A stretch of 64,000 nucleotides of DNA from Terriglobia bacterium (lineage in GTDB: Bacteria > Acidobacteriota > Terriglobia > Bryobacterales > Bryobacteraceae). The stretch is taken from positions 96,670 through 160,669 of the forward strand of contig JAIQEX010000001.1 of NCBI GenBank assembly GCA_020073615.1. Direction: 5' to 3'. This document shows, piece after piece, positions 1 to 64,000 of the stretch; position 1 is the stretch's first letter; each line of letters opens with the position of its first letter. Made by a program: the position numbers and the translations under genes. Under the pieces are notes generated by a model. It saw only the letters and a list, made by a program, of their open reading frames with translations, searched no databases and was not told the origin of the DNA.

Positions 1-1441
1 CCACCGTGATCATCATGATCCAGGCGAAATCCACCGGCTTGTCGCTGTCGAGCCCGCCCCAAAGCTGCAACGAAATCGACGTCACGAACGCGCAGATCAT
101 GGCCGAAACCTCGCTCCACGCGTTGATCCGCCACCAGAACCAACGCAGCAGCAGGACCAGCCCCGTGCCCGCGCCGGTGACGATCAGCAGCTTCCATGCG
201 CCGCTGATGGAGGTCATGTAGAACGTGATCACCGCCGAAACCACCGTCAGCAGCACCGTGGTCCACTGCGACACGCGCACATAGTGGCGGTCGCTCGCCT
301 GGCGGTGCACGAAGCGCCGGTAAAAGTCGTTCACGATGTAGCTGGCGCCCCAGTTCAACTGCGTCGCGATGGTGGACATGTACGCCGCCGCGAACGCCGC
401 CAGCATCATGCCGCGCAGCGAAGCCGGCAAGTAGGCGATCATCACCCGCACGTAGCCGGTCTCCGGGTCCTGCAAGCCGGGGAACAACACCAGCGAGGCC
501 AGCGCCACCAGAATCCACGGCCACGGCCGGATGGCGAAGTGCGCGATGTTGAACCACAGCGTGGCCAGCAGCGAGTGCTTCTCGTCCTTGGCCGAAAACA
601 TGCGCTGCGCGATGTAGCCGCCGCCGCCCGGCTCCGCGCCCGGGTACCACGTGGCCCACCAGTTGAGCGAAATGTACACCAGGAAGGTGATCATCGGCAT
701 GTAAGCCGAATTCAAATCGGGGATAAAGTTCAGCAGCGACCCGTGGTGGCCCTGTGCCGCGCGCGCCGCATCGAGCGCCGCCAGCTTCACCTTCAGCGCT
801 CCCATCCCGCCCACCGCCTGCACCGCCACCACGGCCAGCACGATCACCATGGTCATCTTGATGACGAACTGGAACAGGTCGGTCACCAGCACGCCCCACA
901 GCCCGGACAACGTGGAGATGAACGAGGTGAGCGCGATCAGCCCCAGCACGATCAGCAGGGCTTCGACGCGCGTCACCCCCAGCACCAGCATGAGGATCTT
1001 CACCATCGCCAGGTTGACCCAGCCGAGAATGATGCAGTTGACCGGTATGCCCAGGTACAGCGCGCGGAACCCGCGCAGGAACGCCGCCGGCTTGCCCGCG
1101 TAGCGGATCTCGGTGAATTCGATGTCGGTCATCACCCCGCAGCGCCGCCACAGGCGCGCATAGAAGAAGACCGTGAGCATGCCGCTGGCGACGAAGCTCC
1201 ACCACAGCCAGTTGCCCGCAATGCCGCCCCGCGCCACCATGCCGGTGACCGCCAGCGGCGTATCGGCGGCGAAGGTGGTGGCCACCATCGACGTGCCCGC
1301 CAGCCACCACGGCACATTGCGGCCGGAAAGGAAAAACTCGTTCACGCTCTTGCCCGCGCGCGACCGGTAGTACAACCCCACCGCGGCATTGCCCGCGAAA
1401 TACAAGCCGATCCAGCACCAGTCCAGGTACGTCAGTTGCAC
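1..1441 (-). CDS. Sodium:solute symporter (SSS) family transporter, 3' end beyond left edge
   Basis: Reverse-strand translation from GTG at 1441 (VQLTYLDWCWIGLYFAGNAAVGLYYRSRAGKSVNEFFLSGRNVPWWLAGTSMVATTFAADTPLAVTG...) is open to base 1; multi-TM with SSS-type N-terminus; in-frame TGA just upstream. Confidence 0.85.
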   Translation of the reverse strand, partial: MQLTYLDWCWIGLYFAGNAAVGLYYRSRAGKSVNEFFLSGRNVPWWLAGTSMVATTFAADTPLAVTGMVARGGIAGNWLWWSFVASGMLTVFFYARLWRRCGVMTDIEFTEIRYAGKPAAFLRGFRALYLGIPVNCIILGWVNLAMVKILMLVLGVTRVEALLIVLGLIALTSFISTLSGLWGVLVTDLFQFVIKMTMVIVLAVVAVQAVGGMGALKVKLAALDAARAAQGHHGSLLNFIPDLNSAYMPMITFLVYISLNWWATWYPGAEPGGGGYIAQRMFSAKDEKHSLLATLWFNIAHFAIRPWPWILVALASLVLFPGLQDPETGYVRVMIAYLPASLRGMMLAAFAAAYMSTIATQLNWGASYIVNDFYRRFVHRQASDRHYVRVSQWTTVLLTVVSAVITFYMTSISGAWKLLIVTGAGTGLVLLLRWFWWRINAWSEVSAMICAFVTSISLQLWGGLDSDKPVDFAWIMMITV

Positions 1442-1465
1442 GCGGCGCCTCTTGTCATGAGCTCC

Positions 1466-2524
1466 TCACATGGTCCTGGTAACTTTGTGAAGCAAGCGCG
1501 GCCGGTCGGGGTTGAGCCCCTTGATTTCCGCCAGTTGCGCCGCGAACAGTTGCGCCGGGACGATGTAGGGGATGGGCGTGTAGAGGTCCCGCGGCCCGCC
1601 GCAGGAGCCGGGCTCGATGGGCAGTTGAATCAGCCGCGCCGGCTTCACGCACGCCTCGCTGTTCCCTTGGTCGGTGATGACCAGCGTCTCCGCTTTCAAT
1701 TCCTCCAACTGGTCCAGCACCGCCGAAATCGAGGGCCAGGTCACGCCCGACGGGGCGAACACGAACACCGGAAAGGCATGCTCCACCAGCGCGATGGGCC
1801 CGTGCATCAGGTCGGCCGAGGAGAAGCGCTCGGTCACCACGTAGCAGGTCTCCATGAGCTTCAGGCCCAACTCGAGCGCGTTGGCGTAATTCAACCCGCG
1901 CCCCACGGTGACCGCCCGCGCCATGAACGTGTAGCGCTCGGCCACCTCTCCGACCCGCTCTTCGAGCTCCAGGACCTCTTCCACCCAGCCCGGAATCCAG
2001 CGCAGCACGTCCAGGCTGACCTCGCCGCCCAGCGCCTGCGCCAGCAGGTAGAGCGCCAGCAACTGGCAGGTGTAAGTCTTGGTGGCGGCCACGCTCTCCT
2101 CCCGCCCGGCGCGCGCCAGCAGGACGCAATCCGCGATCCGCGCCATGGTGCTCCCCGGTTCGTTGGTAATCCCCACGGTCAGGGCTCCGCGGACGCGCGC
2201 ATCTTCCAGCACCGCGTTGGTGTCGGTCGATTCGCCCGATTGCGAGATCCCGACCACCAGCACGCCGCCCAGGTCCAGGCGGCTTTCATACAGGGTGAGA
2301 ATCGAAGGCGCGGCGAGGGAAACCGGGATGTGCGTGGTGATCTCGATCAGGTACCGCCCGAACTGCGCGGCATTGTCCGAGGTGCCGCGTGCCACCAGCA
2401 CCACCAGGCGAGGGCGGTTGCGCTCGAAGTGCATCCGCAGATCGCGCAGTGTGGTGAGCCCCTGTTCCAGGGTGCGGACCAGCGCTTCCGGCTGCTGGCG
2501 CGTTTCTTCAAGCATTTTGGACAT
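1466..2524 (-). CDS. SIS-domain sugar isomerase / GlmS C-terminal-like (aminosugar isomerase)
   Basis: 352 aa; tandem SIS-like signatures (VLVVGISQSGESTDTNAVLEDAR, SVAATKTYTCQLLAL); directly upstream of the symporter on the same strand. Confidence 0.85.
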   Translation of the reverse strand: MSKMLEETRQQPEALVRTLEQGLTTLRDLRMHFERNRPRLVVLVARGTSDNAAQFGRYLIEITTHIPVSLAAPSILTLYESRLDLGGVLVVGISQSGESTDTNAVLEDARVRGALTVGITNEPGSTMARIADCVLLARAGREESVAATKTYTCQLLALYLLAQALGGEVSLDVLRWIPGWVEEVLELEERVGEVAERYTFMARAVTVGRGLNYANALELGLKLMETCYVVTERFSSADLMHGPIALVEHAFPVFVFAPSGVTWPSISAVLDQLEELKAETLVITDQGNSEACVKPARLIQLPIEPGSCGGPRDLYTPIPYIVPAQLFAAQLAEIKGLNPDRPRLLHKVTRTM

Positions 2525-2698
2525 AAGGCCTGGTACCCCGAATGTGACCCCAGGGCGGCGCTACGTCCAGTTCCGAACGGTTGTCGGGGCGTTATGGCCG
2601 GTTCGTTACCCCACCGAACGCGTGTGTTATCAGCGGATAAGGCGCCCAGCGGATTCTTGCCGGTTGACGGCGGCAGCGGGGCAGGTTAGCGTAGGATC

Positions 2699-2845
2699 AT
2701 GGACGTGACGGTGCAGATCCCTGACGATCGCGCCAGCCGCATGGGGGCTGGTGGCGATCTGCCGCGCCGCGCGCTGGAAGCGCTGGCCGCCGAGGAATAC
2801 AGGCGCGGGCCAACGCAAGATCCGATTGGCTTGAGGTATCGGTAG
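2699..2845 (+). pseudogene. Truncated UPF0175-like (small antitoxin-type) remnant
   Basis: 48-codon ORF MDVTVQIPDDRASRMGAGGDLPRRALEALAAEEYRRGPTQDPIGLRYR* resembles the N-terminal half of UPF0175 proteins (xxLEALAxExYRxG) and then stops. Confidence 0.45.
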
Positions 2846-2866
2846 TCAGCGCGAGCTAGACGCCCC

Positions 2867-4057
2867 ATGCGCGGCGCTGCAGTCATTTCGGCCGCTCTTC
2901 TACTGGCCGCTGCATCTTCGCGCGCGCAGATTCCCGTGGTGCCGTTCCTCATGGGTCAGGCCTCCGGCACTTCGGCCAATCCCGCCTCGCCGGCCATGGA
3001 CATGATCCACATCCACCGGGGCTCCTGGATGCTCATGCTCCACGGCACCGCCTTCCTCACCGATATCCAGCAGAGCGGAGCGCGCGGCGGCGACAAATTC
3101 GTCTCCACAAGCTGGTTCATGTTCTCCGCCCTGCATCCGGCCGGCGGCGGCGCTTTCGCCCTGCGCACCATGTTGAGCCTCGACCCCGCGACGGTCACGC
3201 GACGCGCCTACCCCCTGTTGTTCCAAACCGGCGAGACCGCCTTCGGCCGCCCGCTGGTGGACGCGCAACACCCCCACGACTTCATCATGGAGCTCGCCTT
3301 CGAATATGCCCGTCCGCTGGGCGAGGGCACGCTCGTGAACTTCTACGCGGCTCCCGTGGGCGACCCCGCGCTTGGCCCCGTCGCCTTTCCCCATCGCGCT
3401 TCCGCCGCCGAGCTTTTCCAGGCGCCCATTTCCCACCACTGGCAGGATTCCACGCACATCGCCAATGAGGTCCTCACCGCGGGCATCGAGCGCGGCATCT
3501 TTCGTCTGGAGGCCAGCGGCTTTCATGGCGCCGAGCCCAATGAGAATCGCTGGAACATCGATCGCGGCGCGGTCGATTCCTGGTCCGCGCGCCTCTGGAT
3601 TTCGCTCATCGGCCGCATCAACGCACAGGTTTCCGCGGGCCGCATCGCGCGTCCGGAAGCCGCCGAGCCGGGCGACGTCGTGCGCGCCACCGCGTCGGTC
3701 GCCTACGGCTCCGGCGCCGTCTCCGCCGCCTTCGTCTGGGGGCGCAACCACAGCACCCACACGCGGCGCGATCTGGACTCGTACCTCGCCGAATCGGTTC
3801 TTCGTTTCGCCCGCAGGAATTACCTCACCGGCCGCCTCGAACAGGTCGACAAGGACGAGCTGGCGCTTGCCGGCGTCTTTCGCATCGGCGCATATACCGT
3901 CGGATACACGTGCGATATCGCATCGTTCCGGTACGTTACAACGGGCGCCGGCGCCAACTTCACCGCCTACACGTTTCCCGCCGCGCTCCTCCCCGTGTAC
4001 GGCCCGCACCCGTTCGGCTTCGAATTCTTCCTGCGATTTCGCCTCAAGAAATCCTGA
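2867..4057 (+). CDS. Conserved hypothetical, probably exported/outer-membrane protein
   Basis: 396 aa with signal-peptide-like N-terminus (MRGAAVISAALLLAAASSRAQ) and His-rich motifs (MDMIHIHRGSWMLMLHG, DAQHPHDFIMELAFEY). Confidence 0.65.
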   Translation: MRGAAVISAALLLAAASSRAQIPVVPFLMGQASGTSANPASPAMDMIHIHRGSWMLMLHGTAFLTDIQQSGARGGDKFVSTSWFMFSALHPAGGGAFALRTMLSLDPATVTRRAYPLLFQTGETAFGRPLVDAQHPHDFIMELAFEYARPLGEGTLVNFYAAPVGDPALGPVAFPHRASAAELFQAPISHHWQDSTHIANEVLTAGIERGIFRLEASGFHGAEPNENRWNIDRGAVDSWSARLWISLIGRINAQVSAGRIARPEAAEPGDVVRATASVAYGSGAVSAAFVWGRNHSTHTRRDLDSYLAESVLRFARRNYLTGRLEQVDKDELALAGVFRIGAYTVGYTCDIASFRYVTTGAGANFTAYTFPAALLPVYGPHPFGFEFFLRFRLKKS

Positions 4058-4137
4058 GGGCGTTGGTAGAATCGTTGCCGGCGCGACCAGGAACCGGACG
4101 TCGGCGGCACAGAGTGGCTCCCGCCTCTCGAAGCCAG

Positions 4138-6510
4138 TCAGGGTTCGATGGGACAAGCGATGCCAGGAACGGTACGGATACGAAGGTCTCTTACGGAAAT
4201 CGACAGAATCCGGTCATCGGTGGGAATTCTGATGCCTGCGCGGCGGCTGATGAATTCCACAAGGTTATCCCCCTCTTTCAAGTGCAGAGGGAGAGAAAGC
4301 GCCGAACTTTGGGTCGTGGAGGCTATCTGAATCAGGGCCTCATTGCCGCCGTTAGCCAGAATGTTTACGGTATTCGGCTGCACGATGGAGGATAGTGCCC
4401 CTTCCAGCGTCGCTTCCATGCTCTGGGACACGGCGATGTGCAATTGACCGTTGCCCGCCGACCACCGCCACCAGATCTTACCGTCGCTCTCCCTGGGATA
4501 CCATCCCGTAAAAGCGACCGAGCAGGCGTCGCCGCCTCCTTCGCCGCTCCCCAGGACGGCAACGGTATCAAATACCTTGACGGACTTATATTGTGTGGAG
4601 AGTGAGCTCCATGACGGGTTATGTCCAGGACAGTTCGGGCAAATCAGGGCACAGGGGACGGCGGAATCCCCGCTACCGGCATAGATCTTCGACGGGTTTC
4701 CGACATTGATGTGGCGAACGCGGCGGGCGCCGGTCTGGTCATGCAACAGAACCAGGAGGGGGTATTCAAACGGCTCGGCGGACATATCCAACCCGACATC
4801 ATCGCAATGTAGTGTCTCCACGAATCTGGCGGCGGCGGTGTAGGAAGTCAGCAAATCGCGGCGGTCCGCGAAGTAGAGGGCGGTCCGGGGTTGGTTGAGA
4901 ATATTGAAGGCGCCGGCCAGAGGGCGGAGTTCGTTGTCCATAACGAACGGGTTGGCCGTAAACAGCAGCAGCATGCCCACCGCGGCTGTGGCAAACCTCG
5001 GCCACGATCGCCCCAGCACGGTAGCCGCAACCGGGGACCACAAGACGAACAGCGGCAAGTGCAGGCGGGTATTCCACGGTTGCCATTTAAGCAAAGCACA
5101 AAACAGACCAAATGCCACCACCAGGCCAACCGCCAACAGGAAGGCACTGCGGAAGGCTGCCGCCCGCCGCCGGGAGATCAGGCAGAGGATGGTCGCCAGG
5201 ATCACGGCACCATGTAAAGGATTGCCGGCCAGAGCTTCGTGCCGGGACGGCATGGGCACGTGGAACGCCGTGTAACTCCAGGTTGTGCGCGGATCGTTGA
5301 TATCCTGGCCAAGGTAGCCAAGCAAGCGTTTGATGCCGCCCTCCAGGCGGGCGTTGAGGATGGGGACAGGCGTTCCCGCATGCAGGGCGAGATTCCGGAT
5401 TACATTGGAAACGGTGACGCCAATGCCGAGACGGTCGTTCGTCACCTTAAAGTCATTGTGCCAGCCATAGCTCACAGGACCGAACGGAGAGCCGAATAAT
5501 CGATAGTTACGCGCGAAAACGCCGGCATTCAATATCAGAGCTATGGCGCCGGCCCATAACAAGCATCGGGCGTACCTGCCGGGCTTCTTCCAAGGCCAGA
5601 CGAGTAGCACCGCGGCGACGATTGGCGGAGCAAAAACGTAGGCCGTCCCTTTAGTCAGGCACGCAAGGCCCAGGCTGCCGCCGAATCCCAAAGCATTGCC
5701 CACGGTGCAATCCTGCCGCAGGGCAAACAGATAATAAGTCATCGCCACCAGCCAAAAGGCAAGTACGTAATCGTTCTTAGCCGCGGAGGCTTCAAGAATC
5801 GCCTCTGGAATAGTGGCACACATGAGGGCCGCGAGCGCCTGGCCGCGCCGTGTGGCGCCGAGCAACTGTGCCAGCACCGATACGCCAATCACGCTTCCCA
5901 ACATGCTCAACCACTGTACGAGGTTGTCAAACCGGTCGCCGCCGGATAGCGCATGCCACTGGGTCATCGCATATTCCGCCCAAGGCTGCAAACCAAGTTG
6001 TCTTATGTTTTGGGTGGGATAAAAGGCGACGCTCCGGTTGTGAAGCCAGTACACAATGCGCGGCAGATGGTAGGTCATCGAATCTTGTGTATTCGGAGGA
6101 CAGCACAGGGCGATGAGGCCGACCAACACTACGATGAGTCCGGCACCGGTCAGGAAAGCGGCGGCGGAGCCATCCGAGCCGGAGATTGCACGAAGCGGGG
6201 CCGCGAACAAAGTGCGGGCCTCCGGGCGGGGGCTATGTACGCGGATGCCGCGGTAAAGGTAAATGGCGGCGGCCGCGTCGACCAGCATCCAGGCGAGCAC
6301 CAGCCCCGGCACCGCAAGGCAATGGAACACGCTGAGGATCTCCATCACCGCAGCAACCGCTGCGCCCCAGACTACAGCCGCATGAATGGCGGCAGCCCGC
6401 CACTCGGCGCCGTGCGTGCAGAACGCCGCAAAGAGGAGCACGTAAGCTGCAATCGGAAAACAGACGAGGAAGTTCATTGAGTCTAGCGGGCAGGCCGCAT
6501 CATTATTCAT
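4138..6510 (-). CDS. GT-C fold membrane glycosyltransferase (GT39-like)
   Basis: Multi-TM protein with loop motif NTQDSMTYHLPRIVYWLHNRSVAFYPT; start chosen at MNNDAACPLDSMNF. Confidence 0.65.
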   Translation of the reverse strand: MNNDAACPLDSMNFLVCFPIAAYVLLFAAFCTHGAEWRAAAIHAAVVWGAAVAAVMEILSVFHCLAVPGLVLAWMLVDAAAAIYLYRGIRVHSPRPEARTLFAAPLRAISGSDGSAAAFLTGAGLIVVLVGLIALCCPPNTQDSMTYHLPRIVYWLHNRSVAFYPTQNIRQLGLQPWAEYAMTQWHALSGGDRFDNLVQWLSMLGSVIGVSVLAQLLGATRRGQALAALMCATIPEAILEASAAKNDYVLAFWLVAMTYYLFALRQDCTVGNALGFGGSLGLACLTKGTAYVFAPPIVAAVLLVWPWKKPGRYARCLLWAGAIALILNAGVFARNYRLFGSPFGPVSYGWHNDFKVTNDRLGIGVTVSNVIRNLALHAGTPVPILNARLEGGIKRLLGYLGQDINDPRTTWSYTAFHVPMPSRHEALAGNPLHGAVILATILCLISRRRAAAFRSAFLLAVGLVVAFGLFCALLKWQPWNTRLHLPLFVLWSPVAATVLGRSWPRFATAAVGMLLLFTANPFVMDNELRPLAGAFNILNQPRTALYFADRRDLLTSYTAAARFVETLHCDDVGLDMSAEPFEYPLLVLLHDQTGARRVRHINVGNPSKIYAGSGDSAVPCALICPNCPGHNPSWSSLSTQYKSVKVFDTVAVLGSGEGGGDACSVAFTGWYPRESDGKIWWRWSAGNGQLHIAVSQSMEATLEGALSSIVQPNTVNILANGGNEALIQIASTTQSSALSLPLHLKEGDNLVEFISRRAGIRIPTDDRILSISVRDLRIRTVPGIACPIEP

Positions 6511-6708
6511 AAGCCGGCGCGGCGGACCGGCGAACCTTCCAATCCGGTATGTTGAACCCCAATAGGTTAACACGGGCGTCCGAGGCGCTCCTCTTTGCCG
6601 CAGGCTTAGAGGGCTGCCCCGCGGCACGCCGTTTCCGGGCGGCCCTGCACCGTCCAGGCACTAAAGGAAAATACGGACACCGCCGATTTGTGTTTTGAGG
6701 ACAAGGCA

Positions 6709-9264
6709 ATGAGATTGATTTCCGGCGGCGTTTGGATCGTTCTGGCGCTGTGCGTGCATCCCGTGTTGACCATCGGCGCCGTGCCATCAAAACCTGGCGT
6801 AGTCCAAAAGTATGGCCATTTGCCTCTGGCGTTCGAGCGGAATGATGGCCAGTCACCTTCGGAAATCGAGTTCCTGGCACGCGGGCCCGGGTACCGGATT
6901 GGACTCGGGTCGCAGGGCGTCATCATACAGAGCCGCTCCTGGCGCGTCACCACGCGGTTTGCGGGGCGCGGACCGCATATTCCCGGCGCCGGCATGCAGC
7001 CTCTGAGTGTCAAGTCTCACTATCTTGTGGGTAATGATGCCGCTCATTGGCGCACGGACATTCCCTCATTCCGCCAAGTCGTCTATCGAAACGTGTATCC
7101 CGGCATCGACGTGGTCTATTACGGCAATCAAGGACAGTTGGAATTCGACCTGATAGTCGCGCCCGGTGCCGACCCCGCACAGATCGGAATGGATCTCGAA
7201 GGAGTAGAAAAGCTGTGGCTCGATGCACAGGGGAGGGCCACCTTGCGAGCGGGCGGCGAGGATGTCAGCTTACACGCGCCGCGCCTGTACCAGGATTCCG
7301 CAAACGGACGCAAAGAGATTTCCGGCCGTTACGTGGTGAAGGGCCGCTACCGGCTGGGTTTCGAGATCGGCAGCTACGATGTGGCTCTTCCGCTGACTAT
7401 CGACCCGGTGTTGGCGTACGCCACTTATCTGGGCGGATCGCAGAACGACCGGCCATATGGCATCGCCGTCGATGGTTCCGGATGCTCCTATATCGTCGGC
7501 GAGACATGGTCGACCGATTTCCCCCGTGTGCACCCGATGCAACAGTTTGAAACTGGCGACCGCGATGTCTTCGTGGCCAAGATATCGGCTGATGGGGCCT
7601 CTCTGGTTTACGCTACCTACTTGGGCGGTAGTTCCATGGATTCCGGAAGGGCGATTGCGGTCGACGGCTCCGGAGCCGCGTACATTACGGGTCTGACCCG
7701 ATCGCGAGATTTTCCAACCACACCTGGAGTCCGCAAGGGATCGCTGGCGGGACAGGGGGATGTGTTCGTCGCCAAATTGAATCCATCCGGAACCGGCTTG
7801 GCCTATTCCACCTATGTCGGAGGCGCGGGCGACGATACGGCAACTTCCATTGCGGTGGACAGCGCAGGAAACGCCTATGTCGCCGGGTCCACGACATCGC
7901 TGGACTTTCCGTTGTCGCACGCGGTGCAGTCCAGATTCCGGGGTGGATTCAGCGATGCGTTTGTACTCGAGCTAAACCCGGGCGGCTCGTCACTGGTGTA
8001 TTCGACGTACCTGGGGGGCGGCGGCAGCGACGTAGCTCAAGGGGTGGCGGTGAGCGCCGCCGGCGAGACGTTCGTCGTGGGCAGCACGGATTCGAGCGAT
8101 TTCCCGACGGCCAATCCAATGCAGTCCCGAAACGCCGGTGGATCCGACGTTTTTGTTGTCAGACTGGCCGCGTACGGTTCGGCGCTGGTCTACTCCACGT
8201 ATCTGGGGGGCGGCTCCATGGACATGGGCAACGCCATCGCAGTGGATGCGACGGGAGCGGCCTATATCACCGGTTCCACGATTTCCGGCGACTTCCCGGT
8301 CACCGCGGGCGCCTTTCAGACCTCGTCAGGCGTCAACTACGATGCGTTTGTGGCCAAACTGGGGCCCGATGAAAGCCTGGTCTATGCCACGCGACTGGGT
8401 GGCGGGGCATCCGAGGAAGGGACCGCCATCGCGGTAGACCGATCCGGCATTTCCTACATCGCGGGCTATACGTACTCCACCGATTTTCCGGTCCATTCGC
8501 CCACGCAACCGTCGGTTGCGGGATCAAGCGACGCCTTCCTGGCGATGTTCGATCGGTTGGGCACCGCGTTACTGTTCTCCACGTACCTGGGCGGGGCCGC
8601 GGACGAGCGCGCAACCGGCCTGGCGATCGACAACAATGGCTATCTATACGTAACAGGATACACCCTATCCGGGAATTTTCCCGCGCCGGCCGGCGTTCTG
8701 CAGCCTTCTCTGAGAGGCGGCATGGACGGTTTTCTCGCCAAACTCTCGATGCGCGATGTATCGCCAGGCGCCAGTGCAACGGCGGCCTTTGTCAAGACTG
8801 ACAGTGCCACCCAAGGGTCTTGGAAGGGCGTTTACGGCTCCGACGGCCTGGCCATTCTTAACGACACGATCAACTACCCCGGCTATGCCCAGGTAGCTCT
8901 CGGCGGTCCAGGTACATATCTCTGGAGCGGATCTACGGCTGACGTGCGGGCCTTACAGAAGTCCGCGGCCTCCGACCGCATCGCACCGGTCTGGTTTTCC
9001 GGCTCGAGCTTCACCATCGACGTCAATCTGACCGATGGCAAGACCCACCAGGTGGCCCTCTACTGCCTGGACTGGGAAGCCGGCGGCAGGGCGCAGACCA
9101 TCGACGTGCTGGACGCCGCCAGCGGCACCCTGCTGGACACGCGCGCCGTTTCCGGTTTTGTGGGGGGCCGCTACCTGGTGTGGAACCTCGGCGGACACAC
9201 CGTCCTGCGCGTCACACGCACGGCCGGCTTAAATGCCGTGGTCAGTGGGGTGTTCTTCAATTAG
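6709..9264 (+). CDS. SBBP-repeat beta-propeller protein, secreted
   Basis: Signal-peptide-like start MRLISGGVWIVLALCVHPVLTIGAV; seven repeats of the form (Y/F)(A/S)T(Y/R)(L/V)GG...D(A/V)F(V/L)... Confidence 0.85.
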   Translation: MRLISGGVWIVLALCVHPVLTIGAVPSKPGVVQKYGHLPLAFERNDGQSPSEIEFLARGPGYRIGLGSQGVIIQSRSWRVTTRFAGRGPHIPGAGMQPLSVKSHYLVGNDAAHWRTDIPSFRQVVYRNVYPGIDVVYYGNQGQLEFDLIVAPGADPAQIGMDLEGVEKLWLDAQGRATLRAGGEDVSLHAPRLYQDSANGRKEISGRYVVKGRYRLGFEIGSYDVALPLTIDPVLAYATYLGGSQNDRPYGIAVDGSGCSYIVGETWSTDFPRVHPMQQFETGDRDVFVAKISADGASLVYATYLGGSSMDSGRAIAVDGSGAAYITGLTRSRDFPTTPGVRKGSLAGQGDVFVAKLNPSGTGLAYSTYVGGAGDDTATSIAVDSAGNAYVAGSTTSLDFPLSHAVQSRFRGGFSDAFVLELNPGGSSLVYSTYLGGGGSDVAQGVAVSAAGETFVVGSTDSSDFPTANPMQSRNAGGSDVFVVRLAAYGSALVYSTYLGGGSMDMGNAIAVDATGAAYITGSTISGDFPVTAGAFQTSSGVNYDAFVAKLGPDESLVYATRLGGGASEEGTAIAVDRSGISYIAGYTYSTDFPVHSPTQPSVAGSSDAFLAMFDRLGTALLFSTYLGGAADERATGLAIDNNGYLYVTGYTLSGNFPAPAGVLQPSLRGGMDGFLAKLSMRDVSPGASATAAFVKTDSATQGSWKGVYGSDGLAILNDTINYPGYAQVALGGPGTYLWSGSTADVRALQKSAASDRIAPVWFSGSSFTIDVNLTDGKTHQVALYCLDWEAGGRAQTIDVLDAASGTLLDTRAVSGFVGGRYLVWNLGGHTVLRVTRTAGLNAVVSGVFFN

Positions 9265-9281
9265 CCAAACTCGCGCGGGAG

Positions 9282-10949
9282 TCAGCGATCGATCCTGACG
9301 GAGGCCGGACGACCGGACGATCCCAAGTCCCTGAACCACGCAACACTCGAAGCCATCATCTCGCCGCAATAATAATCCAGATGGCCCACGGTGATCGCTT
9401 CCGGAATTCTCGCTCTCACCGACCCGGCCTGTCCCGGAGCAATATTCGAGGCTATCGGATACCGCCAGTCTCCGAACGAGGTTCCCTGGCAATCGGGGGT
9501 AGCGAACGTCCGCACGGCGAAATACACCTTTCCGATGCCCGGGTCCGCCAGCCACACGGCAGAACCGGTGTTGCGCACTATAGCGTCGATCACGATCGCT
9601 CCCGGTTCGCGCCGGGCGCCTGTGATAGTAACCTCCGCCGCCAAACCAGCAGAGTGTTCCGAGTCCGCCGGAGGCTCGATCCCCAAAGCCGCACGAAACG
9701 GCATCCGCAGCACCTTCACATAACTCCGCCAGGTTGTCCCCGAACCTCCGATATAGCCGTTCCAATAGGCCAGCATCAAATACAAATTCAGCACGATCAT
9801 GTAGTAAGCCGGCCGGCGAGCGCAGTTAAGACTCAAGGCTAAGCCGACTGCCGTCAGCGGCAACAGGTCGACGTACATGCGATGGCCGAATCCGTCTCCG
9901 AATGTCTCGGACGACCAGCACGCCAGAATATAAGTCGTCACCGTAATCACAAAGACGGCTGCCGCGCAGAACCACCTGAGTTTCGGATGGAAAAGTCCGG
10001 CGACCAAGCCCCCGACGCCGAGAGCGGCAACGGGATTCCAGAACCACCAACCCCGTCCAACACTGAAAAGCATCGCCAGGAACCTTGGGTGCGTCCAGTG
10101 TATCGCCAATCCCCAGTATGTTGTCTCCCATGGCGCTCCAAGGTAATAGGTCGACACCGTCAAGTGTGGCAGAAGGACTATGGCTGTACTCGCCAAGAAT
10201 GGCGACCAGTACCGCCTCAAAACCAGCCGGTTTGACTTCCACACGACGGGGTACAACGCAACCGCCGCCAACAGAACGTCGTAGTGCCTGATACTGAACA
10301 ATAGAGCGCACGCAGCCCCGAGTGCGGCCGCCCCGAGTGCGGTAGCATGAGCCCAAAACCGGTCGCCCAACCAGAGGAGCACCGCTACCGTTCCAAATGC
10401 GTAGATGTGGGACATGGAGGGCTCGGCGATGGCGTAATGCAGGAGATTAGTCCCCAACCCCATGACAACCACCGCTGCGGCTGCCGGCTTCGGCGCCGTC
10501 CGATTCGCCACAACCCGAAATGCGGCCCACATTCCAATGGAGAGCCAGCAAATCCCGGCTATCAGAATCGCCCACTGGTACGGTTCACTCCAGCCATCTG
10601 CCTTCCAACCACCCAGCACGGCGGCGGCATGGCCCACCGCGAAAAATGGCGCCATGCACAGCGCCGTTCCGATCGGATAAATATCGGCCAGCCGGCCCGT
10701 ACGCGGATGTATCCGGAAACCGTAGACCGCCGGCGGGAGGCGCATCGGCAGATCCGCAAAGTCCAGTCTATGTTGAATCAAGTATAGACGCAGGTAAGCA
10801 TAATACCCCTCGCCGTCCGATCGGATGACCGGCCTGTTCAGCCCGGCGCTGGATTGATAAACCACAAGGGCGAGGACCGCCGCAGGAACCAACCAAAGCG
10901 GGCCTGCTTTCTTGGCCCGTGCCAACAGGTCCGACGGAGGAGCTAGCAT
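9282..10949 (-). CDS. Integral membrane GT-C-like protein
   Basis: 555 aa, multiple TM segments, SDGEGYYAYLRLYLIQH near the N-terminus as in GT-C polyprenyl-P-sugar transferases. Confidence 0.6.
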   Translation of the reverse strand: MLAPPSDLLARAKKAGPLWLVPAAVLALVVYQSSAGLNRPVIRSDGEGYYAYLRLYLIQHRLDFADLPMRLPPAVYGFRIHPRTGRLADIYPIGTALCMAPFFAVGHAAAVLGGWKADGWSEPYQWAILIAGICWLSIGMWAAFRVVANRTAPKPAAAAVVVMGLGTNLLHYAIAEPSMSHIYAFGTVAVLLWLGDRFWAHATALGAAALGAACALLFSIRHYDVLLAAVALYPVVWKSNRLVLRRYWSPFLASTAIVLLPHLTVSTYYLGAPWETTYWGLAIHWTHPRFLAMLFSVGRGWWFWNPVAALGVGGLVAGLFHPKLRWFCAAAVFVITVTTYILACWSSETFGDGFGHRMYVDLLPLTAVGLALSLNCARRPAYYMIVLNLYLMLAYWNGYIGGSGTTWRSYVKVLRMPFRAALGIEPPADSEHSAGLAAEVTITGARREPGAIVIDAIVRNTGSAVWLADPGIGKVYFAVRTFATPDCQGTSFGDWRYPIASNIAPGQAGSVRARIPEAITVGHLDYYCGEMMASSVAWFRDLGSSGRPASVRIDR

Positions 10950-11152
10950 AATGCGCTCCGCCTGACCAGCGTTTCCTTCCGGAACGACGGGCCGAAGAGC
11001 ACGGTCATGGGCGACGGCCTGAATGGGTGCTCTTGCATAGCCGGCAGGAGTCGATTACCACTCCAATATATTATCCTTGAATTGATTTGTGCAGCGGCGC
11101 CGAGCGAGCGTAGTGATTGGGACACACGACGTGGACGGAGCGCCTAGCTAAG

Positions 11153-12358
11153 CTAGGCTCGGGCCTGTATGGCGCCGCCTCCGCCGCCTCCGGGCGCAGG
11201 GATCGCCGCCATCCGTGGTGATGCCACAACCTGCTCATACAATTCCAGCAAGCGCGCGGCGGAGCGCGCCCACGAGAATTTCTTCGCCTGTTCCAACCCG
11301 GCCGACTGCAAGGACTCACGGCCGACTTCGCCGCGCGCGAAGCGGATCATCTCCTTGGCAATGCTGAGCGGGTCGGACGGATCGAAGAGGACGGCCGCAT
11401 CCCCGGCGGCCTCGGGCAGCGAGCTGGTATTCGAGCAAAGCACCGGCGCGCCCAGGCCCAGGGCCTCCAGGACGGGCATGCCGAAACCCTCGAAGAGCGA
11501 CGGGTAAACAAATGCGAAGCAGTTCTGATACAGCCATTTCAGCTCCGCATCGGAGACATACCCCGTGAGAATTACGTCGCGGCCCAGTTCCAGACTGCGG
11601 AGGTCGTCCAGAAAAGCCTCCATGAGCCATCCCCGGCCGCCGGCCAGGACCAGGGGATATGCCGATCCCATTGCGCTTCGCAGGCGGCTGTAGGCTTCAA
11701 GCAGCGAGCGGTGGTTCTTGCGAGGCTCGATGGTTCCGACGCTGAGCCAGAAACGGGCGCTTTCGAGCATCGCCAGCCGTTCCGAACGCAGGGCAGGCAA
11801 GGAATCGGGGAAGCGGCTGGCGGGGTAGATGACGCTGCTGCGCTCCCTGGGATAGTGAGGGAAGGTGTCCAAAAAGTGGCGCCGCGTGAATTCGGAGATC
11901 GCCAGGATCCAATCGGCCCTGATGCTGGCCTCAAATACCCCGTGCAGGCATCCGATGCGATTCTCTTCGGTAGTCCATTTGGGTTCCTGCAGGAAAGAGA
12001 GATCGTAAGTGGTATAGACCAGGCGGGCGTTTTTCAGACTGCGCGGGCAGAAGAAATTATTGGCGTGAAAGATGTCCGGATGGCCGAGACGGGCTTCGAA
12101 ATCGGCTGGCGGGTTTCTCCAGAACTGCTGGGAAGCCGGGAAGTCACGGGGGGGATCCAGGCGCTGGAAATTCGGTTCCTGGCAGGCGAAGGTTTCCTGT
12201 TTGCACGCGGGGTCCCAGAAGAAGTCTCCCACGGCGGGATACAGAATGTACTCGTTACGGGTGTCGGTGGCGGCCAACTGGCGGATGAGGCCGTCGGCGA
12301 AGTAGCCGCATCCGGCTTTGGCCTTGCCGGTCTGGCTGACGTCGAACCCGATCCTCAT
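11153..12358 (-). CDS. Glycosyltransferase family 4 (GT-B)
   Basis: SVGTIEPRKNHRSLLEAYSRL and FVYPSLFEGFGMPVLEALGLGAPVLCSNTSSLPEAAGDAA, typical GT4 motifs; start chosen at MRIGFDV. Confidence 0.9.
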   Translation of the reverse strand: MRIGFDVSQTGKAKAGCGYFADGLIRQLAATDTRNEYILYPAVGDFFWDPACKQETFACQEPNFQRLDPPRDFPASQQFWRNPPADFEARLGHPDIFHANNFFCPRSLKNARLVYTTYDLSFLQEPKWTTEENRIGCLHGVFEASIRADWILAISEFTRRHFLDTFPHYPRERSSVIYPASRFPDSLPALRSERLAMLESARFWLSVGTIEPRKNHRSLLEAYSRLRSAMGSAYPLVLAGGRGWLMEAFLDDLRSLELGRDVILTGYVSDAELKWLYQNCFAFVYPSLFEGFGMPVLEALGLGAPVLCSNTSSLPEAAGDAAVLFDPSDPLSIAKEMIRFARGEVGRESLQSAGLEQAKKFSWARSAARLLELYEQVVASPRMAAIPAPGGGGGGAIQARA

Positions 12359-13254
12359 TTTACGATCTTCCGGCGGCAAAAATTGCGTATGGCGTTCATG
12401 GCCCAGGCGCCCGTGGTTTTCGTCATCTGGCGCGAGATGGCGCGATTCCAGCGCAGCGCCGCGCGGAGAGAGAGGGCCGATACCAGCAGAGGAAAGCGGA
12501 GCTTATCGGAGCGGGGAAATCCCTTTTCGTCGAGCACCGCATGAGCGTAACTGAACAGCCATGAGTCGGGCACACGTGCGGCGTACCGGCACAACATATC
12601 GTTGATTTCGGTATGGAAGCGGATGCGGAACCCGCGCGTCTTGGTTTCCGCGTGGAGGCGCGAGCCGGCCAGCACCTGCCGGACGCGGAGGAATTTCGCA
12701 CCGGCGGCGGCAAGCCGGATCCAGTATTCGTAATCCAGGCAAAAATTCAGCTCCTCGTTGAGGGGGCCGAAACGGTCCACCACGCGTTTCCGGAAAAACA
12801 CCGCGGGCTGGCAGAGATAGCACGCCTCCAGCAGTCGGTCGGAATTCCATGGTTCGGTGGGATAGGGCTCGATGATGCCGCCGTGCTCGTCGATGTGGTT
12901 GGCGTCGCCGTAAACGACGTCGACATCGGGATGGGAGTCCAACGCCTCGCAGGCGGCGGCCAGGGCGCCGGGATAGTATATATCGTCGGAATTAAGCCAT
13001 CCGATGATGTCTCCGGTGGCCCTTGCGAGGCCTTTGTTCACGGCGTCGGCCTGGCCGCGGTCCTTTTCGGATACGGCGTGCACCGAGGAGTCATAACGCT
13101 TCAGAATGGCGAGGGTTCCATCATTGCTGCCGCCGTCCATCACCAGGTATTCGAGATTACCGGGAAACTGCTGCGCCAGGACGCTCTGGATCGTACGTTC
13201 GATGAATCGCCCCTGGTTGTAGGAGGGGGTGATCACGGAAACTCTATGCGGCAT
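12355..13254 (-). CDS. Glycosyltransferase family 2
   Basis: RVSVITPSYNQGRFIERTIQSVLAQ...YLVMDGGSNDGT...GWLNSDDIYYPGAL. Confidence 0.92.
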   Translation of the reverse strand: MPHRVSVITPSYNQGRFIERTIQSVLAQQFPGNLEYLVMDGGSNDGTLAILKRYDSSVHAVSEKDRGQADAVNKGLARATGDIIGWLNSDDIYYPGALAAACEALDSHPDVDVVYGDANHIDEHGGIIEPYPTEPWNSDRLLEACYLCQPAVFFRKRVVDRFGPLNEELNFCLDYEYWIRLAAAGAKFLRVRQVLAGSRLHAETKTRGFRIRFHTEINDMLCRYAARVPDSWLFSYAHAVLDEKGFPRSDKLRFPLLVSALSLRAALRWNRAISRQMTKTTGAWAMNAIRNFCRRKIVK

Positions 13255-15958
13255 GAGTTTGCCTGTTCAGCGGGAGGATCGCGCCGTCGGCGCCGACGAT
13301 CTCCGCGGATTGTAGCTGGCAGGTAAGGGAGCGGCCGTCGTCGCCCTGGCCGCATTGGTCGGGTTGAAACGCCGGCGAGCAGAACAGCTCAATCACACCC
13401 TGGTTCGCGCCCAGCGGGCGGTTGATGGTCATCCGTTCTCCGCGGGGGATGGTGTAGGCCGCCGGTGCCGCGCCGCCGGCGTGGAATTGGACGGAAACGC
13501 GGTCGAGGGGCGACCAGTGCGGAACACTCAGCTTCATCACCAGGATTCGCGGTTCGTTGCCGGGACCATAAGCGACCTGGACGTGCTCGCCGAGCCAACC
13601 GTCCGCAAACGCTCCGTATACTGCGGGGGCGAGTCCGGCGGGCCCGGCGACCGCGTCATGAAACACCTTCAGGTAGCGGGCGGCCATCTCTTCGGGTCCG
13701 CCAAAGGCCGAGAGCCGCGCGGAGCTCTGGCGGGCCAGGCTGGCCCGCAAGTCCGGATCTGCGGCGATCCGGGTAATCGCGTCCACGAGTTCCGATGGCT
13801 TTCGCGGGTCGAAAAACAAGGCCGCCTCTCCCGCCACCTCGGGCAGACTCGTGGCATTGCTCGAGAGGATGGGCCTGCCGGCGGCCATGGCCTCCAACAA
13901 GGGCATGCCGAATCCTTCAAACAGGGACGGAAAGATCACCGCGGAGCAGCATTCGAGCAACGCACTCATCTGTTCATCCGGCAAGTAGCCGGGGAGAATG
14001 ACGGTTTCGGAAAGCGCCATGCGGCGGGTGGCTTCCAGCAGATCGTCGCGCCGCGGGCCAGGAGCGCCGGTGAGAACCAGTTTCAGATCGGAGTTCGGAT
14101 TGGCCGCACGATAGATTCCGAACGCCGTGAGCAACAGCACGTGGTTCTTGTGGGGCCAAAAATTCGCCGGATACAGGAGGTATCTTTCCGGTTGGAGCTG
14201 GAGCGACTGCAACAACCGTTTGCGGGCGGCCTGGGAGGCTTGGGGAAAGCGGTGCGGCAGGAGGATGTGGATCGTCTCGACCCGTTCGGCCGGAACCGCC
14301 GTGTTCTCGAGGACGGTTTTCCGCACAAACTCGGAAATGCACACCACTCTGCTGGCCAGGCGGCAGGCCCGGCTGAAATTCCTTTCCCGCTCCAGAATCT
14401 CGGCCGGCTCGAAGAACTGCGAATAGTAGACGTGCTGGAGGTCGTAAACGACGCTGACCATGGGCACGGATGGGTCGAAGAAAAACGGCGCGGTGAACGG
14501 GCAGAACAGCAGATCGGCATCCAGCCGCCGCAGCAGGCTTCCGGAAGGGGCTTTCTCGGATAACGCGCGGCAAGCTCCCGCCATTGTTTCCAGCTCGCCG
14601 GGCCGGAGGAACCGCGCCAGGAAGCGGCGGGCCCGAAGGGCCAGGTTATCGGAGGCCCTCAGCATACCGCCGGGCTGGTTCACGCAAAGGCGGCGCACGT
14701 TTTCCGAGTCCAGGGTGGCAAGTTCATCGTGGCTCTTCCCGGAGGTCAGCAGGATGAATTGGCAGTCTCGCGCCATCCTGCCGAGATGGCGGACGAGTTC
14801 GAGCGACATGACCTTGGCGCCGCCATTTTCGCCGCCCGGCAGCACGGGGGTGAGATCGACGACGACGCGCTGCAACCCCCTTCTTGGCGCGGGCGCCGGC
14901 ACGTTCGGTGCGGTTTGGGGGTCGAGCCATCGCCATAACCCGAGCCGCCGCAAGGAGCGGGACACGTAACTCTGGCGGACGCGGTCGAGCACGCGGGCAT
15001 CGCGGTCGGCCTCCGATCCGGCGAAACGCTCCTGGAGACCGGCAAGCGCCTCCCCGGTCTCGGCGTGGCGGTCTTCCAGTTCCTGAAACCGCCGATCGAG
15101 GTCCAGAAGCGCCAGGGGGACGCGGCTCGAGGCCCGCGATGCCAGGCGCGCCGCCGCCTCCTCCTCGGAAAAATGCGCGAGGGCACGACGGCCGGCGGCC
15201 AGCGCCATATCGTAAGAGGAGAAGATCGCCGGCTCGAAGCTGATGTGCTCCACCCCCAATTTCCGGAGAAGGAGCTGTACCGAGGACTTGCTGTACAAAT
15301 AGAGATGCTGGTCCGGTTTGAGCATCAGGAGAAATGGATCGTTCTCCGCCTGCATCTGCTCCAGCGTCTTACCCTCGCGGTACTGCGGCGTTTGCAGGAA
15401 AAGGAGGCCCCCCGGCTCCAGAATCTCCAGACAGCGGCTCAGGGTGCCCACCGGGTCTCCCAGGTGCTCCAGGACGTCCATCAAGACCACGGCATCCAGA
15501 CCGTTGGGGGGGAGATTTTGGGACTCCACGGGGCCCACCAGCACGGGAATGTCAAACGTGCTGCGCGAGAACCCGGCCAGCCAGGGGCTGAGTTCCAGGC
15601 CCGTGGCGTCGAAGCCGGCCCAGCGCATCATGGCTACGAACCCACCGTGAGAACTGCCCACCTCGAGAATCCGCGCCGGCGGCAGCCGGTATTTCAAAAG
15701 CCCCCGCAACCAGTGGATGCAGCGTTCCGGCAGATCGGTCCGCGTGCGTACGTCGAGGGGCGGGAGGCCGTGCATCCGGGTCATCTGCTCAAAGTAGTGC
15801 TTGCCGTAGAAATCCCGCTCGTCGTCGTGCACCAGTAACTCATCGCGTGCCGGCATCCGCGCCAACACGAGCGTGTCGCAGGCGGCGCAGCGCAAATAGT
15901 CGTGCGAAAAAACTTCCAGGTTGGTGTTTCCACACCAGCATGACGGTGCGATGCTCAT
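13244..15958 (-). CDS. Fused SAM-dependent methyltransferase and GT4 glycosyltransferase
   Basis: N-terminal methyltransferase (ILEVGSSHGGFVAMMRWAGFDATGLELS; VLMDVLEHLGDP), coiled-coil linker, then GT4 domain (FPSLFEGFGMPLLEAMAAGRPILSSNATSLPEVAGEAALFFDP). Confidence 0.85.
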   Translation of the reverse strand: MSIAPSCWCGNTNLEVFSHDYLRCAACDTLVLARMPARDELLVHDDERDFYGKHYFEQMTRMHGLPPLDVRTRTDLPERCIHWLRGLLKYRLPPARILEVGSSHGGFVAMMRWAGFDATGLELSPWLAGFSRSTFDIPVLVGPVESQNLPPNGLDAVVLMDVLEHLGDPVGTLSRCLEILEPGGLLFLQTPQYREGKTLEQMQAENDPFLLMLKPDQHLYLYSKSSVQLLLRKLGVEHISFEPAIFSSYDMALAAGRRALAHFSEEEAAARLASRASSRVPLALLDLDRRFQELEDRHAETGEALAGLQERFAGSEADRDARVLDRVRQSYVSRSLRRLGLWRWLDPQTAPNVPAPAPRRGLQRVVVDLTPVLPGGENGGAKVMSLELVRHLGRMARDCQFILLTSGKSHDELATLDSENVRRLCVNQPGGMLRASDNLALRARRFLARFLRPGELETMAGACRALSEKAPSGSLLRRLDADLLFCPFTAPFFFDPSVPMVSVVYDLQHVYYSQFFEPAEILERERNFSRACRLASRVVCISEFVRKTVLENTAVPAERVETIHILLPHRFPQASQAARKRLLQSLQLQPERYLLYPANFWPHKNHVLLLTAFGIYRAANPNSDLKLVLTGAPGPRRDDLLEATRRMALSETVILPGYLPDEQMSALLECCSAVIFPSLFEGFGMPLLEAMAAGRPILSSNATSLPEVAGEAALFFDPRKPSELVDAITRIAADPDLRASLARQSSARLSAFGGPEEMAARYLKVFHDAVAGPAGLAPAVYGAFADGWLGEHVQVAYGPGNEPRILVMKLSVPHWSPLDRVSVQFHAGGAAPAAYTIPRGERMTINRPLGANQGVIELFCSPAFQPDQCGQGDDGRSLTCQLQSAEIVGADGAILPLNRQTHAA

Positions 15959-16028
15959 CTCTTCCGGCTTATTTCGCGAGGATAACACGCTGCTATCTTT
16001 ACGCGGCGCTGCGACAGGCGCAGGCGCG

Positions 16029-16781
16029 TTACGGATCGGTGTTGGACTGCAGTGGTCCCTGGTAAGCGTTGCTGACCTCGGCAATCGCGCCATCGAGCAG
16101 GAGATCTCCGTGATCGAGCCAGAGGGCACGGCTGCACAGTTTCTGCACCATCCCGGACGCGTGGGAAACGCAGAGGATGGTTTTTCCGCAGCGGCGGAAG
16201 TCGAGAATCTTCTCAAAACACTTCGCCTGGAAGGCGTGGTCCCCCACGGCCAGCACCTCGTCGATCAGCAGGATATCGGGATCCATATGGACGGCCACGG
16301 AGAATGCCAGGCGCATGGTCATGCCCGTGGAGTAGGTCCGCAAGGGTTCCTGGATGATATCGGCGAGCTCCGCGAACTCCACGATATCGGCGAAAATATC
16401 GTTCAGACGTTTGCGGCCGACGCCCAGAAGGGCGGCGTTGAGGCGAACATTCTCGGCGCCGGTGAGGTCGGGGTGGAATCCCGATCCCAACTCGAGGAGG
16501 GCGGCGACGCGGCCGCCCACGTGGACGCTGCCGCGGTCGGGAGGAACCAGGCCGGCAACCAGGCTCAGCAGCGTGCTCTTTCCGGCGCCGTTGGCGCCGA
16601 TCACCGCCAGGCTCTCGCCGCGCTCCACGCAAAACGAGATCTTCTTCAAGGCATCGAATCGTTCCACGGCCCGGTGCCAGGAAACCAGCCGCCTCACGTG
16701 CGCGCGCAGCAGAAGCTGCCCGGAATGGCGGTGAAAGCTCTTCCCCACGTCGCGGAATTCGATGATGGGCCGGGGAGTCAT
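16029..16781 (-). CDS. Polysaccharide ABC transporter ATP-binding protein (Wzt/TagH-like, short form)
   Basis: Walker A GANGAGKSTLL; YSTGMTMRLAFSVAVHMDPDILLIDEVLAVGD; no long C-terminal carbohydrate-binding extension. Confidence 0.92.
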   Translation of the reverse strand: MTPRPIIEFRDVGKSFHRHSGQLLLRAHVRRLVSWHRAVERFDALKKISFCVERGESLAVIGANGAGKSTLLSLVAGLVPPDRGSVHVGGRVAALLELGSGFHPDLTGAENVRLNAALLGVGRKRLNDIFADIVEFAELADIIQEPLRTYSTGMTMRLAFSVAVHMDPDILLIDEVLAVGDHAFQAKCFEKILDFRRCGKTILCVSHASGMVQKLCSRALWLDHGDLLLDGAIAEVSNAYQGPLQSNTDP

Positions 16782-17590
16782 AAATAGTTATAGAATTTCG
16801 ACCGGAGGCGCCGGAAAACGAACAGGCCCACGAAGAACATGAGGGTCGAACTGAATGCCAGCTTGATGAGCAGCGAAGCGGATGGCGCGGTACCTTCGAG
16901 CAGGATATTCCGCAGGGCCAGTACCATCGCGGCGATCGGATTAAACTGGTAGATCTCATGATACTGGTGCGGGATGTAGGAAAACGGATAAATGATGGGC
17001 ACCAGCCAGAACAGAACCACCGTCGCCGACTCCACGACATAGCGGACATCGCGTATATAGACGTTGAGCCCCGAAAAGATCAGAACCAGGCCGGTTACAA
17101 AGACAATCTCCAGTGGCCAGAGCACCATCATCCACCACCAATACCGGTTCACGCCTGCGCCGGTAAGGATGATCAGCCCTAACAGCAGGGCCACCTGGGC
17201 GGACATATGCGCGCAGTTGCCCAGCACGGTGGCGATGGGGATGATCTCACGCGGCACCGGAACCCGCTTGATGAGTGGCGCGTTGTCAACCAGAGAAGTC
17301 GTGCCCGTCAACCAGGAAGTGGTAAACAAATTGTAAGGTACGATCCCGCACAGTGCGAAAGCTGCGAAATGGGGAATGGAGTTGGAGAAGATCTTAGTGA
17401 ACACGAACCACAAAACGCCCATCATGACGAGCGGATTCAACACGGACCAGAACATCCCCAGTGACATGTTGCGATAGCGAATTCTAAAGTCTTTGAGCGC
17501 GAGGTTGCGGATGAGAAACAGGTAGTCGCCGGTCCATTTCTGATGCGAGCCGGGCACGACGGAATTGAGTGGGTATTCGATGGCAGACAA
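16778..17590 (-). CDS. Polysaccharide ABC transporter permease (Wzm/TagG-like, ABC-2)
   Basis: 270 aa six-TM protein (LALKDFRIRYRNMSLGMFWSVLNPLVMMGVLWFVF); ATGA overlap with the ATPase gene. Confidence 0.92.
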   Translation of the reverse strand: MSAIEYPLNSVVPGSHQKWTGDYLFLIRNLALKDFRIRYRNMSLGMFWSVLNPLVMMGVLWFVFTKIFSNSIPHFAAFALCGIVPYNLFTTSWLTGTTSLVDNAPLIKRVPVPREIIPIATVLGNCAHMSAQVALLLGLIILTGAGVNRYWWWMMVLWPLEIVFVTGLVLIFSGLNVYIRDVRYVVESATVVLFWLVPIIYPFSYIPHQYHEIYQFNPIAAMVLALRNILLEGTAPSASLLIKLAFSSTLMFFVGLFVFRRLRSKFYNYL

Positions 17591-17633
17591 AATTCTCTCC
17601 GGCCGCGGCGGAAACGCGAGAACACTGAAGATA

Positions 17634-18620
17634 CTATCTTAGCTTGGGCTCTTCGCCCGATACAAGGCCGGTGGAGAGGCCCGCGAAGCTCCGGTACCAG
17701 TCCATGGTGGCTCGCAACCCGGCGTCCAGATTGGTATGGGCGCGGAAGCCGAACTCCCGTTCCGCGCGGCTCACGTCCAGGCAACGGCGGGGCTGGCCGT
17801 TGGGTTTATGGGCGTCCCATACCATGCGGCCGGTGAAGCCGGCGAGGGCCGCGATCTTTTCCGCCAGGTGGCGGATCGAGATCTCCCGGCCGCTCCCGAT
17901 GTTCACCGGATCGGCGCCGTCGTAACGCTCCGCCGCCGCCACCACCGCCTCGGCGGCATCTTCCACATAGAGGAATTCGCGGGTTGGGGATCCGTCGCCC
18001 CATAAGGTAATCGCCTCGTCGCCCCGCCCGACGGCCTCGAGGCACTTGCGAATCAGTGCCGGAATCACGTGCGAGGACTCCAGGTCGAAATTGTCCCGCG
18101 GGCCGTAGAGATTCACGGGCAGCAGGAAGATCGCATTCATGCCATACTGCGCACGGTATGCCTGGCATTGCACCAGCAAGGCTTTCTTGGCGATGCCATA
18201 AGGCGCATTGGTCTCTTCCGGGTAGCCGTTCCACAACGCATCCTCGCGGAAGGGCACGGGCGTGAACTTGGGATAGGCGCAGATGGTCCCCAGCACGACG
18301 GTTTTTTCCACCCCGTGCCGCCGGCAAGCCTCAATCAACTGGATCCCCATAATCGCGTTCTCGTAAAAGAACCGTCCGGGGTTGCTCTGGTTGGCGCCGA
18401 TACCGCCCACCGTCGCCGCGGCATGGATTACCACGCGGGGGCGATGCTCCGCGAACAGACGTTCGATGGCGTCGGCGCGAGTCAGATCGAAATCCCGCCG
18501 CCGCGGCACGGCGATGTCGCGGCACCCGGCCGCACGCAGCCGTTCCACGATGTGGGAGCCCAGAAAGCCCGCTCCACCGCTGATCAGAATGCGCTTTGAC
18601 TTTAGATCCAGGATGCTCAT
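17634..18620 (-). CDS. fcl: GDP-L-fucose synthase
   Basis: [92 protein letters not shown]. Confidence 0.93.
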
Positions 18621-19642
18621 GACTCGGCGGCGTGAGTCTCCATTGCTTCCGCGCCCCCCTGGAATTTGCGCCGGAGCATCGTCAGGTCCGCATCCACCAT
18701 CATGCGCACCAGTTCCTGAAAACGGACGCGCGGCTGCCACCCCAGTACCCGCCGGGCCTTGGAGGCGTCCGCCCGCAGATCGTCCACCTCGGCCGGACGG
18801 TAGTACCGCGGATCGATCCTGACGTATTCCTGCCAGTCCAGACCGGCGTGAGCGAAAGCGGCTTCTATAAACTCGCGCACGGTATGCGATTCCTCGGTGC
18901 CGATCACGTAGTCGTCCGGCTGGTCCTGTTGCAGCATGGCCCACATGGCCTCGACGTAATCTCCCGCAAACCCCCAGTCCCTCCGGGCGTCGAGATTGCC
19001 GAGATAGAGCGCGTTTTGCAAGCCCATGCGAATCTGCGCCACTGCCCGGGTTATCTTTCGCGTCACGAACGTTTCGCCGCGCCGGGGGGACTCATGGTTG
19101 AACAAAATCCCGCACGAGGCATGCAGGCCGTAACTCTCGCGGTAATTCACCGTGATCTGATGCGCGAAAACCTTGGCGCACGCATACGGGCTACGAGGGT
19201 GGAACAGCGAGTCCTCGTTCTGCGGGGGCGGCGTCTTCCCGAACATCTCGCTGGAGGAGGCCTGGTAGAAGCGGCAGCGAAGGCCAGCGCGCCGGATCGC
19301 CTCCAGTAACCGGACGGCGCCGATCGCGACCACGTCGGAGGTGTACTCGGGCACATCGTAGCTTACCCGGACATGGCTCTGCGCCCCGAGGTTGTACACC
19401 TCGTCCGGCTGGATGTCGGCCAGACACCATGCCAAGGAGCTGGTGTCGCTCAGGTCGGCGTAGTGGAGAAAGAACGTCGATCCGGCAGTATGAGAATCGA
19501 CATACAGGTGGTCCACACGGTCCGTGTTGAAGGAAGACGACCGGCGCTTCAGGCCGTGGACCTCATAGCCCTTGGCGCTCAGGAACTCGGCCAGATAGGA
19601 CCCGTCCTGCCCCGTAATGCCGGTGATCAGGGCTTTCGGCAT
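18617..19642 (-). CDS. gmd: GDP-mannose 4,6-dehydratase
   Basis: [72 protein letters not shown] overlap with fcl. Confidence 0.96.
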
Positions 19643-19912
19643 TTCTTGTGATCAGTACCGGATCTTGTATTGTAGCATCGTCTTCTCCTGCCTTAGTTAA
19701 GACGGGCCGCGATGGGCGCGTGATCCGGCCGGTAAGATGTCACCGCCGCGGCGCCACGCCGAGGAAACCCAAGTCCCCAGGTTCTACGCGCGCCCGGCTG
19801 GCTCGCCGCGTGAAACTCGAAGGATTCGGAAAAGTGCGAATCGGTTCGGAGCGCGCACTCGCGGTTGCACCCGACAGGTACCGGCACCGAGGTGGCGGAG
19901 AGCGTCGGGAAA

Positions 19913-19950
19913 CCCCGAGTTCCCGAGTTCCCGAGTTCCCGAGTTCCCGG
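19913..19950. repeat. Short tandem repeat, 8-nt unit (TCCCGAGT)n
   Basis: Direct reading: CCCCGAGT TCCCGAGT TCCCGAGT TCCCGAGT TCCCGG in the gmd-20110 intergenic region. Confidence 0.9.
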
Positions 19951-20109
19951 TGGCCCGGCGGCCTCGGCGGTGGAAGCCATTGCGCTTCCGTCCGGATTAC
20001 GGAATGGGCGCGGGCGGTGCGGTTCGGTGCGGCAGGCGAGCCGGTTCCGCGCTTGCGTATAATGAATCCTCAGGGCATGATCTCGACGGGCACCTCACCG
20101 GAGCGATGA

Positions 20110-20652
20110 ATGTTTCTCGATAGAAAGCCCTTCGTCTACCTCTGGAGGCCGGTTTACCGGCTCGTGTTCGGAGGCGTGATCTGGCCGTTCCTCGGACGCA
20201 TTAAGGCCTTCTTCCTCGCCGAAACGGGACGGCAGTTGGAGGGAATCGAAGCTCGCCTGGCGATCCTCGAAACGGAGCAGCGCGCGCGGTTCGACAAGCT
20301 CAGCGGCGTGGTGGAAGCGCTCGAGCAGAAACTGTTGCCGGGAATCGAAGGAGGGTTCGCGGCCCTCGAAGCGGAGCAGCGCGCGCGGTTCGACAAGCTC
20401 AGCGGCGTGGTGGAAGCGCTCGAGCAGAAACTGTTGCCGGGAATCGAAGGAGGGTTCGCGGCCCTCGAAGCGGAGCAGCGCGCGCGGTTCGAGAAGCTCA
20501 GCGGCACGGCGGAAGCGCTTCAGCAGCGGTTGGAGCGGCTCCAGGCGGAACTCGATTCCAGCCAGGCGGACCGCTGGAACGCCATCGAGCAGTTGCTGAT
20601 CGCCGTGATGGGCAGCTCCGTTCGCGAAGGCATCGCTACCGCCGACCGGTGA
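20110..20652 (+). CDS. Small coiled-coil protein with internal 33-residue repeats
   Basis: 180 aa; (LE.EQRARFDKLSGVVEALEQKLLPGIEGGFAA) twice plus a partial third copy. Confidence 0.75.
   Translation: MFLDRKPFVYLWRPVYRLVFGGVIWPFLGRIKAFFLAETGRQLEGIEARLAILETEQRARFDKLSGVVEALEQKLLPGIEGGFAALEAEQRARFDKLSGVVEALEQKLLPGIEGGFAALEAEQRARFEKLSGTAEALQQRLERLQAELDSSQADRWNAIEQLLIAVMGSSVREGIATADR
20266..20520 (+). repeat. 99-bp tandem coding repeat, 2 full copies plus a partial copy
   Basis: Units begin at 20266, 20365 and 20464; copies 1 and 2 are nearly identical at nucleotide level. Confidence 0.95.
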
Positions 20653-20661
20653 CATCCCCTC

Positions 20662-22971
20662 ATGGAACCGGTGATCTACGGCGACCTGCGGTGCCTGCAG
20701 GACCCGGCCTATGCGCTGCGGGGCATCGGCCATCACACCGCAGCCGTGCTCCGTGGGCGTGGCCGCAGCCGTTGCGCTTCCTGGAAGCTGGTGGGACTGG
20801 TCGACGACAATCTGGACGCCTTGCCTGCGGAATTCGCCGCACTGGCCAATGACGTCAGCCCTTCCCGCAACCCCTCCATCCCGCGTTCGGGCGCCATCTT
20901 CCTGGATTTCTCGCCCATGACGCACGACCCCCGCTTCAGCCTCCGCTTCGCCGCCAATCCCGATTTCCTGAAGGCCGCGGTCATCTACGACTTCATCCCG
21001 TTCGATTGGCCCGGATATCTGCCCCATGTCGCCAGCCGGATCGATTACCTTTCCAAGATCGCGCGGCTGCGCAGCTTCGATCTCTATCTGCCGATCTCCC
21101 GGTACTCGGCGGGGCGGCTGGCCGCCATCCTGAGCATATCCCCTTCCAGGATCGCCGTCACTGGCGCCTCCGTGCGCAGCCGTCTGTACGACCTCGCCCA
21201 AGTCCGCCGCGCGGCTCCGCCGCCGCCCCAGAACGAGCATCCGTACTTCTTCTCGTTGGGCGGCGACGATCGCCGCAAAAATACGGAAACCGCCGTGGCG
21301 GCGGTCCGCCGCCTCAATGACATGCACTCGCGGCTGATTCCGTTGAAGGTCGGGGACCATGGCCACGGCTACAAGGCGGATCTGCTGCGTATCGCGGGAC
21401 ACGAGGAGGGTGGCGGGTTTCTGGAATTCCGGCCCGGCGTCGACGACGAGGCCCTGGTCGATCTCATGGCCGGCGCCACGGCCACTATCTGCCCGTCCCG
21501 CATCGAAGGCTTCTCGCTGCCGGTGGTGGAAGCCATCGCGTGCGGATCGCCCGTCGCCGCCTCCGATTGCGAAGCCCACAGCGAACTGCTCGGCCAGTCT
21601 GGCGCGTTGTTTCCCGCCACCGACTCCCTGGCCCTCGCGGACATACTCGATTCCTTGCTGCAATGCCCCGAGCGCCGCCCGCAACTCCTCCGCGAGCAGG
21701 CGCCGATCGCCGAACAGTTTCGCGAGCCGCAGGTGGCGGCGCGCTTCTGGAACGCCATCGCCGATGCCATGGACGCTCGCCCGGGAGGTCCCGCGCTCCG
21801 CAGCGCGCGAAAACCGAGGCTGGCGCTACTGGCCCCGTATCCGCCCCAGGAATCCGGGGTCGCCCTGTTCACCCAAAAGACCGTCGAGGCCGCGGCCCGG
21901 TTCTTCGATGTCGACGTTTACACCAATGCCCCCCGTCCCCTTCCCCCGGGCGGAACGTTCCGCGATGCCGGGCTGATCGGCCGCGCCGCGCTTCTCAAGG
22001 GGAGATATGACAGCATTATCTCGGTCATCGGAAACTCGCCCTTCCACACGCCGATTTTCGAGTTGTTCGAGGAATATGGCGGCCCGTGCATCCTGCACGA
22101 CTCCCGCCTGACGCACATCTATCATTTCCGCCTCGGACCGGAGCGCTTTCGCGATTTGGCCGTGAAGGCTCTGGGCCGGCCGGTCACCACCGACGAAATT
22201 GAGATCTGGCTCCAGGACCGCGACCTACCCTCACTGTTCGTCGAGCCGGTAATCCGGAAGGCAACGCCGCTGATTGTACACACCCGGCATTTCCAGTCCC
22301 TGCTGCGGCGGCGCTACGGCGTCCACGCGGAACTGACTACCTTTTGCCCCAATATGCCGTTTGATGAGCAGGAAATCGGCGCGGCGGGGCGGCGCGCGGC
22401 GCGCGAACGCCTGGGAATTTCCCCCGGGGTCTTTCTGGTATCTACGTTCGGTTTTGGTGAAAAGGGCAAGGGTATCGACAGTTGCGTGATCGCGGCCGAA
22501 CTGCTCCGCGCCTGGAATATCCCGGTAGAATTGCATATCGTCGGCAACGCGGGGCGGATAGAAAGCGAACTGGTTCGGCTCACGGGTCTGTACGGCGTGG
22601 ACGACATTGTGCATTGGGGGAACACCTTTGTCTCCGCGCAGACCTACCGCGATTTCATGCTGGCGTCCGACGCCGCGGTCCAGCTCCGCTCCTACGGCTT
22701 CGGCCAGGCTTCGGCGGCGCTGGCCGATTGCATTAACGCCGCGCTTCCCTGTGTGGCCACCAGTGAGTTGGCCGAGGCCGGCGACGCCCCCGAATTCGTG
22801 CGCACCGTGCCCTACCCGATTTCGCCGCTGCTGGTGGCCGAGCAACTGGCGGCCATTTGGGAAGGCCCGCGGGAGCGGACGCTCTGGTACGACGCGCGGC
22901 GAGCCTACTTATCTACTCACAATTTCGACTTTTACATCGAGCGCTTGCGGCAAATACTCGAACTTACATGA
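20662..22971 (+). CDS. Double-domain GT4 glycosyltransferase
   Basis: 769 aa; first GT4 domain (ICPSRIEGFSLPVVEAIACGSPVAASDCEAHSELLG), second half begins RLALLAPYPPQESGVALFTQKTVEAAARFF and continues as GT-B. Confidence 0.85.
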   Translation: MEPVIYGDLRCLQDPAYALRGIGHHTAAVLRGRGRSRCASWKLVGLVDDNLDALPAEFAALANDVSPSRNPSIPRSGAIFLDFSPMTHDPRFSLRFAANPDFLKAAVIYDFIPFDWPGYLPHVASRIDYLSKIARLRSFDLYLPISRYSAGRLAAILSISPSRIAVTGASVRSRLYDLAQVRRAAPPPPQNEHPYFFSLGGDDRRKNTETAVAAVRRLNDMHSRLIPLKVGDHGHGYKADLLRIAGHEEGGGFLEFRPGVDDEALVDLMAGATATICPSRIEGFSLPVVEAIACGSPVAASDCEAHSELLGQSGALFPATDSLALADILDSLLQCPERRPQLLREQAPIAEQFREPQVAARFWNAIADAMDARPGGPALRSARKPRLALLAPYPPQESGVALFTQKTVEAAARFFDVDVYTNAPRPLPPGGTFRDAGLIGRAALLKGRYDSIISVIGNSPFHTPIFELFEEYGGPCILHDSRLTHIYHFRLGPERFRDLAVKALGRPVTTDEIEIWLQDRDLPSLFVEPVIRKATPLIVHTRHFQSLLRRRYGVHAELTTFCPNMPFDEQEIGAAGRRAARERLGISPGVFLVSTFGFGEKGKGIDSCVIAAELLRAWNIPVELHIVGNAGRIESELVRLTGLYGVDDIVHWGNTFVSAQTYRDFMLASDAAVQLRSYGFGQASAALADCINAALPCVATSELAEAGDAPEFVRTVPYPISPLLVAEQLAAIWEGPRERTLWYDARRAYLSTHNFDFYIERLRQILELT

Positions 22972-24101
22972 GCGTATCCATCGATCTTACCGAGTTCCTC
23001 CGCAACCCGATCCATTCGGGCATCCAGCGTGTTACCGCGCAGATCTGCCGCAATTGGCCCGATGGGGACCTGAGACCCGTGCACCTCGCTCCCCAGGGTC
23101 ACCTCGCGGCGCTGCCTGACGAGCTGCTCCCCGCAATCGCCCACAGCTTCGAATGCCCCGGCGGTTCCTGGGTCGAACGTATACAGGAGATTCGCGATAC
23201 CCCTGGCTGGCCTGGCGCGGAGTTTTCCGCCAGGGACACCCTGCTGGTACCCGAGCTTTTCTACGACCCGCGAAGGGTCGCTTTCTTCCGTCGCATGGAT
23301 CGGACAGGCCTCGAACGCTGCCGGTTCGTCGTTTATGACTTATTGCCGCTCGTGTACCCCCAGTACTTTGCCTCCTGGGTTCCGATGGATATCGTCTGCG
23401 CGTACTTTCAAATGATTCGCGGCGTCCCGCATTGCGCGTTCATCTCCCGGTCGACGCAGGAGGACTATTGCCGCCGGTTGCGGCGCTCGCGCGAGACCAA
23501 GGGGGTGGTATTCCGGCTCGGCAGCGACGGCCTTGGCCCTAAGCCCGCGCCGGTGGCCTCCGCCCGGCCGCTCAAGTTCACCGTCGTGGGAAGACTCGAA
23601 CCCTGGAAGAACCCCAGCCTCATACTGGACGCGTTCGAGCCGTTGCTGCGCGACGTTGCCGGCCTTCAGTTGCACTTCCTGGGACCGCTCGGCGACCACA
23701 TTGAGCCATCGCTCGCCGCCAGATTGGAGGTCATGGCCGCGCACCATCCCGGGTTGTCACATTGCCCACACCCCGACGACGGCACGATGCGACGACATAT
23801 CGACGAATCGCGCGCCACCATCTTCGTGAGCGTGGCCGAGGGCTTCGGGCTCCCGCCGGTCGAGAGCCTGTGGCGCGGAACCCCCGTCATTGTTTCCCGG
23901 GGTCTTCCGAGTCTGGAAGGCTATGGCCCGGCCGGTCTCCACGTCGTCGAGCCGCTCGACGCCGCCAATCTGCGAAGCGCCGTGACCGCCTTTTTCGATG
24001 ACGCCTACTGGCGGCAAAAATCGCAGGAGGCGGGCGGCCTGGATCTGCCCACGTGGCGATCGTTCACCCAGGAGCTCGCCCAATGGTGCCAGCCGCGGTG
24101 A
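22968..24101 (+). CDS. Glycosyltransferase family 4
   Basis: FTVVGRLEPWKNPSLILDAFEPLL; IFVSVAEGFGLPPVESLWRGTPVIVSRGLPSLEGYGPAG; ATGA overlap with the preceding gene. Confidence 0.88.
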   Translation: MSVSIDLTEFLRNPIHSGIQRVTAQICRNWPDGDLRPVHLAPQGHLAALPDELLPAIAHSFECPGGSWVERIQEIRDTPGWPGAEFSARDTLLVPELFYDPRRVAFFRRMDRTGLERCRFVVYDLLPLVYPQYFASWVPMDIVCAYFQMIRGVPHCAFISRSTQEDYCRRLRRSRETKGVVFRLGSDGLGPKPAPVASARPLKFTVVGRLEPWKNPSLILDAFEPLLRDVAGLQLHFLGPLGDHIEPSLAARLEVMAAHHPGLSHCPHPDDGTMRRHIDESRATIFVSVAEGFGLPPVESLWRGTPVIVSRGLPSLEGYGPAGLHVVEPLDAANLRSAVTAFFDDAYWRQKSQEAGGLDLPTWRSFTQELAQWCQPR

Positions 24102-24121
24102 GCGGCAGTAGATCGGGCCGC

Positions 24122-25921
24122 TCACGACCAGCGCGTCTCCAGGTACCGCAGGATCTTGTCGACGCTCTCCGCCGGGGTTTCCCGGTCCGTCCGGCATTCC
24201 ACCTCGGGGGATGCCGGGGGTTCGTATGGGTCGTCGATTCCGGTGAATCCTGGCAGTTCGCCGGCGCGCGCCTTCCGGTAGAGCCCTTTCCCGTCGCGTT
24301 GCTCGCAGATGGCGAGGGGAGCATTTACGTAGACCTCGACGAAATTGCCGATTCGCCCGCGCACTTCATCGCGCACGGCGTGGTAGGGGGAAATGGCGGA
24401 CACCAGCACGATTACTCCGTTCCTGGTGAGCAATTCCGCAACGAAGCCGATGCGCCGGATATTGTCGTCGCGATCCTGCTTGCTAAAGCCCAGGTCCTTG
24501 GTCAGGTGGCGGCGTACCTGGTCTCCGTCCAGGGTCTCGACCTTGTATCCCCTGGCCCAAAGCCGTTCATATACCGCTTGGCTGAGAGTCGTCTTTCCGG
24601 ACGAGCTGAGACCGGTGAACCATACTGTGAGACCGCGCTGCCCGGCGCTGTTTCCCCGTGAACGCGGCGGCGCTTCCAGGGCGCTCGAGATCATGCCGGC
24701 CGCGAGTGTCTGGTTGCTGGTCGGATCGATCAGGATGAAGCTGCCGGTGGTGCGATTCCGGCGGTAAGGATCGCAGAACAACGGCCGATGGGTTTCCAGT
24801 TCTACGGTTCCGATCTGGTTGAGCTGCAGCTCCGCGCACTCCCGCTCCTGCAAAGTGCCGATATCCAGGCGGGAAACCAGGCGGACCGCCTCCGCGCACA
24901 CCCTTTGTGTCGTGTGCTTCACCAGGTAGGGGCGGCCGAGCGCGAGCGGTGTCTCCGCCATCCACACCAGCGTGGCCAGAAACCGGGCGGCCGCCATCGG
25001 CGGATGGGCCGGCCCGGACAGCATATCGCCGCGGCCGACATCGAGATGATCCTCCAGACACAACGTCACCGACATAGGGGCGAACGCCCGTGCGAGCGAG
25101 TCCTCATAGAGGCCAATGGAACGGATTCGCGTGGTGCGCTGCGACGGGAGGACCAGCACCTCATCGCCGGGCCGCACCGAGCCGGATGCAATCTGGCCGG
25201 CGTAGCCGCGATAATCGCCGCCGTGGCGCACGACGTACTGTACGGGGAAACGAAACTCGGACATGCCGCCGCATTCGTCGATGGGAACGGTCTCGAGACA
25301 TTCGAGCAGGCTCGAGCCGCCGAACCACGGCATGCGGGTGCTGCGCCGCACGACGTTGTCGCCTGAGAGCGCGCTGGCCGGAATCGCCTCCAGGCTGGCG
25401 CCCGGAAGCTGCCTGGCGAAGTCCGCGAAATCGCGCCGTACCTCGTCGAATACCCGCTGCTCGTATCCCACGAGGTCCATCTTGTTCACCACGGCCACGA
25501 TGCGCCGGATGCCCATGAGCCAGGCGATATAGGCGTGGCGCCGCGTCTGGGGAAGCACGCCTTTGCGCGCGTCGAGCAGGATCACCACGAGCTGCGCGGT
25601 GGAAGCCCCGGTGGCCATGTTGCGGGTGTACTGTTCGTGGCCGGGGGTATCGGCGATGATGAACCGGCGCCGCGCGGTGGCGAAGTACCGGTAGGCGACA
25701 TCGATGGTGATACCCTGCTCGCGCTCGGCGCGCAGCCCGTCGGTGAGAAACGCCAGGTCCAGGCCGTTCGGTGAAGCCATGCGGGCCGAGTGGAGCTGGT
25801 CCTCGTAGACGCCGCCGCTGTCGTGCAGCAGACGGCCGATCAGGGTCGACTTGCCGTCATCGACGCTGCCGGCGGTGGCCAAGCGGAGGAGTTCCGGTTC
25901 CATGCCTGAAGAGTGGGTCAT
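24122..25921 (-). CDS. cysNC: Bifunctional sulfate adenylyltransferase subunit 1 / adenylylsulfate kinase
   Basis: GTPase part ([43 protein letters not shown]) fused to APS kinase ([22 protein letters not shown]...[31 protein letters not shown]). Confidence 0.96.
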
Positions 25922-26002
25922 AACTGCCGGCCGCGTTCGATTCCAGGTTACTGCGAACGCACGGCGAATCACAATCGGCCGCGCGGACGTACAATCTGGA
26001 GG

Positions 26003-26752
26003 ATGTCTTCCCTAAGGATCGCCGTCGTCGGCACGCCGCGTTCCGGTAACACCTGGGTCCGGTACGTCCTGGGCGATGCCCTCGACCTGCAGCAGATGAT
26101 GCCGGTCCACAATCCGCGGGACATCGCACCGGAGCTGCCGGAGCGTGCGGCGTTGCAGATTCACTGGTATCGCGAGCCCAATTTTCAGGCGTTCCTGCGC
26201 ACCAACGGATTCCGCGTAGTGGTGGTCGCGCGCCACCCCCTCGACGTACTCATTTCCGCCCTGCACTTCCGGCGGCGCGAATGGAGCCTGGTCCGCTGGC
26301 TGGAAGGCAACGCCGAGTTCCCGCCCGACTTCGCGGAGTACGCGCCTGCGTCGCCGTCCTTCGTCGCCTACGCCACCAGCTGGGGCGCCGAGAATCTGCT
26401 CTCCGTGTCCTATCAGTGGTGGCACGACCGCGACGCCATCCGGGTTCGCTACGAGCAACTGGTACGCGAGCCGGTGGCGGCGTTCACCAGTCTGGTCGAG
26501 CAGTTGAACGAGCCCGCCGACCGGGTGGCCAAGGCGATCGAAGCGAACCCGTTCAAGGCCATGCAGGATCTTCCCAACAAGCATGGCTGGCGCGGCACGC
26601 CGGGTCTCTGGCGCCAGCTCATTCCTCCCCTGGACGCGTGGCGCATCTTCCGGCGCCATCGCCGCGTGTTCGACACCCTCGGTTACGGCATCCCCCCTTA
26701 CCTGCTGACGCGGCGCGCGGCTCTGAGAAACTGGCAGCGCCTCGCCATCTAA
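26003..26752 (+). CDS. PAPS-dependent sulfotransferase family protein
   Basis: [23 protein letters not shown] (5'-phosphosulfate loop type) and [17 protein letters not shown] (3'-phosphate-binding type). Confidence 0.8.
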
Positions 26753-26770
26753 TGCGCGGCGAATCCACGT

Positions 26771-27673
26771 CTAAAAATACCCCTCCCGCTTTTTGATTTC
26801 CATGGAGCCTTCCTGGTCGTGGTCGATCACGCGGTTCTCGCGCTCGGAGCGGCGAAACGTCGGCAGCTCCCCGACGATCTCCGCTACCGTGGCTGCCGTG
26901 GAACGGATCGCCCCGGTGCAGTACGTGCAGCCGAGCGAGCGCATGCGGCACACGATCCTCTGCGTCTTCTCGCCCGGCACCAACGGAGGCTGGTGCTCGA
27001 AGGGGATGATCGTGTCTCCGCGAACCAGCACCTCGCGCTCCGCCGCAAAATAGAGCGGCACCACGGGAATGTTCTCCGCCTGGATGTACTGCCAGATGTC
27101 CATTTCGGTCCAATTGGAAAGCGGAAACACCCGGATGCTCTCGCCTTTTTCGATGCGTCCGTTGAAAAGATTCCAGGGTTCGGGGCGCTGGTTTCGAGGA
27201 TCCCACTGTCCCTTGGGGTCGCGGAAGGAGTAGATGCGCTCCTTGGCGCGGGATTTTTCCTCTTCCCGGCGCGCGCCTCCCAGGGCGGCTTCAAAGCCGC
27301 CCTCGGCGAGCGCATCGAGCAGGGCCGTAGTTTTCAACAGGGCGCAGCATCGCTGCGTGCCCAGCCGGAAAGGGTCCGCGCCCGCATCGACCGCCGCGCG
27401 ATTCGTGTGGACGATGAGATGGAGTCCCAACTCACGGCAGGTGCGGTCGCGGAATTCGATCATCTCGCGAAACTTAAAGGTGGTGTCGATATGCAGCAGG
27501 GGGAAGGGCAGCGTGGCCGGGTAGAACGCTTTCTGCGCCAGCCGCAGCATCACCGAGGAGTCCTTGCCCACGGAGTAGAGCATGACCGGCCGGGCGAATT
27601 CGGCAGCCACCTCACGAAAAATGTGGATGCTCTCGGCCTCGAGCACTTGCAGATGAGAGAGCGTATCGGACAC
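26771..27673 (-). CDS. cysD: Sulfate adenylyltransferase subunit 2
   Basis: [74 protein letters not shown] start at 27673. Confidence 0.95.
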
Positions 27674-27674
27674 G

Positions 27675-28427
27675 TCAGAAGCCCCTTCCCAGCCCCTTGT
27701 GCAGCACGATAGCGCCGAGCAGCATTGCCCAGAGCAGCACCGTGACGCGCAGTATCCGGGCGGGAAGCACACCGGCCAGCCAGGCGCCCAAACAGGCGCC
27801 GGCCACACCGCTGGCCAGCAGGGGGAACAGCACAACACGGCTCCAGCTTCCCGCGGTCACGTGCACAAGGCTCCCCGCAACGGATACGGCCAGACCGAAG
27901 ACGAGGTCGGTTCCGACCACCGCCACCGGCGACAGCTTGCTGAGACTGTACAGCAGGACGGTTCCCAGCGCGCCCGCGCCGGCCGAGGAAAAGCCGGTCG
28001 ACACCCCGATGGGGAAACTGAGGAGCAGCAGCAACCAGGGCCGCTCCCGATGGCGGACTGGATCCCGAACGAAACGGAGCAGGCCGAAGCCGGCGGAAAC
28101 CAATACGGTCGCGCCGATGACGGTCAAGATCAAACCATCCCGGCTATCATGCAGCCGCTCGAGCACCGCCGAGCCAAAGACCGCACCCGGTACGCCTCCG
28201 GCCACCATGTAGGGGAGCGTTCGGAGATCAACCTGCCTGCGATACAGATAGAGCAAGGCCGCGTTGACCTTTACCGCCGAAGAAAAAAGAAGCGCCGTTC
28301 CCACGCTTTGTGCCGGGGGCACACCGAAGAACAGGATCAGAAGCGGGGCCGCCAATAATCCGCCGCCAATCCCGGTGGTGCCAATAGCCAACCCGATGAA
28401 GGCACCGAGCAGCATCACCATACTCAT
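27675..28427 (-). CDS. TauE/SafE family sulfite exporter-like permease
   Basis: Multi-[52 protein letters not shown]; adjacent to cysD on the same strand. Confidence 0.85.
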
Positions 28428-28517
28428 GCCCCGCAACGGGTCACCCCAGTGTGTTGCCCTGGAGCCCGACAAGGCTGGCGGAAACGGACCGCCTTCCGGT
28501 GTTGTGGAGCGCGGGCC

Positions 28518-29240
28518 CTAACGGGAACGCTGTTTCCGGAGCACCCAGGCCAGCGGCGCAAGCCCAAGGATCAGAAAGGATGCTGTAGCCGGTTCGGGCA
28601 CGGCGGCCGGAGTGAAGGTAAAGTTTCCACCCAGCAAGGTGCGGGTGCCATCTCCCGGGGTCAAGGTTCCCGTTGCTGCGCCTATGCCGCCCGCACTGGT
28701 GTTATTCACAATGATCGTAAGGGTATTCAGCCCGGTGACAAAGCCAGTGGTGAACGTGCCGGTTGCCGGGAACGTGGAAGCGTTGAAAGTAAAGGGCGTG
28801 GTAGCGCCGCCATCGGTAAACTGCATCAAACCGGCGCCCGTGGATCCCGATACCCCGACATTCAGGATCGGGGTCGGGTTGCCGTTCAGCTCCAAAACCG
28901 CCCTGTCATCGCCCCTGAAACCCGTAATGTTCAGCGACGGTGCGGTCGCGCCCGTCGGCAAGGTAAACGTGAGGTTGGCCACCCAGAACCCATCGAAAGC
29001 CGCCAGGCTGCCCCCGGTGATGAAAGTCCCGGTCGATAAGCTGTCACTGGAGACGCTGATTCCACCAATGGCATCGGAGAGGAACATTGGGGCCGCACCA
29101 GTGGCCCCGGCACCCGTAATAGTCCACCCGTTGCCCGCAACCGTGCTGATATCGATGACGGTCGCCGATGCCGCCGTCAGACACACTAGACCAAGGAATG
29201 CCATCCGCATGCCAGCAGCGCTTTTGAATATGCTTGTCAT
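28518..29240 (-). CDS. PEP-CTERM sorting-domain protein
   Basis: C-terminus AAVPEPATASFLILGLAPLAWVLRKQRSR (PEP motif, TM helix, Arg-rich tail) and N-terminal signal. Confidence 0.88.
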   Translation of the reverse strand: MTSIFKSAAGMRMAFLGLVCLTAASATVIDISTVAGNGWTITGAGATGAAPMFLSDAIGGISVSSDSLSTGTFITGGSLAAFDGFWVANLTFTLPTGATAPSLNITGFRGDDRAVLELNGNPTPILNVGVSGSTGAGLMQFTDGGATTPFTFNASTFPATGTFTTGFVTGLNTLTIIVNNTSAGGIGAATGTLTPGDGTRTLLGGNFTFTPAAVPEPATASFLILGLAPLAWVLRKQRSR

Positions 29241-29581
29241 TGACCCTCCGCGAATTTCTCGCCAGAACCTCGATTCGCCTCCATGCGTCCTGGCCAATTC
29301 GCGAGACGATCATAACATTTTTCTCGATGGTGTCAACCATTCAACCGGTGCCGCCACCTGGCCGTAGTGTACGTTTCTTACCAAATTCTTGGTCCGACGG
29401 TGCGCGGCCAACCAAGACTCGCCGCCGGGCGCCACCCCCCGCCTGCGGGTGTTACAAATCATAACTAAAGGCAGTATCGAATCCCCAACCAAATACGGGA
29501 TAGTGTACGGTGTACATCCACCCCAATAATCGGCCTCTGGGGTCCTGAAAGAGCGACCCGGTCTCAGGGAGGCTGCGCTTC

Positions 29582-30358
29582 GTGAAAGTTGTGATTCTAT
29601 GCGGCGGATTGGGCACGCGCCTCCGCGAGGAGACCGAATTCCGTCCCAAACCCATGGTGGAAGTCGGCGGCAGGCCGATTCTGTGGCACATCATGAAGTC
29701 CTACGCCCACTACGGCTTCCGCGATTTTGTGTTGTGCCTGGGCTACCGCGGCAACGCGATTAAAGACTACTTCCTGAATTACGAGGCGATGAATAACGAT
29801 TTCTCCATTTGTCTGGGGCAGAAATCGCAGATCCGCTACCACGGCCTCCACGGCGAGCAGGGCTTCAGCGTGACCCTGGCCGACACCGGCGCCGAATGCA
29901 TGACCGGCGGACGCATCCGCAAGATCCGCAAATACATCGACACCCCCTCGTTCCTGCTCACCTACGGCGATGGGGTGTGCGATGTGGATATCCGCGGACT
30001 CGCCGACTTTCACCAGAGCCACGGCAAGATCGCCACAGTCACCACCGTGCCGCCGATTTCCCGCTTCGGCATGATCGAACTCGGCGGCGAGAGCCGCGTT
30101 CACCGGTTTACCGAAAAACCGAAAACCGATGGCTGGATGAGCGCCGGATTCTTCGCGCTCAAACAGGAGGTGTTCGATTACCTGGGCGGAGACGATTGCA
30201 TTTTCGAGCGCGACCCCCTGGAACGGCTCGCCGCCGAGGGCCAATTGATGGCCTACCGGCACGACGGGTTCTTCTACGCCATGGACACCTATCGGGAATA
30301 CCAGCACCTGAACAGTTTGTGGAGTTCCGGCGCCGCTCCCTGGAAGGTGTGGGCGTGA
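29582..30358 (+). CDS. rfbF: Glucose-1-phosphate cytidylyltransferase
   Basis: [64 protein letters not shown]. Confidence 0.96.
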
Positions 30359-31329
30359 AGGGCGGCTTCTGGCGGGATCATCGGGTGCTGGTCACCGGTG
30401 CCACCGGGCTGGTGGGCGCCTGGCTCACACGCCGCCTGCTGGAAGCGGGAGCGGACGTGGTCGCGGTGGTGCGCGATTGGGTCCCGCAAAGCGAGCTGGT
30501 CCGCACGCGGACCATCGACCGGGTCAGCGTGGCGCGCGGGGATGTTCGCGACCGCGACTTCCTCGAGCGCGTAATCGGCGAATACGAAACCCAAACCGTG
30601 ATCCACCTGGCCGCGCAGACCATTGTCGGAATCGCCAACCGCAACCCCGTCTCCACGTTCGAAAGCAATATTCAGGGCACGTGGAACCTGCTGGAGGCCT
30701 GCCGCCGCTCGCCGGGAGTTCGTTCCATCGTGGTGGCGTCGTCCGATAAGGCCTACGGCGATCGGGACGCGCTGCCCTACTCCGAAGACACTCCGCTCGC
30801 CGGCCGGCACCCCTACGACGTGAGCAAATCCTGCGCCGACCTGCTGGCGCAGTCCTACGCGGCCACCTATGGCCTGCCGGTGGCCGTCACCCGCTGCGGG
30901 AATTTCTACGGCGGCGGCGATCTGAACTGGAACCGCATCGTGCCCGGCACCATCCGCTCCGTGCTGCGCGGGGAGCGGCCGGTGATCCGCTCCGACGGCC
31001 AGTTTGTCCGCGACTATTTTTACGTGGAGGATGGCGCCGCGGCCTACATGCTGCTGGCCGAGCAGCTCCACTGCCGCCCGGATCTGCACGGCCTCGCCTT
31101 CAACTTTTCCAACGAAAGCGAAATCGCCGTGCTCGGCCTCGTGAACCGCATCCTGGGCGCCATGCAGTCGGAGTTGGAGCCGGTGGTGCACAACGAGGCC
31201 TCGAACGAAATCCGCCGCCAGTCGCTCAGCGCCGCGCGGGCGCGCCAGATGCTCCGCTGGTCGCCGCTCTACACGCTGGATGAGGGGATGGAGCGCACCA
31301 TCTCCTGGTACCGGGAGTTTGTCGCGTGA
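30355..31329 (+). CDS. rfbG: CDP-glucose 4,6-dehydratase
   Basis: [91 protein letters not shown] overlap with rfbF. Confidence 0.95.
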
Positions 31330-32657
31330 CCCAGCGAGGCCTCGAGTTGCGCGAACAGATTCTCCGCCTGACCGGGGAGTACTGCCGTGAGGCGTTCCCG
31401 GCGCAGGCTTTCGTGGCCGGGGAAACGGCCGTCCCGGTGGCGGGCAAGGTCTTCGATTCGGCGGAGATGCGCCTGCTGGTGGATTCCGCGCTCGATTTCT
31501 GGCTCACCACCGGCCGTTTCGCGGCCCGCTTCGAGCGCGAATTCGCGCGCTGGTCGGGCGTGCGCGAGTGCGTGCTGGCGAACTCCGGATCTTCCGCCAA
31601 CCTGCTGGCGGTCTCGGCGCTGACATCGCCGTCGCTGGGCGACCGCCGCCTGGCGCCCGGCGATGAAGCGATCACCGTCGCCGCCGGCTTCCCCACCACC
31701 GTGAACCCGCTCTTCCAGAACGGCCTGGTCCCGGTTTTCGTGGACGTCGCCATCCCCACCTACAACGTGGATGTCACGCAGTTGGAGGCGGCGCTTTCGC
31801 CGCGCACGCGCGCGCTGATCCTGGCGCACACGCTCGGCAATCCCTTCGACGTGGACGCCGTCGCCGCCTTCGCCCGCAAACACAACCTGTGGCTGATCGA
31901 AGACTGCTGCGACGCCCTCGGCGCCACCTGGCACGGCCAGAAAGTGGGCGCCTTCGGCGACCTCGCCACCACCAGTTTCTACCCCGCGCACCACATCACC
32001 ATGGGCGAGGGCGGCGCGGTGCTCACCAGCCAGCCCGCCCTGCGCCGCCTGCTGGAATCCTTCCGCGACTGGGGCCGCGACTGCTGGTGCGCGCCGGGAT
32101 GCGACGATACCTGCGGCCGGCGGTTCGACCGGCAGCTCGGCGATCTCCCCGCGGGCTACGACCACAAGTACACCTACTCGCACATCGGCTACAACCTCAA
32201 GCCGACCGACATGCAAGCCGCGGTGGGCGTGGCCCAGTTGCCCAAGCTGGACGGTTTCATCAAGGCGCGGCGCCGCAATTTTCAGCTCCTGCGCGACGGC
32301 CTGCGCGGCCTCGAGGAGTTCTTCATCCTCCCGGAAGCCACCGCCGGGAGCGACCCGAGCTGGTTCGGCTTCCCCATCGCCGTGCGCCCCGGCGCGCCCT
32401 TCTCGCGCAACCAGGTGACGCGCCACCTGGAAGAGCGCAAGATCGCCACCCGCCTGCTGTTCGGCGGCAACCTGACGCGCCAGCCCGCCTACCGCGGCCG
32501 GGAATATCGCGTGGCGGGGTCTTTGCAGAACACGGATTTCGTGATGGACCAGGTGTTCTGGATCGGGCTGTATCCGGCCATTACGCCGGCCATGGTGGAG
32601 TACATGATCGAAAGCCTCGCAAGCGTCGCTTCGCTTGCCGTAGGGACGGGAGTTTGA
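31326..32657 (+). CDS. rfbH: CDP-4-dehydro-6-deoxyglucose 3-dehydratase (RfbH/DdhC, DegT-fold)
   Basis: [34 protein letters not shown]-type PLP fold and Cys/His-rich RfbH region; [22 protein letters not shown] overlap with rfbG. Confidence 0.95.
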
Positions 32658-32659
32658 CC

Positions 32660-33547
32660 ATGCAGGGCACAACGCAGGAAGTATCGATCGGCAACAAAAA
32701 GATGGGCGACGGTCATCCGTGCTTCATCATCGCCGAGATCGGAATCAACCATAACGGAGACATCGACCTCGCGCGCCGGCTGATCAGCGTGGCGGTGGCC
32801 GCCGGCTGCGATGCCGTCAAGTTTCAGAAGCGCACCATCGATGTGGTCTACACCCCCGCCGAGCTGGCCAAGCCGCGCGAAAACCCGTTCGGAGAAACCA
32901 ACGGAGATTTGAAACGGGGGCTCGAGTTCGGGTACGACGACTACCGGCTAATCGACCGCTATTGCCGCGAGGTGAGGATGCCCTGGTTCGCTTCCTGCTG
33001 GGACGAGCGCTCGGTGGATTTCATCGAACGCTTTGACCCGCCGTGCTACAAGATCGCCTCCGCGTCGCTCACGGATGACAACCTGCTCCGCTATACACGC
33101 GCGATCGGCAAGCCGGTGATTCTCTCGACCGGCATGAGCACCGTTCCGGAAATCGATCATGCGGTGGAGGTGCTGGGCACAAAGGATCTCGTGCTGCTGC
33201 ACGCATGCAGCGCCTACCCCGCGTACTATCCGGAGCTGAACCTGAAAGCCATCGTGACGCTGCGCGAACGCTATGGCGTGCCAGTCGGCTATTCCGGCCA
33301 TGAAACCGGGCTGCCCTCGACGGTCGCCGCCGTGGCTCTCGGCGCCTGCTCGGTGGAGCGCCACATCACGCTGGACCGCTCGATGTGGGGCTCGGATCAG
33401 GCGGCTTCACTCGAACCGAACGGCATCACCAAGATCGTCAGTTACGTGCGCGTCGTCGAACAGTCGTTGGGCGATGGCGTCAAGCGCGTGGTGGAGCGCG
33501 AGCACGACGTCATCAAGAAATTACGCAGAATCCGCGCGGTCGCGTAA
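32660..33547 (+). CDS. NeuB-family (sialic-acid-synthase-like) PEP-dependent synthase, no SAF domain
   Basis: PCFIIAEIGINHNGDIDLARRLISVAVAAGCDAVKFQKRTID; GYSGHETGLPSTVAAVALGACSVERHITLDRSMWGSDQAASLEPNGI; about 295 aa. Confidence 0.9.
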   Translation: MQGTTQEVSIGNKKMGDGHPCFIIAEIGINHNGDIDLARRLISVAVAAGCDAVKFQKRTIDVVYTPAELAKPRENPFGETNGDLKRGLEFGYDDYRLIDRYCREVRMPWFASCWDERSVDFIERFDPPCYKIASASLTDDNLLRYTRAIGKPVILSTGMSTVPEIDHAVEVLGTKDLVLLHACSAYPAYYPELNLKAIVTLRERYGVPVGYSGHETGLPSTVAAVALGACSVERHITLDRSMWGSDQAASLEPNGITKIVSYVRVVEQSLGDGVKRVVEREHDVIKKLRRIRAVA

Positions 33548-33551
33548 CGCC

Positions 33552-34058
33552 ATGGCCACGATTCAAGCGCTCGCTCTCGATGTGGATGGCGTACTCACCG
33601 ATGGCGGCGTGTGGTGGGGCCCGGACGGCGCCGAATGGAAGCGCTTCTCGTTCGCGGACATCATGGGCGTCTCGCTGGCGCGCAAGGCGGGCCTGCTGGT
33701 GGCGCTCATCTCGGGCGAGGACAGCCCGCTGGTGGACCGGTTTGCGGCCAAGTTCCAGCTCACCGACGTCGCCAAGGGATGCAAAGACAAGGCCGCGGCA
33801 CTGGCCGCCTTTGCCGGCCGCCATAATCTGCCGCTCGACCAGATCTGCTTCATGGGCGACGACGTGAACGACCTCGCCGCCATGGAGATGGCCGGCCTGT
33901 CCGCCGCTCCGGCCAACGCGCAGGCCGCCGTCCTGGCGAAGGCGGACGTGATCACGGAGGCCGCGGGCGGCAACGGCGCGGTCCGCGAGCTCGTGGACCT
34001 GATTCTCGCGACCGCCGGGCGGCCCGTTCCGTCCGCCCGGTCTACCGTAACCACATGA
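33552..34058 (+). CDS. KdsC-like HAD-IIIA sugar-phosphate phosphatase
   Basis: ALDVDGVLTDGGVWWGPDGAEWKRFSFADIMGVSLARKAGLLVALISGEDSP...CFMGDDVNDLAAMEMAGLSAAPANA. Confidence 0.88.
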   Translation: MATIQALALDVDGVLTDGGVWWGPDGAEWKRFSFADIMGVSLARKAGLLVALISGEDSPLVDRFAAKFQLTDVAKGCKDKAAALAAFAGRHNLPLDQICFMGDDVNDLAAMEMAGLSAAPANAQAAVLAKADVITEAAGGNGAVRELVDLILATAGRPVPSARSTVTT

Positions 34059-35875
34059 TGAAACTCTCCGATTACGTCATGCAGTTTGTAGCCGCGCGCG
34101 GCGTGAAGCATGTCTTTCTCGTGACCGGCGGCGGGGCCATGCACTTGAATGCCTCGTTGGCCCAGTGCCTGGAGCTGGAGCCGGTTTGCAACTCCCACGA
34201 GCAGGCCAGCGCCATGGCGGCGGAGAACTACGCCAAAGTAACCAACAATCTCGGAGTTGCCCTGGTGACAACCGGGCCGGGCGGCACGAATGCGATCACG
34301 GGTGTCGCCGGCGCGTGGCTGGATTCCACGCCGGTGCTGATCCTCTCGGGGCAGGTGAAGCGCCCCGACCGCATGTTCGCCCCCGACGGAACGCCGCTGG
34401 GAATGCGCCAGCTCGGCGTGCAGGAAGTGGATATCGTCTCCATTGTCCGGCCGATCACTAAATACGCGATCACCGTGCTCGATCCCGCCAGTATCCGGTT
34501 CCACCTGGAAAAGGCCGTGTACCTGGCGCGGAGTGGCCGCCCCGGCCCGGTGTGGCTCGATATTCCGCTGGACGTGCAGGCGGCGCAGATCGATGAAACC
34601 GCGCTGCCCGGCTTCGAACCGGAGCCGGCCTGCGAAGATGCCGGGCTGCCGGACAAGGTGGCCGAAACCGTCGCCGCGCTCAATCGCGCGCAGCGGCCGC
34701 TGCTGTTCATCGGCAATGGCGTGCGCCTGGCCGGTGCCGAAAACGCCCTGCGCGAGTTATTCCAAAGGCTGCGGATTCCCGCAGTGGCAACGTGGTGCGC
34801 CGCCGATATCATTTCCTCCGAGGACCCCTTATTTGTCGGCCGCCCCGGATCGCTGGCTTCCCGCGGCGCCAATTTCGCCCTGCAGAATTGCGATTTTCTG
34901 CTCAGCGTCGGCGCCCGGCTGGACTTTGCCATCACCGGCTACGCACCCGAAAAATTCGCGCGCGCGGCGCACAAGGTGATGGTCGATATCGATCCCGCCG
35001 AGATTCGCAAGCTCGCTCCCCACATTCACACGCCGGTCTGCGCGGATGCCGGCGCGTTTCTGCGCGAGATGTTACACCAGGCGGAAACGGTCACGCGCGC
35101 GGACCGCACCTGTTGGCAGAAGCGCTGTGCCGACTGGAAAACCCGTTACCCGGTGGTGCTGCCCGAGCATCGGCGTCCCGCAGGGCGGGTCAGCATCTAT
35201 CACCTTGCCGAGGTCATCCACCAGGAAACGACCGCCGAAGACCTTATGGTCTCCGGCACCGCGGGCAGCGCCATTGAAATCTTCCTCTTCGCATGCCCCA
35301 CCCGCGCGGGCCAGCGTATCTACCACACCGCCGGCCTGGGTTCGATGGGCAACGGTCTCCCCGGCAGCATCGGCGTTTGTCTGGCGAGTGGTCGCCGCCG
35401 CACGGTCTGCGTGGATGGCGATGGCGGCTTTCAGTTCAACATTCAAGAACTGGAGACGGTAGCGCGGTTGAACCTGCCGATTAAGTTTTTCGTGCTGAAC
35501 AACGACGGCTACGCGTCGGTCCGCGGCTCGCAAGCCAACTTCTTCGGCGCGCCGCAGATCGGCTGCGATGCGCAGACAGGACTGACCGTGCCCGACATCT
35601 GTAGGGTCGCAGACTCGTATGGCTTGAAAACCTTCCGCATCGCTTCGCAAGCAAACCTGTCCCTGGATGTGCGGAATGTGCTGGAAACGCCCGGCCCGGT
35701 GGTGTGCGACGTCCAGGTCATCCCCGACGAAATTCGCGGGCCGCGTCTGGCTTCTATGCAGCTTCCCGACGGCTCGATGGTGTCGAAGCCGCTGGAGGAC
35801 CTGTGGCCGTTCCTCGATCGCGAGGAGTTTTTTGCCAATATGATCGTGTCGCCGCTCGAGGAATCGATGGCATGA
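34055..35875 (+). CDS. Thiamine-diphosphate-dependent enzyme (acetolactate-synthase-like superfamily)
   Basis: NSHEQASAMAAENYAK (catalytic Glu), LVTTGPGGTNAITGVAGAWLDSTPVLILSGQV, VDGDGGFQFNIQELETVARLNLPIKFFVLNNDGY (ThDP/Mg motif). Confidence 0.92.
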   Translation: MMKLSDYVMQFVAARGVKHVFLVTGGGAMHLNASLAQCLELEPVCNSHEQASAMAAENYAKVTNNLGVALVTTGPGGTNAITGVAGAWLDSTPVLILSGQVKRPDRMFAPDGTPLGMRQLGVQEVDIVSIVRPITKYAITVLDPASIRFHLEKAVYLARSGRPGPVWLDIPLDVQAAQIDETALPGFEPEPACEDAGLPDKVAETVAALNRAQRPLLFIGNGVRLAGAENALRELFQRLRIPAVATWCAADIISSEDPLFVGRPGSLASRGANFALQNCDFLLSVGARLDFAITGYAPEKFARAAHKVMVDIDPAEIRKLAPHIHTPVCADAGAFLREMLHQAETVTRADRTCWQKRCADWKTRYPVVLPEHRRPAGRVSIYHLAEVIHQETTAEDLMVSGTAGSAIEIFLFACPTRAGQRIYHTAGLGSMGNGLPGSIGVCLASGRRRTVCVDGDGGFQFNIQELETVARLNLPIKFFVLNNDGYASVRGSQANFFGAPQIGCDAQTGLTVPDICRVADSYGLKTFRIASQANLSLDVRNVLETPGPVVCDVQVIPDEIRGPRLASMQLPDGSMVSKPLEDLWPFLDREEFFANMIVSPLEESMA

Positions 35876-36759
35876 AGATCCTGATCACCGGCGGCAGCGG
35901 TTTCATCGGCCGGAACCTGAAGGAGCAGTACGCCGGCCGCTATCGGATTGTCGCTCCTTCCCGTGCCGAACTGAACTTACTCGACCCTGAAGCGGTGCGC
36001 ACATACCTGGAGAAGCAGCAGTTTGATGTCGTGATCCACGCTGCCACTGAGCGGTCTAACCGCCGCTTGGGCAGCCCACCCGACCTGTTCGAAAACAACT
36101 GCCGAATGTTCTTCAACCTCGCGCGTAGCGAGCGGTACTTTGGGCGCATGCTGTTCCTGAGTTCCGGGGCGGTCTACGGACGAACGCAAGCCTGTCGCGT
36201 CCCGGAGACAGCTTTTGACGCCCGTGTTCCGGCCGAGCCCTACGGGTTTTCCAAGTACGTCTGCGCCAAGGCGATCGCTGCTATGGACCGGGTCCACGAA
36301 CTGCGCCTGTTTGCCGTTTTTGGCCGGTACGAAGACTGGCAGGTGCGCTTCATTTCGAACGCCTGCTGCCGTGCGGTGTGGAATCTTCCGGTGGTCATTC
36401 GGCAGAACGTGTTGTTCGACTATCTCGATGTCGAAGACCTGGGCTGGATATTGGATTGTTTTCTGCGGAAGGATCTTCAGCATCGGCATTATAACGTCTG
36501 CACCGGCCGGGCCCTGGACCTGAAGTCGCTAGCGGAGAAGGTGGTGAGCGCATCCGGCAAGAAACTGGAAATCAGGGTCAATGGAGAAGGCCTAGGCCGC
36601 GAATACAGCGGTGACAACACACGCATGTTGGGTGAGATCCCCGATTTTCAGTTCCGAGGAATCGATGAGTCGATTGCGCTGCTCCTTCGCTGGTATGAAG
36701 AAAGAAAGGATTTGATTGACCCCAAATTACTAGGGTTCGATGAAATGAGTGAATCGTGA
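35872..36759 (+). CDS. NAD-dependent epimerase/dehydratase (extended SDR)
   Basis: MKILITGGSGFIGRNLKEQY; FLSSGAVYGRTQ; YGFSKYVCAKAI. Confidence 0.9.
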   Translation: MKILITGGSGFIGRNLKEQYAGRYRIVAPSRAELNLLDPEAVRTYLEKQQFDVVIHAATERSNRRLGSPPDLFENNCRMFFNLARSERYFGRMLFLSSGAVYGRTQACRVPETAFDARVPAEPYGFSKYVCAKAIAAMDRVHELRLFAVFGRYEDWQVRFISNACCRAVWNLPVVIRQNVLFDYLDVEDLGWILDCFLRKDLQHRHYNVCTGRALDLKSLAEKVVSASGKKLEIRVNGEGLGREYSGDNTRMLGEIPDFQFRGIDESIALLLRWYEERKDLIDPKLLGFDEMSES

Positions 36760-37574
36760 TAGGCATCATGCAGGGCAGGTTAGTCGAGCCGGTGGAGGGC
36801 CGGATACAGGCGTTCCCGCGCGAGCAGTGGGCAGTTGAGTTTCCGAATGCCGCGGCTGCTGGTCTGGAAGCCATCGAGTGGATTTACGACACCTACGGCT
36901 TAGGCGCCAACCCTCTGGAGAATCCACAGGGGATTTCCCGTATCAACCAGCTTTCGCGCAACCACGGCGTCGCAGTGCGCTCGGTGTGCGCCGATTATTT
37001 CATGGATTTTGCGTTTGTCCGCGCTTCGGAAGCGGACCGCGCGCTGCGTCTGGATAAGCTCGTCTGGCTGCTCGGAGAGGCCCGCCAAATCGGCGTCACC
37101 CGGATTGTGCTGCCGTTCGTAGATCAGTCGGCCATCTGTAATGAAGCTGATCGGGATGCAGTCGTCGAGGTGCTGCAACGTGTGCTGCCCGTGGCGCGCT
37201 CCCTCACGATTGAACTTCACCTGGAAACGGGCCTCGCGCCGGACGATTTCGCGGCCTTATTGGCGCGCGTGCCCGATCCATTTGTAAAGGTGAATTACGA
37301 TTCGGGCAACAGTTCCTCACTGGGGTATCGGCCGTCGGAAGAACTGGCAGCGTACGGGCGGCGACTGGGCAGCGTTCACATTAAGGATCGCGTCCGGGGC
37401 GCCGGAACCGTGCCCTTGGGACAGGGCGATGCGAATTTCGACGAGCTCTTTACGGGATTGCGGAGCCTGAACTATCAGGGTGATTTCATCCTGCAAGTCG
37501 CGCGCGCCACAGCAAGCGATGAAGTCGCTTGGGCTCGCCACAACGTGGCATTCATAAAAAGGTACTGGAACTAA
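36756..37574 (+). CDS. Sugar phosphate isomerase/epimerase (xylose-isomerase-like TIM barrel)
   Basis: MIGIMQGRLVEPVEGRIQAFPREQWAVEFPNAAAAGLEAIEWIYD; LTIELHLETG; VKVNYDSGNSSSLGY; GSVHIKDR; GTGA overlap with upstream gene. Confidence 0.85.
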   Translation: MIGIMQGRLVEPVEGRIQAFPREQWAVEFPNAAAAGLEAIEWIYDTYGLGANPLENPQGISRINQLSRNHGVAVRSVCADYFMDFAFVRASEADRALRLDKLVWLLGEARQIGVTRIVLPFVDQSAICNEADRDAVVEVLQRVLPVARSLTIELHLETGLAPDDFAALLARVPDPFVKVNYDSGNSSSLGYRPSEELAAYGRRLGSVHIKDRVRGAGTVPLGQGDANFDELFTGLRSLNYQGDFILQVARATASDEVAWARHNVAFIKRYWN

Positions 37575-37575
37575 A

Positions 37576-38346
37576 ATGGACCTCGGGCTCAGAGATCAGG
37601 TTGTTTTCGTGGCCGGATCCTCCCGTGGCATCGGGAAGGGCATCGCCAGCGTGTTCCTGGAGGAAGGCGCGCGGGTCGTCCTCACGGGACGCGATACCAC
37701 CGCGCTGTCCAGTGCTTGCGCGGAACTCTCGAACGGCCGCGCGGATCGCGTCATGACCTTCCATGGCGACCTGGTGGAAGTTGCCACAATCCAGGAGGCT
37801 TATCGTCAGGTCCGGATGCAGTGGGGTGACGTTCACACTCTGGTCTGCAATATCGGCAGCGGCACGGCAGCAAACGGGTGGCAGATCACAGCATCGGACT
37901 GGGATGCCGCGTTTGCGATGAACCTCTGGGCCAGTATCAGGCTCGTGGAAGTTTTTCTGCCGGAAATGATCGAAGCACGCCACGGCAACATCATATTCAT
38001 CAGCTCCATCACGGGGTTGGAGAGTCTGGGCGCTCCGCTTCAGTACGGCGCTGCCAAGGCGGCGCTCGAGCATTACAGCAAGGACCTCTCCCGGCGCGTC
38101 GCGCGGGACGGAATCCGCGTGAACACCGTGGCCCCCGGCAACATTCTCTTTCCAGGCGGATCATGGCAGCGAAAACTCGACGTCGATTCAGCCGCCACTT
38201 TGTCCATGATAGCGGCCGAAGTACCTATGGGCAGGTTCGGTCGGCCCGAGGACATCGGCGCGGCCGTGGCGTTTCTCGCGTCGGACCGGGCCTCGTTCAT
38301 CACCGGAGCCTGCATCGTGGCTGATGGAGGGCAGACCAGGGCATGA
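37576..38346 (+). CDS. Short-chain dehydrogenase/reductase (SDR 1)
   Basis: VVFVAGSSRGIGKGIASVFLEEGARVVLTGRD; YGAAKAALEHYSKDLSRRVARDGIRVNTVAPGN; ITGACIVADGG. Confidence 0.93.
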   Translation: MDLGLRDQVVFVAGSSRGIGKGIASVFLEEGARVVLTGRDTTALSSACAELSNGRADRVMTFHGDLVEVATIQEAYRQVRMQWGDVHTLVCNIGSGTAANGWQITASDWDAAFAMNLWASIRLVEVFLPEMIEARHGNIIFISSITGLESLGAPLQYGAAKAALEHYSKDLSRRVARDGIRVNTVAPGNILFPGGSWQRKLDVDSAATLSMIAAEVPMGRFGRPEDIGAAVAFLASDRASFITGACIVADGGQTRA

Positions 38347-39173
38347 CCGACCTCTTTGACCTCATCGGACGCGTAGCCGTCATTACCGGTGGCGCCGGCT
38401 TGCTCGGCGTCAAGCACGCGGAAGTGATCGCCGCACACGGCGGCATTCCCGTTCTGGTGGACATCGTCTCCGCATGTGCCGCGGCTCTGGACCTGGCGGA
38501 TCGATACCACGTGCCGGCCTGCGCGTATCAGACCGACATCACCGATCCGGCCGCCGTTCGCAGCCTGTTGGACAACGTCCTGGCACGGTTTAACCGGCTC
38601 GACATTCTCATCAACAATGCGGCCAATAATCCCAAGGTCGAAAAAACCGGAACCGAAAACTTTTCCCGCTTCGAGAACTTTCCGCTGGAGCAGTGGCTGG
38701 CGGACCTCAGCGTCGGGCTGACGGGGGCCTACCTTTGCAGCCAGGTGTTCGGCAGTTACATGGCGCGACAGTTTCAACAGTGCGGGAGACGCGGCGTCAT
38801 TCTCAACATCGCGTCCGACCTCGCTGTGATCGCGCCCGATCAGCGCATTTACCGGCAGCCCGATGTGCCCGACCATCTACAGCCTGTCAAGCCGGTTACC
38901 TATTCGGTAGTGAAGACCGGACTGGTAGGTCTCACGCGATATCTGGCAACGTACTGGGCGGATTCGGGCGTGCGCGTGAACGCGATTTCGCCAGGGGGCA
39001 TTTACAACGGACAGCCGGAAGCGTTTGTCCAGAAACTGGCGAACCTGATTCCCATGGGCCGCATGGCCCATGCCGATGAATACCAGGGTGCTGTGCTGTT
39101 TCTGGTTTCCGACGCTTCTTCTTACATGATGGGGCACAACCTGGTCATAGATGGAGGCCGGACGGCATGGTGA
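38343..39173 (+). CDS. Short-chain dehydrogenase/reductase (SDR 2)
   Basis: VAVITGGAGLLGVKHAEVIAAHGGIPVLVDI; YSVVKTGLVGLTRYLATYWADSGVRVNAISPGG; MMGHNLVIDGG. Confidence 0.93.
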   Translation: MTDLFDLIGRVAVITGGAGLLGVKHAEVIAAHGGIPVLVDIVSACAAALDLADRYHVPACAYQTDITDPAAVRSLLDNVLARFNRLDILINNAANNPKVEKTGTENFSRFENFPLEQWLADLSVGLTGAYLCSQVFGSYMARQFQQCGRRGVILNIASDLAVIAPDQRIYRQPDVPDHLQPVKPVTYSVVKTGLVGLTRYLATYWADSGVRVNAISPGGIYNGQPEAFVQKLANLIPMGRMAHADEYQGAVLFLVSDASSYMMGHNLVIDGGRTAW

Positions 39174-40024
39174 AGCAGGGGAACGATCGATATGCCGCCG
39201 GCACTCTCTTTTCCCTGGAGGGCAAGACGGTTTTGCTGACAGGGGCGAGCGGCTTTCTGGGCCGGACCATGGTGCGGGCCTTGCTCGACAACGGAGCGGC
39301 CGTGCTCATGCTGGGCGCTTCGGAGCGGGTGGCCGCTCAAGTTCCCGCGCTTGCCGGCGAGTACGGACCCGGCCGGATCGCCGCCTATCGCGTGGACCTT
39401 TACGACCTCCCTGCCGCGGAGACGGCGCTCTCGCTCATCGATCGCGAACACCCGGTCATTGATGTGATTGTGAACAACGCGCACGAACTTGGGTCGCGCA
39501 CAGGCTTCAATGTACCCGAGGGGCACCTGGAAAATGCCACATTCGACGGCTGGATGCGTAACCTCACTGGCGGCGTTTACTGGGCCGCTCTCACAACGCA
39601 AAAAATCGGCGCCGGGATGAAGAGCCGTGGGAAGGGGAGCATCGTGAATATCTCGACGATGTATGCGGTTGTCGCTCCCAGCCCGCACCTCTATGAAGGA
39701 ACGCGGTTCATCAATCCTCCGGGGTATGGCGCTGCCAAGGCTGCACTGGTAGCCTTCACGCGATACACGGCATCCTTTTGGGGGCCATATGGCGTGCGCG
39801 CCAACGCCATCTTACCCGGGCCGTTTTCCAATGTCGAGGAAGGCGCTGAAAACTCCGTTTCCGCCGCCGACCCGTTCCTGGACCGGCTCAGATCGCGAAC
39901 CGTCCTCGGAAGAGTAGGAGCCCCCGGCGAATTAGTCGGAGCGCTGCTGTATCTTGCCTCCGATGCCTCGACGTTTACCACCGGCCAGGCCCTGGTCGTG
40001 GATGGGGGATGGACTATTGTCTAG
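39167..40024 (+). CDS. Short-chain dehydrogenase/reductase (SDR 3)
   Basis: KTVLLTGASGFLGRTMVRALLDNGAAVLMLGASE; YGAAKAALVAFTRYTASFWGPYGVRANAILPGPF; TTGQALVVDGG. Confidence 0.93.
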   Translation: MVKQGNDRYAAGTLFSLEGKTVLLTGASGFLGRTMVRALLDNGAAVLMLGASERVAAQVPALAGEYGPGRIAAYRVDLYDLPAAETALSLIDREHPVIDVIVNNAHELGSRTGFNVPEGHLENATFDGWMRNLTGGVYWAALTTQKIGAGMKSRGKGSIVNISTMYAVVAPSPHLYEGTRFINPPGYGAAKAALVAFTRYTASFWGPYGVRANAILPGPFSNVEEGAENSVSAADPFLDRLRSRTVLGRVGAPGELVGALLYLASDASTFTTGQALVVDGGWTIV

Positions 40025-41186
40025 AGCCTGTTGCGTTTGCGAAAGTCCGGAGAAGCAAACCCTCTTTCGGCAGCCGCTGGAATTGCCGGAAGGCTGTTCG
40101 TACAACGGGTATAACATTGTCGCGTGCCTGAGATGTGGCTTCCTGTATGCGGATAGTTCGGCTCCTCAGCCGGCTTGGGATCGCCATTATAACAGTTCAA
40201 CCAAGGTCGCGCAGTCCCTCGCACAAAACAGCGAGCCGCCCGAGGACATCGTTCGGCTTGACAATAGCATGACTCACATCCGGCGTTCCCTAAACCCGGA
40301 AGCTAGTTTGCTCGATATCGGCTGCGGGACAGGCTATTTGTTAAGCCGTCTAAGACAGGATGGGTTACAAAAACTTTCCGGGATCGATCAGTCGCCGGTC
40401 GCAGCCGGTATCGCCCGCACCAAGTACGGCCTTGATGTGACAGTCGGCAGCATATTTGACTACCACAGCACTCCGGTGGACTTCATCACCGTATGTCACG
40501 TTTTAGAGCATGTCGCCGATGTCGCGGGTTTTCTCAGGCACATCTACGGACTATTGGCGAACGGCGGCACGGTGTACATCGAGGTGCCGGATGCATCTCA
40601 GTTCGATTGCTTTGTCGATCCGCTCTCCACGAACGCCTGGATTTACATGAAAGACCTGTTTACGCATTTCAGCCCGGAACACGTCAATTTCTTTTCGGTG
40701 GTCTCATTGCGGAATCTGATGACTCGCTTCGGGTTCGAAGCCGTATTTTGCGAGTCGGACCCTCTCGGAGTTGTCGTTTCGGCCTGGCGCAGGCCAAGCC
40801 TGGAGCCGGATTGTAAAGCAAGGGAAGTACTCCTTCGTTATGCTGCAAAGTCGCGACAACTGCAGAACCGAGCGATGGAGATAATCGACAGTCTGGCTGA
40901 CTCGGGTGCGGAGGTGGTCGTGTGGGGCGCCGGCCTCCATACACAAAGGCTGCTGGCTTCGGGTAACCTGCGATCGGTAAATATTCTTGCGTACGTGGAC
41001 TCTGACCCGTCCTACCAAGGAGCCCTGTTGGCGGGAAGGCCAATCCTGCGTCCAGAAGAGATTGGGTTATTGAATGGCAAGCCAGCCATCCTGATTTCTT
41101 CATGGAAAGCGCAACGCGGTATTGGAAAGGCGATTGAGTCAATGGGTATACCCAATCGGGTTATCTACTTGTATGAGAATCGGTAG
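40017..41186 (+). CDS. Sugar C-methyltransferase (zinc-binding N-term, SAM domain, Methyltransf_14-like C-term)
   Basis: LSRACCVCESPEKQTLF...VACLRCGFLYAD; LLDIGCGTGYLLSRLRQDGLQKLSGIDQS; C-term VVVWGAGLHTQRLLASGNL. TTG start inferred. Confidence 0.82.
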   Translation: MSRACCVCESPEKQTLFRQPLELPEGCSYNGYNIVACLRCGFLYADSSAPQPAWDRHYNSSTKVAQSLAQNSEPPEDIVRLDNSMTHIRRSLNPEASLLDIGCGTGYLLSRLRQDGLQKLSGIDQSPVAAGIARTKYGLDVTVGSIFDYHSTPVDFITVCHVLEHVADVAGFLRHIYGLLANGGTVYIEVPDASQFDCFVDPLSTNAWIYMKDLFTHFSPEHVNFFSVVSLRNLMTRFGFEAVFCESDPLGVVVSAWRRPSLEPDCKAREVLLRYAAKSRQLQNRAMEIIDSLADSGAEVVVWGAGLHTQRLLASGNLRSVNILAYVDSDPSYQGALLAGRPILRPEEIGLLNGKPAILISSWKAQRGIGKAIESMGIPNRVIYLYENR

Positions 41187-41219
41187 CATGCTCGCAAATT
41201 TGGGGAGAGGGAATTTCTG

Positions 41220-42413
41220 ATGTCGCGGCGCCGAGCATTCGCGCAGCGGCAATGCCCCGTTTGTGGCAGCGGCAGGTCCAGACTTCTGTTTCACCAATCA
41301 TTTGAGCGGCTTTTGCACGTGGAGTTATTAGAAGGCTACGACGTCATCGTCTGCCTGGATTGCGGCGCAGGCTTCGCAGATGACATTCCGGAGCAGTCGG
41401 TTTTCGATGATTATTATCGGGATCTCTCGAAATATGACAATGCGGTCCGTGGCGGGAAAGAGTCGCCGGCTTCCAAAAGTCGTTTCGAGGAGGCGGCCTC
41501 GGGGATCGAGACGTTTGTTGAGACCCAGGATGCCCGTATTCTTGAGATCGGCTGTGGTTCCGGTCACCTCCTGGACGCCCTAGCGCGACGAAGCTTCGCC
41601 AATTTACGCGGCGCCGATCCATCTCCCGCTTGCGCAAGCGTTGCGGGTGAGAAGAGCGTACCTGTAGAGGTGGCCACGGTTTCCAGCATTCCTGCGCCAG
41701 AAAAGCCGTATGATTTCTTGATATTGATGGGCGTGATCGAGCACATTCGCGATCTCGATTGCACGGTTGATCAGTTTCATCGCCTTCTCAGAATAGGTGG
41801 GCGCGTGTACATCGAAGTGCCCGATGGAAGCAGGCTTGACCCGAGTCTCGATGCTCCATTTCAGGAATTCAGCATGGAGCACATTAACTTTTTTTCCACA
41901 AGGTCACTGACAAACCTGATGCACCGCCGAGGATTCCGAGCGATTGCGACGGGACGGGCCAGGCGAGCACAGAATGAGACGATTTGCTTGTCAGCCTATG
42001 GTGTCTACGAGAGATCATACGGGCCAAGTCCGATGGAAAGGGACACTGAGACCGAGCGCGGGATTGCGGCATACGTCCAGGGATGCCAATTGCAGGATTC
42101 GCGAATCCGCAGCAGAATTGAGGAGGCGCTCCCTCGAGGCGAAAAAATGACTGTTTGGGGCGTGGGCACTCACACCCTTCGCTTGCTAGCCACCGGAGGG
42201 CTGGATCCTAGCAGGATCTCAGTATTTGTCGATTCCAACCCGAAATATCAGCGGCACACATTGCGCGGGATTCCGGTTATTTCTCCAGGCGAGATGAAAG
42301 GGCACTCCGAGCCCATACTGATCTCATCGCGAGGTTTTCAGCGTGAGATTCACGACCAGATTCGCAATCGGTTGGGCCTGACCAATCGCCTCATCCTGCT
42401 TTACGAGACATGA
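41220..42413 (+). CDS. Sugar C-methyltransferase, paralogue of preceding gene
   Basis: RQCPVCGSGRSRLLF...VIVCLDCGAGFADD; ILEIGCGSGHLLDALARRSFANLRGADPS; C-term MTVWGVGTHTLRLLATGGL. Confidence 0.84.
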   Translation: MSRRRAFAQRQCPVCGSGRSRLLFHQSFERLLHVELLEGYDVIVCLDCGAGFADDIPEQSVFDDYYRDLSKYDNAVRGGKESPASKSRFEEAASGIETFVETQDARILEIGCGSGHLLDALARRSFANLRGADPSPACASVAGEKSVPVEVATVSSIPAPEKPYDFLILMGVIEHIRDLDCTVDQFHRLLRIGGRVYIEVPDGSRLDPSLDAPFQEFSMEHINFFSTRSLTNLMHRRGFRAIATGRARRAQNETICLSAYGVYERSYGPSPMERDTETERGIAAYVQGCQLQDSRIRSRIEEALPRGEKMTVWGVGTHTLRLLATGGLDPSRISVFVDSNPKYQRHTLRGIPVISPGEMKGHSEPILISSRGFQREIHDQIRNRLGLTNRLILLYET

Positions 42414-42422
42414 GGCCAATCT

Positions 42423-42488
42423 ATGACATTCCTTCAACTCTATTTGTGCCGCAGAATCGAAGAACGGGTGACCGGAGGGCTGCTGTGA
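42423..42488 (+). pseudogene. Relic of a gmhA-like gene 3' end
   Basis: Alternate-frame reading MTFLQLYLCRRIEERVTGGLL* matches intact GmhA C-terminus HYLCRGIEERVIAAAL* at 45165-45209; 34 of 45 nt identical over the aligned block including the stop. Confidence 0.6.
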
Positions 42489-43429
42489 AGACGGTGGGCG
42501 TCCTGCCGCTCGAAGAACCGAAATCGGCCGATATCTTTGTGCCGGACGAGATCTTCGAGATGGCCGCTCAATCGGTCGGAGCCTTCTTCGAGCCGCTCTG
42601 TAAAGTCGGCCGCCAGGCCAACGCCAGGGACTTCCTCGAACTTTCCAAATCGTTCAAACGCGCGGGCATCCTGCGGAGGTATGTGGATCTCGAGCGGAAG
42701 AAAGTATTGGAAGTGGGCTCCGGTTTCGGCACGAACCTGGCGGTGTGGATCCGGCACTTCGACGCGGATGCCTACGGCGTCGAGCCGGGCGGCACCGGTT
42801 TCAACCAGGGATACATCGCTTCGCGCAAGCTGCTTGCCGCCAATGGCATCGACCCCGACCGCGTAGTCGACTCGGCGGGCGAATCCCTGCCGTTTCCCGA
42901 CGAGAGTTTCGATATCGTCTACTCGGCCAACGTGCTGGAGCACACCGAAGACCCGCAGCGCGTACTGATGGAGTCGCTGCGCGTGCTCCGGCCCGGCGGA
43001 TGGCTTCACATGGAATTGCCGAATTTCCTTTCGTATTTCGAGGGCCACTACATGGTGGTGCAGCCACCGATCCTCTGGAAACCGATGCTGGCGTGGTGGG
43101 TACGGCTGGTGTTTCGGCGGGACCCCGCATTTGCCCGCACGCTCCAGACCGGGATCAACCCCATTTGGTGCCGGCGGCAGGTGAAAAAGGCGGGAAAGGT
43201 CTACCCGCTCGAACTTATTTCCCTTGGAGAAGATCTGTTTCTCGAGCGGTTGTCACAGGCTTTCACCTTCGAAATGCAGATGGTCGCCAGTCGCGCCGGT
43301 GGGTTGATCGCCGCGCTGCAAAGGATTAACCGGGGGAACTGGGCCGGCCGCGTCATCGTAGCGCTTCAGGGCCACTATCCTATCTACCTGACGCTGCGGA
43401 AAACAGTGACACAACGAGCATCGTCATGA
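42485..43429 (+). CDS. Class I SAM-dependent methyltransferase
   Basis: KKVLEVGSGFGTNLAVWIRHFDADAYGVEPGG; DIVYSANVLEHTEDPQRVLMESLRVLRPGGWLHMELPNF; GTG start at 42485 chosen; ORF is open to 42410. Confidence 0.85.
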   Translation: MKTVGVLPLEEPKSADIFVPDEIFEMAAQSVGAFFEPLCKVGRQANARDFLELSKSFKRAGILRRYVDLERKKVLEVGSGFGTNLAVWIRHFDADAYGVEPGGTGFNQGYIASRKLLAANGIDPDRVVDSAGESLPFPDESFDIVYSANVLEHTEDPQRVLMESLRVLRPGGWLHMELPNFLSYFEGHYMVVQPPILWKPMLAWWVRLVFRRDPAFARTLQTGINPIWCRRQVKKAGKVYPLELISLGEDLFLERLSQAFTFEMQMVASRAGGLIAALQRINRGNWAGRVIVALQGHYPIYLTLRKTVTQRASS

Positions 43430-43541
43430 CGAAGAGTATGAACATGCTTCACGCCGTGCTTCCAGACGAGAAGCCGGGCGCCTTGCTGCACCGCAGTGCG
43501 GAAGCCAGCGGCCGCGACGTCCCAATCATAAAGAGGCTCCA

Positions 43542-44555
43542 GTGAAGACCATCAGTATTATTACCCCGTGCTTCAACGAAGAAGCCAACGTCCAGGAAGT
43601 CTACCGTCGCGTCCGCGCGGTTTTGGCCGGCCTGGGCCGCTATCGCTACGAGCACATCTTCATCGACAATTCCTCTACCGATGGCACGGTTGCCGTTCTA
43701 AAAGAGATCGCGGCGGAAGACACCAACGTCAAGGTAATCGTCAACGCGCGGAACTTCGGGCATGTCCGCTCGCCTATGCACGCGCTGTGTCAGGCCTCGG
43801 GCGATGCCGTCGTCGGCCTCGTCGCCGATCTGCAGGACCCGCCGGAGATGATCGCCGACATGGTGCGCGAGTGGGAAAACGGATACTCCATGGTGCTCGG
43901 CATCAAGCGTACCAGCGAAGAGAAGCCGCTCATGTTCTGGGTGCGGCAACGGTACTACCGCCTGGTCAAACGGCTGTCCTCCATCGAGACCTTCGAGAAC
44001 TTCACCGGGTTCGGCCTCTACGACCGGCGCGTGGTGGACCTGGTCAAATCTTTCCAGGATCCGTACCCCTACTTCCGCGGCATGATCGCCGAAATCGGGC
44101 TGCCCCACAAGAAGCTGTATTACGACCAGCCGGCCCGCAAGCGGGGCATCACCAAGAACAACTTCTACTCGCTGTATGACCTCGGCATGTTGGGCATTAT
44201 CAACCACTCCAAGGTACCGCTGCGGCTGACCGCATTTGCCGGCTTCCTGGGCGCCATGGCATCGTTTCTCGCCGGGTTCGGATACTTCCTCTATAAGCTT
44301 CTGTTCTGGAACCGCTTTTCCGTGGGAATTGCCCCCCTGGTCATCGGCATCTTCTTCCTGGGCTCGGTGCAACTGGTGTTCATGGGCATCCTCGGAGAAT
44401 ATGTCGGCGCGATCCATACCCAGGTGCAGCACCGGCCCTTTGCGGTCGAGCTGGAACGCGTCAATTTCGAATACGAACCTCGGCTCCCGGCCGCGGACCG
44501 CGCGCCTTCCGCCGAAGATACCGGGGCGGTAGCCGCCGTTGCCCAGGGAGCGTAG
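43542..44555 (+). CDS. Glycosyltransferase family 2 with C-terminal TM helices (DPM1/GtrB/ArnC-like)
   Basis: MKTISIITPCFNEEANVQEVYRRVRAVL; DNSSTDGTVAVLKEI; VGLVADLQDPPEMIADMVREWENGYSMVLGIK; two C-terminal TM segments. Confidence 0.92.
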   Translation: MKTISIITPCFNEEANVQEVYRRVRAVLAGLGRYRYEHIFIDNSSTDGTVAVLKEIAAEDTNVKVIVNARNFGHVRSPMHALCQASGDAVVGLVADLQDPPEMIADMVREWENGYSMVLGIKRTSEEKPLMFWVRQRYYRLVKRLSSIETFENFTGFGLYDRRVVDLVKSFQDPYPYFRGMIAEIGLPHKKLYYDQPARKRGITKNNFYSLYDLGMLGIINHSKVPLRLTAFAGFLGAMASFLAGFGYFLYKLLFWNRFSVGIAPLVIGIFFLGSVQLVFMGILGEYVGAIHTQVQHRPFAVELERVNFEYEPRLPAADRAPSAEDTGAVAAVAQGA

Positions 44556-44633
44556 CACACTCGTCCGCATCCGGTCGATCCGCGGCGGCCGGCATCCGTT
44601 GCTAGCCCGGCCGGTATAATGCATACGGCCTCT

Positions 44634-45209
44634 ATGTCCCTGCGCGAATATCTGGCGGAGTCAACCGATGTGCTGCAACGTGCCGCTGAAGCCATCGGTC
44701 AAGCTGTAATGGATGCCGCCATTGGTGCGGTGGTGGGAGCGCTATCGGACAACAAACCGCTGCTGGTCTGCGGCAACGGCGGCTCGGCCTCGGATGCCAT
44801 GCACATCACCGGCGAGCTGGTGGGCCGCTTCCTCCAGGAGCGCCGGCCGCTCAAAGCCATCTGCCTCTCGTCCAACCCCTCGGTGATAACCGCCTGGAGC
44901 AACGACTACAGCTATGACTCCGTCTTCGCGCGCCAGGTCGAAGCCTATGGCGATTCGGGCGCCGCAATCCTGGGCATCAGCACCTCGGGTAACGCGAAAA
45001 ACGTCGTAGCCGCCTTTGCGCAGGCACGGACCATGGGAATGACTACCATCGCCCTCACCGGCGAAGGCGGCGGTGCGCTGGCGCCGCTGGCGGACCATCT
45101 CCTCGCCGTGCCCTCGCGGAGCACGCCGCTGATCCAGCAGGTGCACGTCTGCCTCTATCACTACTTGTGCCGCGGAATCGAAGAGCGCGTGATCGCGGCG
45201 GCTCTATGA
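44634..45209 (+). CDS. gmhA: D-sedoheptulose-7-phosphate isomerase-like SIS protein
   Basis: PLLVCGNGGSASDAMHITGELVGRFLQERRPLKAICLSSNPSVITAWSNDYSYDSVFARQVEAYG; AILGISTSGNAKNVVAAFAQA. Confidence 0.9.
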   Translation: MSLREYLAESTDVLQRAAEAIGQAVMDAAIGAVVGALSDNKPLLVCGNGGSASDAMHITGELVGRFLQERRPLKAICLSSNPSVITAWSNDYSYDSVFARQVEAYGDSGAAILGISTSGNAKNVVAAFAQARTMGMTTIALTGEGGGALAPLADHLLAVPSRSTPLIQQVHVCLYHYLCRGIEERVIAAAL

Positions 45210-45248
45210 AGAGCATCGGCATCCTCACGCCGTGCTTCAACCTGCCCC

Positions 45249-46286
45249 ATGAACGCGCCCAGGAGTGAAGCCCCAGTGAAGACCGGCGCGGCCATCGGAC
45301 AACCGCGCCGCCGCACCTGGCGGTGGATCCTGGGCACGGCGCTGGCCGGCATCCTGCTGTACTTCTCCCTGCGCGGCGTCGAGTGGCGGCGGGTCTGGCA
45401 AATCATCGCCGGCGCACGGTGGGGCTTCCTGGCGGCCGGTTGCGCCATCACCTGCTGCTCTTTCTTCACGCGCTCGCTCCGCTGGCGCATTCTGCTCAAC
45501 GCCGAAGAGTCCCTGGGCGTGGCCACCGTCTTCCGCGCCACCATGGCGGGATACCTGGGCAACGCGTTCCTGCCCGCCCGCGCCGGAGAGCTCGTCCGCA
45601 CCGTGGTCATCAGCAGCGGTTCGTCGCTGACCAAAACCTACGTCCTGACCACGGCCCTGTGCGAGCGCCTCATGGACGCGATCACGCTCGTGCTGTGGAG
45701 CTCGCTCATCCTCCTCGGAGTCTCACCCAAGCCGCGCTGGATGGAGGATGTGTCGCGCACCACCGCCGTCGTGGCCGCGGCCGGCGCGCTCGCCATCGCC
45801 CTGCTGCCGCATACCGGAGGGCTGATCCAGCACCTGCTCCAGCGCTTTCCCCTGCCCGCGGCGCTCCGCGCCCGCCTTCTGGCGCTGGTCGATCAGGTGC
45901 TGCTCGGCGTGCGCGCGTTTCATCATGTGCGGCGGTTCCTGAGCTTTGCGGCGCTCACCGGCGCAATCTGGATCCTCGACGCTTTCGCCATTATGGTGGG
46001 AGCGTACGGCCTGGGGCTGCACATCTCTTTCACCGTCGCCATGTTGCTCCTGACGGGTATGGGCCTGGGCAGCGCCCTGCCCTCCACCCCGGGGTACGTC
46101 GGAATCTACCAGTTCGTGGCCGTGACCGTGCTGGTGCCCTTCGGGATAGGCCGGGACGCGGCCCTGGCATATATCCTGACCGCGCAGGCGCTGAGCTACG
46201 TGGTGATCCTGATCCTGGGCGTGCCTGGTCTCTACACGCTGCGCCGCACGGCCGGCCTGCCCGCCTTGCGTAAGATGGAGGATTGA
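45249..46286 (+). CDS. Flippase-like / lysylphosphatidylglycerol synthase TM family protein (UPF0104)
   Basis: AGCAITCCSFFTRSLRWRILLNAEESLGVATVFRATMAGYLGNAFLPARAGELVRTVVISSGSSL; LGSALPSTPGYVGIYQFVAVTVLVPFG. Confidence 0.88.
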   Translation: MNAPRSEAPVKTGAAIGQPRRRTWRWILGTALAGILLYFSLRGVEWRRVWQIIAGARWGFLAAGCAITCCSFFTRSLRWRILLNAEESLGVATVFRATMAGYLGNAFLPARAGELVRTVVISSGSSLTKTYVLTTALCERLMDAITLVLWSSLILLGVSPKPRWMEDVSRTTAVVAAAGALAIALLPHTGGLIQHLLQRFPLPAALRARLLALVDQVLLGVRAFHHVRRFLSFAALTGAIWILDAFAIMVGAYGLGLHISFTVAMLLLTGMGLGSALPSTPGYVGIYQFVAVTVLVPFGIGRDAALAYILTAQALSYVVILILGVPGLYTLRRTAGLPALRKMED

Positions 46287-47071
46287 CCACCGCGGTTCCG
46301 CTCCTCGATTTCCAGAACGTCACCGTCCAGCGCGGCGAGCGCGTGGTGCTCGATGGCGTGACGCTCGCCATTGCGCAGGGCGAGCACGCGGCCATTCTCG
46401 GCCCCAACGGCTCGGGAAAATCCACGCTCATCAAGGTGATCTCGCGCGAGCTCTACCCCCGCATTAAAGCGGAGCCCTGGTCCCTGCGCATCATGGGCCG
46501 CGAGCGCTGGAACCTCTTCGACCTGCGCCACCATCTGGGCATCGTCTCCAACGACTGGATGCAGATGTGCACGCGCGACTATCGCGCATACGAAATCGTG
46601 CTTTCGGGCTTTTTCGGCAGCGTGGGCGTCTGGCCCCACCACGTGGTGACGCCGGCGATGGAGCGCAAAGCGCGGGAAACCATGGAGCTGCTCGAGATTT
46701 CGCCTCTGGCCGAACGCCCCACCAGCCACCTCTCCAGCGGCGAAGCGCGCCGCATCCTGATCGCCCGCGCCCTGGTGCACGCCCCGCAGGCGCTGGTGCT
46801 GGACGAGCCTACCACCAGCCTGGACCTGCACGCCACCCACGAACTGCGCGAGATCCTGCGCAAGCTGGCGCGCACCGGCATCAGCATCGTCATGGTGACG
46901 CATCACCTGCCGGACATCATCCCCGAGATCGGGCGCGTGGTGCTGATGGCCAATGGACGCGTGTATGGCGATGGCCCGAAGCGGCGCCTGGTGGCGGCCG
47001 GGACGCTCTCCGGCCTCTTCGGCGTTCCCGTGGAAGTGCTGGAACGCGGCGGCTACTATCACGTACTGTAA
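46283..47071 (+). CDS. ABC transporter ATP-binding protein (ModF/YlmA-like)
   Basis: [69 protein letters not shown] start overlapping upstream stop. Confidence 0.9.
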
Positions 47072-47121
47072 CGGCCATCCCGCGCAACTCGGCCCTTCGG
47101 ATATAATCAGTCTTAACCTTC

Positions 47122-48330
47122 ATGCAATCCCGCCGCAATTTCATCGGGAAAGTGGCCACCGGTCTGGCCGGCACGCTGGCGGCGTCCAACGTGCTGGGCG
47201 CCAACGACCGCATCCGCATCGGCATCATCGGCCCCGGCGCCCGCGGCTCGGAAATCCTGCGCGAGGCGCTGGCCTGCCCGAATACCGAATGTGCCGGCGT
47301 CGCCGACGTGTATACCCGGCGCCTGGAAGAGTCCCGGAAGATCGCTCCCCAGGCCAAGACCTATCTCGATTACCGCCGCCTGCTGGACGACCGCGGCATC
47401 GACGCCGTCCTGATCGCCACACCGCAGCACCTGCATGCCGAGTGCTTCGTCGCCGCGCTCGACGCCGGCAAACACGTCTATCAGGAAAAGACCATGGCGT
47501 TCGACCTGGCGCACGCCAAGCGCATGCGCGCGGCGTACCAGCGCGCCGGGAGACAGCGCATCGTGCAGATCGGGCACCAGTGGTCCTCCACCGGACAGAT
47601 GGCGGACGCCGTCAGTTTCCTGAAGCCCGAGCTGATGGGCAGGGTCACGGCCATCGAGAGCCACATGTACCGCAATACGCCGCACGGCAAGCCGCAGTGG
47701 GCCCGGCCGGTCTATCCCGACATGACGCCGGAGAACATCGCCTGGCAGGCGTTCCTGGGCGAGGCGCCGCAGCGGCCCTTCGATGCCAACCGGTACATCA
47801 ACTGGCGCTACTTCTGGGACTACTCCGGCGGCAACGTCTTCGAGAACATGTGCCACCAGCTTGCGTTCTGGTACAAGGCCATGGGGTTGAAGATTCCCCA
47901 TACGGTGACCATGGCCGGCGGCCTCTACCTGTGGAAGGACGGCCGCGAAGTTCCCGACACCATGAACGTCTCCATGGAGCACCAAGAAGAGATCCTGTTT
48001 ACCTGGGCGTCCAGTTTCGGCAACAACCAGTTGGGCGTCACCGAGGACGTGCTCGGCACCGACGGCACGATTTCCCACACCCCGCAGAGCATCAGGTACG
48101 CTCCGCAAAAAGTAAACCGCAAGGACGGAAACGAAATGATGGGCGCCACGCGCGCCGATCCGAAAGCTCACATGCAAAATTTCCTGGAGTGCATCCGCGA
48201 TTCCGGCCGTCAGCCGAACTGCCCCTTCGACCTCGGCTTCCGCGTGGCCATCGCCTGCCGCATGGCGGTGGAAAGCTACCGGCAACAGCGCGCCGTCCGT
48301 TGGGACGCGGCCGCCGAAGAGATGGTTTAA
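47122..48330 (+). CDS. Gfo/Idh/MocA family oxidoreductase, Tat-type signal
   Basis: [83 protein letters not shown]. Confidence 0.9.
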
Positions 48331-48341
48331 GGCATCCGACC

Positions 48342-49484
48342 GTGGAATTCGAGTACACGCCGGAACAGATTCACCTGCGCAAATCGGTCCGGGAATTCGC
48401 CGAAGCCGAGATCGCTCCGCACGTCATGGAGTGGGATGAGGGGCAGATCTTCCCGCTCGACGTGGTGCACAAATTGGGACGCCTGGGCTACATGGGCTCC
48501 GTTTTCCCGGAGGAGCTGGGCGGCGCCGGGCTGGGCTACATCGACTACTCCATCATTATTGAAGAGCTGTCGCGCGTGGATGGCTCGGTAGGCATCATCG
48601 TGGCCGCCCACACTTCGCTGTGCTCCAACCACATTTACAAGATGGGCAGCGACGAGCAGCGGCGGCGGTATCTTCCGCAGTTGGCGTCGGGCGAGTGGAT
48701 CGGCTGCTGGTCGCTGACCGAGCCCGAGGCCGGCTCCGATGCCGCGGGCACGCGCACCAGCGCCGTCAAAGAGGATTGCGGGTGGGTGCTGAACGGCGCC
48801 AAGACGTTCACCACCAACGCCCACTATGCGGACGTTTGCGTGGCCATGGCGGTGACCGACCGCGCCGCCGCGCAGCACGGCATTTCCGCCTTCATCGTGG
48901 AAAAGGGCACGCCCGGCTTCCGCGCCGGCAAGAAGGAGAACAAGCTGGGGCTGCGCGCCAGCGCCACCGGTGAAGTGATCTTCGACGGCTGCCGGCTGGG
49001 CGCCACGCAACTGCTGGGGAAGATGAACGAGGGCTTCGTGGACAGCCTGAAGGTGCTGGACGGCGGGCGCATCTCCATCGCCGCGCTCTCCATCGGCATG
49101 GCGCAGGGCGCGTACGATGCCGCGCTGCGCTACTCCAAGCTGCGGCGGCAGTTCGGCCGGCCTATCTCCGAGTTCCAGGCGATCCAGCACAAGCTGGTGG
49201 ATATGGCGCTCGATATCGATGCCGCGCGCCTGCTGAACTACCGCGCCGCCTGGATGCTCGACCGCGGCATGCGCGTCACGCGCGAATCGGCCATGGCCAA
49301 GCTGTTCGCCTCCGAAGCGGCCGTGCGCATCGCCAACGAAGCCGTGCAGATCCACGGCGGTTACGGCTTTGTGAAAGACTATCCGGTGGAGAAGTTTTAT
49401 CGCGATGTCAAGCTCTGCACCATCGGCGAGGGCACCAGCGAAATCCAGCGGCTGGTGATCGCGCGGCAACTCCTGAAAAGCTGA
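48342..49484 (+). CDS. Acyl-CoA dehydrogenase
   Basis: [85 protein letters not shown] start. Confidence 0.95.
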
Positions 49485-50641
49485 TGGACGACTGGGCCAG
49501 CAAGATCCGGCAAGGCGACGCGCGCGCGCTCGCCCGCGCCGCCACCGGCATTGAAAACCGGGACCCGCAGGCGCTCGAGACGCTGCGCGAGCTGGCGCCC
49601 GGTTGCGGCCATGCGCGCATCGTGGGCATCACCGGGCCGCCCGGCGCCGGGAAGAGCACGCTGGTGGATGCGCTGGCGGTCGCGCTGCGGCGGCAGGGGA
49701 AGACCATCGCCATTCTGGCCGTGGATCCCACCAGCCGCATCACCGGCGGCGCCATTCTGGGCGACCGCATCCGTATGCAGCAGCACCACGCCGACCCGGG
49801 CATCTTCATCCGTTCCATGGCCACCCGCGGCTCCTCGGGCGGGCTGGCGCGCGCCACCGCCGATCTGGCGCGGCTCATGGACGCCGCCGGCAAAGATTTC
49901 GTGATCATTGAGACGGTGGGCGTGGGGCAGGACGAAATCGAAATCGCGGGCCTGGCGCAGATTACCGTGGTGGTGCTGGTCCCCGGGATGGGCGACGACG
50001 TGCAAGCCATCAAAGCGGGCATCATGGAAATTGCCGACGTGTTCGCCATCAACAAGGCCGACCAGCCGGGGGCCGATCGCGTGGAGCGCGAGTTGCAGGC
50101 GATGTTGAGCCTGGCCAACGGACGCAGGCCGGCCATCGTGCGCACCGTGGCGACGCAAGGGACGGGCATCGACGCTTTGCTGGAAGCCGTGGCCGCCGCC
50201 GATTTACCCGCCCATCGGCTGGAGCCGGCCCGCGAGCCGGCGCACATTGGCATCGATCATCTCGGAATCGCGGTCGAGAGCCTGGCGAAGGCCGTATCTT
50301 TCTATGAAAGCCTCGGCATGACCGTGGCCCATCGCGAGACCGTGGCCACCGAGAAGGTCAACGTGGCCATGCTCCCGGCCGGCGAGTCGCGCATCGAGCT
50401 GCTGGAGCCTTCCGCGCCCGATTCTCCGGTGGGAAAGTTTCTGGAGAAGCGCGGCGCCGGGCTGCATCACGTGGCCCTGCGCGTGCCCGATCTCGCTGCC
50501 GCCGTCGGGCGCCTGCGCGCGGCCGGCGCCCGGCTGTTGAACGAGCCGCGCCAGGGCGCCGGCGGACATCTCTACGTGTTCGTGCACCCCGCTTCCACCG
50601 GCGGCGTGCTGTTGGAGCTCATCCAGGAGAGCGGACGTTGA
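49484..50641 (+). CDS. Fused MeaB-type GTPase and methylmalonyl-CoA epimerase (VOC)
   Basis: N-term [26 protein letters not shown]...[54 protein letters not shown]-term [56 protein letters not shown]...[11 protein letters not shown]. Confidence 0.92.
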
Positions 50642-51498
50642 AGGCGGAAATCGGCATCATCGGCGGCAGCGGGCTCTACTCCATGGACGGGTTTGAGACG
50701 CTCGAGGAAGCGCATATCGAAACGCCGTTCGGGCCGCCCTCGGACAATTACGTGCTGGGCACGTTGGCGGGGCGGCGGGTGGCGTTTCTGTCGCGCCACG
50801 GGCAGGGGCATCGTTTATCGCCGTCGGAGCTGAATTACCGGGCGAACATTTACGGCATGAAAGCGCTGGGCGTGGAGCGCATCATTTCGCTCAGCGCCGT
50901 GGGCTCGCTCAAGGAAGAGCACCGGCCGCTCGATTTCGTCATCCCCGACCAGTTCTTCGACCGCACTCGCGGCCGCGTCTCTACGTTCTTCGGCGAGGGC
51001 CTGGTGGCGCATGTCAGCTTCGCCGATCCCGTTTGCCCGCAACTGGCGGCGGTGGCGGCGGACGCCTGCCGCGCCGCCGGCGTCAACGTCAAAGAAGGCG
51101 GCACCTATCTCTGCATGGAGGGACCGGCGTTCTCCACCAAAGCCGAATCCAACGTCTACCGGAGCTGGGGCATGGACGTGATCGGCATGACCAACCTCCA
51201 GGAGGCGAAGCTGGCGCGCGAGGCCGAGATCTGTTACGTGACCGTGGCCATGGTGACGGATTATGATTGCTGGCACGCCGATCACGACTCCGTGACCGTG
51301 AACGACATTATCGGCAACCTGATGAAGAACGCCGAGAACGCCTGCCAGGTGGTGGCCGCGGCGGTGGCCGCCATGCCCACCGGGCGAAGCTGCAAGTGCG
51401 GCTCGGCACTCTCCCACGCCATCATCACGGACCACAAACTGGTGCCCGAAGCCACGCGCAAGAAGCTGGGGATCCTGATTGAGAAGTATTTCGTGTAA
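50638..51498 (+). CDS. mtnP: S-methyl-5'-thioadenosine phosphorylase
   Basis: [91 protein letters not shown] overlap. Confidence 0.95.
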
Positions 51499-52699
51499 GC
51501 AGATCGCGCAGGAGGTTCTGGAGCGGTGCCTCGCCGGCAAGCCGCCCAAGGAGATGCCGCGCGCGCTGGTGGAAGATGCCTGCGGGCATGCCCTCTTCGG
51601 ACTTCTGGTGGAGGGCTTGGCGGATCGCTTCGAGCCGTCGTTGTGCGACATCTACGCCCGCCTGTTCGCGCAGGCGGTGGCCTGCGCCGGCGCCGATACC
51701 GACGCGGCCACCCTGGTGGCCCGCTATGAGCGCGTGCGTCGCACCCGCCCGGTTACCGGCAAGCCGCATCGCGTGTTCGTGCTCTCGCGCGTCACCCTGG
51801 GGGCGGACGTGGCGGTTTCGAGCGTGCTGCTGGCCGCCGCCAAGCGGCGCTTCCCGCATGCCGAGGTGGTCTTTGTGGGCCCGCGCAAAAACTACGAGCT
51901 GTTCGCGGCAGATCCGCATATTCACCACGTGCCGGTCGCCTACCAGCGCGGCGGATTGCGCGCGCGCCTGGCGGTGTGGGACGAGCTCAAGACGCTGCTT
52001 GCCGCGCCCGATGCGGTGGTGCTCGATCCCGATTCCCGCCTCACGCAGCTCGGCCTGTTGCCGGTGTGCGCCGAAGAACGCTACCACCTGTTCGAAAGCC
52101 GCGGCTATGGCGGCGCCAACGGCGGTGCGTTGCCGGACCTGACCGCGGCGTGGGCGGCCGAAACGTTGGGCGTTTCCGGCGTCCGGCCATACGTGGCGTT
52201 GGGGCGCGCTCCCCAGCGCGGCGCTCACATCGCCGTCAGCCTGGGCGTGGGCGAAAACCACGCCAAGCGCCTTCCCGACCCGTTCGAAGAGCAACTGCTG
52301 GCGCTGCTGGCCGAAACGGGCGCGCCGCTGTGCGTCGACAAAGGCGCTGGCGGCGAGGAAGGCGAGCGGATGGAGCGCGCCCTCGAGCGCTCGGGCGTGA
52401 AGGCCACGGTCTGGGAAGGATCGTTCGCCGGATTCGCCGCCATCATCGCGGCCAGCCGGCTGTACGTGGGCTACGATTCGGCCGGTCAACACGTAGCCGC
52501 CGCGGCCGGCGTGCCGCTGATCAGCATTTTCGCGGGCTTTCCCGCGCCGCGCATGTTCGACCGCTGGCGCCCGGTCAGCCCGGGCGCCACCGTCATCCGC
52601 GTGGACCGGCCGAACGCGGAGGAGGTGCTGGACCGCGTCAAAGGCGCTCTGCAGGCCATCGGAGAAGCCGCGGGGCCCCAGGCCGCCATGCCGGCTTAG
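51479..52699 (+). CDS. Glycosyltransferase family 9-like (heptosyltransferase fold)
   Basis: [102 protein letters not shown]. Exact start uncertain. Confidence 0.7.
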
Positions 52700-53132
52700 A
52701 CCCAATATCTTCACTTGATGGCGTGGACGCCGCCCCTGCCCCCTTCAACCACGCGCCCAGTAGCCGCAACGCCCCGCCACGCTCGGTGTCCTGGATGGCT
52801 TGCGCCTCGCTGGCGAGCACTAGCGCCCGCTCTACGTCTCCCGCGTCCAGCGCCTGCCGGGCTGTCTGACGCAATTGCCAGGCCTGCACCGCCAGCCGCA
52901 TCAGCGGCTCCAGGTCGGCGCCGCAACGCGAGCAGATACGCACACCGCGAAAACGCGCCTGGCAAACCGGGCACCGGTTCTCGACGCCGGCGCTGCGCAG
53001 TCCTGAGGAAAGAGCCGCGCGCGGCGCGTCCTGGACCCCGCTGGAGGCGGCCTCCGGCGGGCGGCGCATCAGCGCCGCCAGGAATGCCGCCGCGGCGCGC
53101 ACCAGCGCATGTACCCTGACCGATCGCGTCAA
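52638..53132 (-). CDS. Zinc-ribbon protein
   Basis: TTG start overlapping the Hsp70 stop; NRCPVCQARFRGVRICSRCGADLEPLMRLAVQAWQLRQTARQALDAGDVERALVLASEAQ. Confidence 0.65.
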   Translation of the reverse strand: MTRSVRVHALVRAAAAFLAALMRRPPEAASSGVQDAPRAALSSGLRSAGVENRCPVCQARFRGVRICSRCGADLEPLMRLAVQAWQLRQTARQALDAGDVERALVLASEAQAIQDTERGGALRLLGAWLKGAGAASTPSSEDIGSKPAWRPGAPRLLRWPAERL

Positions 53133-54946
53133 CTTCCGCCCTCCACGAAGAACAGCAGCTCCTTCAGCGCACCGCTGGCCTCCTGCAACGCCGCCGCGTC
53201 GCGCGATGCCATGGCCGTCTCGATCTTCTCGTGCAGGTCGATCGCCTCCTCGCGGTCTTCGGCGTGCATTTTGGCCAGCAACCGGCGCGAACGCTCCAGC
53301 AGGCTCTCTAACCCCGCATCTCCCGCCGCGCCCACACGGGCCGGCATTTCGATTACCCGTGCGCCCGCATCCACCACGTCCTCTTCGAGGTCTTCGGCCG
53401 TCTCCCACGCGTCGTCCACCATTTCGCCGCGCGTCTCGTACAACTCCTGAATCCGTTTCCGCCCCGCCGCGATCTCCTCGGCGCTCTTCGCCCGCAACGC
53501 ATTGTCGATCCGGATGTGCTTCGATTTGCCGGTCCGCTTCTCCACCGCCGCCACCTCCAGAATGCCGTCCAGATCGAGGCGCATCCGGCAGAGAATCTCG
53601 TTGGCGTCCTCCATCGAAGTCAGGCCTTCGATGCGGAAATCGCCTACCAGGATGTTCTTCAGCGCGTCCTCGTCGTCGCCCTGATAGACGTGGACATCCA
53701 CCTCGGTTTGATGCGAGTGGCTGGTCAGGTACGGCTCGGTGCGTGTCAACGGCAGCGGCGTGTTGCGCCGGATGATGGGCTTGTAGCAGTGCGAATAGGG
53801 GTAGCCGTCGCGCATGCCGAGATAGGAGACGCCGAACGAGTACGGCGAAACGTCCACCAGCACGCGGTCCACGGCGCGCCCGGCGAGGCGCGACGCCATT
53901 ACGCCTGCGCCCAGCGCCACGGCCAGATCTGGATGCACGTCCTGCCGCGGCTCCAGACCGGTGGCTTCCATCAGCAGGCTGGAGACCAGCGGCGTGCGCG
54001 TGGAGCCGCCCACCAGCAGAATTGCATCCATGTCGCCGGGCTTCTTGCCGGAATCCTGCAGCGCCTTGGACACGCTGTCGAGCGTCGATTCCACCAGCGG
54101 ACGAATCATGGCCTCATATTCGTCGCGCGAAATCTCGACTTCCAGGTGGAGGGGCCGGAAGAGCCGCGTGACCAGCGCCTCCTCGCGGATCTTGACGTAC
54201 GGTTCGAAGCTCAGTTTTTTCTTGGCCTCCTCCGCCGCCCACCAGAGCCTCGCCTTGGCCGCCGGATGCCCCTCGCGCACATCGACGCCGCGCTGCTTTT
54301 CGAACTCCGCCGCCAGCCGCTCCGCCAGCAGATCGTCGAAGTCGTCGCCGCCCAGGCGGTTGTTGCCGTGGCTCGCCAGCACCTCGGTGATGTCGCCCTC
54401 CACCGTCACCACCGAGACGTCGAACGTGCCGCCGCCCAGGTCGTAAATCAACACCGTGTGCCGCGATCCGTCGCCGTAGCCGTAGGCCAGGCTGGCCGCC
54501 GTCGGCTCGTTGAGGATGCGCACCACTTCCAGTCCCGCCAGCGCCCCGGCCTCGCGCGTGGCGTTCCGCTGCGCATCCGAAAAGTAGGCGGGCACGGTGA
54601 TCACGGCCTTCTGCGGGCGCTCGCCCAGCGCGCAGTGCGCCCACTCCGCCAGCTCGCGCAGGATGAGCGCGGAGATCTCCTGCGGCAGAAAATCCTTGCT
54701 GCCCACGCGCACTTTCTCCTCGCTGCCCATCTGGCGCTTGATGCTGCGCACCGTGCGCTCGGGATAGAGCGCCTGCTGGTTGCGTGCCGCTTCGCCCACC
54801 AGCAGTTCTCCCGCCGCCGAAAACCCCACGCAGGAGGGCAGCATGCGCGTATCTCCCGGCCCCAGCACCCGCACCTGGCCGCCGGTGAAGGCGGCGATCT
54901 CCGAATTCGTAGTCCCTAAGTCGATACCGGCAATCAGATCGCTCAT
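53129..54946 (-). CDS. Hsp70 (DnaK) family chaperone
   Basis: MSDLIAGIDLGTTNSEIAAFTGGQV; VITVPAYFSDAQRNATREAGALAGLEVVRILNEPTAASLAYGYG; DLGGGTFDVSVVTVEGDITEVLASHGNNRLGGDDFDDLL. Confidence 0.95.
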   Translation of the reverse strand: MSDLIAGIDLGTTNSEIAAFTGGQVRVLGPGDTRMLPSCVGFSAAGELLVGEAARNQQALYPERTVRSIKRQMGSEEKVRVGSKDFLPQEISALILRELAEWAHCALGERPQKAVITVPAYFSDAQRNATREAGALAGLEVVRILNEPTAASLAYGYGDGSRHTVLIYDLGGGTFDVSVVTVEGDITEVLASHGNNRLGGDDFDDLLAERLAAEFEKQRGVDVREGHPAAKARLWWAAEEAKKKLSFEPYVKIREEALVTRLFRPLHLEVEISRDEYEAMIRPLVESTLDSVSKALQDSGKKPGDMDAILLVGGSTRTPLVSSLLMEATGLEPRQDVHPDLAVALGAGVMASRLAGRAVDRVLVDVSPYSFGVSYLGMRDGYPYSHCYKPIIRRNTPLPLTRTEPYLTSHSHQTEVDVHVYQGDDEDALKNILVGDFRIEGLTSMEDANEILCRMRLDLDGILEVAAVEKRTGKSKHIRIDNALRAKSAEEIAAGRKRIQELYETRGEMVDDAWETAEDLEEDVVDAGARVIEMPARVGAAGDAGLESLLERSRRLLAKMHAEDREEAIDLHEKIETAMASRDAAALQEASGALKELLFFVEGGS

Positions 54947-55659
54947 TCTTCTTTCCCCGCCGGCGCGCACGAAACCTTCACCTGCGCCGGCCGATACACT
55001 TCTCCATTCCATTCGTAACCGCTGCGGTAAACCTCGATCACCGTGCCTTCGGGAACCGCGCTCGATTCCTGGCGATCGATGGCGTTCATTCTCCGCGGAT
55101 CGAACGCCTGCCCCTCACAGGGAATCTCGCGCGCGTTGAATTCCTCCAGCGTTTGGTCCACGCGCTCCAGTCCCATCTCATACCCTCTCTTCAAAGCGGG
55201 GAGCATGCTATCGGCGGCATCCTCGCCGACCCGCGGGAAGAGGCGCGCGCGCCAGCCTCGCCGCGCGGACTTCGCGATCTGCCCTTCGCTGGCCCGCACC
55301 GATTCCAGGCCGCGCCCCAGCCGGTCGCGCAGGTCGATCAGCACGCCCAGGATCTCCTTGCGGCAGCGGCGCTCCGTCTCCCGCTGCACGTCGCGCTCGC
55401 GCTCCGCCATCCGGCTCGCCTGTGAGCCGACGGTGTTGTTCAATTCCTTGAAGGATCTGCCCTGCAGCTTGACTTCCTGGGTGAGCGCCGTCATGGCCGC
55501 CCACAAAGAGTAAGCCGCATCGGGTGCTGGTCCCGTCCGGCTCTCGCTCGCGCCGGTCACGGCCGCCAAAATCCCGGCGTCGACCCCGCGCGGCGGTTCC
55601 TCGTCGGCAATCGCGCCGTCCAGCCATTCCGCAAAACGCCGCAGGATCTCCTCCCGGCT
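54943..55659 (-). CDS. GrpE-type nucleotide exchange factor
   Basis: Charged coiled-coil region followed by VDQTLEEFNAREIPCEGQAFDPRRMNAIDRQESSAVPEGTVIEVYRSGYEWNGEVYRPAQVKVSCA (GrpE head pattern); overlaps Hsp70 start. Confidence 0.85.
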   Translation of the reverse strand, partial: SREEILRRFAEWLDGAIADEEPPRGVDAGILAAVTGASESRTGPAPDAAYSLWAAMTALTQEVKLQGRSFKELNNTVGSQASRMAERERDVQRETERRCRKEILGVLIDLRDRLGRGLESVRASEGQIAKSARRGWRARLFPRVGEDAADSMLPALKRGYEMGLERVDQTLEEFNAREIPCEGQAFDPRRMNAIDRQESSAVPEGTVIEVYRSGYEWNGEVYRPAQVKVSCAPAGKEE

Positions 55660-55667
55660 CATTCCGG

Positions 55668-55952
55668 TCACTTCCCCTTCAGGACCTCCAGCCACGGCTG
55701 CGGCCCCGCGAACCGGCGCTGCCGCGCGGGGAGTTCGATCGCCGCCACCAACGGCGCCGCGGGATCCACGGAGAGGAGCCTGTCCCGCATGCGCCGGCGT
55801 GGATCGCGCAGGCGATCGTAGGCATCGCGAATCCGCTCGAATTCCTCCGGCGAACGGTCCGGCGGATGCTCTTTCACCTTGCGCACGTAAGCCGCGCGGA
55901 TCTCTTCTTCGCCGGCATCCTGGGCGACGCCCAGTACTTCTCGGGGGTCCAC
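55668..55952 (-). CDS. J-domain protein with HPPD in place of HPD
   Basis: MDPREVLGVAQDAGEEEIRAAYVRKVKEHPPDRSPEEFERIRDAYDRLRDPRRRMRDRLL. Confidence 0.82.
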   Translation of the reverse strand: MDPREVLGVAQDAGEEEIRAAYVRKVKEHPPDRSPEEFERIRDAYDRLRDPRRRMRDRLLSVDPAAPLVAAIELPARQRRFAGPQPWLEVLKGK

Positions 55953-58597
55953 TATCTCCGCCTGCCTTTCCTGCGTCTCCCGCCTCCCGCTCCCGGTCCG
56001 AACAACCGGTTCACCAGGGAATCGAGAGGCTCGCCGCTTTCGACGGCCTTGCGGGTCTCCTCGAACAGCAATCTCGCGATCTCCGGCGGCATGTCCGGCG
56101 GGAGCTCCGCCCCCTCGAAAATCGCTTCAATGTCGTCGTCGTCATCGTCTTCTTCGAGATCTTCGAACGGGCCGGCCGCCTCTCCGCGCGCGCGGCGGCA
56201 GTCGGGGCAACCGCACAAGGCGTCCCTTAAGAACTCGCGATACTCGGGGCCGGGACGGTACACCGTGGGAAACGCCCGCTCGGCCTTCTCTTTGCGGACC
56301 ACCGTGGATGCCTGTTCAGCGGTGAGGGTGAGATCGTTGAAAGGGGAACCGGCCAGCAACTCCACGGCCTTCTCCACCACGTCCATCTGGCGCTGCTGCC
56401 GCGCAAGCTGCGCCGCCGCCACGGCGCACACCGCCCACCGCCCTTCTCCACCCTTCGGCAGGGACAGCGCTCGCAGCAGCAGAAAGCTCGCTTCCGTAGG
56501 CGCGCCGCGTTCCAGCCCCGCCGCGGAAACCGCATACGCCAGCTCGAAATGCTCCGCGGACAAGCCCGCCTCGCCCAGGGTCTGAAGTTGGCCCACCTCG
56601 AGCGTCTGGCTGCTGCGCGGGAATTGGTGCGCCGTTTCCTCCAGCCAACCCGCGGGAATCGACTGGTTCGTTTGCATGTCTTTGGCCAGTTCGACCACGC
56701 GAACCACGGCCTCGGGCAGCGCGGCGCGTTCCCTCTTGCCGAGCGTCTCAAGGGACGGCGGTTCTTCCGTTCCGGCCTGCTTCGAGGCATACGCCAAACT
56801 GAAGATCAGTAGCGCCGCAGCCGCTTTGCTTCCCAGCACGCGCTCCACTTCCGCGCGATGCGCGGCGGCGCCATCGCTCGCCCCGCGAAGCGCGCAGACC
56901 AGGTAGCGCAAGGCCGCCAGGAAAGCCGGCCGGTCGCCCTGCTGCGATTGCGGAAGCGTCTCCATTTCAGCCAGCTTCTCGTCCGCCAGGTTGGGCTTTT
57001 TCTGCTGGAGATGGCGCAGGACACTCGCCGCCAGCAGACGCAGCCGCGCCCTGCGCACGCCGGGATGAACGCTGTCGATGCGCTCCGCCTTGGCCAGATA
57101 TTGCAGCGAGGTATGGAACGCGTTGCGCTTCTCCTTCTCTTCCATCAGGAAGAGAATCGGCTCCATATCCAGCGGGCGAATTTTGTGCCATGCTTCGGCC
57201 ACTTGCTCGGCCTGCCCTCGCCGGCCGCGCTTCGCCCAGTTGGTCCACTGCGCGAACGATTCGAAATGCGGATCGAGCGCGCAGGCGCGTTCGTACAGCT
57301 TTTCGGGGTACAGGAAATACTCCTCTTCAGCGGACTTCTTGTCTTGCCGGCTAGCGCTTTTCTGCAGAGCCCCCAGCAGTTCGAGCGGCAGCTTTCCCAG
57401 CACATCCGCCATATGAAGATAGAGCGTGGCGGCTTCCGGGCCGTTGGCCTTGAACCATCCCTCGCGCACCGCCTCTTGCCGGAACGCATCCCACGTCGTG
57501 CAGGCCATGACCAGATTCTCAGGGTCCCCGATTTCCTCCATCCCTCGCGCAAACAGCCTGTAAAAGTAGGCGTCGTGCCGGGAATTCCCACCCATAGCCG
57601 CCTGGACCTTTTCGATGCTCAGATCGGCCAGCGCGCAGCGAACGGAAATGTGCTGCTTCAACCTTTCGACTTGCCCGGGCGCAGCCTCGCGGCACGCGCG
57701 CACGGCTTCGCGGATGGCGTTGAGCACCGTCCCGTGTTTATGCGGGGCGAAAGCCCCATCCAGTGCCTCCAGGGCCTTGCGCAGCGTCGCGCAATCGGAG
57801 CTTGTGGACGCCACCAGCGCGGCCGAAGCGGGCGTCAGTCCCGCCGGCTTGCCGCCGAGCATCGCCTGCATCGCCGGAACCAGCCGCGCCGGCGCCGTCT
57901 CCGGCCCCATGGCTTCCAGGTATCGCCGGCATGCCGCGTCTTCGCCCCGATAGAAGCAGGCGATGGCGCGCACCAGCAGTTTCCAGGACGCCAGCGGGCT
58001 GCGGCGCGAAACCTCCGGCAGTTCTACCGCCTCTTCGCCCACGGACCCCGACGTCGCCGCCAGAAACGCGCGCTGCAATGCCGACGCGGCCTGGCGCAGA
58101 GGATGCTCCGCCGGCAATGCGGCACACTCCGCCAGCGCCCCGAGGTCGCCCGCCTCGCGCGCCACGGCGGCTTCGATGGCCGCGCGCCGTTCCGCGCTGA
58201 GCTCCGGATCGTTCAGCGGCCGCACCAGATCCTCGAGCCCGCCGGCGTGCACGCCGGCGTGCATGCCGGCCGAGCCGTTGCGCCCATTCAGCCGCTCCCG
58301 TGCCGAAGGGTAGCGCTCCTGAACCAACTCCAGCAGGGCCTTTGCCTCCGCCGCCATGTTCTGATCGATGAGCGATTGAATCCGCGCGGCGTACGCATCC
58401 ACCAGCAGCGCTTCGGAGGCGGCCGTGCCCTGCGCCTTGTGAATTTCCTTGGCGCTTTCGACCGCGACCTTGTATTTGCCGTTGGCGATCAGTTGCCGGA
58501 CGCTGGCCTCCGCCCCCGTACCGGGAGCGGGCCCACTCAAAGCGGGTGCGGCTCCGGCGCCACCAGATGCCCGGTTCTTCTTAAGTTTGTTCCACAC
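55952..58597 (-). CDS. Large helical-repeat (TPR-like) protein of the Hsp70 operon
   Basis: 881 aa, Ala-rich helical content, acidic stretch EDLEEDDDDDDIEAIFEGAELPPDMPPEIARLLFEETRKAVESGEPLDSLVNRLFGPG and basic tail; stop overlaps the J-domain start. Confidence 0.75.
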   Translation of the reverse strand: MWNKLKKNRASGGAGAAPALSGPAPGTGAEASVRQLIANGKYKVAVESAKEIHKAQGTAASEALLVDAYAARIQSLIDQNMAAEAKALLELVQERYPSARERLNGRNGSAGMHAGVHAGGLEDLVRPLNDPELSAERRAAIEAAVAREAGDLGALAECAALPAEHPLRQAASALQRAFLAATSGSVGEEAVELPEVSRRSPLASWKLLVRAIACFYRGEDAACRRYLEAMGPETAPARLVPAMQAMLGGKPAGLTPASAALVASTSSDCATLRKALEALDGAFAPHKHGTVLNAIREAVRACREAAPGQVERLKQHISVRCALADLSIEKVQAAMGGNSRHDAYFYRLFARGMEEIGDPENLVMACTTWDAFRQEAVREGWFKANGPEAATLYLHMADVLGKLPLELLGALQKSASRQDKKSAEEEYFLYPEKLYERACALDPHFESFAQWTNWAKRGRRGQAEQVAEAWHKIRPLDMEPILFLMEEKEKRNAFHTSLQYLAKAERIDSVHPGVRRARLRLLAASVLRHLQQKKPNLADEKLAEMETLPQSQQGDRPAFLAALRYLVCALRGASDGAAAHRAEVERVLGSKAAAALLIFSLAYASKQAGTEEPPSLETLGKRERAALPEAVVRVVELAKDMQTNQSIPAGWLEETAHQFPRSSQTLEVGQLQTLGEAGLSAEHFELAYAVSAAGLERGAPTEASFLLLRALSLPKGGEGRWAVCAVAAAQLARQQRQMDVVEKAVELLAGSPFNDLTLTAEQASTVVRKEKAERAFPTVYRPGPEYREFLRDALCGCPDCRRARGEAAGPFEDLEEDDDDDDIEAIFEGAELPPDMPPEIARLLFEETRKAVESGEPLDSLVNRLFGPGAGGGRRRKGRRR

Positions 58598-58735
58598 GCA
58601 GCTCCAGCCTCTTCTTCTCGGGGGGGCACTTAAATTATGCCTGGATATCGCGCAAATGTCACCATCCGCCGGCCACAGTTAACGAAGTGTTCGGCGCCCG
58701 GGCGGCATCGTAGAATTTCAGGGGAGAAGGTGCCC

Positions 58736-61279
58736 ATGAACCAACCCGACAAGCCGCTGGAACGCTTCTGGGACTTGCCCCAGCAAGACCTGCTCGGCCT
58801 GCTTGAAGCAACTCCCGCCGGGCTGACTTCCGCCGAGGCGAAACGGCGCCTGCGCCTCCACGGCCCCAACAGCCTGGTGGGTGAATCCCGCTTCGCCGCG
58901 CTCATCGCTTTCCTGCGCTTTTTTGCCAACCCCCTGGTTCTGATTCTGCTGGCGGCCAGCGTCATCTCGATCGTGCTGGGCGATCCGGTGGGCGGCACCA
59001 TCATCATCGCCATTGTCCTGCTCAGCGTGGTCGTGAACTTCTATGTCGAGTTTCAGGCTCGGCATGCGGTGGAAGATATTCGCAAGCAGGTTGCTACCAC
59101 TGCCGCCATTTTGCGCGATGGACACGAACTGGAGTTGCCGGTCGCGGAACTGGTCCCCGGGGATATCGTCAAGCTCAATGCCGGAGACCTGGTGCCGGCC
59201 GACGCCCGTTTATTGGATGCCAGGGACCTGCACGTGCGCGAATCCGCGCTGACCGGCGAGTCTTTGCCCGTCGACAAGGCGGCCGGCGATCTTCCCGAAG
59301 GGCAACACAGCATTGCCGACGCCGGCAATAGCGTTTTCCTGGGAACGGCCGTGCAGACGGGAATCGGCACCGCAGTCATCGTTCGCACGGGCAGGTACAC
59401 TGCCTTCGGCGAGATTGCCCAACGGCTGGCCATGCGCCCGCCGGAGACCGAATTCGGCCGCGGCATACGCCACTTCGGGCTGATGATCACGCGCGTCATC
59501 ATGCTGCTGGTGCTCTTCGTCCTGCTGGTCAACATCGTTTTGCATCGACCCCTGCTGGAATCGTTCCTGTTCTCGGTCGCGCTGGCCGTCGGCATGACGC
59601 CGGAGATGATGCCCATGATCATCACCATCACCCTGGCGCAGGGTGCGCGCCGCATGGCCAGGAAGAAGGTCTTGGTCAAGCAACTTACGGCGATCGAGGA
59701 CTTCGGCAGCGTGGAGATTCTTTGTAGCGATAAAACCGGGACCCTCACCGAAGGCGAGATCGTGCTGGACCGCCACGTGGACGTTCGCGGCCAGGACAAC
59801 GAAGACGTCCTCCGGCTCGTTTACCTGAACAGTCACTTTCAAGCCGGCATCAGGAGCCCGCTGGACGACGCCATCCTCAAGCATAAGCACCCTGCCTGTG
59901 CCGAGTATGAGAAGGTGGACGAGATTCCCTTCGACTTCAACCGCAAGCGCCTCTCCGTGGTGGTGCGCCGTGGCGGCGAGTACATCCTCATTACCAAGGG
60001 CGAAGCGGAGAGCGTCTTTGCCGTCTGCGGGACTGTCATCGTGGACGGGGTTCCCCAGCCGTTCGACGAAAGCCGCCGGGCACAGGCGGCGGAGACCTTC
60101 CAGAAGCTGAGTGCCGACGGATTTCGCACCCTTGGCGTCGCAATGCGGAAGGTGGAACAACAGGACGCCTATGCGCTCGTGGCCGAGCAGGAGATGACGC
60201 TGGCCGGGTTTGCGGCATTCCTCGACCCGCCCAAGGAGGGGATTCCCGCGGTCCTCGAAGCGCTCCGGAAGAACTGCGTTTCCGTGGTCATCATGACCGG
60301 CGACAATCAGTACGTGACGCAGAAGGTGGCCCACGATGTCGGGCTACCTACTGATCGGATTGTCACCGGTGCCCAGGCGGACACCATGGACGATGCCGCC
60401 CTGGCTTACCAGGCGGAGCACGGCGCTATCTTCGCCCGCGTGTCTCCGGAACAAAAGAACCGCGTAATCCTCGGACTGAAGGCACGCGGCCACGTCGTCG
60501 GCTACATCGGCGACGGCATCAACGATGCTCCGTCGCTGCACACCGCCGACGTCGGCATTTCCGTAATGAATGGTGTGGATGTGGCCAAGGACGCTGCCAA
60601 GATCATCCTGCTGGAGAAGAACCTGGCGGTCTTGAACGAGGGAGTGACCGAAGGACGGCGGTGCTTCGCCAACATCATGAAGTACATCATCATGAGCACC
60701 AGTTCCAACTTCGGCAATATGTTCAGCATGGCCGCGGCGTCGGTTTTCCTGCCGTTCCTGCCCATGCTGCCCACGCAAATCCTGCTGAATAACTTCCTCT
60801 ACGACACCTCGCAGATCGCCGTCCCCGGCGATAATGTCGATCCCGCCCTGCTGCACAAACCCAAGCGCTGGCAAATCGCCTTCATTCGCCAGTTCATGAC
60901 CATCATCGGCCCCATCAGCTCGCTCTACGATTTCCTCACTTTCGGCGTGCTCCTCTGGTTGTTCCACGCCTCCACCAGCGCGCCGCTGTTCCGCACCGGA
61001 TGGTTCGTCGAATCCCTCGCCACGCAGACGCTGGTGGTGTTTGTCATCCGCACCGCGGGCAACCCCTTCCAGAGCCGTCCCAGCGGCCGGTTGCTGATCG
61101 GGGTGGTCGCCGTCTCCGTGGCCGGCGCCGTGCTCCCGTACACGCCCCTCGGCGCCGTGCTTGGGTTTACACCATTGCCGCTGCCCTTGCTGGGCGCGAT
61201 TGCGCTGCTTGCCCTGACATACCTGATGGTCGTGCAATTCGTCAAAACCTGGTTCTATCGCCGCCACGCCTTGCTCTGA
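58736..61279 (+). CDS. mgtA: Magnesium-translocating P-type ATPase
   Basis: ILCSDKTGTLTEGEIVLDRHVDV; GYIGDGINDAPSLHTADVGISVMNGVDVAKDAAKIILLEKNLAVLNEGVTEGRRCFANIMKYI; C-term FVIRTAGNPFQSRPSGRLL. Confidence 0.94.
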   Translation: MNQPDKPLERFWDLPQQDLLGLLEATPAGLTSAEAKRRLRLHGPNSLVGESRFAALIAFLRFFANPLVLILLAASVISIVLGDPVGGTIIIAIVLLSVVVNFYVEFQARHAVEDIRKQVATTAAILRDGHELELPVAELVPGDIVKLNAGDLVPADARLLDARDLHVRESALTGESLPVDKAAGDLPEGQHSIADAGNSVFLGTAVQTGIGTAVIVRTGRYTAFGEIAQRLAMRPPETEFGRGIRHFGLMITRVIMLLVLFVLLVNIVLHRPLLESFLFSVALAVGMTPEMMPMIITITLAQGARRMARKKVLVKQLTAIEDFGSVEILCSDKTGTLTEGEIVLDRHVDVRGQDNEDVLRLVYLNSHFQAGIRSPLDDAILKHKHPACAEYEKVDEIPFDFNRKRLSVVVRRGGEYILITKGEAESVFAVCGTVIVDGVPQPFDESRRAQAAETFQKLSADGFRTLGVAMRKVEQQDAYALVAEQEMTLAGFAAFLDPPKEGIPAVLEALRKNCVSVVIMTGDNQYVTQKVAHDVGLPTDRIVTGAQADTMDDAALAYQAEHGAIFARVSPEQKNRVILGLKARGHVVGYIGDGINDAPSLHTADVGISVMNGVDVAKDAAKIILLEKNLAVLNEGVTEGRRCFANIMKYIIMSTSSNFGNMFSMAAASVFLPFLPMLPTQILLNNFLYDTSQIAVPGDNVDPALLHKPKRWQIAFIRQFMTIIGPISSLYDFLTFGVLLWLFHASTSAPLFRTGWFVESLATQTLVVFVIRTAGNPFQSRPSGRLLIGVVAVSVAGAVLPYTPLGAVLGFTPLPLPLLGAIALLALTYLMVVQFVKTWFYRRHALL

Positions 61280-61322
61280 GCATGCCCCTTGCCAACAGGC
61301 GAACAAAAAGCGAAAATAAGGA

Positions 61323-62285
61323 ATGGCTCTCGTGGGCATCGCCCGCCTGGCTTCCCAAAGCGAACTGCTCGAAGCCAAGCGCTCCGTCCAGTATTTCGAA
61401 ATTCAGGCGCGCAGCATCCTCAACCGCACCAAACCCAACATGCCGTTTCAGTGGACCATCAATCCCTACCGCGGCTGCGAGTTCGGCTGCAAATACTGCT
61501 ATGCCCGCTATGCGCACGAGTTCATGGAATTGGATGCCGCCGAGTTCGAAGACAAGATCTACGCCAAATCCGCGGCGGCCCACCTGCTGCGGCAGGAGCT
61601 GGCGCAAGCCGCCCGCTCCAGCCATATCGCCATCGGCACCGCCACCGATCCCTACCAGCCCGCCGAGCGGCGCTTTCGCCGCACGCGCGCCATCCTCGAA
61701 GTCTTCGCGCGCGAGAGCGGCCGCTTCCTCGGCATCACCACCAAGTCCGACCTCGTCGTGCGCGATCTCGACCTGCTCGGCGAGATCGCGCGCCGCAACG
61801 TGCTCGGCGTCAACCTCACCATCACCACGCTCGATGAGAAACTGGCGCGCCTGCTCGAGCCGCGCGCGCCCACGCCCGCACTCCGCCTCGCCACCGTGCG
61901 CCGGCTGAGCGCCGCGGGGATCTGCGTGGCCGTTTTTCCCAACCCCATCATGCCCGGTATCACCGATGGCGAACGCGCGCTCGACCGTCTCGCCCAGGCC
62001 GCGCGCGATCACGGGGCGCTCTCCTTCGGCGGCGGACCGCTCTTCCTGATGCCCACTGCCCGCAAGATATTCTTCCCGTTCCTCGAGCGCGAATTTCCCC
62101 AACTGGCCGCGCGCTATCGCGAACTCTACGCCCGTGGCGCGTACCTGGGCAGGGGATACAAGGACGAACTGCGCGCGCGCGTGGTGCGGATTCGCGAACG
62201 GTACGGCCTGGCCTCGGGCGCCATCGAGTACCGCCCCGAATTGTGGGAGGGCGAGGAGCAGGGAGAGCTGTTTCCGCTACAGTGA
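61323..62285 (+). CDS. Radical SAM protein (SPL-like / PA0069-Rv2578c-type)
   Basis: INPYRGCEFGCKYCYARYAHEFMEL; IAIGTATDPYQPAERRFRRTRAILEVFA. Confidence 0.9.
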   Translation: MALVGIARLASQSELLEAKRSVQYFEIQARSILNRTKPNMPFQWTINPYRGCEFGCKYCYARYAHEFMELDAAEFEDKIYAKSAAAHLLRQELAQAARSSHIAIGTATDPYQPAERRFRRTRAILEVFARESGRFLGITTKSDLVVRDLDLLGEIARRNVLGVNLTITTLDEKLARLLEPRAPTPALRLATVRRLSAAGICVAVFPNPIMPGITDGERALDRLAQAARDHGALSFGGGPLFLMPTARKIFFPFLEREFPQLAARYRELYARGAYLGRGYKDELRARVVRIRERYGLASGAIEYRPELWEGEEQGELFPLQ

Positions 62286-62584
62286 AGGCGGGATGGATCT
62301 CGCCCGGAGCGGACGCGCCCGGCAAGCCGCGCCCCGACAATGTCCAAATCGTGTATTTGTCCACGGGAAGGAAGGTTGGGGAGACTGCGCAATGTCTTCG
62401 TGCGCGCACGGAATTCCCCTCGCCCGGCGGGCATTTCTTGGAATTGCACGCTCAGGGAGAGGGCTCCCAAGCACGAAAGCGACCCTGGCCAGGCACTCCC
62501 GGCAATCCCCGACCGCATGTCCCAAGCCGCGTGGTGAGGGTAGAGGGTGCCGTGGTATCCTTTCCACGATCAGCAGGCCGGAGA

Positions 62585-63490
62585 ATGGGAATGACAGGGA
62601 CCGAGAAAACGGATTTTGGGAAAGGTGAACGGAAGTACCAGGTGTTCATCAGCTCTACCTTTGGCGATCTAGCCGGCCAGAGACAAATGGTTCTCGATGC
62701 GGTTATCGATCGTGGCCATATGCCCGTTTCCCTGGAGCGTTTTCCAGCGGCAGACAGCGCGGTGCCGTACGTAATTCAAAAGGCAATCAAAACGAGTCAA
62801 ATCTACATTGTCATCTTGGGATTCCGCTATGGCGCGATGGCAAACGCGGATATTAGCTTCACTCACCTCGAATACCAGAATGCACTCGAACTTGGAAAAA
62901 TCATCGTTGTTCCCTTTCTCCTCGCGGACGACGAAGTTCACGATGGAAGAAGCACGCTCCAGAACCAACTTGAGGAGGATAGGGCTAGTCTCGCTAGACT
63001 CGCAGTGACGACTCCTGAACACAGCAGGCTTAAGCGAGAGGTCGCCTACCTAAAATCCGAGCTGGCTCACGAGAAGAAACTCTGGGAGTTTCGGAAACAG
63101 GTTAGAGAGAACAGATTCTCCCGTCAATTCTCACTGAAAAAGGGTTCCTCCGAACAATTCGGACAGCATATGGTCCTTGCAGCTCTCCTCGAAGCCGAAC
63201 AGGAAGCTGAGCAAAAGAGGATAGCGGGCTGGATTCGAGAGCCTGAAGAGAGTGAACTAGCAGAAGCCGTCGAGGCCGTTTCTCAAAACCGTTTCTTCGT
63301 TGATGTCGTTAGAGCCATGGCGCAGTTCGATCCCCTTGCCCCACGCGTCCGGGATCAGACGGACCAGAAGCAAATAGCTGCGGTTTTTTTCGCTGAGAAG
63401 TATCTTGGGGTGTACAGCAATCATTCTGGCTGGCTCAATCCTTGTGGCGCCGACGCGCCGGACGCGAGCGCTGTCCCTGGAGATTTCTGA
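62585..63490 (+). CDS. DUF4062-domain protein (TIR-like fold, often defence-associated)
   Basis: ERKYQVFISSTFGDLAGQRQMVLDAVIDRGHMPVSLERFPAADSAVPYVIQKAIKTSQIYIVILGFRYGAM...SFTHLEYQNALELGKIIVVPFLL. Confidence 0.85.
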   Translation: MGMTGTEKTDFGKGERKYQVFISSTFGDLAGQRQMVLDAVIDRGHMPVSLERFPAADSAVPYVIQKAIKTSQIYIVILGFRYGAMANADISFTHLEYQNALELGKIIVVPFLLADDEVHDGRSTLQNQLEEDRASLARLAVTTPEHSRLKREVAYLKSELAHEKKLWEFRKQVRENRFSRQFSLKKGSSEQFGQHMVLAALLEAEQEAEQKRIAGWIREPEESELAEAVEAVSQNRFFVDVVRAMAQFDPLAPRVRDQTDQKQIAAVFFAEKYLGVYSNHSGWLNPCGADAPDASAVPGDF

Positions 63491-63492
63491 AT

Positions 63493-63654
63493 ATGGCCCA
63501 CCCATCCCATCGTGAAGACCTTTCGCGTTTCTTGGTTCATCTTACGCGCAAGTACGACAACAGTGCTGCTCAGGATAATCTTATACCTGGATTATGCACA
63601 CGAACAGGGTCCGGGCGCGGGTCCGTTCGGTTGATGCAGTCTGCGTCTGAGTAA
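63493..63654 (+). pseudogene. Truncated ORF after DUF4062 gene, 3' part replaced by mobile-element DNA
   Basis: MAHPSHREDLSRFLVHLTRKYDNSAAQDNLIPGL looks like the N-terminus of a longer protein, then changes to low-complexity coding (CTRTGSGRGSVRLMQSASE*) as the IS-associated sequence begins. Confidence 0.55.
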
Positions 63655-63751
63655 GGTCGTTCGGTTTTTTCGCTGCTCCATTGTAAGCGTTAGAGCAACC
63701 GCACCCTGTTCATTCTCTGGCGCCAGTGATGAACTGGAGGGGTGGACGAAC

Positions 63752-64000
63752 GTAAGCGTCCGATGAACCCCTCTTCCCAAAGGCCGGTCAGGGCTGCATA
63801 GTGGTTTCATGACCGAAACCGTCAGCGAGGAGAAGGCGACCACCAAAAGCGAGCAGTGGCGCGAGCGGCTCACCGCGCAGGAGCGCAGCGGGCTGTCTGT
63901 GAAGGAATTCTGTAAGGGACTGGGGCTCACGGCGTGCACCTTCTACGCTTGGCGCAACCGGCTGCGCGGAGAGGGAGCGGTGCGCTTCGCCTTGGTGGAT
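63752..64000 (+). mobile_element. IS66-family insertion sequence, left end (continues past window)
   Basis: GTAAGCG terminus-like sequence at 63752 (another at 63684) upstream of an IS66 TnpA ORF. Confidence 0.65.
63809..64000 (+). CDS. tnpA: IS66-family accessory protein TnpA, partial (runs off right edge)
   Basis: MTETVSEEKATTKSEQWRERLTAQERSGLSVKEFCKGLGLTACTFYAWRNRLRGEGAVRFALVD, IS66 OrfA pattern. Confidence 0.85.
   Translation, partial: MTETVSEEKATTKSEQWRERLTAQERSGLSVKEFCKGLGLTACTFYAWRNRLRGEGAVRFALVD

Follow-up and report, generated by a model that had tools for sequence, protein, structure and literature searches.

The closest described systems are those in which a YerE-like ThDP enzyme attaches a branch to C4 of a CDP-sugar. 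In yersiniose synthesis, YerE uses pyruvate as the donor (PMC12247030) and CDP-4-keto-3,6-dideoxyglucose as the acceptor. For long 4-C-branched sugars, the YerE-like enzymes ErwE and MMAR_2332 (caryophyllose) have been described; 4-hydroxy-2-keto acids served as donors for ErwE and, according to an initial assay, for MMAR_2332, those tested with ErwE being 4-hydroxy-2-oxo-butanoate, -pentanoate, and -hexanoate (PMC12247030). Caryophyllose, made by Mycobacterium marinum, is 3,6-dideoxy-4-C-(1,3,4,5-tetrahydroxyhexyl)-xylo-hexose (PMC5706390), a C12 sugar whose hydroxylated C6 chain on C4 fits a decarboxylated 3-deoxy-2-ulosonate (PMC12247030, PMC5706390, PMC7821131). Mycobacteria, soil bacteria, and plant-associated bacteria carry sugars of this type on their surface. 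Although attachment of the side chain by ThDP enzymes is known, the origin of the long keto-acid donor is stated nowhere in the literature accessible to us. That literature, with the original ErwE and M. marinum LOS structure papers lying outside it, describes no NeuB/KdsC-made donor, and the word "NeuB" does not occur in the review PMC12247030.

Here, a gene cluster of a soil bacterium, Terriglobia bacterium, was analyzed (GCA_020073615.1, contig JAIQEX010000001.1, positions 96,670 to 160,669 of the forward strand). Coordinates refer to this stretch of 64,000 nt, the window, and the cluster occupies positions 29582 to 42413 (Table 1). Families were assigned with Pfam and NCBIfam profiles against the model cut-offs, and the original assignments of RfbF, RfbH, and the NeuB-like, HAD, and ThDP proteins were supported by profile matches. 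The cluster holds 13 ORFs, all on the same strand and mostly overlapping or separated by a few bases. The original prediction of about a dozen same-strand genes with six 4-nt overlaps proved real, and its positions match the ORFs: stop and start overlap at rfbF/rfbG (30358/30355), rfbG/rfbH (31329/31326), HAD/ThDP (34058/34055), ThDP/SDR (35875/35872), SDR/TIM (36759/36756), and SDR1/SDR2 (38346/38343). Since the remaining junctions as far as SDR3 measure 2 to 7 bases, a single transcription unit is plausible. Promoter and terminator scans gave no clear excess over chance. The run continues beyond 42413 with four further genes, and the window as a whole is a large glycan locus with Wzm/Wzt-like, Gmd-like, and sulfation genes, some of them recognized by eye.

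Table 1. Genes of the cluster and of its downstream continuation (window positions)
Feature	Position	Strand	Profile match or remark
RfbF/DdhA-type glucose-1-phosphate cytidylyltransferase	29582..30358	+	TIGR02623, 333 bits (cut-off 300)
RfbG-like CDP-glucose 4,6-dehydratase, divergent	30355..31329	+	best equivalog TIGR02622, 216 bits (below cut-off 278)
RfbH/DdhC CDP-4-keto-6-deoxyglucose 3-dehydrase	31326..32657	+	NF011936, 721 bits (cut-off 423)
Short NeuB-like PEP-dependent ulosonate synthase, 295 aa	32660..33547	+	PF03102, 259 bits; no SAF domain
KdsC-like HAD phosphatase	33552..34058	+	TIGR01670, 119.7 bits (cut-off 107)
YerE/JanthE-like ThDP enzyme, predicted ulosonate decarboxylase and C4-carboligase	34055..35875	+	all three TPP domains
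Extended SDR (Epimerase/RmlD-like), candidate branch-ketone reductase	35872..36759	+	PF01370, 97 bits
TIM-barrel epimerase, AP_endonuc_2 family	36756..37574	+	PF01261; resembles ketose 3-epimerases
Classical SDR 1	37576..38346	+	PF13561, 173 bits
Classical SDR 2	38343..39173	+	PF13561, 137 bits
Classical SDR 3	39167..40024	+	PF13561, 130 bits
SAM methyltransferase 1, start codon uncertain	40002..41186	+	PF13489, 92 bits; PF08484, 27.1 bits (cut-off 23.5)
SAM methyltransferase 2	41220..42413	+	PF13489, 102 bits; no PF08484
SAM methyltransferase 3, 4-nt overlap with methyltransferase 2	42410..43429	+	PF08241, 65 bits
GT2 glycosyltransferase, candidate CDP-sugar user	43542..44555	+	PF00535, 95 bits
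GmhA-like SIS isomerase, possible aldose phosphate source	44619..45209	+	TIGR00441, 182 bits (below cut-off 209)
Flippase-like protein	45249-46286		same gene run

Judged from its sequence, the cluster probably serves the biosynthesis of a 3,6-dideoxyhexose that is CDP-activated and bears a long branch at C4, with the NeuB/KdsC product as the most likely acyl donor of the ThDP enzyme. RfbF, RfbG, and RfbH would convert Glc-1-P to CDP-4-keto-3,6-dideoxyglucose, the acceptor, as known for their families. From PEP and an aldose phosphate, the NeuB-like enzyme would form a condensation product whose dephosphorylation by the KdsC-like protein would yield a 3-deoxy-2-ulosonic acid, which is a 4-hydroxy-2-keto acid. 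The ThDP enzyme may then decarboxylate this ulosonate and attach the resulting acyl carbanion at C4, the keto position of the CDP-sugar; the tertiary alcohol so formed would carry a branch ketone next to a CH2 group. Subsequently, SDRs would reduce the branch ketone and methyltransferases decorate the product, while the TIM epimerase, other SDRs, and perhaps GmhA would make or reshape the aldose. The GT2 enzyme is a candidate for handing the sugar on to a surface glycan.

On the best reading, the product would be an erwiniose- or caryophyllose-like sugar. The erwiniose system of Pectobacterium atrosepticum, as described in PMC12247030, likewise combines a YerE-like ThDP enzyme, a hydroxylated 2-keto acid donor, and the CDP-4-keto-3,6-dideoxyglucose acceptor, but its donor is short-chained, whereas a polyhydroxylated ulosonate is predicted here. 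The carbon skeleton of caryophyllose, in which position 2 of the branch is a CH2, agrees with the one predicted by our scheme. The ThDP locus of Mycobacterium szulgai, in another phylum, differs in the architecture of the synthase, a NeuB-cupin protein rather than a short NeuB with KdsC. Plain yersiniose shares the acceptor and the ThDP chemistry; it is unlikely, because a pyruvate donor needs no donor synthase and would make NeuB and KdsC superfluous. Since YerE-like enzymes for long 4-C-branched sugars (ErwE, MMAR_2332) had been described (PMC12247030), the original claim of a new nucleotide-sugar pathway was overstated.

The gene set for the CDP-3,6-dideoxyhexose acceptor lies directly upstream of the NeuB, KdsC, and ThDP genes. 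The rfbF gene starts with GTG, preceded by GGGAGG. As originally proposed, RfbF and RfbH are recognized above the model cut-offs; CDP-glucose 4,6-dehydratase is the top match of RfbG, but below the cut-off, and RfbG-like homologs are adjacent in the loci of relatives too. RfbH matched PDB 3bcx with 585 bits, and the alignment shows conservation of the C-x-C-x3-C-x3-C cluster and the FYPAHH active-site stretch. The canonical yersiniose route includes a DdhD-type reductase. No such (E3) reductase for RfbH was found in the whole assembly (98% complete), which extends the absence of a DdhD/RfbI partner first noted in the window. Only two PF00175 matches occur in the genome, one of them marginal and the other adjoining hydrogenase-like genes and, as far as read by eye, lacking an N-terminal ferredoxin domain. 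The missing DdhD counts against the best reading and is left unexplained by the proposed pathway.

The NeuB-like protein has homologs that include PDB 6ncs, PseI, and SpsE, and the PEP/metal residues E26, K54, K131, H214, and H235 are invariant across 14 relatives. It scored 254 against TIGR03569 (cut-off 400) and 206 against TIGR03586 (cut-off 340). Thus, it probably works like NeuB, though it is a member of neither equivalog. The KdsC-like protein does not reach the cut-offs of the equivalogs for KdsC and Kdn-9-P phosphatase; of the 28 ThDP loci with a short NeuB, 23 also have its gene, compared with 3 of the 74 other ThDP loci. The combination of NeuB with a KdsC-type phosphatase implies a phosphorylated aldose as the substrate. 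Both enzymes are shared with nonulosonic and ulosonic acid pathways (Kdn-9-P type), which have a CMP transferase, whereas here SAF is absent and a ThDP enzyme is present instead. The CMP-sugar synthetase originally reported missing from the window was not found assembly-wide either (98% complete): no CMP-ulosonate cytidylyltransferase was detected, and the PF02348 matches fall, as read by eye, on GlmU-like and MobA-like proteins. A CMP-nonulosonic acid pathway was therefore rejected as the main reading. We propose that no synthetase is needed because decarboxylation uses up the ulosonate, which would serve as the ThDP acyl donor instead of being activated. In line with this, short NeuB genes lacking the ThDP gene have a CMP-ulosonate transferase alongside in four of five genomes, compared with none of the 28 ThDP loci.

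The closest solved structure to the ThDP enzyme was JanthE (8rph, 408 bits), followed by 5ahk (270 bits), with other acetolactate synthases at 244 bits or less. By this score, an acetolactate synthase identity was ruled out. JanthE, also the closest characterized relative, couples keto acids to ketones; in the ThDP tree it is a distant row. Among 12 relatives, E49 (the HEQ glutamate) and G455, D456, G457, and N483 of the GDG...N cofactor motif are conserved. The enzyme is predicted to be an aldehyde-ketone carboligase of the YerE-like group. A plasmid search for homologs returned only matches at the level of acetolactate synthases, at about 33% identity.

To place the cluster in context, 102 distinct loci with close ThDP homologs were sampled, a neighbor being counted if within 9 kb. 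A known or likely 2-keto-acid-forming enzyme was present in 85 of them, often adjacent, and in none of 13 control RfbH loci. Four types occurred: short NeuB (28 loci), NeuB-SAF-cupin (40), HMGL/4-hydroxy-2-oxovalerate aldolase-like (9), and HpcH/HpaI-like (8). All are known, or are likely, to form 4-hydroxy-2-keto acids, the donor class described for ErwE. Donor type clustered strongly on the ThDP tree, with 19 changes compared with 52 after shuffling. In Acidobacteriota, RfbH was present in 21 of 24 ThDP-positive genomes but in only 11 of 372 others (p = 6e-24). RfbH lies within 9 kb in 14 of 29 short-NeuB loci, a count lowered in part by contig ends, and 6 of 10 tested genomes without a nearby RfbH carry it elsewhere. 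The M. szulgai locus has NeuB-cupin adjoining RfbF/G/H and ThDP; a 149-genome sample of its genus recovered M. szulgai and two relatives. The NeuB-cupin variant is also present in Terriglobus albidus DSM 26559. The original prediction would have failed if NeuB and ThDP genes never occurred together elsewhere; they co-occur in many phyla.

Of the rival explanations, the one that survives best posits two adjoining pathways: in one, RfbFGH and a pyruvate-using, YerE-type ThDP enzyme would make a yersiniose-like branch of two carbons, and in the other, NeuB/KdsC/TIM/SDR would produce a sugar resembling a nonulosonic acid. In its favor, pyruvate is the donor of YerE itself (PMC12247030), and co-localization is compatible with two sugars made side by side. 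Moreover, the short NeuB/KdsC/SDR2/GFO module is also found without ThDP, beside a CMP transferase. However, no CMP-ulosonate transferase was found in this genome, so that the usual activation of a second sugar would be impossible, the donor-synthase type tracks the ThDP phylogeny, and other keto-acid-forming enzymes take the place of NeuB at the same locus position, so we regard this explanation as unlikely. More improbable still is a ThDP enzyme that acts on the ulosonate as a lyase or simple decarboxylase, yielding a 2-deoxyaldose or chain-altered aldose for the SDRs and methyltransferases independently of the CDP-keto sugar. Six more distant ThDP homologs in genomes without RfbH suggest that members can work without this acceptor, but the association with RfbH in Acidobacteriota is very strong and JanthE joins keto acids to ketones. 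A chance mix of sugar genes with no common product, for which the size of the surrounding glycan locus speaks, deserves hardly any credence, as the RfbFGH, short NeuB, KdsC, and ThDP core recurs in five phyla (Acidobacteriota, Verrucomicrobiota, Planctomycetota, Lentisphaerota, and Bacillota).

The original proposal of a branched or chain-altered, C-methylated deoxysugar is thus well supported by conserved neighborhoods as regards an RfbFGH-NeuB-ThDP branched sugar, and these show a design with interchangeable parts that recurs across many bacterial phyla and suggests how caryophyllose-type sugars may be made. A NeuB/KdsC donor module would explain why the deoxy carbon sits where it does in the branch and would give sialic-acid-type enzymes a role outside CMP-sugar synthesis. 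Donor genes could allow the chain length of the product to be predicted, and the many uncharacterized clusters across phyla offer testable predictions. They would also provide biocatalysis with ThDP enzymes suited to making tertiary alcohols that are polyhydroxylated.

We also considered a bolder and rather doubtful extension. In a general modular route, exchangeable keto-acid enzymes (NeuB/KdsC, NeuB-cupin, aldolases) would supply ulosonates to the ThDP carboligase, and here heptose-7-phosphate from the sole GmhA could enter the NeuB reaction, so that a C10 ulosonate, a C9 branch, and a C15 monosaccharide, larger than C12 caryophyllose, would result. The GmhA-like protein is the only full-length match in the genome, and in four Clostridia loci the short NeuB is followed by a KdsC-GmhA fusion. 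GmhA is weakened as proof that the substrate is a heptose, since an HldE domain-I homolog is also present in the genome and GmhA may therefore serve another heptose pathway.

The roles given to the TIM epimerase, three of the SDRs, and the methyltransferases are guesses. The epimerase model (pLDDT 94) best matched the fold of UlaE L-xylulose-5-P 3-epimerase, followed by tagatose/psicose 3-epimerases, and among the 102 ThDP loci its gene occurs near short NeuB only. Besides RfbG, four SDRs were found rather than the three first counted, one extended and three classical. Of the 28 ThDP loci with a short NeuB, 11 have SDR 2 nearby, compared with 1 of the 74 others. C-methylation of the product, part of the original prediction, is weakly supported: of the two proposed C-methyltransferases, the first has a marginal match to the C-methyltransferase C-terminal domain (PF08484), which the second lacks. 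Two further loci (L170 and L171) have RfbFGH and a ThDP enzyme of 32 to 34% identity with no donor enzyme; this is possibly YerE proper, at a score that does not separate it from acetolactate synthase. Homologs of the extended SDR occur in 15 sampled loci, several adjoining ThDP, those of methyltransferase 2 in 16, and a similar GT2 in 36.

The same-strand gene run of the original prediction was borne out, and a single transcription unit is plausible: 13 open reading frames occupy 29582-42413, and the six stop/start overlaps are exact. Pfam and NCBIfam models supported RfbF, RfbH, NeuB, a KdsC-type phosphatase, a three-domain ThDP enzyme, and an AP_endonuc_2 TIM barrel. For RfbG, the top NCBIfam model was CDP-glucose 4,6-dehydratase, with a score under the cut-off. 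SDRs were present as proposed, but one extended and three classical members were found rather than three in all. Two SAM methyltransferases were likewise recovered, but a C-methyltransferase domain was matched in the first only, and marginally. The run does not stop at 42413: the next genes encode another methyltransferase (the third), a GT2, an isomerase resembling GmhA, and a flippase-like protein.

For a conserved-neighborhood search, ThDP homologues were taken from 396 Acidobacteriota genomes and the best 80 loci obtained by scanning 85,000 species genomes, giving 104 loci (102 after two duplicates were dropped). A known or likely 2-keto-acid-forming enzyme was encoded within 9 kb of the ThDP gene at 85/102 loci, often only tens of bases away; among loci whose upstream DNA extended for 5 kb or more, the count was 67/80. 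At control loci with RfbH but no close ThDP homologue, it was 0/13. The pairing of NeuB with ThDP genes recurs elsewhere, as a NeuB-like synthase without the SAF domain (short NeuB) at 28/102 loci and as a NeuB-SAF-cupin fusion at 40/102; the remaining donor enzymes were HMGL or 4-hydroxy-2-oxovalerate aldolase-like (9) and HpcH/HpaI-like (8). NeuB, HMGL, and HpcH belong to separate Pfam families, but their likely products all fall into one class, the 4-hydroxy-2-keto acids. A weak D-lyxose-isomerase-like match in the NeuB-cupin fusion is consistent with the fusion supplying its own aldose. A 3-dehydroquinate-synthase-like gene was observed at seven sampled YerE-like ThDP loci (L052, L053, L054, L055, and L117, and also L042 and L127). 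Most of these carry an HpcH/HpaI-like gene and an SDR as well, and the product may be a carbocyclic or bradyrhizose-like branched sugar.

Several genes track short NeuB and hardly the other donor types: KdsC (23/28 short-NeuB ThDP loci versus 3/74 others), GmhA-like SIS (9/28 versus 1/74), the TIM enzyme (10/28 versus 0/74), the second classical SDR (11/28 versus 1/74), and a GFO oxidoreductase (8/28 versus 0/74). Thus, these probably serve ulosonate synthesis or modification. In Clostridia, a KdsC-GmhA-like SIS fusion lies directly 3' of short NeuB (L099:8914-9972, L090, L120, and L132). On the ThDP tree, a quick build with long outgroup branches, donor types required 19 changes versus 52 in shuffles, and the window's enzyme fell in a well supported short-NeuB group. 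Therefore, donor type and carboligase have largely traveled together, as they should if the substrate of one is the product of the other.

The proteins matched by PF02348 in the genome are GlmU-like and MobA-like, with no KdsB-like (Kdo-activating) protein among them, so no ulosonate-activating (CMP) enzyme is recognizable by this search. In the Acidobacteriota sample, short NeuB without ThDP adjoined a CMP-ulosonate transferase in 4/5 genomes, in some cases as a fusion of the transferase with KdsC. At short-NeuB ThDP loci, the count was 0/28. Thus, the ulosonate module appears to have two alternative outlets.

The nearest solved structure to the ThDP enzyme was JanthE (8rph, 408 bits), a YerE-like enzyme joining 2-keto acids to ketones (PMC12188165), followed by 5ahk (270 bits) and other acetolactate synthases (at most 244). 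The YerE donor is pyruvate, and ErwE, for erwiniose, favors longer hydroxylated 2-keto acids; caryophyllose-assigned MMAR_2332 has a donor preference like that of ErwE, with ketone acceptance unproven (PMC12247030). As cited there, a 2024 in-silico study covered more than 200 YerE-like enzymes. Long-branched sugars made via ThDP enzymes are already known; the donor-synthase principle, including its NeuB/KdsC version, had no prior proposal in the literature accessible to search. YerE-like ThDP genes also occur in contigs labeled archaeal, from an uncultured archaeon (L068, alongside RfbH and NeuB-cupin) and Candidatus Pacearchaeota (L104).

RfbH matched CDP-4-keto-6-deoxyglucose 3-dehydrase (PDB 3bcx) at 585 bits and keeps the cysteine cluster and FYPAHH stretch in the alignment, which predicts CDP-4-keto-3,6-dideoxyglucose as its product and the carboligase acceptor. 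DdhD, the usual reductase partner, was not found among the two PF00175 matches in the assembly, one beside hydrogenase-like genes and the other marginal. RfbH was encoded in 21/24 ThDP-positive versus 11/372 other Acidobacteriota genomes (p = 6e-24; 396 genomes), and in 6 of 10 tested genomes whose short-NeuB locus lacked an adjoining RfbH it lay elsewhere. Six ThDP homologues (L101, L104, L109, L111, L119, and L123; 44-48% to the window's) form their own branch, in genomes without RfbH and with no recognized donor enzyme nearby.

Caryophyllose, 3,6-dideoxy-4-C-(D-altro-1,3,4,5-tetrahydroxyhexyl)-D-xylo-hexopyranose (PMC5706390), is a C12 sugar whose C4 bears a hydroxylated C6 chain (PMC7821131). 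We infer that its skeleton matches a decarboxylated C7 3-deoxy-2-ulosonate plus CDP-4-keto-3,6-dideoxyhexose: the ulosonate would lose CO2 and join C4, PEP would be the source of the branch CH2, and reduction of the adduct would give the skeleton. The M. szulgai locus, with NeuB-cupin and ThDP alongside RfbF, RfbG, and RfbH, indirectly supports this fit. The window's GmhA, the sole full-length match in the genome, and the Clostridia fusion hint at a heptose phosphate as the aldose, but an HldE-like protein is encoded in the same genome. The modeled TIM enzyme (pLDDT 94) resembles UlaE-type ketose 3-epimerases. One of the SDRs would reduce the branch ketone; for yersiniose, this step was still uncharacterized as of 2016 (PMC4753412).

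Judging from the encoded proteins, the exporter-containing stretch would be an ABC-exported O-antigen or exopolysaccharide locus, and the glycan may be sulfated, given the sulfation genes.

Glycan-related genes flanking the cluster in the window
Feature	Position	Strand	Remark
CysN/CysC, CysD-like, and sulfotransferase genes	24122-25972, 26771-27838, 25913-26752	-, -, +	just upstream of the cluster
ABC-2 exporter pair (Wzm/Wzt-like), GDP-mannose 4,6-dehydratase-like, GDP-fucose-synthase-like	16029-19642	-	translations read by eye
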